Shown in pieces: positions 1-44,432 of a stretch of DNA of 44,432 bases. Position 1 is the stretch's first letter; every line of letters starts with the position of its first letter. The notes under the pieces were generated by a model. It was given only the letters and a program-made list of their open reading frames with translations. It did not search any database and was not told the DNA's origin. This DNA is from a virus, in IMG/VR virus record IMGVR_UViG_3300009152_000074, positions 1 to 44,432 of that record; one strand, written 5' to 3'. Both the position numbers and the translations under genes were made by a program.

Positions 1-1627
1 CACCAGATACGTCCATACCAGCATCGATTAACTCATCTATAAACAATAAGTTGATCTGTTGATAAAGTCCTTCCCACACATCTCGGAATGCCCAGCTCAA
101 ACTTAAAATTAATCGGTTTCTCTCACCTCTGCTTAAATTATCAAAGTCTAACTCTCTGCCCAACTCTTCAATTCTCACATTTAGATCAGACAAGAATACC
201 ACTGTGTGTGGTAATTTAACCTGTGTCAGATAGAATGCCAATCGTTGGTTAAGATAAGTTAAGTTTTGTTCTATAATTCTGGTTCTTATAAAAGAATCCT
301 TGGCAGTTAATAGTTTGTACAAGAATTCTTGATGTCGGTATAGGTCCTCCATCTCGTTGGCTCGAGTATAATCTATCTGTTGTACCACTGTGCGAGTTAA
401 CTCATCGATCTGTTCTTGATATGTATTTTCTTTCGCACGAGTTTGTTCCAGTTGTCGTTTTAGATCTTCCACAGATCCTTTGTGGTTGTATGCTTCATCT
501 ATCGAGTCATAATAAGTGTCTGGCACTGTGCCTAGATCTCCAATAGTTTCCATGTTCGTGTGTATCTCTTTTAATTTTGTGGACAATGTTTGCTCGTATT
601 CAGTCTGCTCGGCAAGATCTTTTTTAAGTTTATCCACCAGATGCTCATGCTTCTCTCCATGTAGGTCCTGTTCGCAAGTGGGACAAGTGGCTCGTTCGGC
701 ATACTCTAGATCTTTTACGGTTTGTTCTCGTTGCCGAGTGGCTTTGGTTAGAGAATCTTCATGATAACTCTTTTCTTTTTCCAAATTCCTTAAAGTTTTA
801 GAATCATCTGTGTGCTTGGCCAATTGTTTGTGACTTTCTAATTCTGTTTTAATATCCACCTTCTCTAATTCTTCTATAGCAGATTCAAATTTTGCGATAT
901 CTTGATTCTTTTGCGTTTGCCATGCAGTGCTTCTTAATTCAAATGTTTTAATAGATTCTTCCACTTTTTTATTACTGAGTAACACAGCATCTAATCGTAC
1001 CTTTTCCTCTGCCAAATCCAGTTTGGCCACTCGCATCTGTTCTTTTAACAGTTCTGCCTTCTCGCTCAACAGAGTTATACCCAACAATTGTTCTATGATT
1101 TCTCTCTGCTCAGCTTGTTTTGTTGCTAAAAATGGTAATGTATAAGTGTTGAGAGCGATAATGTTCTTGAACATGGCATGAGTCATGCCAATCAACTTAT
1201 TGATCTCTTCCTGTGTCTCTCTATTCTCTCCCTGTGCTTCATTGTTATCTTCGGTGCCATCTGCTCCGGAATTCTGTTCCACTTCATTGATAAAGAATTT
1301 CAATACCTGTGGTTTTCTACCTCGTTCAATTTTATAACTTACACCGTTCTTCTCAAAATTCACAGTGACCAACATGTCTTTGCTGTTGGTTTTATTAACC
1401 AAATTGTCTCTTCTGATCTGTGTCAGTGCTTCTCCAAAGAACACATAACTGATGGCATTTATAATAGTGGTCTTGCCTGTGCCGTTTCGAGCACCTGCGT
1501 CATCGCCACCTAGATCCATGTTCTCACCAATAACCAGCACTAGATGTTTGTCAGCAAAATTTATTGCCTGGGTATGATTACCCACGCTCATGAAGTTTTT
1601 TACTGTGAGATCTTTAATTGTTAACAT
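1..1627 (-). CDS. 46: gp46-like recombination endonuclease ATPase subunit (SbcC/Rad50 family), C-terminus beyond window
   Basis: This is the ATPase half of the gp46/gp47 complex, which resects DNA ends for recombination-dependent replication and host DNA breakdown in T4-like phages. The reading frame is open from an ATG at 1627 to the window edge, about 542 codons; T4 gp46 has 560, so only a short tail is missing. A Walker A motif (NGTGKTT, Lys about residue 52) lies near the N-terminus. A long charged coiled-coil region surrounds a CPTC zinc hook (about residues 315-318). The ABC signature LSRGE (about 497) and Walker B LLFIDEL (about 527) lie near the left edge. The start overlaps the gp47 stop by 14 bases, which suggests coupled translation. 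The nucleotide loop carries an acidic, Gly-rich insertion just before NGTGKTT. The identification is firm. Confidence 0.93.
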   Translation of the reverse strand, partial: MLTIKDLTVKNFMSVGNHTQAINFADKHLVLVIGENMDLGGDDAGARNGTGKTTIINAISYVFFGEALTQIRRDNLVNKTNSKDMLVTVNFEKNGVSYKIERGRKPQVLKFFINEVEQNSGADGTEDNNEAQGENRETQEEINKLIGMTHAMFKNIIALNTYTLPFLATKQAEQREIIEQLLGITLLSEKAELLKEQMRVAKLDLAEEKVRLDAVLLSNKKVEESIKTFELRSTAWQTQKNQDIAKFESAIEELEKVDIKTELESHKQLAKHTDDSKTLRNLEKEKSYHEDSLTKATRQREQTVKDLEYAERATCPTCEQDLHGEKHEHLVDKLKKDLAEQTEYEQTLSTKLKEIHTNMETIGDLGTVPDTYYDSIDEAYNHKGSVEDLKRQLEQTRAKENTYQEQIDELTRTVVQQIDYTRANEMEDLYRHQEFLYKLLTAKDSFIRTRIIEQNLTYLNQRLAFYLTQVKLPHTVVFLSDLNVRIEELGRELDFDNLSRGERNRLILSLSWAFRDVWEGLYQQINLLFIDELIDAGMDVSG

Positions 1628-2636
1628 CTAAATTATTGTAAATTGCCATTAATACTTTTTTATCATAGGTCTGTGAGTCCACTGCTTCCAACTGTTTGAT
1701 CACAATCTGATCCACCGAGTCAAATTTTTCCACAGTGACCATGGGCTGATCTGCTTGATCCAGTTGTTCTGGAATTAATTGTAATTCTCTCAACTGATAT
1801 TTTTCCATAAATGTTTCTCTGATGAAGTTGGCTTCCTCATAGGAAATTTTAATATCCAATCCCACACGCACATACATTCGTGGTGCCAATATGCTGTCAG
1901 CATCAGATAGTAACTGTGATATTTTTACATTTCTATACTTGGGCATGTTGGGATAGTTGATATATTTGGGCTGTCCACCATATTCCAACACCATCATGCC
2001 ACGCTCATCATCTCCAGCATCGGCATAGTTGTGAGGAAATGCATTGCCGATGTAGTGTATATTGTTTCTAATCTGTCTCTTGTGGAAGTGTCCTGTGAAC
2101 ACATACTCTTGATTCACAAAGTGTTCTGCTTTGATAGTGCCCACATCTGGCATGTCTACCATGGCATTCATTTTAAAATAAGGCAATTCAAAATGTCCAA
2201 AAATATATCTCTGTTTTAGATCCTGTATCTTCCTCCACTCGTCATGCACGATCCATGGTATAATAGCTACATCATCAGCCAGTAACCACTCATTCACGAT
2301 CTCGATGTTGGGAATGTTCCTGCAGTATTCCATGCTGTTGATCTCTCTCTTGTCTCTGTAGAATAGATCGTGATTGCCCATGATCACATAGACCTTTTCA
2401 AACGCTCGGCCCAGTCTCTCCATGTTGCTGACAGTGTAGTTCATGGTGCTGACATTGGTGGCACTCCTGTGATGATGCCAATCTCCTAGGAATATGCAGG
2501 TTTCACAACCGTGTGCTTTGGCCTGCTCAATGAACCAATGACAGAATGCTTCTCCGTCATCATTGTGAACTCGGCTGTTGCCTTTTAATCCAAAATGTAT
2601 ATCAGTGAAACAAGCAGCTTTTTTAAAAAATGCCAT
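1614..2636 (-). CDS. 47: gp47-like recombination endonuclease subunit (Mre11/SbcD family)
   Basis: This is the nuclease partner of gp46, a metal-dependent phosphoesterase that cuts DNA ends in the recombination and replication pathway. All calcineurin-type metal-binding motifs are visible: DIH at residues 12-14, GDWHHH from 51, GNHD at 87-90, GHFE near 147 and GHFH at 182-185. The length of 340 residues is almost the same as T4 gp47 (339). The ATG at 2636 lies 12 bases after the gp55-like stop, and the stop overlaps the gp46 start. Gene order sigma factor, gp47, gp46 is the T4 order. No strong ribosome-binding site is visible, so translation may depend on the upstream gene. Every expected catalytic motif is present. 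Confidence 0.95.
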   Translation of the reverse strand: MAFFKKAACFTDIHFGLKGNSRVHNDDGEAFCHWFIEQAKAHGCETCIFLGDWHHHRSATNVSTMNYTVSNMERLGRAFEKVYVIMGNHDLFYRDKREINSMEYCRNIPNIEIVNEWLLADDVAIIPWIVHDEWRKIQDLKQRYIFGHFELPYFKMNAMVDMPDVGTIKAEHFVNQEYVFTGHFHKRQIRNNIHYIGNAFPHNYADAGDDERGMMVLEYGGQPKYINYPNMPKYRNVKISQLLSDADSILAPRMYVRVGLDIKISYEEANFIRETFMEKYQLRELQLIPEQLDQADQPMVTVEKFDSVDQIVIKQLEAVDSQTYDKKVLMAIYNNLDVNN

Positions 2637-2648
2637 AATTTGAGTTTA

Positions 2649-3575
2649 CTATTTTTTTTTAGACTCTGCAACTGTTAATTTTCCAGATGCTTTATATTCT
2701 TTGTTTAATTCCTTTAGAGCGGCTTTGCTGTAAACTTTAACCTCACCATTTTGAGTGGCCATTCTTCTCTTTGCTGACACAGTCTCACTCTCATTTTTTG
2801 CTTGTCGAGTATAGCTTGGCATCATCTCATTCATTTCTAATATGTCATCACGAATATTTTGATTCTTCTTTTCAATGTTTAGAATTCTTGTGAATGAGTT
2901 TGTGATAGCTGCTGTGTAATAAGCAAAAGGATTTTCAGATTTAGATTCATCAAACTGTAAACCAATTTGGCTTAATTGTACCAATGCTTGTGAACGCATC
3001 TCGTCCACATAGGTGTATCCTCTCCAGTTGCTACGCTGACTGTATCTCTCTGCCAATTTTAAAAACATATTTGCCAGAGTAGGAGTTATCTTGCCGTGAT
3101 CATTAGAAAAATGTCCGTTGCTCATACCACCCACCCAATGTGATTTGCCTATACAAATTAATTGTCCTTTGTCATCTATCCTATAATGTTGGAAAGGAGG
3201 AAAATTAACTTTGGTATGATGATCAGCTCGAGTTTTAGGATTTTTTTTCCTTTCATTATCTGTAGTGATATGATCAAATGTCATTACTCGAAACACTAGA
3301 TCTGTTTTTTTGATCTTCCTAGGAGACACCTCATAATCACTCATTTTGAGTCTTTTATTGCCTGTCTTTTTGGCTATTTCCCATGCATGGGCAGTGAGTC
3401 TTTTTGCATGTATTTTTCTTGCTTTGCCTATATTTGCATTGTTAATTTTTTTAATATCATTAACTATCATGTCATATTGACAGTGTTCGGGAGCAACGTA
3501 TGAGCAATATGTATTTTTACTTTTGTGAATTTCGGACAATAAGTCTCGATTGTTTAGATAGTTTACTTTTTTCAT
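2649..3575 (-). CDS. 55: gp55-like late-transcription sigma factor
   Basis: This is the probable phage sigma factor that directs host RNA polymerase to late promoters. The region at about residues 190-250 resembles sigma region 2 of the gp55 group as found in marine T4-like phages: an aromatic WRGYTYVDEMR stretch, then an NPFAYY segment and a helix with ITNSFTRIL. The protein has 308 residues against 185 in T4 gp55. The extra length is an N-terminal half with basic, His-rich stretches and a lysine-rich C-terminal tail. An AAAGGA ribosome-binding sequence lies just before the ATG. It is first in the minus-strand gp55-gp47-gp46 group and is divergent from the first late structural gene. The call rests on region similarity plus T4-like gene order. 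Confidence 0.82.
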   Translation of the reverse strand: MKKVNYLNNRDLLSEIHKSKNTYCSYVAPEHCQYDMIVNDIKKINNANIGKARKIHAKRLTAHAWEIAKKTGNKRLKMSDYEVSPRKIKKTDLVFRVMTFDHITTDNERKKNPKTRADHHTKVNFPPFQHYRIDDKGQLICIGKSHWVGGMSNGHFSNDHGKITPTLANMFLKLAERYSQRSNWRGYTYVDEMRSQALVQLSQIGLQFDESKSENPFAYYTAAITNSFTRILNIEKKNQNIRDDILEMNEMMPSYTRQAKNESETVSAKRRMATQNGEVKVYSKAALKELNKEYKASGKLTVAESKKK

Positions 3576-3677
3576 TTTTTAAATCCTTTAATTGTTGAAC
3601 ATTTTGGGTGTTTTTGAGCTATAAAGTACGCCTAAAATAATGCCTATAAATACAATTGTTATTATAATAAATTTTTT
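3576..3677. promoter_or_regulatory. Divergent intergenic region between the late sigma factor and the baseplate genes
   Basis: This 102-base AT-rich stretch separates the minus-strand gp55 group from the plus-strand structural genes. It holds the gp55 ribosome-binding sequence at its left end and a perfect late promoter near its right end. I see no convincing pair of -35 and -10 boxes for the minus strand and no hairpin terminator. Confidence 0.7.
3645..3652 (+). promoter_or_regulatory. Late promoter TATAAATA
   Basis: This is an exact match to the T4 late promoter core TATAAATA, 25 bases before the tube-cap ATG. In T4 this element occupies about -13 to -6, so transcription would begin near 3658 and leave a leader of about 20 bases. 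It stands alone in the intergenic region with no fitting -35 box, as expected for gp55-dependent promoters. It probably drives the baseplate genes downstream. Confidence 0.82.
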
Positions 3678-4559
3678 ATGACTTTACAACCTAATATTGA
3701 CGAAGAAAATTCTAATTCAAACACGTTGGGCAACGTACTATCCAATGCGGGTGGTAATATTTTTAATCGTACACTAGGTAGGCTATTCGGTAATGGATTA
3801 AACAAAGGCGCCGAAGCCAGCACGAAGCTGCGTGGATCTGCACAGTGGACTGTACGCAGCGAAAAACAAGATTTTAGAGTAAAAGTAGTTTTACCCACAG
3901 ACAGTGATTTACAATCGATATTCTTTGAATCAGGCAGAGACGACGACGGCGGAGTTTTAAGAAATAACATACTAGGACCATTAGCAGATACAGGCGGAGT
4001 TACATTTCCAATAACACCCTCGATCATAATTAATCATTCGGCATCTTATAATGCTATGAATCTTACTCACAATAACTATCCTTCATATGCTTACTCACAC
4101 AGTGAAATACCTAGTTTTACAGTGGTAGGAGAATTTCCTGTACAGAATCAAGAAGATGCACGCTATTGGATTGCTATGTTGCATTTCTTTAGATCAGTAA
4201 CCAAAATGTTTTTTGGGGGAGACGATAATGCATTAAAAGGAAACCCACCCCCTATATTAAGTCTTTCTGGGTATGGAGCATATGTGTTTAATAAAGTGCC
4301 AGTACTGGTTACAAATTTTAGCGTGGATTTAAGAGCAGATGTTGATTATATTTGTACAACACAGAGCACAAACGTTAGACAATCATTTATTGGACCACAA
4401 GCATTATTAAGTGATAAAAATACTTCTTGGGCTCCAACAATGAGTCAGGTTACAGTACAATTACAACCAATCTATTCTAGAGAATCAGTTAAAAAATTTA
4501 ATATGCGTGATTTTATTAGTGGTGGATTAAATGATAAAAACGGAATAGGATACATTTAA
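3678..4559 (+). CDS. 48: Baseplate tail tube cap protein (gp48-like)
   Basis: This protein probably caps or initiates the tail tube on top of the baseplate hub. The evidence is the C-terminal half: a PPP-ILSLSGYG stretch near residue 190, the VDYI segment near 220 and the QPIYSRES segment near 268. This is the tube-fold pattern of gp48-type proteins in marine T4-like phages. The length of 293 residues is shorter than T4 gp48 (364). It is the first gene after the late promoter, and its stop shares one base with the next start (TAATG). The N-terminus is low in complexity, with Asn- and Gly-rich segments. It could instead be a gp54-like tube initiator, since both families share the tube fold and only one copy is seen here. 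Confidence 0.62.
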   Translation: MTLQPNIDEENSNSNTLGNVLSNAGGNIFNRTLGRLFGNGLNKGAEASTKLRGSAQWTVRSEKQDFRVKVVLPTDSDLQSIFFESGRDDDGGVLRNNILGPLADTGGVTFPITPSIIINHSASYNAMNLTHNNYPSYAYSHSEIPSFTVVGEFPVQNQEDARYWIAMLHFFRSVTKMFFGGDDNALKGNPPPILSLSGYGAYVFNKVPVLVTNFSVDLRADVDYICTTQSTNVRQSFIGPQALLSDKNTSWAPTMSQVTVQLQPIYSRESVKKFNMRDFISGGLNDKNGIGYI

Positions 4560-4858
4560 TGGCCAAATATAGTAATACCTCTCCATATTTTAATACCAGC
4601 GAAAATAATATCAGTTTAGATTTTTTAGTGCCTCGCACAATTACGGCAGAACCAGACGATGTCACATATACCATCACAAGAACATATGCATATAGGCCAG
4701 ACTTGCTAGCATTTGACTTGTATGGAACCCCAAGACTATGGTGGGTATTTGCTCAAAGAAATCCAGATGTAATTGAAGACCCAATTTATGATTTTGCTCC
4801 CGGAAGAACTATTCAATTACCTAAATTGAGTAATCTTAAAAATGATCTAGGAATATAA
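4559..4858 (+). CDS. 53: Baseplate wedge protein gp53-like
   Basis: This is a small baseplate wedge component that in T4 sits at the junction of wedge and hub and helps lock wedges into a hexagon. The family core is visible at residues 54-70: LYGTPRLWWVF followed by AQRNPD. It is followed by a DPIYDF-PG segment and a basic IQLPKL end, typical of the LysM-like gp53 group. At 99 residues it is shorter than T4 gp53 (196) but close in type to the short versions of marine T4-like phages. It overlaps the upstream stop by one base, so translation is probably coupled. Position between tube cap and hub agrees with the call. Confidence 0.82.
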   Translation: MAKYSNTSPYFNTSENNISLDFLVPRTITAEPDDVTYTITRTYAYRPDLLAFDLYGTPRLWWVFAQRNPDVIEDPIYDFAPGRTIQLPKLSNLKNDLGI

Positions 4859-4862
4859 GATC

Positions 4863-7007
4863 ATGGCTTCCGAAGAAATTACATATGACATAAGACCTGC
4901 AATGACAGGAGCGACAGTTAACAACACTTCTTCGAATAATCAAGACTCAGCAGAAAAAAATGTGTTGCATGAATATGCTTCTTACAATTATGTTTGGACA
5001 TTATCAGCACTGTCACAAGAAGATTTAAAAAAACCTCAATCGATAGCAAAAAATAAACCACGAGATATTATTGCCAAAAGTTCTGGTATTGGCACAGAAG
5101 GCAATTTTAGTTCTTTTAATGCAAGTGGATCAGTAAAAGGAGCCAAAACAGTAGTAGATACCGAAGATACTGGTACGGTGTACACTGATTATAAACATAC
5201 AGATTCTATTATTAGGGCAAGAGCATCGTCTAATGAAATTTTAAAAAGAGGACACGATATATTTTTTGAAAAAGTAGAAATAAACGGAATACATAGACCC
5301 AATGAGCAGAGAAAAATGATGAATTTTACAAAAATAGAAATGGTATTGCATGAACCATACGGTGTTACATTATTTGAAAAATTAAAAGCTGCAGCCTTTA
5401 ATAATAAATTTATGGATCATATAGATGCACCCTATCTATTAACACTAGAATTTCGTGGGTATGATAATTTAGGAAATCCAAAAACAGTGGTTACAAAAAG
5501 AGTATTGCCAATTAAAATCGTCAATGCAGAGATGGACATTAATGCGGGAGGAACGATTTATACAATGAGTGCAGTGCCTTGGACAGAGTTTGCAATGACA
5601 GATAGGTTTTTATACATACGAGGTTCTGGATCCACAAATTGGAAAACTCCTTTTAATACCAAAACAGGAGAAACACTAGTTGAAGCAATGAATAGATTAG
5701 CCGACACTCTCAACAAGATGCAAGATGTAGAAATAGAAAGAAAAATGAGAGAATTAAAAGACACCTATGCAATAAACATTGTAAATGTACCTGTAAAGAA
5801 CACCGGAAGTGGTAACTGGAATTTAGGATCATTAGGCTCAAAATTTCAAATCAGTGTGAGACCCAACGAAAGTATTGCTAAAGTAATCACCGATTGTGTA
5901 CAACAAGCAGACGGTTTTAGAAACATTGGAGAAATAGTTAAAAAATATTGGCAGGAGGTAGGAGAAGAACAAGAGTCCAAATATAATCAAACGGAAGCTC
6001 AAGCAGATTCTCCATCTTCAGGCAAAGAACCATATGTACCGTGGTTTAAAGTAGTAACCAACGTTGAAACAGACACAGCTCGATTTGATTCAATTTTAGG
6101 AATGCATCCAAAAAAAATTACATATACAATCATTCCTTATGCTGTTCATGTAATGAATTTTACTCTACCAGGTCTAAGTGCTTCTCCATTATGGGGCAAG
6201 ACAGTCAAAAAAAGATACAACTATATCTATACTGGTGCCAACAATGATATATTGGATTTAAAAATAAATTATAAATTTGGATACTTTCAAGCAGCATTAG
6301 TCGATGGCACAGGAGCCGATGCAACTACAAAAAAACAAGTCAAAGACCTTAGCCTACAAGAGTTAGTTCAAACATATAGATCTTATGTGAAAGATCAACC
6401 AGAAGGAACACTACCTTTACGTAGATATCCGTCATATTCAAAATCAGCTGATCCATCTAGTGGTGCTGGTGCTAGTAAAACGCAAGTGGATGAATTTTAT
6501 GAATATCTAACATCACCTATGGGAGATATGGTCAATGTACAAATGACCATACTGGGTGATCCTGCATTTATAGGACAAGATTTTGCTTTGCCTTATGAAA
6601 ATAAAAGTTCAAACACGTCATCTGATTTTTCTTCATTTAGTGGCAAAGCATGGGATAAAGATTTAGGTTGTTTTAATTTTGATCAAGCAGAACCGTTTGT
6701 TACACTAGACTTTAGATTCCCTACAGATATTGATGAAAAAAGAAGTGTAATGAATTTTAAAAACTTAGAAAATATTGTGTTTAGCGGATTATATAAAGTA
6801 GTATCAGTAGACAGTATTTTTGATGGAGGAAAATTTACTCAAGTGTTAGATTTGGTTAGATTTAACAATCAAGGCAAAGAAATGACATCAGTTGCATCAC
6901 TTAGTGAAATGCAAAAAATAATTGAAAAAAAGAAAGCAGAAGCTACAGCTAAAGCTACAGGAAACAGTAGTCCAAATATTACTGACACTGAAGGATTTAC
7001 TAATTAA
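4863..7007 (+). CDS. Baseplate hub structural protein candidate, gp27 position
   Basis: This 714-residue protein lies immediately before the gp5 spike, where a hub protein that carries the spike would be expected. Visible features are an Asn/Ser-rich N-terminus, a mixed beta-rich body with repeated aromatic strand patterns (for example EKVEINGIHRP and YLLTLEFRGYD), a Ser/Gly-rich linker near residue 535 and a Lys-rich helical C-terminus. I cannot point to a motif that proves homology with T4 gp27 (391 residues). The ATG follows the gp53 stop by 4 bases. The likely role is a hub or hub-wedge linker in the late operon; the exact function is inferred from position only. Confidence 0.5.
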   Translation: MASEEITYDIRPAMTGATVNNTSSNNQDSAEKNVLHEYASYNYVWTLSALSQEDLKKPQSIAKNKPRDIIAKSSGIGTEGNFSSFNASGSVKGAKTVVDTEDTGTVYTDYKHTDSIIRARASSNEILKRGHDIFFEKVEINGIHRPNEQRKMMNFTKIEMVLHEPYGVTLFEKLKAAAFNNKFMDHIDAPYLLTLEFRGYDNLGNPKTVVTKRVLPIKIVNAEMDINAGGTIYTMSAVPWTEFAMTDRFLYIRGSGSTNWKTPFNTKTGETLVEAMNRLADTLNKMQDVEIERKMRELKDTYAINIVNVPVKNTGSGNWNLGSLGSKFQISVRPNESIAKVITDCVQQADGFRNIGEIVKKYWQEVGEEQESKYNQTEAQADSPSSGKEPYVPWFKVVTNVETDTARFDSILGMHPKKITYTIIPYAVHVMNFTLPGLSASPLWGKTVKKRYNYIYTGANNDILDLKINYKFGYFQAALVDGTGADATTKKQVKDLSLQELVQTYRSYVKDQPEGTLPLRRYPSYSKSADPSSGAGASKTQVDEFYEYLTSPMGDMVNVQMTILGDPAFIGQDFALPYENKSSNTSSDFSSFSGKAWDKDLGCFNFDQAEPFVTLDFRFPTDIDEKRSVMNFKNLENIVFSGLYKVVSVDSIFDGGKFTQVLDLVRFNNQGKEMTSVASLSEMQKIIEKKKAEATAKATGNSSPNITDTEGFTN

Positions 7008-7014
7008 AAAACAT

Positions 7015-9444
7015 ATGACCATATACGGAGACGCATCAACACCAGAAAAACAGTTTAGGAGCACAACCTATACTGAAATTGATCCAGGCCCATACATCGG
7101 CATTGTTAAAGATAATGTTGATGAAACTAGAATGGGCGGACTAAGAGTTATGATTCCCAGTCTATCAGGCACAGATGAAGGTCCTTCCAGTATGTTATAT
7201 GATGTAAAATACTCAACACCCTTTTACGGTGCAAAAAGTCCTAGTGCAACAACCAAAACCAGTCCTTATGATTTTGATGATAGTCCTCATAGTTATGGAA
7301 TGTGGATGGTACCACCGGACATTGACACAAGAGTTTTAGTGATATTTGTAGAAGGAAAAATATCTCAAGGATTTTGGTTTGGCTGTGTGCAAGACCCTTA
7401 CACCAATCACATGGTGCCAGGTATTGCTGCCAGCCCTCATACTGCTATGTCATCAGATGAAGGATTCGAATCGACCAGAACCGTAGAAATGGTCTACGGA
7501 ACCAAAGAAGTACCAGTTTCAGAAGTTAATAGAACCACATGGACCGCAGCAAGTAATGTTGAAGGTCTTGATAAACTTAAGAAACCCATTCATCCTTTTG
7601 CTGACACATTACGTAAACAAGGATTAATAAAAGATACTGTGAGAGGAACAACCACTAGTTCTGCTAGGAGAGAAAGCCCCAGTGCAGTGTTTGGAATCAG
7701 TACTCCGGGAAGATTAGACAAAAAGAGCAAGAAAAAATTTAAATTAGGACCCACAGATGCAAACCCCGAAACCTCAGTGGTGAGAGAAGCAGGGCACACG
7801 TTCGTGATGGATGACGGAGATGCAGCAGGCAATAATGAATTAATTAGACTACGAACCAGCAGTGGTCATCAATTATTAATGCATGATACCAAAGGTGTTG
7901 TGTATCTTGCCAATGCATCAGGCAATGTTTGGATGGAGTTTAGTGCCAACGGTGCTATTGATATCTATTCAGGACACACTGTAGCATTGCGAGCAGTGGG
8001 CGATATTGATCTACACAGCGATAACAATATCAACATGTTTGCCAAAGGACAGATTAAATTAAGTGCGATGAATAAACTAGTGCTTGATGGAGGAATGATT
8101 CAAACGTATTCTGATACTGACACACAAATTCAATCCGGAGGATCATTTACTAACAAAGCATTAACAGGATCAATCATAACCTCGGCTGGTATGACGCAAT
8201 TGCATATGGCAACCGATCAGCATCATTTAACAGGCAAACAAATACATTTCAACAGTATTCCGGGCAGTCCAGACATGATAGCCTCATATGAAAGAACAGT
8301 GTTCTATGACGACAGCGGAACGGGAACATTGAGAGAAACCAAACCCGATGTAGATCTAACAAAAAAAGGATTAAGCGCACCACTCGAGTGGACACAAGAA
8401 GGAAATGATCCCACATCAGGTTCTGGATTAATTCCCACGGATGGAAATGTTTCCAATGGAAATGTTTCCATGTCAGGTTTACGTATGCCCACACACGAGC
8501 CATTCCCTGGACACTGGGATGATATCGTGTCATTTGCGGGCACAGAAGATGACACAGACTGCAACGTGCCAGGCACGGTGGGATTCCTCGCACAATTAAA
8601 CAGAGACAGTGATAATCCAACCTGCAGGATCGGACAGTTCCAAGCAGACTTAGCAACCTATATGGGCAAACAAGATATTGCTGTGACAGATGTAAAAAAA
8701 TTACAATCAGTAGCAGAAGATTTTACTAAAAATTACAATAAAAGATATAATTTAACAGACAATGGACCTTTTTCGATATCTCCAATAGCAGAAGGAGTAA
8801 GTTCTACTATTAAACAAACTATTGAATCTGTTACTGGATCATCAATCAACTTATTAAAAGATCAAGTATTTGTCAATCAAGGAGGAGTTTTGTACAGTGC
8901 GGGCAATTTAGGACAGGCGTTGACAGGATCAGTGCAAGGAGTAATAAACGATCTAAGTTCAGGAAAAGGAGTATTCACTACAGCAGGCAATGTACTTGGT
9001 GGCACAGGGGCAGGCAATATATTGAACCAGGCCAACAGCGTGTTGGGCCAACTAGGTGCAGGCAATGTTCTGAACCAGGCAAGCAAAATATTAGGCGGCA
9101 CCGGCGCAGGCAACATACTTGCGAATCGGGTTGGCTCCGGCATAGGAAATCTCAGCCAACTGGGAGTAAACTCTTTAGGAAATCTCACACAAATAGGAAA
9201 CAATGCCCTAGGCCAACTAGGAAACAATGCTTTGAATGCGGTACAAAATAAAATACCAGGGGTGAACCAATTAAACAGTGCATTAGGATCTGTAAATATT
9301 GTAAATAACGTTTATAAATCTGTGATGGGGTCTAGTATAACAGCAGTGACACAGGTTAGAAGTGTGGTGGGAATGGTGGGCAATCAAATAGGGTCAACCA
9401 TAGCCACAGTGGGTAGAAGTATAGGTAAGATTTTTGGATTTTAA
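7015..9444 (+). CDS. 5: Baseplate central spike protein gp5-like, VgrG-type, without lysozyme domain
   Basis: This is the probable trimeric spike at the baseplate centre that pierces the outer membrane. The N-terminal part (about residues 15-130) has the OB-fold pattern of gp5/VgrG, with GPYIGIVKDN and RMGGLRVMIP. A central segment (about 255-420) starts with AGHTFVMDDGD and continues with repeated short strands such as LMHDTKGVVYL and GAIDIYSG, as in VgrG-like beta-prisms. No lysozyme catalytic region is recognisable between them, unlike T4 gp5. The last 150 residues are Gly/Asn-rich repeats. The frame is open from 6922, but the ATG at 7015 starts 7 bases after the upstream stop and begins the conserved sequence, so I chose it (809 residues). 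Confidence 0.78.
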   Translation: MTIYGDASTPEKQFRSTTYTEIDPGPYIGIVKDNVDETRMGGLRVMIPSLSGTDEGPSSMLYDVKYSTPFYGAKSPSATTKTSPYDFDDSPHSYGMWMVPPDIDTRVLVIFVEGKISQGFWFGCVQDPYTNHMVPGIAASPHTAMSSDEGFESTRTVEMVYGTKEVPVSEVNRTTWTAASNVEGLDKLKKPIHPFADTLRKQGLIKDTVRGTTTSSARRESPSAVFGISTPGRLDKKSKKKFKLGPTDANPETSVVREAGHTFVMDDGDAAGNNELIRLRTSSGHQLLMHDTKGVVYLANASGNVWMEFSANGAIDIYSGHTVALRAVGDIDLHSDNNINMFAKGQIKLSAMNKLVLDGGMIQTYSDTDTQIQSGGSFTNKALTGSIITSAGMTQLHMATDQHHLTGKQIHFNSIPGSPDMIASYERTVFYDDSGTGTLRETKPDVDLTKKGLSAPLEWTQEGNDPTSGSGLIPTDGNVSNGNVSMSGLRMPTHEPFPGHWDDIVSFAGTEDDTDCNVPGTVGFLAQLNRDSDNPTCRIGQFQADLATYMGKQDIAVTDVKKLQSVAEDFTKNYNKRYNLTDNGPFSISPIAEGVSSTIKQTIESVTGSSINLLKDQVFVNQGGVLYSAGNLGQALTGSVQGVINDLSSGKGVFTTAGNVLGGTGAGNILNQANSVLGQLGAGNVLNQASKILGGTGAGNILANRVGSGIGNLSQLGVNSLGNLTQIGNNALGQLGNNALNAVQNKIPGVNQLNSALGSVNIVNNVYKSVMGSSITAVTQVRSVVGMVGNQIGSTIATVGRSIGKIFGF
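8441..8470 (+). repeat. Perfect 15-base tandem duplication within gp5
   Basis: Two adjacent copies of ATGGAAATGTTTCCA encode a doubled NGNVS-type peptide. Each copy also contains the short inverted repeat GGAAA-TG-TTTCC. It lies in the linker after the beta-prism, where extra residues would be tolerated. It looks like a recent slippage event. Confidence 0.85.
8985..9240 (+). repeat. Degenerate GAGN-type repeats in the gp5 C-terminus
   Basis: The coding sequence repeats a unit built around GAGN(I/V)L. Three clear copies lie about 50 bases apart, near 9009, 9057 and 9105, followed by looser copies of the GNLxQxG and GNNALxQLG type. The repeats are Gly-, Asn- and Leu-rich. They could form a repetitive coil or a flexible tether at the end of the spike. 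Confidence 0.7.
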
Positions 9445-9446
9445 AA

Positions 9447-9857
9447 ATGAGTGAAAAAGAAAAAAATAATTTTATAGCAAATGGTCAGCAGACCTTTAAG
9501 GGGTTCAGCTCGCGAGCTGATAGAAACAATTATAAATTGTATGACTTTGAATTAATTAAACAGGATCTTATCAATCGATTGAGTGTGAGAAAAGGAGAAA
9601 GAGTAGAAAATCCTGATTTTGGTACTATTATCTATGATATACTATTTGAACCATTAACTGATGCAACCAAACAAGCAGTAGCAGATGATATTGCACAAAA
9701 TCTCAATGCTGACCCTAGAATAAGCACTAAAGAGATATTAGTAAGTGAAACAGAGCATGGAATATCAGTGCAAGCCACTATTACCTATATACCATACAAT
9801 ATAACTGAAAAACTTACCTTTAGTTTCGACGAAAACGCTGCTTTGCGCCTTTCTTAA
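9447..9857 (+). CDS. 25: Baseplate wedge protein gp25-like
   Basis: This is a baseplate wedge component related to T6SS TssE, which nucleates the contractile sheath at the baseplate. The family signature is clear: GER at residues 50-52, then NPDFGT and a DILFEPL segment, the same core as T4 gp25. The length of 136 residues agrees with T4 gp25 (132). The ATG lies 2 bases after the gp5 stop, inside the baseplate operon and directly before gp6, as in many contractile tails. Nothing is missing or odd. Confidence 0.93.
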   Translation: MSEKEKNNFIANGQQTFKGFSSRADRNNYKLYDFELIKQDLINRLSVRKGERVENPDFGTIIYDILFEPLTDATKQAVADDIAQNLNADPRISTKEILVSETEHGISVQATITYIPYNITEKLTFSFDENAALRLS

Positions 9858-9900
9858 TCTACGCATATAATAAAAACAATAAATATCCATAGTTTAAACT
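9858..9900. promoter_or_regulatory. Short gap with AATAAATA late-promoter-like element before gp6
   Basis: The 43-base gap between gp25 and gp6 holds AATAAATA at 9878-9885, a fit to the NATAAATA late-promoter form of marine T4-like phages. If used, transcription would start near 9891, only about 10 bases before the gp6 ATG. A TATAAT hexamer at 9866-9871 has only a poor -35 partner. An internal late promoter is likely but unproven. Confidence 0.5.
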
Positions 9901-9904
9901 ATGG
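9887..9904. repeat. Perfect 18-base palindrome across the gp6 start codon
   Basis: CCATAGTTTAAACTATGG is identical to its own reverse complement and contains the gp6 ATG in its right arm. The bases on either side do not extend the symmetry. It could be a protein-binding site or an RNA structure limiting initiation. Confidence 0.8.
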
Positions 9905-12900
9905 CCACCATTGACAGACAAAATCGATTGCTTGTAGCCGAAGATTGGCGCAAAATTTATACTGCTTTCCAACAAGCAGATTTCAAATCTTACGATTTCG
10001 AAACTCTAAGAAGAACCATGGTGGCTTACCTTAGAGAAAATTATCCAGATGATTTTAATGATTTTGTTGAGAGTTCAGAGTATATCGCACTGATAGATCT
10101 TATTGCTTATATTTCTCAAAGTTTAAGTTTTAGAGTAGACTTAAATGCTCGAGAAAATTTCTTAGAAACTGCTTCTAGAAGAAATAGCATTTTAAGATTA
10201 GCAAGATTAATTAATTACAATGCCAAAAGAAATTTAACAGCTACTGGTCTTTTAAAAATAACTTCGATATCTACCACACAAGACATTAGAGACAGCAGCG
10301 GCAATAGTTTAATAAATTCTACAATTGTTTGGAATGATCCATCGAATACAAATTATAGAGAACAATTTATTAATTTATTAAATGCGGCCAACGTTGACGG
10401 ACAGAAATTTGGAAAACCAAAAGAAAGTGATGATATTGGAGGCATACCGACAGAGGTTTATACATTAGATTCAACCAACACCGATGTGCCGATATTTGTT
10501 TTTAATAGATCAGTTAGCGGAATATCTAGACAGTTTGAAATAGTACCAGCTACTATTTCTAATTCAGAATCGATATATGAACAAGATCCAATTCCTGGAA
10601 CGGGATTCACATATCTATATAGAACAGACGGAGCAGGTGACACCAGTCCAAATACAGGATTTTTTATTTTGTTTAAACAAGGTTCTTTAGGCAGCACAGA
10701 ATTTTCAATAACTCAACCAACTACAAATTATGTTCAACCGATCACTATTAATAACATTAACAATACCGACGTTTGGTTATATAAATTAGATGATTTTAAT
10801 CAGTTAGAAAAATTATGGACCAAGGTACCAGAGCTTTCTGGCAGTAACGTGATCTATAACAGTTTGGCAGCCGATGTGAGAGACATTTACAATGTTGTAA
10901 CTAAAAATAATGATGCTGTAGATTTAGTTTTTGGAGATGGAAACTTTTCTAATATTCCTTTAGGAAGTTTTAGATTATATTACAGAACCAGTGACAATGC
11001 CAAATATTCTATACAATCAGCAGATATGCAAGGTATAACTTTTGTAGTACCTTACAAAGACAAGAGCGGAGGAGAACAATCACTCACTGTAACTTGTGCT
11101 CTACAACAGTCAGTTTATAATTCAGCAGCAGCAGAATCAAACGAAAGTATTAAGACCAAAGCGTCTCAGGTATATTATGCTCAAAACAGAATGATCACTG
11201 CTGAAGATTACAATGTAGTACCATTAGCATCATCACAAGAAATTATTAAAATTAAATCGACTAATAGAACAGCAAGTGGAGTTAGTAGATCAAGAGAAAT
11301 TATTGATCCAACAGGTGCTTATAGTAATGTTTCTGTTTTTGCAGATGACGGAATATTATACAGAGAAGAAACTATACCACAATTTACTTTTACATTTACA
11401 ACTAGAAATGAAATACTAGATATTATCAATAGATTAGTAGAAGTAAAATTAAAAGAAGCATACGCAAGACAGTTTTTCTATTTAAAATATGGAACTAAAG
11501 ATTTAAGTGCTTTATCAGCTAGTTGGAGCAGTACTACTGTAGGAACCAATACCAACACTGGATATTTTAATGCTGCCGGACCACTAACACTGGGAGATTA
11601 TTCAACCAGCAATTTAAAATATGCCAAAGTTGGAGCATTAATTAAATTTACATCGCCAGACACTAGAGAATTTTTAAACGGAAAATTAGTAACATTAGGC
11701 ACAGATCTAGCAGCAGATAGAGCTTGGGCAAAAATATCAGCAGTGGTATTAGATGGTGCCAATCAGGGAGAAGGCAATTTAGAGAACGGACAAGGACCGG
11801 TTACACTAAACGATGTTATACCAGAGAATGCAGTAGCTAGTGCTGTGTATCCTACATTTACAAATATATTTGACACTGAATTGAAAACAGATATTATAGA
11901 TAGAATAGAATCATATGAAGAATTTGGTCTAAGATATGATGAGGAAGAATCAGCATGGAAAGTTATTACAGCAGTTAATCTAAGTAATCATAGTGATTTT
12001 TCTTTAGATTACACCGGTGACATATCACAAAATAACTTAGATGCTAGCTGGTGGTTTAAATTTACAACAGACGGAAGTGTATACACAGTAAATTATAGAG
12101 CATTAAATTATATTTTTGAAAGTAAAAAAGATAATAAATTTTATTTTGATAAAACTGATAGAGTTTATGATTATATCACAGGAACTTCAGTTAAAGACAT
12201 TGTAAAAGTACTAAAAAGTAATACTGTGCCCAGCACAGGATTGGGAATAGGTTATCCAATTAATTGGCAGATTGTGGACACTGTAGAAGAAGCAGATGGA
12301 TATCAAGATAATAGAAAAGTTAAAGTAGGATTTTATGATAATGATGACGACGGAGTAGTGGATAATCCTGATATCTTTGATATTATTGTAGAACCTAATA
12401 CTAATGTCAGCACAAAATTTGTATTTTTTGAAAAATATTTAGGGTACAATGATATCGAAAGATATAGACCCTACGATGCTACTAATTTTATTGTAACACA
12501 ATACGAATCTTCTATTGTATTATCTGAAACGTATGAGGATGGACAATTATTTTATTTTTATGATGTAGACGAAGATGTTATTAAAAAATTTAATGCTGAA
12601 TCTATAACTTTAGAAACTACTACAGATTATATTGCAAGAAAAGGTAGAAGTAATATAGAATTTTTATACAAACACACTGCTAGTCAAAACACAAGAATAG
12701 ACCCTGCACAAACCAACATAATAGATCTTTATATTTTAGAACGTACCTATGATCAATTATTTAGAACTTGGTTAAGTCAAGGAGGAGAAGAACCCACTCC
12801 ATCTACATCAGACCAGTTGAGAATTAGCTATGCTAACACACTAAATCCTATTAAAGCATTATCAGATCAAATTGTATACCATCCAGTGAAATACAAAATA

Positions 12901-13386
12901 TTATTTGGAACTAACGCAGAAGAACAATTTCAAGCTACATTTAAAGTGGTTAAGAATTCAGCAACCAATGTTACTAATGCAGTAATTAAAACTCGAGCAA
13001 TTCAAGCAATTAACGAATTTTTTGCTTTGGATAATTTTGATTTCGGAGACACTTTTTATTTTACAGAGCTTGCAGCTTATATTCATACTCAACTTGCTCC
13101 CGATCTACTAACAGTGGTTATAGTACCAAATCAAGAAGGACAGGGGTTTGGTTCACTGTTCCAAATCAGCGGGGCAGCAGATGAAATTTTTGTTAATGGA
13201 GCAACAGTTGATGATATATCAATTATTGATGCTATCGGTGCTAATCAGTTATTAGCCAGCGGAAATGTAGTAACAAATACTACTGGACTAACCACTAACA
13301 CACGTGCAACTTCTGCAGTATCATCTGTAACAATATCTAAATTAGGTTCTGGATCTAATACTGGCAGTAGTGGAACAGGGTACTAA
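9901..13386 (+). CDS. 6: Baseplate wedge protein gp6-like (gpJ family)
   Basis: gp6 proteins form the inner ring of the baseplate and join neighbouring wedges. The N-terminal 110 residues show the conserved start of the marine T4-like gp6 group: an acidic SSEYIALIDLIAYIS helix, then SFRVDLNARENFL and SRRNSILRLARLINY. The C-terminus has a second conserved part near residue 1025, with the KPIKALSDQIVYHPVKYKI-like pattern and an AIQAINEFF helix. At 1161 residues it is much longer than T4 gp6 (660), with beta-rich insertions in between, and ends in a Ser/Gly-rich tail. It follows gp25 and precedes the giant gene by 2 bases. The gp6 call is strong; the nature of the insertions is unknown. Confidence 0.85.
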   Translation: MATIDRQNRLLVAEDWRKIYTAFQQADFKSYDFETLRRTMVAYLRENYPDDFNDFVESSEYIALIDLIAYISQSLSFRVDLNARENFLETASRRNSILRLARLINYNAKRNLTATGLLKITSISTTQDIRDSSGNSLINSTIVWNDPSNTNYREQFINLLNAANVDGQKFGKPKESDDIGGIPTEVYTLDSTNTDVPIFVFNRSVSGISRQFEIVPATISNSESIYEQDPIPGTGFTYLYRTDGAGDTSPNTGFFILFKQGSLGSTEFSITQPTTNYVQPITINNINNTDVWLYKLDDFNQLEKLWTKVPELSGSNVIYNSLAADVRDIYNVVTKNNDAVDLVFGDGNFSNIPLGSFRLYYRTSDNAKYSIQSADMQGITFVVPYKDKSGGEQSLTVTCALQQSVYNSAAAESNESIKTKASQVYYAQNRMITAEDYNVVPLASSQEIIKIKSTNRTASGVSRSREIIDPTGAYSNVSVFADDGILYREETIPQFTFTFTTRNEILDIINRLVEVKLKEAYARQFFYLKYGTKDLSALSASWSSTTVGTNTNTGYFNAAGPLTLGDYSTSNLKYAKVGALIKFTSPDTREFLNGKLVTLGTDLAADRAWAKISAVVLDGANQGEGNLENGQGPVTLNDVIPENAVASAVYPTFTNIFDTELKTDIIDRIESYEEFGLRYDEEESAWKVITAVNLSNHSDFSLDYTGDISQNNLDASWWFKFTTDGSVYTVNYRALNYIFESKKDNKFYFDKTDRVYDYITGTSVKDIVKVLKSNTVPSTGLGIGYPINWQIVDTVEEADGYQDNRKVKVGFYDNDDDGVVDNPDIFDIIVEPNTNVSTKFVFFEKYLGYNDIERYRPYDATNFIVTQYESSIVLSETYEDGQLFYFYDVDEDVIKKFNAESITLETTTDYIARKGRSNIEFLYKHTASQNTRIDPAQTNIIDLYILERTYDQLFRTWLSQGGEEPTPSTSDQLRISYANTLNPIKALSDQIVYHPVKYKILFGTNAEEQFQATFKVVKNSATNVTNAVIKTRAIQAINEFFALDNFDFGDTFYFTELAAYIHTQLAPDLLTVVIVPNQEGQGFGSLFQISGAADEIFVNGATVDDISIIDAIGANQLLASGNVVTNTTGLTTNTRATSAVSSVTISKLGSGSNTGSSGTGY

Positions 13387-13388
13387 TA

Positions 13389-16300
13389 ATGGTAGACAAA
13401 CCTTTAGATAGTCAATCAAACTATGACGTCGTTACTGATGAAAAAGGAGTAACGCTTCGTAGATCAATTGCACATTTACCTGCTTTTTATAGAACCGATG
13501 TTAACGAAAGATTTTTAAACACCACACTAGATCAATTGATCCAACCAGGTAGTTTAATTAGATTAGATGGATATGTTGGTAGAAAAGATTCTTATACTAG
13601 ATTATCCACAGACAAGTATATTGAATCTGGTATTGAAGACAGAGACAATTATCAATTAGAACCCACAGTAACATACACAGACAAAGATACTTCTTCGATT
13701 AATCCAGAAGATCAAATAAAATTTACTGCTACCTATGATGATTATATTAATCAAATAAAATTCTTTGGAGGCAATATTACTAATCATGATAGACTTAATA
13801 AAGAAAAAGTTTATTCATGGGATCCATCTATAGATTTTGACAAGTTAATCAATTACAGAGAATATTACTGGATGCCAGAAGGACCTAATCCTATTCTGAT
13901 AGCCAACAACGGAACCAATACAGTTTCTGAAATTGAAGTAACACACACTGGACAATCTGCTTATAATTTTGGAATATATCCAGGCCTAGATAATCCGTCA
14001 ATTACTCTATACAGAGGTAACACTTATAAGTTTATTTTAGATACACAGGGACATCCTTTCTACATAATGACTGAACCATTCAAAACCGGTATAGCAGAAG
14101 ATGGCAGCACTTCGGTAATATACAGTACAGGAGTGTCAGGCAATGGCACAGACAAAGGCACATTAACTTTTACTGTACCCACAAGTGCTCCTGCTGTTTT
14201 ATATTATCAATGTGGTAATCATGCAAGCATGCAGGGCATATTCACAATAAGAACCATAAGTGAGACAACAAAAATAGATGTCGAACACGAGATCATAGGA
14301 ACAAAAAATTATACTTTAAAATCAGGTACCAAATTATCAAATGGTATGAAAGTGCGATTTGAAGATAATGTCGCTAGTTCTACTTACGCTAGAAAAGAAT
14401 TTTATGTTGAAGGCGTAGGAGCATCAATTACATTAACAGACACAGCAAATTTAATTGTAACAGGATCATACACTGAAGAATCTACAGAACCATATGATGG
14501 TGTGCCCTATGCAGACAGACCATATTCGGTTAGTTTTTATAGACCAGTAACACCAGATTATATCACTATTAAAAGAGACAGTATCGATGGCAATGCTTGG
14601 AGCAAATACAATAGATGGTTTCACAAAGCAGTGATAGAAGCTACTGCTGTAGCAAATGGCTATACACCAGTACTACTAGAAACAGACAGAGCCAAAAGAC
14701 CCATTATAGAATTTGATTCTGGATTGTCTTTATTCAATCATGGAACCACTGCTAAAAAATCAGTAGCGTTGGTTGATAACGTGACCAAAGATGTTTTTTC
14801 AAAAATGGTCAACCAAACAGGATATATTGTGGATGGCGTGCCTTTGAGAGACGGCATGAGATTGTTAATTACTGCAGACACAGATCCTTTAATTAATAAT
14901 AGAATATATGTGGTTAACTTTGTTAGTGTGGCAGGAGCAGAAGTAACCACGCTGAGATTAACTGAAGATTCAGATGCTCTACCATTAGACGGGGACGCTG
15001 TATCGGTTGAGCTAGGAGCAATTAATCAATCAAAAACTTTTTATTACAGCACCGTTGAAAGAGCATGGATAGAAGGACAATCTAAATTAGATATTAATCA
15101 ACCACCACTGTTCTCATTGTTTGATAAAAATCACAAAGCATTTGATGACAATGATGTGTATCCAAATTCCACTTTCACAGGATCTAAACTTTTTGAATAC
15201 AAAATTAGTTCAATGGCTGCAAAAGATCCTGTGTTAGGATTACAAATAAAGTACAATACAATAAAAAATGTAGGTGATATTGTTTTTACTTCTGATTTTG
15301 CTACAGGATCTTTTGAATATAACGTTAATGAACAATCTTACACAAAGAATTTTAATACAGGACATGCACATCAGATTCTTTCTAAAGATAATCATGTCAG
15401 CAGATGCGGTTGGATTGAAAGAAAAGAAGAGAGCAGACAGAGAGTTAAAAGGTTATTTACAGTAACCAGAGATGAATTAAAATTATTTCCGGTGGATGTT
15501 TTTGAAAACAGTAAATCGTTATCTGATTTATCTGTAACTGTAGATGTTAATCACATAACTCAAAATTTAGGAACAGATTACACACTGGTAGATGGATTGA
15601 CCTACAAATATGTAAAATTTGCTAAAGATTTAAATGTAAACGATTTAGTTGAGTTAAATTGTTACAGTTCAGCAAAAAAAATTGCAAGCAAAGGCATATA
15701 CGAAATACCCGAAAACATATCAGTAAATCCGTTCAATGCACAACTGTCTGATTTTACATACGGACAAATATTAAATCATTTACACGACATCAATGAAAAA
15801 AATGTTGAAATGGTTGGTGATACTCCTGGCAGCAGCAATTTAAGGGACATAGGCAATGTGAGATTAGAAGGTGGTTCTATAATTCAACACGGTTCTGCTT
15901 TACCTCAGGCTATATTTTTATTAATAGATCAAAATGCGAATGCTATTAAATCGATAGAATATTGTAATAATGAATACCAAAGGTTTAAAGAAACGTTTTT
16001 AGTTAATACACAAGGAACAGCACACGAAGGATTAATTTCAGACAGAGTTAACGAAATAATTAAAAATACTTCTAATAATAAGAATGCAAGTTTTCCTTTT
16101 TATTATGATGACATGATAGGGCATGGAGAAAAACTTACTGTGAGAAATTATACAGTACAAGATCCCGAAGAACTAGAATATGCTATTGATTCACAGTTTG
16201 ATACTACTGTTCCGAGTACTAGAGCAGTATATGTATATCTTAATGACCAAATATTAATTCTAGGGTATGACTATATTTTTAACACAGAATCAGATGGTGT

Positions 16301-19300
16301 AACCATAACAAAAGCCTTAAACACCGGAGATAAAATTACAATTAAAGATTATGAAAATACTGCAGGAAGTTTTGTACCGCCAACACCAACAAAACTAGGA
16401 ATGTATCCAAAATTTAAACCAGAAAAAATTATTGATAACACGTATAGAACACCTGTGGAAGTTATCGTAGGGCACGATGGTAGCAGAACTATTGCTTTTG
16501 GAGACTATCGTGATGATCTTTTACTAGAATTAGAAAAAAGAATTTATAACAATTGCAAAACAGTATTTAATTCAGAATTATTATCAGAAGATGATATAAG
16601 ACCTGGAGTATTTAGGACCTCCGAATATAATAACAGTGAAATTAACAGTATATTAAGTTTAGATTTTTATAACTGGGCAGGACAAAATGGTATAGAATAT
16701 CAAAACAATACAAACTATGATGAGAATGATTATTTTACTTTCAATTACAGTAAAAATAAAAATATTATAAATGGTGAAACTCTTCCAGGGTATTGGAGAG
16801 GCATATACAAATATTTCTATGATACAGATCGACCACACACTCATCCATGGGAAATGTTGGGGCACAGCGAACAACCGTCTTGGTGGATAGACACTTATGG
16901 ACCAGCACCTTATACTTCAGGTAACGAATTACTATGGAATGATCTAACGGCAGGCTATAACACAGGGCTAGAAGAAACTGTAAACAAATACAAAAGACCC
17001 GGCTTATTAGATTATATTCCTGTGGATAACTCTGGCAATTTAAAATCACCTATGGCTATCGGATTAATAGATCAGTATCAAAATCTTGGAATTAATGAAA
17101 AATGGAAATTTGGAGACCAAGGACCAAGTGAAACGGCGTGGCGTAGAAGCAGTCAATATCCTTTCAGTATAATGAAATTATTAGCATTAACTAAGCCAGC
17201 TAAATTCTTTGGATATTTTTTAGACAATAGTAGATTAAAAAAGAATGTAGCAGGAAATTATATTAACAGTGAAACAGAAGTAGCATCAACACTTAAATCT
17301 ACCAAATATTATTTAGAAACAACCGGCGGATCTACAACAGGAATCACTGCTGGATATCAACCTTTTATAGTTAACTATCTAATTAAGAACGGATTAGATC
17401 CAGCTCCCTTTTTCTATGACAAATTAAAAAATCTCAATGTACAATTAGCATATAAATTGGGAGGATTTACTGATAAAGAAAATTTAAAAGTTTTAACAGA
17501 CAGCATAAGCCCAGGATCTACAGCAGGGTCTCAATTTATACCTAATGAAAACTATAAAGTTTTATTTAGAATCAGTAATCCTGTTAGAGATTATGATTAT
17601 TCGGGAGTGTTGGTTGAATTAAATTCTAATGTTACTGGTGATGGCAGCACACTTGAAGGTGGGTACAAAGTTATTGGATATAACACAATCAAACCTTATT
17701 TTAGAGTTTTAAATCCTGTAGAAAATAAAAATGCTCATTCGATCACTATCGGAAACAGCAGTGCAATCATTTATAACGACTGGAGTGAAAACGAAACTGT
17801 TGTTCCTTATGGTGCTGTGTTTAAAACTGTTCAACAAGTGATTAATTTTTTAATTGGTTATGGAAAATATTTAGAACTTCAAGGATTTATATTTGATAAA
17901 TTTAGCAACGAAATAAAAGAAATAAACAATTGGGAAACCAGTGCTAAAGAATTCTTATATTGGACTAGACAAGGATGGGCTCTAGGCTCAGCAATAACAT
18001 TGAGTCCAGGCGCTGCAGGATTTGTTTTAGCTACTGATAATAGTGTTATCAGTAAATTTCAAAATTCATTAGGACAATATTCAGTTTTAGATTCTGCTGG
18101 TCGTGCTATAGAAACTCAATATATTTCAACCAAACGTGTTGGTAATAAATTTTCTATTGCTGTAAAAAATACCGAAGCAGGCATCTATAACATTTCAATG
18201 AATGCTGTGCAAAAAGAACAAATTATACTTTTTGATAATATCACAGTGTTTTCTGACATAATATTTGAATTGGTTACAGGATTTCGTCAGCAGAGATTAA
18301 AATTAGTAGGATGGAAAACAGGTGATTGGAATGGGGATTATTATTCTCCAGGATTTATATTTGATGAAGCTAAAGTAGACAGATGGATTGCAAATACAGA
18401 CTATCAAATAGGAAACACAGTAGAGTATGCCAATGGGTTCTATGTGTCTAAAAAAAATCATAATTCTGGCACAGAATTCGATTTTGAAAAATGGACTAAG
18501 AAAAAATCTAAACCATCGGCTCAATTAATACCTAACTTTGATTATAAAATTTCACAATTCAACGATTTTTATAATTTAGAAACTAACAATTTTGATGAAA
18601 CACAACAAAAATTAGCACAGCATTTAACAGGGTATCAATCTAGGTCATATTTAGAAAATCTTTTCTTAAATGACGTTTCTCAATATAAATTCTATCAAGG
18701 CTTTATTAGAGAAAAAGGCACACAGAATGCCATAGACCGATTAGTTAAAGCCAAATTTTATGGAGAAAATATCAATTTAACAGTGTATCCAGAGTGGATG
18801 ATAAAAGTAGGAGAATTTGGAAATCTTGACGGCAGCAAGTCGATACAACTTACCTTATCAGACAATAATTTTACAAGCAATGCTCAAAGTATTGAATTAT
18901 TGAATGATGATAATGATACTGAAGATTATACAAGATCGTTGTCAGTAACTAGCGATAAGTTTTATTCTAAACCTCTAGAGTATACAGCTTCAACTACGTT
19001 CTCTAGATATGATTATACTCAACAGGGATATGATAGAGATTTTGTTCAAAAATATAAAACTGCAGGATATGTGAGAATAACAGATGCACAACACACTGCA
19101 TTTGATGAAAAAGACTTATTAAATTTAAATGTTAATGAGATTAATAATAAAGATTTGATATGGATAGCAAAAAAACCCAACAGCGATTGGGACGTACAGA
19201 GGATCACGTATACAGGACTTAATCTTATCACAATAAAACCAATAAACAATAATACTCAGGTTATATTAGGATTTAACGGAGTACACAATTTAATAGTGAA

Positions 19301-22300
19301 TCAATATATAGCGATAAACAATAGTCAATTTCCTACATTAAATATCGTATACCAAATTACACAGATTATAGATGCAACTTCTATTTTAGTTAATTTTTCA
19401 AATGCTTCTACAATTAGCAGATCTTTCATATCAACAGATGCATCCACAATAACAACATATGGTAATCTATATCGTTTTGTAAGTGTGAGATTATCTTCGT
19501 TGGACACTGTTAATACTGTTTTACCTTATAACGAATATCAAGCAGCAGATGCTGTTAATCGATTGCCTGGGGATAAAATCTTTGTAGACAATGCAGGAGC
19601 CAATTGGAAAATTTATGAAAAGATCGATCCTTACAAAACTTTTAGAATAGGATCTCCGGATACAGATAATAATCAAGAGTTTGGTTATAAAACAATTGCT
19701 AGATCTGATGGAAGATTTGTTATAATTTCTGCGCCTGGCAGTCGAGGAGCAACGTCTCAAGGAGCTTTATATTTCTTTAGCAGAGGAGAAAATAATCCTG
19801 GAGTAGCATTTTCACTCGCAAACACTGCTGTAATGTCGGACAGCACCACTGGCACCGGTCGACTGGGACATAGTTTATCAATGAGTACTGATGAAAATTT
19901 TGTTGTAGCAGGAGCACCATATGCTAATATTTTAACAATAGACGGCAGCACAAGACGCAACAACAGTGGTTTAGTAAAATTATTCATATGGGATTCCGTG
20001 ACAAAAGCATATAATGAATTTACAACTATAAAACCTGCAGACGACAGCTCATCGGCAAATATAAATTTTGGTTGGTCGCATGCTATGGCAGAACCAACTA
20101 TAGACAGCAACAAATATACTAGACAAAAATATCTTTTGGTTGGAGCTCCAGGTTATGCTAATGATACAGGAATAGTGTATCTATACACATATACTCCGGT
20201 TGAAGATAGTACATTTGCAGCATGGACACAGGATAATAGTGTTGTCAGCAGCCAATCAGGCAGTAATAAAAGATTTGGTCATAGAATGGCTATAAATGAT
20301 AATGGTGATATATTAGCAGTATCTTCAGTAAGTCCAGATGATGCTGGTATGGTAGAAATTTTTGTTAGAAACAGTCCAAGCAACGATGACAGCAGTGTTT
20401 TAGGATTCTCTCATGTGCAAACACTCAAAGGTGTATCAGCAGATGACAGCACATTAAACACAGCGTTTGGAGAGAGTCTATCTATGAGTAAGGACGGAGC
20501 AACTTTGATTATTTCTGCTCCAGGTAGAGACAACTTATCACAAGCAGATGCAGGTGCTGTTTACATTTATAAATGGAACGCAGACGGATCAACCAACACA
20601 TATACTTTACAACAAACAATTTATTCTCCAGAAACTGCAACTAACATGCAATTTGGATCTACAGTGCATCTTAATCATGATGCTGATAGATTAGTTATAG
20701 GAGCAGAAAAATTTGCAAACAGTCGAACAGTAAAATTTGATAGTGGATTGACTACATTTGATTTACAAGACACACAAATAGTAGATCTTAATATAGGATC
20801 TGGGGGAGTTTTTACAGCAACCAAATACAATGACAATTTTGTTTTAGATGGCAAGTTAATAACTTCTAACGTGTCAGCCAATGATGATTTTGGTAGATCT
20901 GTTTTTGTAATTAATAACAGTGTATTTGTAGGTGCTCCAGGTGATGATACAAAATTTTCTGATAATTCTACTCGTGAAAATGATGGTATGGTTGCTGTGT
21001 TTGATTTAGCAACACCCGGATCATATAGTTGGAACGCGGTAGAAGAAGAGGAAACATTAATTGATGATCGACAAATAGATTCTGCTTTTATTTTTGATCG
21101 AGCAGAACAAAAAATTAAATCATATATTGATTATTATGATCCCATTAAAGGTAGAATATTAGGTATAGCAGACAGAGAAATTAATTATAAAACTGAATGG
21201 GATCCAGCAGTTTACAATTTAGGCACAGAAGCGGTTAATGTTAAACCAACCATGTCTTGGGCTGAAGAACACGTAGGAGAAGTTTGGTGGGATTTGAGCA
21301 AAGTTCGATGGATATGGTATGAACAAGGAAATCAAGAGTACAAAACAAAGAATTGGGGCAAACTTTTTCCAGGTAGTGAAATTGACATTTATGAATGGGT
21401 AGAAACTACACTATTGCCATCGGAGTGGAATCAATTAGCAGATACTGCTGTAGGATTAAGTCAGAAAGTATCAGGAAAACCGTTATATCCAGATAACACT
21501 GTGTTTACGTTGAGACAAAAATATGATTCTCGTTCAGATGGATTTATAAATTATTATTATTATTGGGTAAAAAATAATGTATTCTTACCCAACATTGCAA
21601 AAAGTGTTGTTACTAGAAAAAATACCACCGGTTACATAGCCAATATAATAAACAATCCAAAAGCAGCAGGAATTAGATATTTTGCAGTGTCAGGAACAAA
21701 CAAGTTAATTGCATTTAATATTAAAAACGATATCATTAATGACAACACTGTTTTGAATATTACCTATAAAGATACAATTAAAGAAGGTGATTCTCATTAT
21801 GTTTGGAAACTGATTAAAGAAGGAGACAAAGACGACGCACCTAATACACAGATTGAAAAGAAGTGGTGGGATAGTTTGATTGGTTCAGACGAAGCAGGCA
21901 ACGAAGTTCCAGATATTGCATTGCCGTTAAATCAAAAATATGGTAATAAAGTTAGACCAAGACAGAGCTGGTATGTGGATAGATTTAATGCACTAAAAGA
22001 AATTATAGATTATGTTAATTCGGTATTAGCAAAAAATCAATTGGCAGATAATATTAGATATGATAATTTAAATTCAGCAGAAGCTGAACCAAATGCTATA
22101 TCTAGGGAATGGGATGACACAGTAGAAACCTATGATGATTTAACATATATTGATACTAGAGATATCAGCGGTACAACAAATATATTAGTAAAAAATGATC
22201 AAACTTTTAGTAAAGGTTTTTGGGCTATCTATAATTGGAATGGCGCTGAATGGGTTAGAACTAAATTACAAACCTACAAGACCAGTGCTTATTATGATCG

Positions 22301-25300
22301 TGTTGATTGGTATGATGAATCATTTGATTCTAATGCTATTATTGAGAAACAATTAAATTATCAGTATGAATTAGATGCATTATCTCTAGACAATGGCAAA
22401 TATGTTAAAGTTTTAACAGCCGATACTGGTGGTTGGAAAATATTTGAAAGCACCGCAGAAGGATTCAAGAACATTGCTACACAGAATGGTACTATTCAAT
22501 TAAAAACGTCACTGTATGATTATTCAATCGATAACACAGGGTTTGATGGTCAAGATGCATTTGATGTTAATTTCTTTGACTCCGAACCTAAATTAGAGTT
22601 AAGAAAAATATTAACAGCTATAAGAGATGATTTATTCATAGGAGATTTAAAAGTAGAATATAATAATATTTTCTTTATAGGTTTAAGAAAAGTTTTAGAA
22701 CAACAAAAATATGTAGATTGGTTAATAAAAACATCATTTATTAATGTATCTAATGTTTTAAGAGAATTAGATCAAAGAAAAAGTTATAGAGTTACCACAG
22801 AAGATTATGTTGAAGAGTATATTAACGAAATAAAACCATATCATACCAAAATTAGAGAATATAAATTAGGTTATACTGGATTAGATACTGAGGACGGTAT
22901 CTATACAGATTTTGATTTGCCTGCTTTCTATGATGGAGATACTATTAGAAATGTTAACATATCCAATGATGCGGCAATATTAAGCACATATCCTTATCGT
23001 TTTTGGAGAGACAATTATAAAAAATATGTAGACTCTATCACAGTGATAGATGGTGGTAGCGGCTATATCACTGCTCCCACAGTTACACTAGTCGGAGGAA
23101 CCATAAAAACAGTTGGACCATTTACAGTGTTAGGAACCAGTACACAAGGTGCTTCTTCCGGCCAATATGGATATTTTTATCCATTATATACAGCCAAAGT
23201 AGATGCTGACCTTGCTGACTCACAAGCAGGCGGAGCAGGAACGAGTGAGTTATTTAAATTTAATGAGTTTTCTAGTGTTGATTTTTACATGCCTACTACA
23301 GGACAAAACATTGCTATTACAGACAGACCTGAAAGTTATGAAATTTACACATTGTCTGATGTGACACAAGCCACAGCTAGAGCAGTGATCAAAGAAGGAG
23401 CAGTGGTTAGAATAGTTGTATTAACTGCTGGAACAAAATATACTTCAATACCTAGAGTTATTATAACAGGAGGTGGTGCTAATGGCAATACTCCTGTAAA
23501 TTCGGCAAGAGCATATGCAAATCTTAGAAATGATATTGTAAGAGATATCAGTACTACAATCAAATTTGACAGAGTACAATCCACAGCCACAGTGTTACAA
23601 TGGACTAGCAATACTACCTATGCTTATAATGATTTAATTAGGCATGACAATAAACTTTATAAAGTTATTGCAACATACACCAGTACAGAAACTTTTGATG
23701 AAGGATTAACAAATCTTACAAGATTAAGAGGAGACGAACCATACATTACAGCAGCAGAAAGAACGCTTGGATTGTATGCTCCAGATGCTGGTATGCCAGG
23801 TAATGAATTATCTCAAGTGATGACAGGAGTAGACTACGGTGGAGTTATGGTTACAGGATTAGCTTTTGATAACGGTCAGGGTTGGGATAGATCTCCATGG
23901 TATGACTTGCCATGGGATAGTTTTGGTTTAAGTAGAGTCAAAATATTCTACGGAGACGGTACTACAACCAGCTTTACTTTTGATTACGCTCCTCAACCAA
24001 CAGACGTATACACAGTTTATTTTACTGATATCAGTGATTCATCAGTACAATACCCCGCTGCTATGGCAAATGTTAATAGAGTCAGACAGAGAACACAAGT
24101 GTTAAGAGGAGATGGCACAACTAAGACTTTTACCATCTTAGGTGACGATGGTAATCCTACTCCTGCAAATACAGTTATTGAATTGATACCGTTTGATGAT
24201 GATGGAGTTTTAACACCCACCGATGATAAGACTTTGGATACTCTAATCACAGGAGGATTATTTAAATCAGCATTAGGAGTATCGCCTAGTGATATTATTG
24301 TGGAAGGAGATGCTTTTATTACACCAGAAACCAGCTATGCTCCAGAAGAAAATTTACCTGGTAGCATTTTTGATACTGTAGATATTCGAGTTTACACTGC
24401 TCCAACATCGGGTGTGCCTTTTATTATACATAAAAATTATATCGGAGATGCATCAACTACCTTATTCTCAATAGGACAACTAGCAGGTACACAATCATCT
24501 GTGGTAGTTTCTTTAGACGGAGTAACACAGACATTAAATTCTGAATACACAGTAGATATTCAAAACAAAACAATTACATTTGCATCAGCACCAGCAGTTA
24601 GCAGTAAAATTTCTATAAAAAGTTTTGCTATATCTGGCAGCAACTATATGGTTCTCGATACATTCGTTGGAGATGGATCCACATATTCTTTTGCAACTAA
24701 GAGTAGAGAAACTTATCAATTAGACAGCTCGATGAGTCAATTATTTGTTACTGTAGATGGTGTTCCTACTACAGATTACACTTATACAGTAAACAATAGA
24801 GATATAACCATAAGTTTACACACAGGAGATGGATCCACAGCAAATCCTCCAGCCGCAGGCACCAGCGTACAGGTCGCATCTTTCAATCAACCTGCAGGCA
24901 ACGGAAGAGCATACTCTGAGATTCGATCACAACAGATTGTGTATGATGGCAGCACAGACACTTACACATTGTCATATCCTCCTGGTTCAATAGAACCCTA
25001 TTCAAGTTTAACCATACTGGAGCATCAAGGAAAAATTTTAAGAGGACCCGACAACACTTACTATCTAGGTGATGGATCCAGCAATGCTTTTTCATTTGTT
25101 GACTATGCAGGATCCACAGAAGATGACAGCACATCCACAGGATATGTGGACGTAAAATCTGGTGAAAAAACTGGAATCCTTAATGACCCCACGGCAATAG
25201 ACTCGTGGTTACAAACAGAATACGACAGTGCTTGGTATATGGCCATCACAAGAGACGAAGTTTCAGGAGAATTAGCCACTGCTAAATATTCTTTAGTTCA

Positions 25301-27329
25301 TGATAACACAAATGTTTTTGTAAGCTCTTCATCTATCACTTCAACCGGAATAGCTGAACATATCACCACAGATGGTTCAATAGGTTCGGGTTTGGTGTCA
25401 TTGACGGGTACGGGTAGTTCTACATTAAATTCTGTTTCTTGGTATAGAATAGGCCTAGGTGATAACACAGTAGATACTATAGGAACGTCTGTAACAATTA
25501 ACCTACCTTTGTTAGATTCTGCCACGGTATCATTAGAAACGCCGGGTTGGGATAAAAACACTAGTAGAGGAGCCAAATATTTTATATCAGTAGAGACCAT
25601 CACTGGTCCTGTAAAAAAAAGCAATATAGAAGCATTACTAGTGCATGATGGGACAAACGCATATGTTACCTCGTACAACATAGTGAACACAGGAGCATCG
25701 GATATGGTCACAATTTCGAGTGATATAGCCGCAGGTAAAGTGAGATTATTAATGTCATCTAATGTGGGTGATTGTAGAGTTAGAGCTTATAGAATATTGC
25801 TGAGTGATGGAGACACTAATGATGGAAGTAATGTTGTTGGAAACACTGTAATCTCAAGCGGTGAAACCCAAATAGACACTTTTCAAATTTCTGATTATAT
25901 CGGAGCTCATTATATTGTGACAGCGTACAATGCAAGTGAAGGAGCAGCATCGATATCGGAAGTGACATTAGTGGCAAGTTCTTCACAAATATATACTAAC
26001 ACCGCACCGCACCTAAGCACCAAAGGATCAGATCAATTATCATTTAGTAGTTCAATATCTGGAAGTACAATATCGTTCAACGCAAGTTCAACATCAGGTT
26101 CAGGCACTGTTGTTAGTGTTTATAGATTTGGATTATTGCGTAATCCAGGAGGAACAATAATTGATCCCAGCAAGGTCAGAGTATACCTAAATGGTATTAA
26201 GAAAGATCGATTTAGTGATTACGCTGTTAATATTGATACGAAATCAATTATATTTAATGATGCACCAGCAAATTTGGATTTAATTGCTATATCCACACAG
26301 GTAGGAACGCATTACTTTGATAAAAATGATCAAATAGTTTTACAACCAGACAACATGACTCTAGATGGTATCACTCTTGCTGAAGGAGATATTATTACAG
26401 CAACAACATTTAATAATGCTGTGGGCATGAATCAACGCAGAGAAAAGTTTAAAGGTAACGACTCTGGAGAATATTATCTGTTTCAAACTCCGTTGAATAA
26501 CGATTATGTATTTGTTTGGGCAAATGGAGAAAATCTAGTACAGGGGTTTGATTGGATAATAACAGATAATAAGATCACAATCACGAGATTATTAACATCT
26601 AATGACAGAATTGATATAATGTATTTTGTTACCGAAGGTAACAATTTTTCTACTGGCTTTAGAATATTTAAAGACATGCTCAATAGAACATTCTATAAGA
26701 GAATCAGTCAAACAAACACAACAACACTGACAACAAATTTATCAATTGATGACAAAACAATCACAGTAACCGATGGCAGTGTGTTGAAATCTGTGGATGG
26801 TAGTACATTGTTACCAGGAGTAATCTTTATTGACAATGAAAGAATAGAATATCTTTATAAAGATGGTAATACACTATCTAATATCAGAAGAGGTACTCTA
26901 GGAACAGCAATTAAAAATCATATTTCTGGAGCATCAGTAGTTGATGCATCTGGTCAACAAACTGTTCCATATGCTGACACAATATATACTAAAAAACACA
27001 TTGCTGATGGATCAACCACAGCATTTATTTCATCACAATCGTTGAATTCTCCTCATGAGGTTGATGTTTTTGTGGGAGGAAGACGATTACCATATCTTAA
27101 TGAAGACAGCAGTGCCAATTACACAGTAAACACATGGGATGGTAGCTCAGCCAATATTATATTAAGCGAGCAACCTGCTGCTGGTACAGAAGTAAAAATT
27201 ATACAAAAACGTGGACAAATATGGTATAATAGGGGAGAAACAACTGCTGCTGATGGTAAAGGATTGGGTAAATCCAACACAGCACAGGCCAAATTCATAG
27301 CGGGAGAACCAACAAATGTACCTGAATAA
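13389..27329 (+). CDS. Giant multidomain virion structural protein (4646 residues) at the gp7 locus
   Basis: This single open frame encodes a protein of roughly 500 kDa, probably a peripheral baseplate or fibre-scaffold component. It lies where T4 has gene 7 (1032 residues). Domains in order: a conserved N-terminus (1-160); a cupredoxin-like domain (about 190-285) with His222, Cys275, His278 and Met281; Trp-rich conserved blocks (about 770-1290); a WxxxxxYxxGxxVxYxxxxY module near 1663-1707, like a carbohydrate-binding module; a seven-blade FG-GAP propeller (about 2094-2542); an IKPYHTKIREY block near 3145; a second small aromatic module near 3402; GDGST-type beta repeats (about 3520-3915 and after 4350); and a block containing IRRGTLGT near 4490. 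No frame break or internal start is needed. The role of each module is inferred. Confidence 0.85.
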   Translation: MVDKPLDSQSNYDVVTDEKGVTLRRSIAHLPAFYRTDVNERFLNTTLDQLIQPGSLIRLDGYVGRKDSYTRLSTDKYIESGIEDRDNYQLEPTVTYTDKDTSSINPEDQIKFTATYDDYINQIKFFGGNITNHDRLNKEKVYSWDPSIDFDKLINYREYYWMPEGPNPILIANNGTNTVSEIEVTHTGQSAYNFGIYPGLDNPSITLYRGNTYKFILDTQGHPFYIMTEPFKTGIAEDGSTSVIYSTGVSGNGTDKGTLTFTVPTSAPAVLYYQCGNHASMQGIFTIRTISETTKIDVEHEIIGTKNYTLKSGTKLSNGMKVRFEDNVASSTYARKEFYVEGVGASITLTDTANLIVTGSYTEESTEPYDGVPYADRPYSVSFYRPVTPDYITIKRDSIDGNAWSKYNRWFHKAVIEATAVANGYTPVLLETDRAKRPIIEFDSGLSLFNHGTTAKKSVALVDNVTKDVFSKMVNQTGYIVDGVPLRDGMRLLITADTDPLINNRIYVVNFVSVAGAEVTTLRLTEDSDALPLDGDAVSVELGAINQSKTFYYSTVERAWIEGQSKLDINQPPLFSLFDKNHKAFDDNDVYPNSTFTGSKLFEYKISSMAAKDPVLGLQIKYNTIKNVGDIVFTSDFATGSFEYNVNEQSYTKNFNTGHAHQILSKDNHVSRCGWIERKEESRQRVKRLFTVTRDELKLFPVDVFENSKSLSDLSVTVDVNHITQNLGTDYTLVDGLTYKYVKFAKDLNVNDLVELNCYSSAKKIASKGIYEIPENISVNPFNAQLSDFTYGQILNHLHDINEKNVEMVGDTPGSSNLRDIGNVRLEGGSIIQHGSALPQAIFLLIDQNANAIKSIEYCNNEYQRFKETFLVNTQGTAHEGLISDRVNEIIKNTSNNKNASFPFYYDDMIGHGEKLTVRNYTVQDPEELEYAIDSQFDTTVPSTRAVYVYLNDQILILGYDYIFNTESDGVTITKALNTGDKITIKDYENTAGSFVPPTPTKLGMYPKFKPEKIIDNTYRTPVEVIVGHDGSRTIAFGDYRDDLLLELEKRIYNNCKTVFNSELLSEDDIRPGVFRTSEYNNSEINSILSLDFYNWAGQNGIEYQNNTNYDENDYFTFNYSKNKNIINGETLPGYWRGIYKYFYDTDRPHTHPWEMLGHSEQPSWWIDTYGPAPYTSGNELLWNDLTAGYNTGLEETVNKYKRPGLLDYIPVDNSGNLKSPMAIGLIDQYQNLGINEKWKFGDQGPSETAWRRSSQYPFSIMKLLALTKPAKFFGYFLDNSRLKKNVAGNYINSETEVASTLKSTKYYLETTGGSTTGITAGYQPFIVNYLIKNGLDPAPFFYDKLKNLNVQLAYKLGGFTDKENLKVLTDSISPGSTAGSQFIPNENYKVLFRISNPVRDYDYSGVLVELNSNVTGDGSTLEGGYKVIGYNTIKPYFRVLNPVENKNAHSITIGNSSAIIYNDWSENETVVPYGAVFKTVQQVINFLIGYGKYLELQGFIFDKFSNEIKEINNWETSAKEFLYWTRQGWALGSAITLSPGAAGFVLATDNSVISKFQNSLGQYSVLDSAGRAIETQYISTKRVGNKFSIAVKNTEAGIYNISMNAVQKEQIILFDNITVFSDIIFELVTGFRQQRLKLVGWKTGDWNGDYYSPGFIFDEAKVDRWIANTDYQIGNTVEYANGFYVSKKNHNSGTEFDFEKWTKKKSKPSAQLIPNFDYKISQFNDFYNLETNNFDETQQKLAQHLTGYQSRSYLENLFLNDVSQYKFYQGFIREKGTQNAIDRLVKAKFYGENINLTVYPEWMIKVGEFGNLDGSKSIQLTLSDNNFTSNAQSIELLNDDNDTEDYTRSLSVTSDKFYSKPLEYTASTTFSRYDYTQQGYDRDFVQKYKTAGYVRITDAQHTAFDEKDLLNLNVNEINNKDLIWIAKKPNSDWDVQRITYTGLNLITIKPINNNTQVILGFNGVHNLIVNQYIAINNSQFPTLNIVYQITQIIDATSILVNFSNASTISRSFISTDASTITTYGNLYRFVSVRLSSLDTVNTVLPYNEYQAADAVNRLPGDKIFVDNAGANWKIYEKIDPYKTFRIGSPDTDNNQEFGYKTIARSDGRFVIISAPGSRGATSQGALYFFSRGENNPGVAFSLANTAVMSDSTTGTGRLGHSLSMSTDENFVVAGAPYANILTIDGSTRRNNSGLVKLFIWDSVTKAYNEFTTIKPADDSSSANINFGWSHAMAEPTIDSNKYTRQKYLLVGAPGYANDTGIVYLYTYTPVEDSTFAAWTQDNSVVSSQSGSNKRFGHRMAINDNGDILAVSSVSPDDAGMVEIFVRNSPSNDDSSVLGFSHVQTLKGVSADDSTLNTAFGESLSMSKDGATLIISAPGRDNLSQADAGAVYIYKWNADGSTNTYTLQQTIYSPETATNMQFGSTVHLNHDADRLVIGAEKFANSRTVKFDSGLTTFDLQDTQIVDLNIGSGGVFTATKYNDNFVLDGKLITSNVSANDDFGRSVFVINNSVFVGAPGDDTKFSDNSTRENDGMVAVFDLATPGSYSWNAVEEEETLIDDRQIDSAFIFDRAEQKIKSYIDYYDPIKGRILGIADREINYKTEWDPAVYNLGTEAVNVKPTMSWAEEHVGEVWWDLSKVRWIWYEQGNQEYKTKNWGKLFPGSEIDIYEWVETTLLPSEWNQLADTAVGLSQKVSGKPLYPDNTVFTLRQKYDSRSDGFINYYYYWVKNNVFLPNIAKSVVTRKNTTGYIANIINNPKAAGIRYFAVSGTNKLIAFNIKNDIINDNTVLNITYKDTIKEGDSHYVWKLIKEGDKDDAPNTQIEKKWWDSLIGSDEAGNEVPDIALPLNQKYGNKVRPRQSWYVDRFNALKEIIDYVNSVLAKNQLADNIRYDNLNSAEAEPNAISREWDDTVETYDDLTYIDTRDISGTTNILVKNDQTFSKGFWAIYNWNGAEWVRTKLQTYKTSAYYDRVDWYDESFDSNAIIEKQLNYQYELDALSLDNGKYVKVLTADTGGWKIFESTAEGFKNIATQNGTIQLKTSLYDYSIDNTGFDGQDAFDVNFFDSEPKLELRKILTAIRDDLFIGDLKVEYNNIFFIGLRKVLEQQKYVDWLIKTSFINVSNVLRELDQRKSYRVTTEDYVEEYINEIKPYHTKIREYKLGYTGLDTEDGIYTDFDLPAFYDGDTIRNVNISNDAAILSTYPYRFWRDNYKKYVDSITVIDGGSGYITAPTVTLVGGTIKTVGPFTVLGTSTQGASSGQYGYFYPLYTAKVDADLADSQAGGAGTSELFKFNEFSSVDFYMPTTGQNIAITDRPESYEIYTLSDVTQATARAVIKEGAVVRIVVLTAGTKYTSIPRVIITGGGANGNTPVNSARAYANLRNDIVRDISTTIKFDRVQSTATVLQWTSNTTYAYNDLIRHDNKLYKVIATYTSTETFDEGLTNLTRLRGDEPYITAAERTLGLYAPDAGMPGNELSQVMTGVDYGGVMVTGLAFDNGQGWDRSPWYDLPWDSFGLSRVKIFYGDGTTTSFTFDYAPQPTDVYTVYFTDISDSSVQYPAAMANVNRVRQRTQVLRGDGTTKTFTILGDDGNPTPANTVIELIPFDDDGVLTPTDDKTLDTLITGGLFKSALGVSPSDIIVEGDAFITPETSYAPEENLPGSIFDTVDIRVYTAPTSGVPFIIHKNYIGDASTTLFSIGQLAGTQSSVVVSLDGVTQTLNSEYTVDIQNKTITFASAPAVSSKISIKSFAISGSNYMVLDTFVGDGSTYSFATKSRETYQLDSSMSQLFVTVDGVPTTDYTYTVNNRDITISLHTGDGSTANPPAAGTSVQVASFNQPAGNGRAYSEIRSQQIVYDGSTDTYTLSYPPGSIEPYSSLTILEHQGKILRGPDNTYYLGDGSSNAFSFVDYAGSTEDDSTSTGYVDVKSGEKTGILNDPTAIDSWLQTEYDSAWYMAITRDEVSGELATAKYSLVHDNTNVFVSSSSITSTGIAEHITTDGSIGSGLVSLTGTGSSTLNSVSWYRIGLGDNTVDTIGTSVTINLPLLDSATVSLETPGWDKNTSRGAKYFISVETITGPVKKSNIEALLVHDGTNAYVTSYNIVNTGASDMVTISSDIAAGKVRLLMSSNVGDCRVRAYRILLSDGDTNDGSNVVGNTVISSGETQIDTFQISDYIGAHYIVTAYNASEGAASISEVTLVASSSQIYTNTAPHLSTKGSDQLSFSSSISGSTISFNASSTSGSGTVVSVYRFGLLRNPGGTIIDPSKVRVYLNGIKKDRFSDYAVNIDTKSIIFNDAPANLDLIAISTQVGTHYFDKNDQIVLQPDNMTLDGITLAEGDIITATTFNNAVGMNQRREKFKGNDSGEYYLFQTPLNNDYVFVWANGENLVQGFDWIITDNKITITRLLTSNDRIDIMYFVTEGNNFSTGFRIFKDMLNRTFYKRISQTNTTTLTTNLSIDDKTITVTDGSVLKSVDGSTLLPGVIFIDNERIEYLYKDGNTLSNIRRGTLGTAIKNHISGASVVDASGQQTVPYADTIYTKKHIADGSTTAFISSQSLNSPHEVDVFVGGRRLPYLNEDSSANYTVNTWDGSSANIILSEQPAAGTEVKIIQKRGQIWYNRGETTAADGKGLGKSNTAQAKFIAGEPTNVPE
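13969..14260 (+). other. Cupredoxin-like domain with complete type-1 copper ligand set inside the giant protein
   Basis: The encoded segment has the GHPFYI strand that supplies the first ligand (His222), and the C-terminal loop YYQCGNHASMQG that supplies Cys275, His278 and Met281. The C-x2-H-x2-M spacing matches amicyanin-type blue copper proteins. The hydrophobic strand LTFTVP and the APAVLYYQC strand order are also typical of the cupredoxin fold. Copper binding is inferred from the ligands. Confidence 0.72.
19672..21015 (+). other. FG-GAP-type seven-bladed beta-propeller domain inside the giant protein
   Basis: Seven successive repeats begin with FG or LG (FGYKTIA, LGHSLSM, FGWSHAM, FGHRMAI, FGESLSM, FGSTVHL, FGRSVFV). 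Most continue to a VxxGAP-like or ISAPG-like turn and a GxVxxF/Y strand. This is the integrin-alpha-type FG-GAP pattern, and seven blades close one propeller. Such domains usually bind proteins or glycans. Confidence 0.75.
23940..25130 (+). repeat. GDGST-type repeats in the C-terminal part of the giant protein
   Basis: Units beginning GDG(S/T)T or close variants occur near 23954, 24106, 24445, 24668, 24825 and 25069, with a further copy near 27003. Fuller units continue with a VDGV turn and an ITFASAP-like strand. At DNA level GGAGATGGATCCACA is repeated near 24667 and 24824. This pattern is common in phage fibre and baseplate proteins. Confidence 0.7.
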
Positions 27330-27342
27330 ATATAACGAAATG
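27302..27342 (+). promoter_or_regulatory. Alternative start region with AATAAATA element and ribosome-binding sequence
   Basis: Two in-frame ATGs compete. The one at 27316 has GGGAGA at 27302-27307, 8 bases upstream, and overlaps the giant gene. The one at 27340 has no such sequence, but it follows a late-promoter-like AATAAATA at 27325-27332 whose predicted start would be about 2 bases before it. Both may be used: the first on read-through mRNA, the second on a near-leaderless late mRNA. Confidence 0.5.
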
Positions 27343-28005
27343 ACAGAGCATGCTAAACAAGAATTAACCAATGAAAAACAAATGAAAGAATCCAAACCAA
27401 AAGATAATTCAGGAATTAAAGTAGAAGGTCATATTAAAATATGGGATCCGACCACCGGTGAAGTAATAGTGGACAAAAGAAATGCTATTCATTATGAAAA
27501 CATGAGTATAGCACTTGCTAATAGTTTGGCACATAAGACCACAGGATTCGTTCATGAGATGGCATTTGGAAATGGTGGAACTACTGTCGATCCTACAGGA
27601 ATTATAACATATCTAACTCCTAACACATCAGGTAGCAATGCTACTCTATACAATCAAACATATTATAAAGTAGTAGACAATAATTCATCATCTAACAAAG
27701 ATACCACAAGAAATAAAATGGAAGTGAGACATACTACAGGAAACAAATATACAGACATCATTGTAACTTGTACATTGGACTACGGTGAACCGGCTGGACA
27801 GTCAGCATTTGATAATACAACAGATTTTAATGACACTTATGTGTTTGATGAACTAGGATTAAAATCTTGGGAAGGCACAGAAAATGGAAGCACTAATAAA
27901 TTATTGACACACGTAATATTTCACCCTGTACAAAAAAGTTTGAATAGATTAATACAGATAGATTATACGTTGAGGATACAATCATTAACAACATTTACGG
28001 AATAA
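27316..28005 (+). CDS. Conserved virion structural protein of marine T4-like phages
   Basis: This 229-residue protein follows the giant gene and is probably part of the baseplate or a fibre base. The first 35 residues are charged and helical. They are followed by a beta-rich body with IWDPTTGEVIVDKRN, an AFGNGGT loop and a C-terminal DELGLKS segment leading into paired strands ending in YTLRIQ. I recognise this as a type common beside baseplate genes of marine myoviruses, but I know of no established function. The start at 27316 overlaps the giant gene by 14 bases and has a ribosome-binding sequence; 27340 is an alternative. The next gene begins 5 bases after the stop. Confidence 0.6.
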   Translation: MYLNKYNEMTEHAKQELTNEKQMKESKPKDNSGIKVEGHIKIWDPTTGEVIVDKRNAIHYENMSIALANSLAHKTTGFVHEMAFGNGGTTVDPTGIITYLTPNTSGSNATLYNQTYYKVVDNNSSSNKDTTRNKMEVRHTTGNKYTDIIVTCTLDYGEPAGQSAFDNTTDFNDTYVFDELGLKSWEGTENGSTNKLLTHVIFHPVQKSLNRLIQIDYTLRIQSLTTFTE

Positions 28006-28010
28006 TTTAG

Positions 28011-29234
28011 ATGCCTTATACAGTAAATAAAACAGACTCAACAGAATCACCCAATCAATACACAGTACAAGATTCTGTTTTAAATACTCAAACAAATATT
28101 TCTTTAATAGGAAAAGGATATGCCGGTTATGGAGAAATTGTAGCAGAAAATTTCTTACATCTTTTAGAAAATTTTAGCAATTCAAATGCACCGAGTAAAC
28201 CTATCAAAGGACAGTTATGGTATGATTCTAGCACACAAAAATTAAAAATATTTACAGGTACCTCATTTCAACCAGTAGGAGGAGCAAACTATCAAAATAC
28301 TGCTCCGGTTGGATTAAATGCTGGAGATTTATGGGTTAATTCTACAACTCAACAACTATATTTTAATAATGGTACTGACGATGTTTTAGTTGGTCCAGCA
28401 GCAACTACAGACAGTGGTTTTAGTTTTGATACAATTCTTTCATCAATTGATCAATTAAAAAATATAACCTATTTAAAAAATAACAATGTGCTTATAGCAA
28501 TTATCAGCGAAGAACAATTTATTCCTAAAATTTCTATTCCTGGATTTCCTACAATTAAAAAAGGAATAACCCTTACAGAAGATATAGTAGGAGTAGCATT
28601 TGCTGGTACAGCATCAAGTGCCAGCAGTTTAGCTGGTGTAGATCCCGACAATTTTTATTTAAAAACAGGTGGAAACCTTACAGGAAAAGTTAATATTAAA
28701 AATGATGAAGGACTACAGATAGGTGCTGATGATGATTTTAGAATTACAGTTGAATCAAACGGCAATGTTTCTATAATTAACAATACCAATAATGCAGATA
28801 TCACTTTTACAATTAAAGACGGTGGTGCAGTAACCACAGTAATGACCATTGATGGAGCCACTTCGAGAATAGGTATTGGCACAATTACTCCTTCTTCAAC
28901 ACTAGATGTTAGTGGCACAGTGAATGCCACAGCTTTTACAGGACCAATAACAGGAGCAGTTACAACCACAGGCATTGAAGTTAATGATGGCGGAACTATA
29001 GCATTTAATGGAACTATCGATGACAGTAATTCAACTGTTCTAACAGTAGCCGAACCCACAGGAACCAACACAATCACTCTGCCTGATCGATCAGGGTCAG
29101 TGGTTACTACCGGTGATACCAACGGTAATGCTTCGATCAGTGGTAACATGTTCAAAAGCAAAATTACTTTAAGTATTTTAGATTCAAGCGGTGCAACGCT
29201 AACCACAATGTATGCTCCAGGCTCTAACACTTAA
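28011..29234 (+). CDS. Tail fibre-like protein, paralogue 1 of 3
   Basis: This 407-residue protein shares its first 130 residues with the proteins at 34626 and 38663. The shared elements are a VNKTDST start, a GKGYAGYGE segment, a KGQLWYDSST segment and a VGLNAGDLWVNS segment. This domain probably attaches the protein to the virion. The middle (about 215-300) has a LQIGADDDFRITV stretch and a TIDGATSRIGIGT turn, both typical of beta-helical fibre shafts. The C-terminal region differs from the other two and ends in a short Ser/Thr-rich segment, so it is the likely specificity part. It follows the structural protein by 5 bases and is presumably read from the same late transcript. Whether it forms a whole fibre or only a tip is unknown. 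Confidence 0.65.
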   Translation: MPYTVNKTDSTESPNQYTVQDSVLNTQTNISLIGKGYAGYGEIVAENFLHLLENFSNSNAPSKPIKGQLWYDSSTQKLKIFTGTSFQPVGGANYQNTAPVGLNAGDLWVNSTTQQLYFNNGTDDVLVGPAATTDSGFSFDTILSSIDQLKNITYLKNNNVLIAIISEEQFIPKISIPGFPTIKKGITLTEDIVGVAFAGTASSASSLAGVDPDNFYLKTGGNLTGKVNIKNDEGLQIGADDDFRITVESNGNVSIINNTNNADITFTIKDGGAVTTVMTIDGATSRIGIGTITPSSTLDVSGTVNATAFTGPITGAVTTTGIEVNDGGTIAFNGTIDDSNSTVLTVAEPTGTNTITLPDRSGSVVTTGDTNGNASISGNMFKSKITLSILDSSGATLTTMYAPGSNT

Positions 29235-29247
29235 TATTTTATTAACA

Positions 29248-29276
29248 TTGACAATGTCTTATTATTTGTTTACTAT
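29248..29276 (+). promoter_or_regulatory. Sigma-70-like promoter TTGACA-N17-TACTAT
   Basis: A perfect -35 box TTGACA (29248-29253) is followed, 17 bases later, by TACTAT (29271-29276), a 4/6 match to -10. The overlapping TATAGT at 29274 is a better hexamer but with 20-base spacing. It lies in the 62-base gap before the gene at 29297. The predicted mRNA would start near 29283. Confidence 0.5.
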
Positions 29277-29286
29277 AGTTTACAGC

Positions 29287-29290
29287 AGGA
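29287..29290 (+). promoter_or_regulatory. Ribosome-binding site AGGA
   Basis: AGGA lies 6 bases before the ATG at 29297. It is one of the few clear Shine-Dalgarno sequences among the structural genes here and supports that start. Confidence 0.6.
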
Positions 29291-29296
29291 ATTTTT

Positions 29297-30274
29297 ATGG
29301 CAGTTAGAACACCCCTATATCATGATGATACATCATCTGCTTCTACGCCTATTTTAAAACAGATGTCCGCAGGTCAAATTACTGCAGTCAAAAATGCTTT
29401 TAAACAATTGTATTTTCAATCTCCATCCGTGAGATTAAATGTTATTCCTTCCGGTGGTGGTAATATGAGATTGCCTGACAATAGTGCAATGACAAATACT
29501 AGATTGGTAGCGGGTGCTTATTCTACCGATCCCACTACTTTTCCAAACGAAGAAACAACACAGGAACCGCAAATACAAACAGTAGAGTATGATAGATTAA
29601 ATCAAACAATTGAATCAGTGACTCAGCCAACCAATGCTAGTAATATTGAATATCCAATCTATTACTACACTGATGGTGCTTCACAACCGATATTAAAATC
29701 AATGACTCTGCAGGATATGTACGATACTTTTGCAGAAGCTGTTGTTACAAATGATCTTTCTGTGGGAGGTGCTGTATATACAGTGTCAACCAGTACAACA
29801 GAAGCAGGATATACAGAAGTTAGTGGCGACGAAACTCCATTTTTTTTAGACACTAGAGCTAACCCTGCAGGCTATAACGCAGCTGAAATTCCAGAAACCG
29901 AAGACTCCACAACCACACAAGAAATACAAAATTATTATCTACACAAAAAAAATTATGTTACACCTGCTTATCAAGCACCGGCTAGATTAACATCAACAGG
30001 AAATATTATTACTCCAAGCACAGAAACTTGGAACACTGTGTTTCAATCGATTATACGTTATATGGCAGCTAATGTAGAAGGATATAGATTACGTTATTCC
30101 ATCAATGGTAGTGGCTCTACCTGTGGCACTGCGATGACAGACACTCGATTGGAAGGCGGCGCTGGTGTTTATCAAACGCTTGGAGCAGGTGGTGATGATT
30201 ATAGAGCCCAAGAATTTCCAGATGGATCCAGCACAATTATAAGCACATACGAATTAAAAGTTAATCAAATATAA
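29297..30274 (+). CDS. Uncharacterised virion structural protein
   Basis: I do not recognise a named family for this 325-residue protein. It is soluble, rich in Thr, Ser, Asn and Tyr, with no membrane segment. The first 40 residues include an amphipathic helix (ITAVKNAFKQLYF) followed by a short SPSVRLNV strand, which looks like an assembly or attachment segment. The rest is predicted beta-rich, with a Gly-rich end (TRLEGGAGVYQTLGAGGDD). Location between fibre-like genes and composition suggest a virion or fibre component. It has its own AGGA site and a possible sigma-70 promoter, so it may also be expressed separately from its neighbours. The next gene begins 3 bases downstream. Confidence 0.5.
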   Translation: MAVRTPLYHDDTSSASTPILKQMSAGQITAVKNAFKQLYFQSPSVRLNVIPSGGGNMRLPDNSAMTNTRLVAGAYSTDPTTFPNEETTQEPQIQTVEYDRLNQTIESVTQPTNASNIEYPIYYYTDGASQPILKSMTLQDMYDTFAEAVVTNDLSVGGAVYTVSTSTTEAGYTEVSGDETPFFLDTRANPAGYNAAEIPETEDSTTTQEIQNYYLHKKNYVTPAYQAPARLTSTGNIITPSTETWNTVFQSIIRYMAANVEGYRLRYSINGSGSTCGTAMTDTRLEGGAGVYQTLGAGGDDYRAQEFPDGSSTIISTYELKVNQI

Positions 30275-30277
30275 TTA

Positions 30278-30766
30278 ATGATTTTAGACAACGGTAGATT
30301 TACTCATGCTGTGTATGCCAGTAGCAAACAGAATTTAATTTTTGCTACATGGTACAGCGAAAATACTAAGAAGCACAAAGAGATTGCAATTAAAACAGAT
30401 CTCGATAACAAACTTTATAAAAAATTATTAGAAACTTTTACTCCTGACGAAATTTATCAAATGACAGACCAAAAAAGAAAATTAAACAGTCAAACGTTTG
30501 AGATTTATGTGAAGGATATTGCTTTAAAATACGGATTAGTTTATGATCCCCTGATACATAATCCACAAGAAAAGTTAACAGTTGATAATCTGTTTAATCC
30601 ACTTGCAGGAGATGTAGGTACAGATTTATTGTTTAATTTAAAATTAAAAATATTTGATCTCCCGGAAGTAACACAATCTAACAATACTGAATTGAAGAAA
30701 AAACTTCGCGAAGCAAAAACTCCTCTAGAATCTCTGTATATAGCAGGTAAATTTTTATACGAATAG
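30278..30766 (+). CDS. Hypothetical protein, 162 residues
   Basis: No family is recognised. The protein is mixed alpha/beta, highly charged and Lys-rich, without signal peptide or membrane segment. It starts with a strand pair (FTHAVYAS and NLIFATWYSEN), continues with a helical EIAIKTDLDNKLYKKLLETF segment and ends with a C-terminal helix ESLYIAGKFLYE. Unlike its upstream neighbour it does not look like a structural beta protein, so a small regulatory or assembly role is possible. Its last 12 bases overlap the 3' end of the minus-strand glycosyltransferase gene, so the two convergent transcripts meet without an intervening terminator. Confidence 0.55.
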   Translation: MILDNGRFTHAVYASSKQNLIFATWYSENTKKHKEIAIKTDLDNKLYKKLLETFTPDEIYQMTDQKRKLNSQTFEIYVKDIALKYGLVYDPLIHNPQEKLTVDNLFNPLAGDVGTDLLFNLKLKIFDLPEVTQSNNTELKKKLREAKTPLESLYIAGKFLYE

Positions 30767-31453
30767 ATTGTATTTTTCCCACTGATGTGGTTGATTACTC
30801 ATATGAGTAAAATGTACGAACTTGATGTCGGGATAGAACTCATTGCCTAAAAACATGTAAGGATTTCCTGTAACTTCATTATATTTTTTATTAAGATTAG
30901 CCAATGTGTGTCTAGAAAAAGGTTTGGGTCTAGCTTCCATCCTACAAAACCAAGCATCTGGTAGTGTAATTAATTCTAATCTTTCTTTTGCACTGTCTTC
31001 AATGAAATGTTGTTCTCCATTAACAGGACCACTAGTGAATCCTTCTTCTATATATTTTTTCTGCCAATGTTCAGGATTGCTCATGAATTTTTCATAAATG
31101 TAATAGCAATCACGTGGATAATATTTGTAAAAACCTCCATTTATATTAAATCTATTTTTTTCTCCTGTTTTATCTCTCCACCAACCCGGAGCAGCAAGAA
31201 ATTGTCCAGGTTTAATAGGATATTCAAATATTTTTTTATAATCATTGATGAGTAAGACATCAATATCCATTACACAGATAGGCTCGTCTTGTGCGAGAGC
31301 CATACCATACATTTTATTCCATTGCAGTTTTATGTTGTCGGCTATAGGTTCTCTAATCCAATTGAATTCATATTCAGGTAATTTAGATTCTAGATAGGTC
31401 TCATATTCAGGACCATATCTCGTGCCTATTCTAACAGCAATTATTTTTGTCAT
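30755..31453 (-). CDS. GT-A type glycosyltransferase, last gene of the minus-strand cassette
   Basis: This 232-residue protein probably transfers a sugar from a nucleotide sugar. An ICVMDIDVLLIND stretch has a DxD motif (DID, residues 63-65) at the end of a hydrophobic strand, as in metal-dependent GT-A enzymes. The N-terminal MTKIIAVRIG strand and a later FNINGGFYKY segment fit the same fold. An aromatic C-terminus holds His residues that could help bind the metal. The frame is open to 31474, but the ATG at 31453 overlaps the upstream stop as ATGA, so coupled translation from there is most likely. Sugar and acceptor are unknown. Confidence 0.65.
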   Translation of the reverse strand: MTKIIAVRIGTRYGPEYETYLESKLPEYEFNWIREPIADNIKLQWNKMYGMALAQDEPICVMDIDVLLINDYKKIFEYPIKPGQFLAAPGWWRDKTGEKNRFNINGGFYKYYPRDCYYIYEKFMSNPEHWQKKYIEEGFTSGPVNGEQHFIEDSAKERLELITLPDAWFCRMEARPKPFSRHTLANLNKKYNEVTGNPYMFLGNEFYPDIKFVHFTHMSNQPHQWEKYNLFV

Positions 31454-32130
31454 AGCCAATAATCGTTGACCCAAGAATTTACTTCATTTTGTTTAGGTCC
31501 GTTGTTTAAAATACATACCTCGTAGTCTAATCTTAATTTTTCAGGTGTGGTGTCTTTGCCATACTTGGCACCTTTCCAATAAGAATAAGCAATACCTGTA
31601 GGTAACAAATCTATTTGTACAGGTTCATGATATAGATAACGATCTATACCTCGATACTTAAACAATATCATGTCTTTATTTTTTTGAAAATAATTGTATA
31701 TTTCATCACCTTGATTGTCTTGCCATTTCATTATGGATGAGTTATATTGTGTAGGATATTTGTTTTCTGGCTTGGCTTTTTTATGAGGTAATAAGAAACC
31801 TTCTTTCCATTGTGAGTATAGAATAGACACTGTTCTTGTTTTTACAGATAACAATCTTTCCATAGGTTGTAAGATCACCACGTCGAGATCAAAAAATATG
31901 TTAGTGCCTTGTCTAAACAGTTTGAATAATTCTAATTTGGGCCAATACTGTGTTAGATCAGTCTGCATGGGAATAATTTTAACAGACGGGTTAATGTCTT
32001 TGCCATTATCGGTATAGCAATAAAACGTGAATGGGGTGCCGCAAATGTTTTTTTCAACCATATTAAATAGTTTATTCACAAATTCTGCGGAGTATTTGTC
32101 ACCCCATTTGACACACATTATATTAATCAT
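31450..32130 (-). CDS. GT-A type glycosyltransferase
   Basis: This 226-residue protein has the same general plan as its neighbour. It has an N-terminal INIMCVKWGDKYS strand, a WPKLELFKLF helix, then NIFFDLDVVI with the DxD motif (DLD, residues 81-83). After that come an NSSIMKW acceptor-side segment and an Arg/Asp-rich C-terminal half. The arrangement resembles capsule and lipopolysaccharide glycosyltransferases of the GT8/GT32 kind, but no specific family is claimed. The ATG at 32130 overlaps the preceding stop as ATGA, and its own stop overlaps the next start in the same way. The three genes 32696 to 30755 are thus translationally chained. Confidence 0.65.
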   Translation of the reverse strand: MINIMCVKWGDKYSAEFVNKLFNMVEKNICGTPFTFYCYTDNGKDINPSVKIIPMQTDLTQYWPKLELFKLFRQGTNIFFDLDVVILQPMERLLSVKTRTVSILYSQWKEGFLLPHKKAKPENKYPTQYNSSIMKWQDNQGDEIYNYFQKNKDMILFKYRGIDRYLYHEPVQIDLLPTGIAYSYWKGAKYGKDTTPEKLRLDYEVCILNNGPKQNEVNSWVNDYWL

Positions 32131-32696
32131 ACAGTTTGATACTCCCATTTTGTGTGTCGATCGATTTGTTTCATAAATTCTTCAGTGTTCAATTGCCACA
32201 CAGTTTGATTGGTACCTCTGTAAAAAACATCTTTAACTTTTTTTATTACACCTTGTTTTGACAATAGCTTGGCCCATATACCATTTACCTTTTGCATACT
32301 AGCCTCATCTTTATTGGATGATGTAATATAATATTTGCTGTCTTTGGGAAGAGCATCTAATGTAACCGGGATAAAAATTTGAGAACAAATATTTTGATGT
32401 TTTGTAATACCGTCTTTAGCTCTCATATGTTTAATAGGTAATAGTTCAGTCAACGCACAAGTTCTCACACAAATTCTATAACTATTTTCTCCCATTACTT
32501 CATCGAAGTCGTGAACAGCAGTTGAACCAACAGGTAAATTATCATAAAATAAGATCCACAAATTAAAATATTTTTGTTTACTAAAAGAATCAATCAGTCT
32601 TTTTTGTGAAGCATTGTTTAAAAATCCTTTTTCTTGGCATCGCTGGTAAAAGAAAGACAGATCGAGGTCATTAGTATATTTTTTTATTTCATACAT
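32127..32696 (-). CDS. Uncharacterised protein, possible acetyltransferase-like fold
   Basis: This 189-residue soluble protein has no motif I can name with confidence. A strand pair LWILFYDN-LPVGSTAVHDF, a later RICVRTCAL strand and a helix-rich C-terminal half are compatible with a GNAT-like fold. However, the acetyl-CoA loop typical of that family is not seen. It is the third gene of the minus-strand cassette, 29 bases after the QueC-like gene, and its stop overlaps the next start. A TATAAT hexamer lies 10 bases before its ATG but without a good -35 box, so a separate promoter is unlikely or weak. Its location suggests a role in modifying the product that the glycosyltransferases use. Confidence 0.45.
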   Translation of the reverse strand: MYEIKKYTNDLDLSFFYQRCQEKGFLNNASQKRLIDSFSKQKYFNLWILFYDNLPVGSTAVHDFDEVMGENSYRICVRTCALTELLPIKHMRAKDGITKHQNICSQIFIPVTLDALPKDSKYYITSSNKDEASMQKVNGIWAKLLSKQGVIKKVKDVFYRGTNQTVWQLNTEEFMKQIDRHTKWEYQTV

Positions 32697-32725
32697 TGTA
32701 CTAGATATTATATAATTTTTTATCT

Positions 32726-33517
32726 TTAATTAACAGAATAATTTGTAAGATCGGACACAGTGCTGTCTTTGAATACTGTTTTTCTTCTTGCACAACTTTC
32801 ACAAATACCACAATTACCCATAGACACATCGCAGCTACTTGTTTGGTACAATTGTGAAGTATAACCAAGAGCATCATATAGATCTATAATTTCTGATTGT
32901 GTAAGTTTTTTAAAAGGTCGAGTGTTTGTTTCATAGTCAATTTCGTATTGTTCAAAACCGATATATTTGCTTACTCCAAATAATTTTCCTTGTTGTTTAA
33001 AAACATAATTGTACAATTCTAGATATTTGTTTTTATTTGTTTCAAGGTATGGGTTAAGTCTATCATTTGTAATTTTTCCTTCACTCCATTTAGAATCTTT
33101 TAACATAGTCATACATTGTTCATGAATTTTATTGTGTCCGGATAATACAAATTTCAATTGAGGATATTGTTGTAATATTAATCTTTTTGCTTCAACAGTC
33201 ATATTTCTATTTTCTTTAACTGTATTTGATAAAATATATTGATGAGTACCACCTAGTTTTTTTACAGCTTGGTCAAAATATTCTTTTAAAAAATTTAATT
33301 TGTCTTCATCGTTTTTAAATTGTAAAAATTCTTCAAAAGCAATCAATACAAAAACTACATTATCTATACCATATAACTCTTTAGCTATTAAAGCAATTAG
33401 AGTAGTTTCAATATCTCCAGTAAATAGAATTCCTACTTTTTCACCAGATGCAATTTTAGGAAACTCGTCTAGATTAAACGGTGTTTTGTTTTTTCCTAAA
33501 ACATACGACTTATTCAT
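32726..33517 (-). CDS. QueC-like protein with degenerate ATP pyrophosphatase loop
   Basis: QueC makes preQ0 from carboxy-deazaguanine with ATP. This 263-residue protein has the QueC-type C-terminus: a RPFKKLTQSEIIDLYDALGY segment, then a zinc site with Cys229, Cys236, Cys239 and Cys242 (CGICESC) and an ARRKTVF end. The N-terminal loop that should read SGGxDS reads TGDIETT (about residues 33-39). The strand and helix on either side are kept. So ATP use may be changed or lost, or the substrate may differ. I chose the ATG at 33517; a TTG two codons upstream is less likely. It overlaps the radical SAM gene by 8 bases. Tail-fibre cassette location argues against simple queuosine synthesis. Confidence 0.6.
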   Translation of the reverse strand: MNKSYVLGKNKTPFNLDEFPKIASGEKVGILFTGDIETTLIALIAKELYGIDNVVFVLIAFEEFLQFKNDEDKLNFLKEYFDQAVKKLGGTHQYILSNTVKENRNMTVEAKRLILQQYPQLKFVLSGHNKIHEQCMTMLKDSKWSEGKITNDRLNPYLETNKNKYLELYNYVFKQQGKLFGVSKYIGFEQYEIDYETNTRPFKKLTQSEIIDLYDALGYTSQLYQTSSCDVSMGNCGICESCARRKTVFKDSTVSDLTNYSVN

Positions 33518-34523
33518 GGTCAACCTTTTCTGTATAATGCCACAAAGTTTTTTGTGGTATTTTTATACCATCTGCTTCAATCACGTGAACCTGTGAACCA
33601 GTACATCTTTGATGACAAATAGATTTGTCATTTTTGTACATTGTTTCCAGCCAATTTTGAAATATTGGGTCATTTAATATTTCAAAGACACCACGCTGAT
33701 GCAATGATATAGAGTATTTATTTTCAGATATTGCCCAGTTGTTTACTTTGTTAAATGTAGATGCAGTCCAACAACAAGGGAACAATCTACCCCAAGAATC
33801 CACATAAATCTCTTTCCTTTGTTTGTGTAGACAAATTAGTGATCCTTTGTGCTGCATAAAATCAATATCAAATCTGTCTGCTGTGGGAGGATATATTTTT
33901 TTAGTTGTATTATTCTCATCACGATAGATAAACGGTTTATTAAAATCTTTAAATCGAGCAGAAATTTTTAAAACAAAATCTTTAAATCCCATTTCTTTAG
34001 CCATTGTTTCAGCTGTCTCAACCTGATGCTCATTGTGAAAGAAAGGTATAAAGAACCATTTGGCATTGGCTCCTGTTTTTATAAATGCTCTAGCATTGTC
34101 TATCAACTTTTTCCATTGTACTCCTACTCTATATATATGATTGGTATCTTCCAAACCATCGATGTGCCACTCTACAAATGAGTGAGGAGTTCGGGCATAA
34201 ACGTTGCCTAACTTTTCCCAAAAATCGGTGTTGCGTACTCCACCGTTGGTGCTTAAAGTAATCATGATAGAGGGATTGTGTTCCAACACATATTCGTGAA
34301 TCTGTATTAGATCATGGGCGATAGCAGGATCACCGTAATTGCCACAGAATTTAATTTTCTTTAATTGTTTTATAAAAGTTTCTGGAAAAAATTTAACGAA
34401 ATCTGTATAGGATATTTCTGACTGATTATTCAGTATTATTGGGTTATTAGTTCTCGAGCACATTGGGCATTTTGCGTTGCAACGGCTTGTAATTTCCACA
34501 TGTACTGAATCTATTTGGTCCAT
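33510..34523 (-). CDS. Radical SAM protein with SPASM-like C-terminus
   Basis: The first gene of the minus-strand cassette encodes 337 residues. The CxxxCxxC motif that binds the SAM [4Fe-4S] cluster is complete (Cys15, Cys19, Cys22, CNAKCPMC). It is followed by a GNYGDP segment and an STNGG strand, as in active family members. The C-terminal part has a SPASM-like cysteine pattern: LICLH, then LFPCCW after a DSWGR turn, and CHQRC, which may hold extra clusters. SPASM proteins often modify peptides or enzymes, but no precursor peptide is seen next to it. The ATG at 34523 is chosen because a consensus promoter ends just before it; an upstream ATG at 34538 would lie before the predicted RNA start. 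Confidence 0.78.
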   Translation of the reverse strand: MDQIDSVHVEITSRCNAKCPMCSRTNNPIILNNQSEISYTDFVKFFPETFIKQLKKIKFCGNYGDPAIAHDLIQIHEYVLEHNPSIMITLSTNGGVRNTDFWEKLGNVYARTPHSFVEWHIDGLEDTNHIYRVGVQWKKLIDNARAFIKTGANAKWFFIPFFHNEHQVETAETMAKEMGFKDFVLKISARFKDFNKPFIYRDENNTTKKIYPPTADRFDIDFMQHKGSLICLHKQRKEIYVDSWGRLFPCCWTASTFNKVNNWAISENKYSISLHQRGVFEILNDPIFQNWLETMYKNDKSICHQRCTGSQVHVIEADGIKIPQKTLWHYTEKVDHE

Positions 34524-34529
34524 TATGCT

Positions 34530-34558
34530 ATTATACATATATATTTGCTCAATATCAA
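34530..34558 (-). promoter_or_regulatory. Sigma-70-like promoter TTGATA-N17-TATAAT, leaderless geometry
   Basis: Reading the minus strand, TTGATA (34558-34553) is followed by a 17-base spacer, TATAAT (34535-34530), 6 bases, and then ATG at 34523. The predicted transcription start coincides with the ATG. It would drive the five-gene cassette from the radical SAM gene to the last glycosyltransferase. Confidence 0.75.
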
Positions 34559-34611
34559 GCAAGTTAACTAAATTACGCCAAAAACCCTTTAAAACGTTAT
34601 TTGTAAAATGA

Positions 34612-34619
34612 AATAAATA
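34612..34619 (+). promoter_or_regulatory. Late-promoter-like AATAAATA before tail fibre paralogue 2
   Basis: AATAAATA lies 6 bases before the ATG at 34626. A start 6 bases downstream of the element, as in T4, would fall on or next to the ATG and leave almost no leader. It shares a 102-base divergent region with the minus-strand sigma-70-like promoter. Confidence 0.55.
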
Positions 34620-34625
34620 TACAGC

Positions 34626-36116
34626 ATGGCATACATTGTAAACAAAACAGACGGATCACAATTAGTCTCAATCACAGACGGTACAGTGGATAACAGCACA
34701 TCGCTGTATCTATTTGGTAAAAGTTATTCAGGATACGGAGAGTATCTCAACGAAGATTTAGTAAAATTATTAGAAAATTCTGCATCCACAGCTAGTCCAT
34801 CGGCACCTTTAAGAGGTGAGCTTTGGTTTGATACCAACACCAATCAATTAAAAGTGTATGACGGAACAGCATTCAAGCCCACAGGTGGAGCCAAATCACA
34901 ATCAGCAGAACCTACAGGAGCTTCTGCAGGAGATTTATGGATCAACAGTGACGATGAACAAATGTATTTTAGAACCAGCTCCAGCACATGGCAATTGGTA
35001 GGACCGGTTTATTCAAAAGGTCAAACACTGTCAGGATGGAAAGTAGAAACCATTAATGACAGCTTTGGAAGCAGTAGAGTAATCAGCTCAATGTATAATG
35101 GCAACACCAGAGTTGCAATTATGAGTTCTGTGACTTTTACTCCAGCATCAGCACCGTCGGGATTCCCAGAAATATATGCTGGTATCACAATGAGCAATGC
35201 TCTAGGTGCAACCTTTGCAGGATCAACTACCACAGCAGCTAATTTAAATATTTCAGGAACCACAAACATTTCAGGCACAGTGATCGCTGGCGGTAATATC
35301 ATGAGAAAAGACACAGCGCAAACCATGACGGGTGTTCTAACTATTTCTACAGACAGCGGTATGAGAATTGGTGCTGCTAATGATTTACAATTAACAGTGT
35401 CGGGCATTGATACTACTATTTCTAACGTGACTGAAAATGGAGACATTGACATTCAAGTTAACAACAACGGATCAACCATAACACCAATCAAGATTGATGC
35501 AGCAAATGGTAGAGTGGGTATTTTTACAAGCTCACCCACAGTGCCATTTGAAATCACAGGTGACGTTAGAATTGTAGGAAATTTAAGTGTGTCTGGAGAA
35601 TATGCCAACACCACAAGTAATATTAACGTGATTGATGACAACTGGTTAAAATTAAACACAGGAAATTCACAAGCAGATGCCGGTATCATAGCAGAAACAG
35701 ATTCTTTAACAGATGATGCTAGATTATTTTGGTCAGTGTCAGACGGTTTTTGGTCAGCAGGCAGCAATGCTTCTTACTCTCAAATAATTAGATTAGCTGA
35801 TGCTAGCACTAATGGAGATGCCAACAAAGGTACAGTTTTAAAGACAGATGTATCCACAGGTAATGTTACAGTAACTGATGTTACTATAGGCACAGCATTC
35901 GTTGCAGTGTCCACAGCAAGTACCTCGCAAAAAGCAGCCACAATTTATCAAGTTGCAGAATCTATCAAAAGATGGGGTGGCTCTTATGTCACTATAGATG
36001 GTACTGTAGGTTCACCAACAGGCAATAGTATAGCAGGTGCTAGATATGTAGAAACTGTTGCACCAACCAGTGGACAGGGAAGTAACGGGGATCTTTGGTT
36101 TGTAAGGGAGCCTTAA
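34626..36116 (+). CDS. Tail fibre-like protein, paralogue 2 of 3
   Basis: This 496-residue protein has the shared N-terminal attachment domain (VNKTDGS start, GKSYSGYGE, RGELWFDTNT, ASAGDLWINS, WQLVGP). It continues into a shaft-like middle with a GMRIGAANDLQLTV stretch and a NGRVGIFTSSPT turn, close to those of paralogue 1. From about residue 330 it has a NINVIDDNWLKLNTGN segment that describes a knob-like part, and its C-terminus (APTSGQGSNGDLWFVREP) differs from its paralogues. It is the first plus-strand gene after the inverted cassette and has its own late-promoter-like element. The polyglycine adhesin gene follows by 4 bases, so the two may form one fibre and its tip. Confidence 0.68.
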   Translation: MAYIVNKTDGSQLVSITDGTVDNSTSLYLFGKSYSGYGEYLNEDLVKLLENSASTASPSAPLRGELWFDTNTNQLKVYDGTAFKPTGGAKSQSAEPTGASAGDLWINSDDEQMYFRTSSSTWQLVGPVYSKGQTLSGWKVETINDSFGSSRVISSMYNGNTRVAIMSSVTFTPASAPSGFPEIYAGITMSNALGATFAGSTTTAANLNISGTTNISGTVIAGGNIMRKDTAQTMTGVLTISTDSGMRIGAANDLQLTVSGIDTTISNVTENGDIDIQVNNNGSTITPIKIDAANGRVGIFTSSPTVPFEITGDVRIVGNLSVSGEYANTTSNINVIDDNWLKLNTGNSQADAGIIAETDSLTDDARLFWSVSDGFWSAGSNASYSQIIRLADASTNGDANKGTVLKTDVSTGNVTVTDVTIGTAFVAVSTASTSQKAATIYQVAESIKRWGGSYVTIDGTVGSPTGNSIAGARYVETVAPTSGQGSNGDLWFVREP

Positions 36117-36120
36117 TTCC

Positions 36121-37623
36121 ATGCCTTACACTATTTCAACTACTGTTAAACCCAACGACACCTATACATTCACATATGATGGTTATAAATGGACTGGCAT
36201 CATTCCGGCTGGCGCACAATCTATGAAAGTTTATCTTTGGGGAGGAGGTGGCGGAGGTGGAGCACAAGAAACTTCCGGAGCAAACGGCACAGGCACAGGC
36301 GGACATTACGTTTATCACGATTCTATTGATCTTACATCACATGTGGGAGAAACTATAACATTAGGAATAGGTGGAGGTGGTGGCGGAGGATCCAACGGTG
36401 GAGGAGTTGCAGGTGGATTTAATGGTAGAAGTTTAACAGGATATTCAGGCGGTGTGGGAGGTAGTTCCGGATCAACAGGATCGTCAGGATCTGGTGGTGG
36501 TGGAGGTGGAGCCACAATAATACAAATTAATAGCGTTGACGTAGCTTTAGCTGCAGGAGGAGGAGCCGGCGGTGGAGGAGGAGCAGACAGTCAAGGAGGA
36601 GTAGGTATAACTTCTAATGCTCCGACATTAGCTGCGCCAGGCACACTGGGAGAAAATGGAACACCTCACAACGGAAACGGTGGCGGAGGTGGTGCTGGTG
36701 GAGGTGGAGTAGATGGGGGTATAGGTGGAGACAGTAATGATAATGATGCCGGAGGAAACGGTGGATATGCAGGTTCTTCTTTAGTACCAAGCGGAGGAAC
36801 AACTACAGTAGCAAGCGGACAAACGCCAGCTGGATCACCAGGCAGTGGATTTGCTACAGGAGGAAATCAAGGTTCTTCCGGAAATAACGGTAAGGCAATA
36901 ATAATTTTTACAATCAGTGCAGAAGCAAGAGTCAAAGCAACTGGAGCATGGAAAACTATTACCGCTATGAAATTCAAACGTGACGGTATTTGGAAGAATA
37001 TTACTGCTGCTTACATAAAAGTAAATGGAGTATGGAAAGCTATATTTAATACAGGATTTAATTGGCAATCAACAACAGCAGGGTTTGGAGACACCACAGG
37101 TAATCCTTATTCAGGCAGTCCAGGTACCGGTCCTTCAGGTGGAGGTGGAGGTGGAGGAGGATGTTCTATTATCTGTACCAAATTACATGAGTTAGGTTAT
37201 CTATCAGATGAGATCTATCAAGCAGACGAAAAATTTGGTCATTGGTTAAGACAGACAGATCCTGATGCGTATTATGGATACCTTAAATGGGCACGAGTCG
37301 TTGTGGATTGGATGAGTAACGAAGGTCCACAATGTATGTTTTGGATCCAAGATAAAATCGAAAGAAATTCTCGTCAAAAAGCTATGGCTGTAAGATGGGC
37401 AAAAAGAATTGCTACACCATGGGCACAGCATATGGCTTACAAAATGGGAGTGTTAAAAGAAGACAATCGAGCAGGCAGATGGATAATGAATATTGGTATT
37501 ACTGTAAGCAGAATTGTAGGAAAATTTGTTAAACATACCAACCAGCCTACTAAAAATGTAGCGATTGGTTATGCCATGTGGGCAATGTTTGGATTATTAT
37601 ACATGATAGCAGGAGTAAAATAA
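36121..37623 (+). CDS. Polyglycine adhesin, tail fibre tip-like, with helical C-terminal domain
   Basis: This 500-residue protein is a probable receptor-binding tip. The N-terminal strands lead into a WGGGGGGG run (residues 40-47). Gly-rich blocks follow up to about residue 262, like the Gly-rich domains of phage adhesins such as S16 gp38. Three WK repeats (GAWKTI, GIWKNI, GVWKAI; about 273-306) follow. A second glycine run near 340 ends in CSIIC and opens an all-helical domain to the C-terminus, which closes with a hydrophobic stretch (about 478-500). The last part resembles the next protein. A GGGAG sequence lies upstream of the ATG. Its stop shares one base with the next start. Specific receptor unknown. 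Confidence 0.7.
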   Translation: MPYTISTTVKPNDTYTFTYDGYKWTGIIPAGAQSMKVYLWGGGGGGGAQETSGANGTGTGGHYVYHDSIDLTSHVGETITLGIGGGGGGGSNGGGVAGGFNGRSLTGYSGGVGGSSGSTGSSGSGGGGGGATIIQINSVDVALAAGGGAGGGGGADSQGGVGITSNAPTLAAPGTLGENGTPHNGNGGGGGAGGGGVDGGIGGDSNDNDAGGNGGYAGSSLVPSGGTTTVASGQTPAGSPGSGFATGGNQGSSGNNGKAIIIFTISAEARVKATGAWKTITAMKFKRDGIWKNITAAYIKVNGVWKAIFNTGFNWQSTTAGFGDTTGNPYSGSPGTGPSGGGGGGGGCSIICTKLHELGYLSDEIYQADEKFGHWLRQTDPDAYYGYLKWARVVVDWMSNEGPQCMFWIQDKIERNSRQKAMAVRWAKRIATPWAQHMAYKMGVLKEDNRAGRWIMNIGITVSRIVGKFVKHTNQPTKNVAIGYAMWAMFGLLYMIAGVK

Positions 37624-38456
37624 TGGGAATATCAGTTGAAGAATATCTACACAATAGACAGGCCTGTGCTCAATGTCAAGAGCATGGAGATGAAGAGCAT
37701 TGTGTATCTACCCTATTAAGTCGTGAAGACAATTGCATATTTTATAATTCAATTCTAGCATATCATCTACCCACTAGAACAAAAACAACACCATTTACAC
37801 CAGATGAAAATAATGCATCAGCACAGGCTGACTTTGCTCTATTACAAGCATTCAGAGAATATATTAACGAAGATAAAATGGTAGAATATTATGTAAGAGC
37901 AGAAAAAATAGTAACACAAATCAGAGGCATACATCAAAATGATAGAATCATATGGCAAGGATATTACGAAAGATATGTTAGAGACATTCTAAATTCTTTA
38001 AGAAACAACGATAAAAATACTGCAGTGGTAAAAATTGTGGAAATGTTAGAAGCATTAGAATATACCAATGGTAGAGTTATATGCACCTGGTTAAGAAACA
38101 ATGGTCTATTTTCTCCAGAAGATCTTGCAATGGATACCCAATTCAGTGTACAATACTTGAGTGATAATACCAAAATAGGTTATTGGATATGGGCATGTCC
38201 ACTGGTACACTATATGGAAAAAAATTACAAAACAAAAGTTGATTCTTTATTTGTAAAAACAATTAGAATCATTGCTCAAGCTAGAACCAATGAGATAGCA
38301 TATCAAATAGGAACAAGAGCTCAAAGTGATATACTGGGTAAATTTGTTAGAATAGTAGGAGAAGGCATGTGCTTTATTATAGGCACTATAGCAAAACCTT
38401 TTTTAGCCAAAAAGTTTAACAATTGGCTGACACTGTATTCTACAAAACAAGGATAA
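37623..38456 (+). CDS. Helical partner protein of the polyglycine adhesin
   Basis: This 277-residue protein is mostly helical and has a Cys-rich N-terminus (ACAQCQEHGDEEHC) that could bind a metal or form disulfides. Its C-terminal part resembles the end of the upstream adhesin: a GYWIWA segment, then an INEIAYQIG-like helix, GKFVRIVGEG, and a hydrophobic FIIGTIAKPFLA stretch. The shared module suggests origin by duplication and an interaction or chaperone role. The frame is open from 37578, but the ATG at 37623 overlaps the adhesin stop (TAATG), the same junction as tube cap-gp53, so I chose it. No known family is claimed. Confidence 0.55.
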   Translation: MGISVEEYLHNRQACAQCQEHGDEEHCVSTLLSREDNCIFYNSILAYHLPTRTKTTPFTPDENNASAQADFALLQAFREYINEDKMVEYYVRAEKIVTQIRGIHQNDRIIWQGYYERYVRDILNSLRNNDKNTAVVKIVEMLEALEYTNGRVICTWLRNNGLFSPEDLAMDTQFSVQYLSDNTKIGYWIWACPLVHYMEKNYKTKVDSLFVKTIRIIAQARTNEIAYQIGTRAQSDILGKFVRIVGEGMCFIIGTIAKPFLAKKFNNWLTLYSTKQG

Positions 38457-38461
38457 TTAAT

Positions 38462-38467
38462 AAGGAG
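38462..38467 (+). promoter_or_regulatory. Strong ribosome-binding site AAGGAG
   Basis: AAGGAG is 9 bases before the ATG at 38477. Most late genes here lack such a match, so this one stands out and supports translation of the small protein. Confidence 0.8.
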
Positions 38468-38476
38468 AAACAACAA

Positions 38477-38656
38477 ATGGCCATAACAAAACAACAAGTA
38501 GCTGATTATATCAATGCAAATTATCAGTCTAGTTTAACTGCTGATGATCTTGTAAAAATAGATCAAGCATTGACACCAGAACTAGCAGCAATCCTAATCA
38601 AGTTACTAGGAGATGTTAGCTTTTTAGTACATGTGAGAGATAACGAAAGCAACTAA
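38477..38656 (+). CDS. Small uncharacterised protein, 59 residues
   Basis: This small protein has the best ribosome-binding site in the late region, AAGGAG at 38462-38467, 9 bases before the ATG. This decides the start at 38477 over the longer open frame from 38423. The sequence is helical and acidic (QQVADYINANY, LTPELAAILIKLLGD) without membrane segment or Cys. It lies between the adhesin pair and the third fibre paralogue, which begins 6 bases after its stop. A strong site on a small protein suggests high copy number, for example a capping or chaperone subunit of the fibre. Confidence 0.6.
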   Translation: MAITKQQVADYINANYQSSLTADDLVKIDQALTPELAAILIKLLGDVSFLVHVRDNESN

Positions 38657-38662
38657 AAATAA

Positions 38663-40279
38663 ATGTCTTATACCATAAACAAAACGGACGGAACAAAACT
38701 AGTAGTGCTAAAAGATGGCACAGTGGATATCTCCACTACGGATTTGGCTCTATTCGGAAAAGGATATGCAGGATTTGGTGAAAGACTTAATGAAAACTTT
38801 ATTAAGGTATTAGAAAATTTTGCCAACACCGCAGCACCGGCAAAAAAAATTAAAGGACAACTGTGGTATGATACACTTACAAATCAAATTAAAGTTTGGA
38901 ATGGATCAAAATTTAAACCTGTAGGCAGCAGCACAGTGGGCACTGCTAGACCCACCAGTGCCAATGCTGGAGACATGTGGTTTGACACAGGCAACGGTCA
39001 GTTGTATGTGTATTCAGGCACTGCATGGCAGTTGATTGGACCAACCACAGTGTCAGGTAGTGGAGTTACACAAGTTATTCCAGACAGTGTTCGTGACAAC
39101 GTGGGTGTTTATAAATCTTTATTAAAATTAGTGGTTGATGATCAGATTGTGGCCACAATTTCTAGAGAACAATTTACTCCTTTAACTGCATTAGCAGGGT
39201 TCACTACAATTTACAAAGGTATAACCATGAATTCCACCAGCATAGTGGGAGCAAAATTTGTAGGCACTGCGACCAATTCAGAATTATTTGGTGGATTAGC
39301 CACAAGTGATTTCTTAAGATCCAACGCAGCAGAAACCACAAACTATCAATTCACTATCGCTGCAGATGACGGACTATTAGTAGGAGCAAGTTCAGATGCA
39401 TTATTAGGAGTAACAGGGGGATCCAATGTGGTGTTACAGAACAACACCAGCAACGGAAATATATTATTTAGAGTAAACAAAGGTGGAGATACCGAAACCA
39501 CAGCAATGACCATCACTGGATCAACAGGGCATGTTTCTATACCAAATCTTACAGTGGCAGGCAGATTAACAATCACAGGCACACAAGTGGTTGTGGAAAC
39601 CCAAACACTGTCCATAGAAGACAACATCATTGAGTTGAATAGAAATATTTCTAGTGCTGCGGCCATGCCCAACTATTCTGGATTAAAAGTTAGAAGAAGT
39701 GATGCAGCTGGCGGAGTAAATGAAAATCTATTTTGGGTTTGGGATGAAACATTTGCAGATGATGGTACAACTCGTTATGGTAATGCTGGTGGTGCTTGGA
39801 CTGCATTCAGAGACCAAGGAGAGATTGCTTCTCCCACATTGGTAGATATCAGAGCCAACATAGTGCATGCAACTTCCACAGCAGCTCAGTATGCGGATTT
39901 GGCAGAGCGTTATGCCACAGACATGCCATTAGAATCAGGTGATGTGGTGATACTGGGTGGATCAAAAGAAATAAGCAAATCCACACAAGAGTTAGATCAC
40001 AGAGTATTTGGTGTGGTTTCTGAAAAACCAGCGTTTTTAATGAACAAAGATGCTGGTAATGATGACAGTCATCCTATGATCGCTCTCAAAGGTAGAACCA
40101 GAGTAAAAGTAATAGGGGCGGGCACAGCAGGAGATCGCATAGTATCCAGTCAAATCCCCGGAGTTGCTAGAGTAGCACAGCTAAATGAATGCACAGCATT
40201 TAACGTGCTGGGTAGACTGATTAGTGATAAATATAATGCACTATTAGAATTAACAGAGTGTGTAGTAGGAGTGAAATAA
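38663..40279 (+). CDS. Tail fibre-like protein, paralogue 3 of 3
   Basis: This 538-residue protein begins with the shared attachment domain (INKTDGTK, GKGYAGFGERL, KGQLWYDTLT, NAGDMWFD, WQLIGP). The middle has a GLLVGASSDALLGV shaft-like stretch and then a SIEDNIIELNRN segment common in marine phage fibres. The C-terminal 150 residues differ from the other paralogues: ADLAERYATD, a GDVVILGGSKEI segment, VFGVVSEKPAFLMN and a GRTRVKV strand. That pattern occurs at the end of many phage fibre proteins and resembles trimerising or self-cleaving chaperone domains. Cleavage is not shown. It follows the small protein by 6 bases. Confidence 0.7.
   Translation: MSYTINKTDGTKLVVLKDGTVDISTTDLALFGKGYAGFGERLNENFIKVLENFANTAAPAKKIKGQLWYDTLTNQIKVWNGSKFKPVGSSTVGTARPTSANAGDMWFDTGNGQLYVYSGTAWQLIGPTTVSGSGVTQVIPDSVRDNVGVYKSLLKLVVDDQIVATISREQFTPLTALAGFTTIYKGITMNSTSIVGAKFVGTATNSELFGGLATSDFLRSNAAETTNYQFTIAADDGLLVGASSDALLGVTGGSNVVLQNNTSNGNILFRVNKGGDTETTAMTITGSTGHVSIPNLTVAGRLTITGTQVVVETQTLSIEDNIIELNRNISSAAAMPNYSGLKVRRSDAAGGVNENLFWVWDETFADDGTTRYGNAGGAWTAFRDQGEIASPTLVDIRANIVHATSTAAQYADLAERYATDMPLESGDVVILGGSKEISKSTQELDHRVFGVVSEKPAFLMNKDAGNDDSHPMIALKGRTRVKVIGAGTAGDRIVSSQIPGVARVAQLNECTAFNVLGRLISDKYNALLELTECVVGVK
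40226..40233 (+). promoter_or_regulatory. Possible late promoter GATAAATA within the third fibre gene
   Basis: GATAAATA fits the NATAAATA late form and lies 47 bases before the ATG at 40281, near the 3' end of the upstream gene. A start near 40239 would include the AGGAG ribosome-binding sequence at 40268-40272. It could be chance in AT-rich coding DNA. Confidence 0.35.
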
Positions 40280-40280
40280 T

Positions 40281-41249
40281 ATGGGTTATACAGTTGGTGA
40301 TAAAATACTAGATCAAGAATACAATAATTTTTTAAATAGCACGTCTACTCCAAAAGGTATCAATTATACATTTGGTACAGGTGCTCTACAATGGGGATTA
40401 GGACAGACAGCATTAAGTTCAGTTGCAGTAGGAGAAAATATCACAGCAGCTCAATGGAATTCATTATTTGCAGCCATGGACAACGTGGCCAATCACACCA
40501 ACGACACTCTAACATCCACAGCAGCCAAAGCAGCAGGAGATGTCATCGCTGTCAAAGCAGCTCTGGTAGCTGACTTGACCACACTGGCATCATCAGTGGC
40601 TAATGGCAGTCCCAATGCCACAGCACTCAGCACATCAGCAGCTCTACAAACTTCAACATCATCTGTTCGATATGCGGGATCACACACAGTGGAACACTCT
40701 ATCACATTCACCAATGCCAATCAAGCTCGCTACTTCTTCAATGCGGGCGGCAAGATACAGATCAACATCACAAGAACCACCAATGCTGGCACAGCAGCCA
40801 CATCTAAAGATTCATCAGTGAGTGAGTTAATCACAGGATTGGGTAACTTCCAATTGAAATCACAGACTTCTTCCAGATCTGGATCGGGAGAGACACTCAG
40901 CACAGATGGAACTGCTATTGGTTTCTATGATCTCACCACGTCATATCAGACCATTTTAGAGTTAACACAAAATTCAGGCACATACACCACTATGTATTTT
41001 AAAATAGAAGCCAAGGCAGATGCAGCAGCAGGTTCTGCTATAGTGGTAACGATCAAGACTTCCATAGTGGATCCGGATGCGGGTGACAGTGAATACACAG
41101 CAGGCAACACAGATTCAGTGGATCAGTATGCTAATTTTATTGGTACCACCAATGTGATACTGAAAACTGTGAATCCTACCACAGCAGAAGGTCTTGCCAC
41201 GGTGTACACTCCAAGTGCCACTGCACAAGTATCAAATACCACAGTATAA
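40281..41249 (+). CDS. Conserved structural protein, fibre-associated
   Basis: This 322-residue protein is rich in Ala, Thr and Ser with alternating strands. It has a GQTALSSVAVGENITAAQWNSLF start region typical of proteins encoded beside fibre genes in marine myoviruses, and an ARYFFNAGGKIQI segment shared with several phage virion proteins. No enzyme motif, Cys or membrane segment is seen. The AGGAG sequence 8 bases before the ATG supports the start. It is the last gene of the plus-strand structural group, and its stop is followed by a 50-base gap with a sigma-70-like promoter for the next group. Confidence 0.6.
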   Translation: MGYTVGDKILDQEYNNFLNSTSTPKGINYTFGTGALQWGLGQTALSSVAVGENITAAQWNSLFAAMDNVANHTNDTLTSTAAKAAGDVIAVKAALVADLTTLASSVANGSPNATALSTSAALQTSTSSVRYAGSHTVEHSITFTNANQARYFFNAGGKIQINITRTTNAGTAATSKDSSVSELITGLGNFQLKSQTSSRSGSGETLSTDGTAIGFYDLTTSYQTILELTQNSGTYTTMYFKIEAKADAAAGSAIVVTIKTSIVDPDAGDSEYTAGNTDSVDQYANFIGTTNVILKTVNPTTAEGLATVYTPSATAQVSNTTV

Positions 41250-41264
41250 AAACTTTTTACCAGG

Positions 41265-41293
41265 TTGATTTTTTCCATAATTAACTGTATAAT
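41265..41293 (+). promoter_or_regulatory. Sigma-70-like promoter TTGATT-N17-TATAAT, leaderless geometry
   Basis: TTGATT (41265-41270), a 17-base spacer and TATAAT (41288-41293) are followed by 6 bases and the ATG at 41300. The geometry is the same as for the minus-strand promoter at 34530-34558, including the six-base gap. A start at the ATG is predicted. It would drive the second glycosyltransferase cassette. Confidence 0.75.
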
Positions 41294-41299
41294 ACAGAT

Positions 41300-41614
41300 A
41301 TGGACATTGAGTCTTTACGCAATCAATCTGACATTAGTTTTGACATTGCCACTGCTAAGAAGAATGCACTGGAACGAGCCAAATCACGACAGATCGTGGC
41401 ATACAACAATCATCTTTTTTGTGCAGATGCTAACACCATCAACGTGGTTAGTGTATTAAAACAACAGCATGATAAATTTTTCATACTAGATGTCAATGAT
41501 AATCCATGTGAAATTACTGATCCAACAGCATTTTTAAATATTTTAATACAGCGTAATCAAGAAACACTCAACGAATATCATCAATTGCATCAGCAATTAA
41601 AGAAAAAAATATAA
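41300..41614 (+). CDS. Small DUF4376-like protein
   Basis: This 104-residue protein begins with a charged helix (ATAKKNALERAKSRQIVAY), then strand-turn-strand (NNHLFCADANTINVVSV), then FFILDVNDNPCEITD and a final amphipathic helix (ILIQRNQETLNEYHQLHQQLKKK). This order resembles the DUF4376 domain found in phage fibre-assembly genes, whose function is not established. Its ATG sits 6 bases after a consensus -10 box, so its mRNA would be leaderless or nearly so. It is the first gene of the second cassette and ends 2 bases before the next start. A fibre-chaperone role is possible, but the family match is by pattern only. Confidence 0.45.
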   Translation: MDIESLRNQSDISFDIATAKKNALERAKSRQIVAYNNHLFCADANTINVVSVLKQQHDKFFILDVNDNPCEITDPTAFLNILIQRNQETLNEYHQLHQQLKKKI

Positions 41615-41616
41615 AA

Positions 41617-42375
41617 ATGTCATTGGGAGCGTTAATCTACTGTTTCGATTCGGATCAATTGCAGTATCATCACACTGCTAATTTTTGCATACAGCAGATC
41701 AAAAAAAATTTACAATTACCTGTCACAGTAGTGACCAACAGAGACACAGAAAGAAATATTCAAGGAGCAGATCAACTTGTAATTATAGAAAATGCTCAGG
41801 GTAATCGACGTTATTACAAGAACAAACAAATTCCATGGTACAATCTAGAGCGAGCCATGGCCTATGATCATTCTCCCTATGATACCACTATACTTTTAGA
41901 TGCTGATTATTTCGTTTACACAGATAATTTACTGGCATATGTAGACAGTGAACGTGAATTTTTATTGCATGATAGAGTGCATGATCTTACCAATAGAGAT
42001 AGTTTTCGTTATGAAACAAAGAGCATGATCCCTCTAGTGTGGGCCACAGTGACTATTTTTAAAAAAACTCCGTTTGTAAGAAAAATTTTCGATATGATTC
42101 AACACATTCAACAGCACTATGATTATTTCTGTAATCTATATAGAATAGATTTTCGTAATTTTAGGAATGATTATGCTTTTGCTATAGCATTGCATCAGTT
42201 AAACGGATTTACAAAACAATATTTTATGCCATCTGCAATGGCCATGTTGCCCGTGGACACGCAAATTGTAAAAATAGACCAGCATGGACTGACATTTAAA
42301 CATGACAAGTTCGTAAATTTGATATCAGATCAAGATGTGCATGTGTTGGACAAGGAGATACCATTCAATGTCTAA
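41617..42375 (+). CDS. GT-A type glycosyltransferase
   Basis: This 252-residue protein has a DxD motif at residues 95-97 (TTILLDADYFVYTD) after a hydrophobic strand, and an N-terminal GALIYCFDSD strand-turn. A VTVVTNRDTE strand suggests the nucleotide-sugar site of a GT-A fold. The IPWYNLERAMAY segment and an IDFRNFRNDYAFAIAL helix are shared in style with other phage glycosyltransferases. It is the first enzyme of the plus-strand cassette and overlaps the next gene by 8 bases. Donor and acceptor are unknown; viral fibre or host envelope glycan are the obvious options. Confidence 0.65.
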   Translation: MSLGALIYCFDSDQLQYHHTANFCIQQIKKNLQLPVTVVTNRDTERNIQGADQLVIIENAQGNRRYYKNKQIPWYNLERAMAYDHSPYDTTILLDADYFVYTDNLLAYVDSEREFLLHDRVHDLTNRDSFRYETKSMIPLVWATVTIFKKTPFVRKIFDMIQHIQQHYDYFCNLYRIDFRNFRNDYAFAIALHQLNGFTKQYFMPSAMAMLPVDTQIVKIDQHGLTFKHDKFVNLISDQDVHVLDKEIPFNV

Positions 42376-43174
42376 AGGGTTTCTTTGGTTTGCACAGAAC
42401 AACGACACCACTGACTATGCTGCATTGAGTATCGCATTGGCCAAATCCATCAAGGCGCATTGCAAGATTAATTCTGTGTGCGTGGTCGTGGACGAGCATA
42501 CAAAAATACAGAGTGAACATGTGGACACGGTAATCGTTTTGAAACAGGATCACAGCGAAAATCAATTATTAAAATTCGCTAATGAATATAAAGCATTTAA
42601 ACTATCACCATTTACGCATACTATAAAATTAGAAGCAGACATGCTGTTTACTGCTGACACAGATTGGTGGTGGAATTATTTAGGTCAGCATGATCTTGTG
42701 TTTGCTGTAAATTGTAGAAATTATCAAGACAATGTGATCAAAAAAACACCCTATAGAAAATTATTTTATCAAAATAATCTACCAGATGTATATAATGGAT
42801 TGACCTATTTTAGACACAGCGAAAGAGCTATGCAGTTTTTTAAAATTTGCAGAGATATAACTGAGAATTGGACACAGGTAAAAAATGAGTTGTTAATAAA
42901 TTGTCATGAGCAGTATCCTTCTACAGACATAGTGTATGCACTAGCTTATAGAATCATGGATCCATTACAACTGCATCTGATAGACTATCCATGGTTTAAG
43001 TTTATACACGGCAAACCTGAAATAAATGCTGTAGAAAATGCAGCGGACCAATACAATTATCTCAATCCCATATCAATAGATGATAGAATATACGTGGGTG
43101 GACGTAGACTAAACCGTATTTGGCACTACCACAATAAAAAAATGATAGATATCTTAAATGACAGAATTTTTTAA
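42368..43174 (+). CDS. Glycosyltransferase-like protein
   Basis: This 268-residue protein starts with the strand FLWFAQNND, then a helical ALSIALAKSIKAH segment and the VCVVVDEHT strand. A HTIKLEADMLFTAD stretch holds a DxD-like EAD (residues 89-91), so the usual first Asp is Glu. This is found in some GT-A enzymes but weakens the call. A W-rich stretch (DWWWNYLG) follows. The frame opens at 42335, but the ATG at 42368 lies within the upstream stop overlap and starts the conserved strand, so I chose it. Its own stop overlaps the next gene by 17 bases, which indicates a tight operon. Confidence 0.58.
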   Translation: MSKGFLWFAQNNDTTDYAALSIALAKSIKAHCKINSVCVVVDEHTKIQSEHVDTVIVLKQDHSENQLLKFANEYKAFKLSPFTHTIKLEADMLFTADTDWWWNYLGQHDLVFAVNCRNYQDNVIKKTPYRKLFYQNNLPDVYNGLTYFRHSERAMQFFKICRDITENWTQVKNELLINCHEQYPSTDIVYALAYRIMDPLQLHLIDYPWFKFIHGKPEINAVENAADQYNYLNPISIDDRIYVGGRRLNRIWHYHNKKMIDILNDRIF

Positions 43175-43496
43175 AGCATTAAACGATTTTAAACCTTCTC
43201 CGCCGGACGATAACTTCTATATAGAAGTTGTTAATACAGAGATTGTGTCTCTGTGCAGAGAAGCAAATAATAACACTGTAAAAATTACACAGGAAAATTA
43301 TAAGTTTTTGTTAGACAATGGTATTAATAATTTTATCTACAATGGTTCTATTGAAAAGAAACCTAAAAAAAGAACTCACAGAGTATTTCCTATGTTAGGC
43401 AAAGCTGTTCGAGGATATGATCTACAAGATAACGATCCTTATTGGCCTACAGGAATAGTGGAAGAAGGGTACACATGGCAAATACCGTCCGAATAA
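43158..43496 (+). CDS. Hypothetical protein, 112 residues
   Basis: I recognise no family. The protein is small and polar, with NFYIEVVNTEIVSL as a strand segment and a basic EKKPKKRTHR stretch, then DNDPYWPTG and an aromatic EEGYTWQIPSE end. There is no signal peptide, and its only cysteine is a single residue near position 33. It overlaps both neighbours (17 bases with the upstream and 22 with the downstream gene), which argues for real translation in this frame. Its position between two glycosyltransferase-like genes suggests an accessory role, but no function can be given. Confidence 0.5.
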   Translation: MTEFFKALNDFKPSPPDDNFYIEVVNTEIVSLCREANNNTVKITQENYKFLLDNGINNFIYNGSIEKKPKKRTHRVFPMLGKAVRGYDLQDNDPYWPTGIVEEGYTWQIPSE

Positions 43497-44365
43497 GTGA
43501 TTTAGATTTTGTTTTCATTAGCTATCGCGAACCCAATGCTGATGAGAACTATGCTGATCTATTAAACATAGTGCCATGGGCAAAACGAGTGCATGGTGTT
43601 CGAGGATTTGACAATGCACACAAGGCTGCTGCTGAAAAGTCTGAAACAGATTTCTTTATTAGTATTGATGGAGACAATAGAATAGATCCTGCTTTCCTAT
43701 TACAAACTCTAGACTGGACTAAAACTAATCCTAAGGCTGTGCATCGATGGAGAGCAAAGAACAGTATTAATGGATTGATATATGGCAATGGAGGTATTGT
43801 AGGTTGGCCAAAAAACACTTGTCTAGAAATGAAAACACATGAGAATGCAGAAGATGAACAAGCCAAAATAGACTTTTGTTGGACTGTGCCACATGAAAAT
43901 TTACACAATGTTTATTCCACTACAATGATTAATCACACTCCTGAGCAGGCTTTTATTGCTGGATACAGAGAAGGTGTTAAAATGAGTTTAGATAAAGGAA
44001 AAAAAGTAAAACCAGAAGAGTTCATGCAAACTATACAACCAATTAATTTAAGAACCTTACTCACATGGATGAGTGTGGGTGCTGATGCAGACAATGGTAA
44101 ATGGGCGATATTGGGTGCTCGTTGTGGCTGTTATATGGCCACGCTAGACTCAAACTATGATGTCACACTGGTCAGCGATTTAGAATTTATGAGTAATAAA
44201 TTTTCTAGAATGATGATGGATATAGAATCAGACATGCAGTCATATGGAAACAGTCTGAGACAGAGATTGGGATTGCCTGTGGCAGATCTAGATGCAGAAC
44301 AGAGTCGATGTTACAAATTCTGTCAAACACCACATAGAAACAAAGGAGTACAAGATCGTGAGTAG
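43475..44365 (+). CDS. Glycosyltransferase-like protein, GT2-type DxD
   Basis: This 296-residue protein has LDFVFISYREPN at the N-terminus and TDFFISIDGDNRIDP with a DGD motif at residues 65-67, as in GT2-type GT-A enzymes. A KAVHRWRAKNSINGLIYGNGG stretch and WPKNTC follow, typical of a nucleotide-sugar and acceptor cleft. The C-terminal 130 residues are helical and charged with Met-rich segments. GAAGG precedes the ATG at 43475 by 9 bases, and this start is preferred over a TTG at 43442. It overlaps the upstream gene by 22 bases and the next GTG by 8. The acceptor is unknown. Confidence 0.6.
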   Translation: MANTVRISDLDFVFISYREPNADENYADLLNIVPWAKRVHGVRGFDNAHKAAAEKSETDFFISIDGDNRIDPAFLLQTLDWTKTNPKAVHRWRAKNSINGLIYGNGGIVGWPKNTCLEMKTHENAEDEQAKIDFCWTVPHENLHNVYSTTMINHTPEQAFIAGYREGVKMSLDKGKKVKPEEFMQTIQPINLRTLLTWMSVGADADNGKWAILGARCGCYMATLDSNYDVTLVSDLEFMSNKFSRMMMDIESDMQSYGNSLRQRLGLPVADLDAEQSRCYKFCQTPHRNKGVQDRE

Positions 44366-44432
44366 TGTTTATAAAACATCAGCAGATGAAGCAAAGAAAG
44401 AGTTAGAAAGAATAAGTCCCACTATGTGTCTG
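44358..44432 (+). CDS. Start of a further gene, GTG start, possible radical SAM (twitch-type) protein, cut by window end
   Basis: A GTG at 44358 overlaps the upstream TAG by 8 bases and is preceded by AAAGGAG (44342-44348) at a 9-base spacing, a strong ribosome-binding site. The 25 visible codons read as a charged helix (SADEAKKELERI) ending in SPTMCL. I recall this type of opening from radical SAM/twitch proteins of marine T4-like phages, but the metal-binding cysteines are beyond the window. The start is firm; the family is a guess. Confidence 0.45.
   Translation, partial: MSSVYKTSADEAKKELERISPTMCL

Follow-up and report, generated by a model that had tools for sequence, protein, structure and literature searches.

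An inverted five-gene cassette with glycosyltransferase, radical SAM and QueC-like genes beside a conserved fibre-gene pair in marine phages, and its possible role in fibre decoration

The window analysed here (44,432 nucleotides, positions 1 to 44,432 of virus record IMGVR_UViG_3300009152_000074) contains five co-directional minus-strand ORFs (30755-34562) within a plus-strand fibre block, as reported in a preliminary description of this DNA, with plus-strand ORFs at 30278-30766 and 34626-36116 on either side. The features of the locus are as follows.

29297..30274, plus strand: V, a virion/fibre-like protein recognised by alignment, the constant left-hand neighbour of the cassette and a candidate acceptor
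30278..30766, plus strand: U, the 162-aa partner of V, recognised by alignment and in loci L064-L143; the landmark where the inverted cassette begins
30755..31474, minus strand: GTa, predicted GT-A-fold glycosyltransferase, 239 aa; ORF from TTG 31474, likely start ATG 31453
31450..32148, minus strand: GTb, predicted glycosyltransferase with a DLD motif, 232 aa; likely start ATG 32130, at the ATGA junction with the GNAT gene
32127..32696, minus strand: GNAT-fold N-acyltransferase predicted from AF2 topology and Foldseek, 189 aa
32726..33523, minus strand: QueC-like (PF06508) protein, 265 aa; likely start ATG 33517
33510..34562, minus strand: radical SAM protein (RSAM) with a SPASM/twitch-like C-terminus, 350 aa; likely start ATG 34538 or 34523
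34530..34558, minus strand: sigma-70-type promoter-like site TTGATA-17-TATAAT, 11/12 consensus match
34613..34619, plus strand: ATAAATA, a T4-type late-promoter-like motif 7 bases 5' of the fibre gene at 34626

The junctions first described between these genes are all seen in the sequence, namely ATGA at 31453-31450 and 32130-32127, a 29-base gap between the GNAT and QueC-like genes (32697-32725), and an 8-base overlap of the QueC-like and radical SAM genes (33517-33510) that uses an in-frame ATG of the former. GTa, the last gene of the operon, overlaps the convergent gene U by 12 bases (30755-30766). The single promoter proposed to head the operon was also recovered, as a near-consensus site overlapping the first start codon (ATG TAT AAT at 34538), and the next in-frame ATG, 34523, lies approximately at the expected transcription start. 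All 8 aligned relatives have TATAAT and 6 of the 8 have the -35 box, and the ATAAATA motif is likewise present in near relatives; promoter-like sites as a class were not enriched in the region (15 observed vs 25.8 expected). Because independent virus contigs show these genes in the same arrangement and order, the cassette is not a chance grouping. No membrane span was predicted in the window cassette proteins (KD threshold of 1.8), and few were predicted in those of relatives.

The two glycosyltransferase calls were corroborated by DxD motifs in both proteins. GTa displays a DID metal motif with INGG and NGEQ blocks, and D62/D64, NGG and NGEQ are invariant across 15 aligned sequences; motif and modelled fold (AF2, pLDDT 85.5) together identify it as a probable GT-A DxD glycosyltransferase (GT8/GT24-like). 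Its best Foldseek PDB matches include UGGT, LARGE1, LH3, GlyE, LgtC, and glycogenin, with a PBCV-1 capsid glycosylation enzyme also among its structural neighbours, at TM-scores of only about 0.4-0.5. GTb is predicted to be a glycosyltransferase based on its homology to GTa (hhalign, 96%) and to phrog_1962 (glycosyltransferase, E 3e-12). The neighbouring gene, initially listed as unknown, is now assigned to the GNAT-fold acyltransferases, with predicted acyl-CoA binding and transfer: its AF2 model, of moderate confidence (pLDDT 70.9), has a topology typical of GNATs, which are also its best Foldseek PDB matches (E 8.6e-6 to 1e-4).

For the radical SAM protein, PF04055 scored over its cut-off, SPASM below its cut-off, and NCBIfam N_Twi_rSAM (E 1.2e-12) under its curated cut-off. 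The CxxxCxxC motif (CNAKCPMC in the window) and the C-terminal cysteines (CCW...C...C) are invariant across 8 sequences, consistent with the original radical SAM/SPASM annotation and with SPASM/twitch-type auxiliary-cluster cysteines. Sequence profiles built from the radical SAM and GTb alignments retrieved nothing useful from the PDB. Radical SAM proteins from the Campylobacter phage CP220 group and from the cultured SAR11 phage Mosig (EXVC030M) are 25-27% identical to that of the window over partial coverage, while chromosomal relatives in Bdellovibrionia adjoin other radical-SAM-like genes and suggest no clear function. In a screen for known anti-phage defence systems, the sole match was a weak one to a viperin-type radical SAM protein.

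The QueC-like designation holds for family membership (Pfam QueC, 23.5 bits vs a cut-off of 22) and for the zinc site, whose four cysteines are invariant in 15 aligned sequences, with a spacing in the window of C-x6-CxxCxxC instead of the canonical C(x)8CxxCxxC. It does not extend to the ATP loop, which reads TGDIET in place of SGGxDS and is intact only in two distant members of this alignment (L035 and L032), nor to the QueC motifs YxQxHxxE, VPxRN, and YPDC (as described in PMC13329287), which are absent from all 15 sequences. Standard ATP-pyrophosphatase chemistry has probably been lost. PADLOC gave no QueC match for this protein, and a tblastn search of the named-phage collection with it gave none either. 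Low cross-lineage identity could be read as decay into a pseudogene, a reading rejected by the dN/dS of close pairs (about 0.14-0.24). Synonymous divergence is irregular (dS of 0.026 for window/L019, and of 1.54 vs 0.48 for RSAM in L025/L026), which together with the low dN/dS suggests a selected, faster-evolving gene subject to allelic exchange. The protein thus appears partly decayed at its ATP loop yet under purifying selection.

A cassette at the same position, convergent to the V-U pair (29297-30766), was found in 17 non-redundant marine virus lineages, with V, U, and GTa each present in 17/17. Among readable lineages, GTb was detected in 15/15, RSAM in 13/15, the QueC-like gene in 12/15, and GNAT in 7/15; 12-13/15 have RSAM, QueC-like, GTb, and GTa together, i.e. 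the gene set sought in other phages does recur, and its members are not distributed independently across these 15 lineages. The association with fibre types raised in the preliminary description was not observed: right-hand fibres vary between lineages and the left-hand V-U pair is constant, and it is with the latter that the cassette goes. Evolutionary distances of V, U, GTa, and GTb are correlated (rho about 0.9), a value obtainable from phylogeny alone and hence not discriminating. A nucleotide search of named phages returned no match.

The slot between GTb and GTa varies in content. In one lineage (L025) it holds a methyltransferase fusion (Methyltransf_24, E 6.8e-15), whose N-terminal domain was considered as a GNAT and rejected when hhalign showed no relation, and in another (L036) an APS kinase and a sulfotransferase. 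Methyltransferases and sulfotransferases are typical capping activities. Some relatives also carry genes of the Asp/Asn hydroxylase type, a family acting on protein side chains, and relatives further hold a nitroreductase, aminotransferases, a carbamoyltransferase, a ketosynthase, and several radical SAM enzymes.

This setting has a published counterpart. In the portion of Zaragoza-Solas 2020 (PMC7029224) considered here, pelagimyophages and cyanomyophages are described as having a host recognition cluster, a hypervariable region in which tail fibres occur together with GT8 enzymes and radical-SAM cassettes, and Asp/Asn hydroxylase, fabF, and desaturase genes are also listed for those phages. 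Fibre genes in the window are similarly interleaved with glycosyltransferases and radical SAM in a variable region, and we consider the cassette a compact form of this cluster, with only five genes. The suggestion of an undescribed system is therefore to be narrowed to that of a new variant: neither the RSAM/QueC-like/GNAT/GTb/GTa set nor its V-U anchoring appears in the same portion of PMC7029224. Mosig displays the same V/U/inverted-cluster layout with an enlarged cluster, and V is 41% identical to a Mosig protein. The host recognition cluster is placed between VrlC and gp14. Elsewhere in the window, a baseplate wedge subunit ORF lies at 9901-13386, the 4646-aa ORF that follows at 13389-27329 does not match the Mosig region containing VrlC by tblastn, and no gp14 was identified.

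We tentatively propose, at slightly less than an even chance, that the five genes form a compact cassette, anchored at V-U in the host-recognition region of a marine T4-superfamily phage, that builds and tailors a short glycan, most likely on a virion fibre or adhesin protein of this region, with V as the first candidate acceptor. This is suggested by the sharing of one operon by two DxD glycosyltransferases and a GNAT, by the capping-type genes in the GTb-GTa slot of relatives, and by a position fixed beside V-U while right-hand fibres differ. The scarcity of predicted membrane spans, the hydroxylase-type genes of relatives, the protein-glycosylating enzymes (UGGT, LARGE1, LH3, GlyE, glycogenin, PBCV-1) among GTa neighbours, and the shared layout in a cultured SAR11 phage all point the same way. 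Its own sigma-70-type promoter would drive the operon earlier than, or independently of, the late fibre genes, and the products would be five soluble enzymes of the host cytosol. Of these, GTa and GTb would transfer sugars from nucleotide-sugar donors to a fibre side chain and then to the first sugar, and the GNAT may acylate an amino-sugar or amine of the glycan, a step at which relatives would probably use O-methyl or sulfate. The radical SAM enzyme may make an unusual sugar or modify the acceptor residue, and the QueC-like protein may act either as a partner protein containing zinc or as an altered ligase, presenting or joining a unit. Decoration of this kind could change how the fibres bind receptors or let them evade recognition. 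Phage-encoded glycosyltransferases are reported to modify virion proteins in mycobacteriophages (Freeman 2023, as cited in PMC12619734). The likeness lies in the use of phage glycosyltransferases, and both the phages and the enzymes differ. We know of no radical SAM or QueC-like partner in the mycobacteriophage case.

The main rival is that the cassette instead alters the host surface glycan (LPS core or O-chain), blocking superinfection or stopping virions from binding debris, which we judge unlikely while taking it seriously. Host-surface change was proposed for pelagimyophage GT8 enzymes, and host O-chain modification is the published interpretation of this region (PMC7029224, same portion), which counts against fibre decoration, as does the inclusion of LPS enzymes such as the LOS transferase LgtC in the GTa fold; the early-type promoter would also suit action on the host. 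The window cassette, however, contains no lipid-linked initiating transferase, flippase, polymerase, or membrane protein, is tightly linked to V-U instead of scattered, and is accompanied in relatives by protein hydroxylases, although peripheral glycosyltransferases could still modify LPS core from the cytosol. The low TM-scores of GTa and the absence of donor-sugar synthesis genes from the cassette also weigh against fibre decoration, and the linkage to fibre genes could result from the region being inherited as a unit. It is quite improbable that the cassette makes a diffusible, nucleotide-linked, or peptide-derived compound for infection in the manner of a biosynthetic cluster: the enzyme mix of relatives (nitroreductase, ketosynthase, carbamoyltransferase, etc.) resembles natural-product tailoring, but no precursor peptide, assembly-line, or exporter gene was recognised, and strict siting beside fibre genes would be unexpected for a free metabolite.

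A modified base was the other product initially envisaged along with an unusual sugar or fibre decoration, and unlike these it finds little favour here. Phage DNA with 7-deazaguanine modifications exists (PMC6884629, in the part considered), and PF06508 membership could place the QueC-like and radical SAM genes in that pathway. However, the radical SAM protein is of SPASM/twitch type and not QueE-like, all QueC catalytic motifs except Cys4 are missing, and QueD was found in 1/7 and TGT in 0/7 long relatives, these being fragment records, and a distant DpdA could escape the TGT model. On the motif loss and this survey, we rejected deazaguanine DNA modification as highly improbable.

If virion fibres are chemically decorated in this way, host range and receptor binding of abundant marine T4-like phages would have to be interpreted differently from their sequences, and a module this small, conserved in 17 lineages and present in a cultured SAR11 phage, makes virion vs host-surface action directly testable. 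A more specific and improbable version holds that the radical SAM enzyme and a repurposed QueC scaffold with a degraded ATP loop create a non-standard unit on the fibre protein or attach one to it, which the two glycosyltransferases and the acyltransferase then elaborate. Cap9 and QatC, protein-modifying enzymes of the QueC family, similarly use this scaffold beyond base synthesis and share a zinc cysteine cluster, but they keep the SGGxDS loop in the ATP site and act with a partner bearing an N-terminal glycine motif (PMC13279940, PMC13329287), whereas the window protein has a degraded loop and no identified partner. Such a pathway, if confirmed, would extend the roles of the QueC fold in modifying proteins, this time to the benefit of the phage in the arms race. 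A protein that combines a degraded ATP loop with purifying selection also offers a case in which to examine new functions of this scaffold.

Five minus-strand ORFs occupy positions 30755-34562 of the 44,432-base viral record, flanked by plus-strand ORFs at 30278-30766 (U, partner of the preceding fibre gene V) and 34626-36116. In order of transcription they encode a radical SAM/SPASM-type protein (RSAM), a QueC-like protein, a putative GNAT and two glycosyltransferases (GTb, GTa). The tight packing claimed in the preliminary description was borne out: the QueC-like gene (ATG 33517) overlaps the radical SAM gene by 8 bases, 29 bases separate it from the GNAT gene, and ATGA junctions lie at 32130-32127 and 31453-31450. 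GTa and the 3' end of U overlap by 12 bases. Features used below are:

3646-3652, plus strand: ATAAATA, upstream of a plus-strand gene start
9879-9885, plus strand: ATAAATA, likewise
13389-27329: 4646-aa ORF after the gp6-like baseplate gene, in the position expected for VrlC
34613-34619, plus strand: ATAAATA, upstream of a plus-strand gene start
34626-36116, plus strand: fibre-like protein, weakly matching Mtd_N
40227-40233, plus strand: ATAAATA, upstream of a plus-strand gene start

The cassette is a real, conserved module. Queries with the RSAM, QueC-like and U proteins retrieved more than 100 marine virus loci (L-numbers), in which GTa clustered at 95% identity defined 17 lineages. V, U and GTa were each present in all 17; in the 15 left after setting aside L085 and L086, whose contigs end shortly past GTa, GTb occurred in 15, RSAM in 13, QueC-like in 12 and GNAT in 7, with the counts for the three query proteins (RSAM, QueC-like, U) biased upward and GTa, GTb, GNAT and V not among the queries. 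GNAT lies close by, outside the QueC-like/GTb interval, in L034, L089 and L090. Within the near group GTa begins immediately past U on the opposite strand, two small ORFs separating them in L070; in a second, more distant group V-U is followed by ~237-aa and ~202-aa genes, then an inverted row of glycosyltransferase genes. V-like proteins of that group (L036:3235-4215, L038:3615-4625) carry long C-terminal YTG/YTGYYTG repeats, which window V lacks in the alignment of V proteins.

RSAM scored over the cut-off for PF04055 and under that for SPASM; among NCBIfam models its top match, under the curated cut-off, was to a family of radical SAM proteins with a twitch domain, and its cluster cysteines are invariant among relatives. 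The gene previously listed as unknown is, judging from its AF2 model (pLDDT 70.9), a GNAT: the model has GNAT topology and 124 PDB matches at E <= 0.001, nearly all GNAT-type acyltransferases among the matches listed. GTb belongs to glycosyltransferase family phrog_1962 and is homologous to GTa by profile comparison; the GTa model (pLDDT 85.5) has GT-A structures as top matches, and its DxD, NGG and NGEQ blocks are invariant.

The QueC-like protein matches PF06508 barely over cut-off; LarE and NAD synthase are further matches to its profile, at the ATP loop. All 15 aligned sequences keep the four cysteines; the loop is intact in L035 (SGGMDS) and L032 (SGGVDS), the series running on through GGIES, GGIKS, TGDIET (window), EADIES and TAGIKS. 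None of the further QueC motifs reported beyond loop and cysteines (PMC13329287) was found in any of the 15. The degraded loop and missing motifs make classical enzyme chemistry doubtful. Between lineages, amino-acid-changing sites evolve several times faster than in RSAM; in close pairs, dN/dS near 0.14-0.24 with uneven dS points to purifying selection with allelic exchange. The gene is retained all the same.

Gene content varies around this core. In the window group GNAT precedes GTb and no gene separates GTb from GTa; in L025-L031 that slot is filled by a two-domain protein whose C-terminal domain is a methyltransferase, whereas L036 has APS kinase and sulfotransferase there and L040 a single methyltransferase-like gene. 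Further additions among relatives are an Asp/Asn hydroxylase (in L034 and L045), a carbamoyltransferase, a B12-binding radical SAM protein, a fatty-acid desaturase and ketosynthases. Across L027-L031 the cassette is constant while the right-hand fibre genes are wholly replaced. Fibre-side islands of L036 (7286-8334, 10576-13445) carry APS kinase and sulfotransferase, desaturase and ketosynthase, a set unusual for a phage.

The region belongs to an already known kind, of which this variant is new. Cultured Pelagibacter phage Mosig EXVC030M has the order VrlC, small ORFs, V (41% identical to window V where aligned), epimerase, U and an inverted cluster with GTb-like, GTa-like, RSAM, carbamoyltransferase, methyltransferase, aminotransferase and nitroreductase genes, this region being the host recognition cluster of PMC7029224. 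Similarity between the 4646-aa ORF and Mosig VrlC was not detectable. In Mosig (L164, MT647606 56000-78000) a biosynthetic-cluster-like set including nitroreductases, aminotransferases, a carbamoyltransferase and three MoaA-like proteins adjoins the fibre genes.

No membrane spans were predicted in any window cassette protein. We propose that soluble glycosyltransferases and capping enzymes, fixed beside the fibre gene pair, would decorate a virion protein, a reading consistent with this solubility, enzyme content and placement, its acceptor and chemistry being putative. The cassette may instead modify the host O-chain, the published alternative, which we consider somewhat less probable.

Expression signals would fit separate timing of cassette and fibre genes. 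The region's top promoter-like match, in a region with no overall excess of such matches, is TTGATA-17-TATAAT at 34558-34530, with TATAAT identical in 8/8 relatives and the -35 box in 6/8. It overlaps the first radical SAM codons (ATG TAT AAT); transcription would be expected to begin at about the following ATG, 34523, and the first message may therefore lack a leader. The window has 6 copies of ATAAATA, the core of T4-type late promoters, where 25 would be expected, a depletion of about fourfold; of the five plus-strand copies, four lie within ~50 bases upstream of structural or fibre gene starts, that at 34613 directly preceding the fibre gene after the cassette. In place of this motif, a sigma-70-type site stands on the cassette strand, suggesting that the cassette is expressed at an early or middle stage. 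A single copy of the full TATAAATA is present in the window, at 3645-3652, immediately upstream of the first structural gene.

Fibre-like proteins at 28011-29234, 34626-36116 and 38663-40279 share a related ~300-aa N-terminal region (36-39% identical), so paralogues flank the cassette on both sides. Between the latter two, 36121-38456 encodes a glycine-rich adhesin-like protein and an adjoining protein (37578-38456) that is among the fastest-changing genes, with 72-83% amino-acid identity in close pairs.
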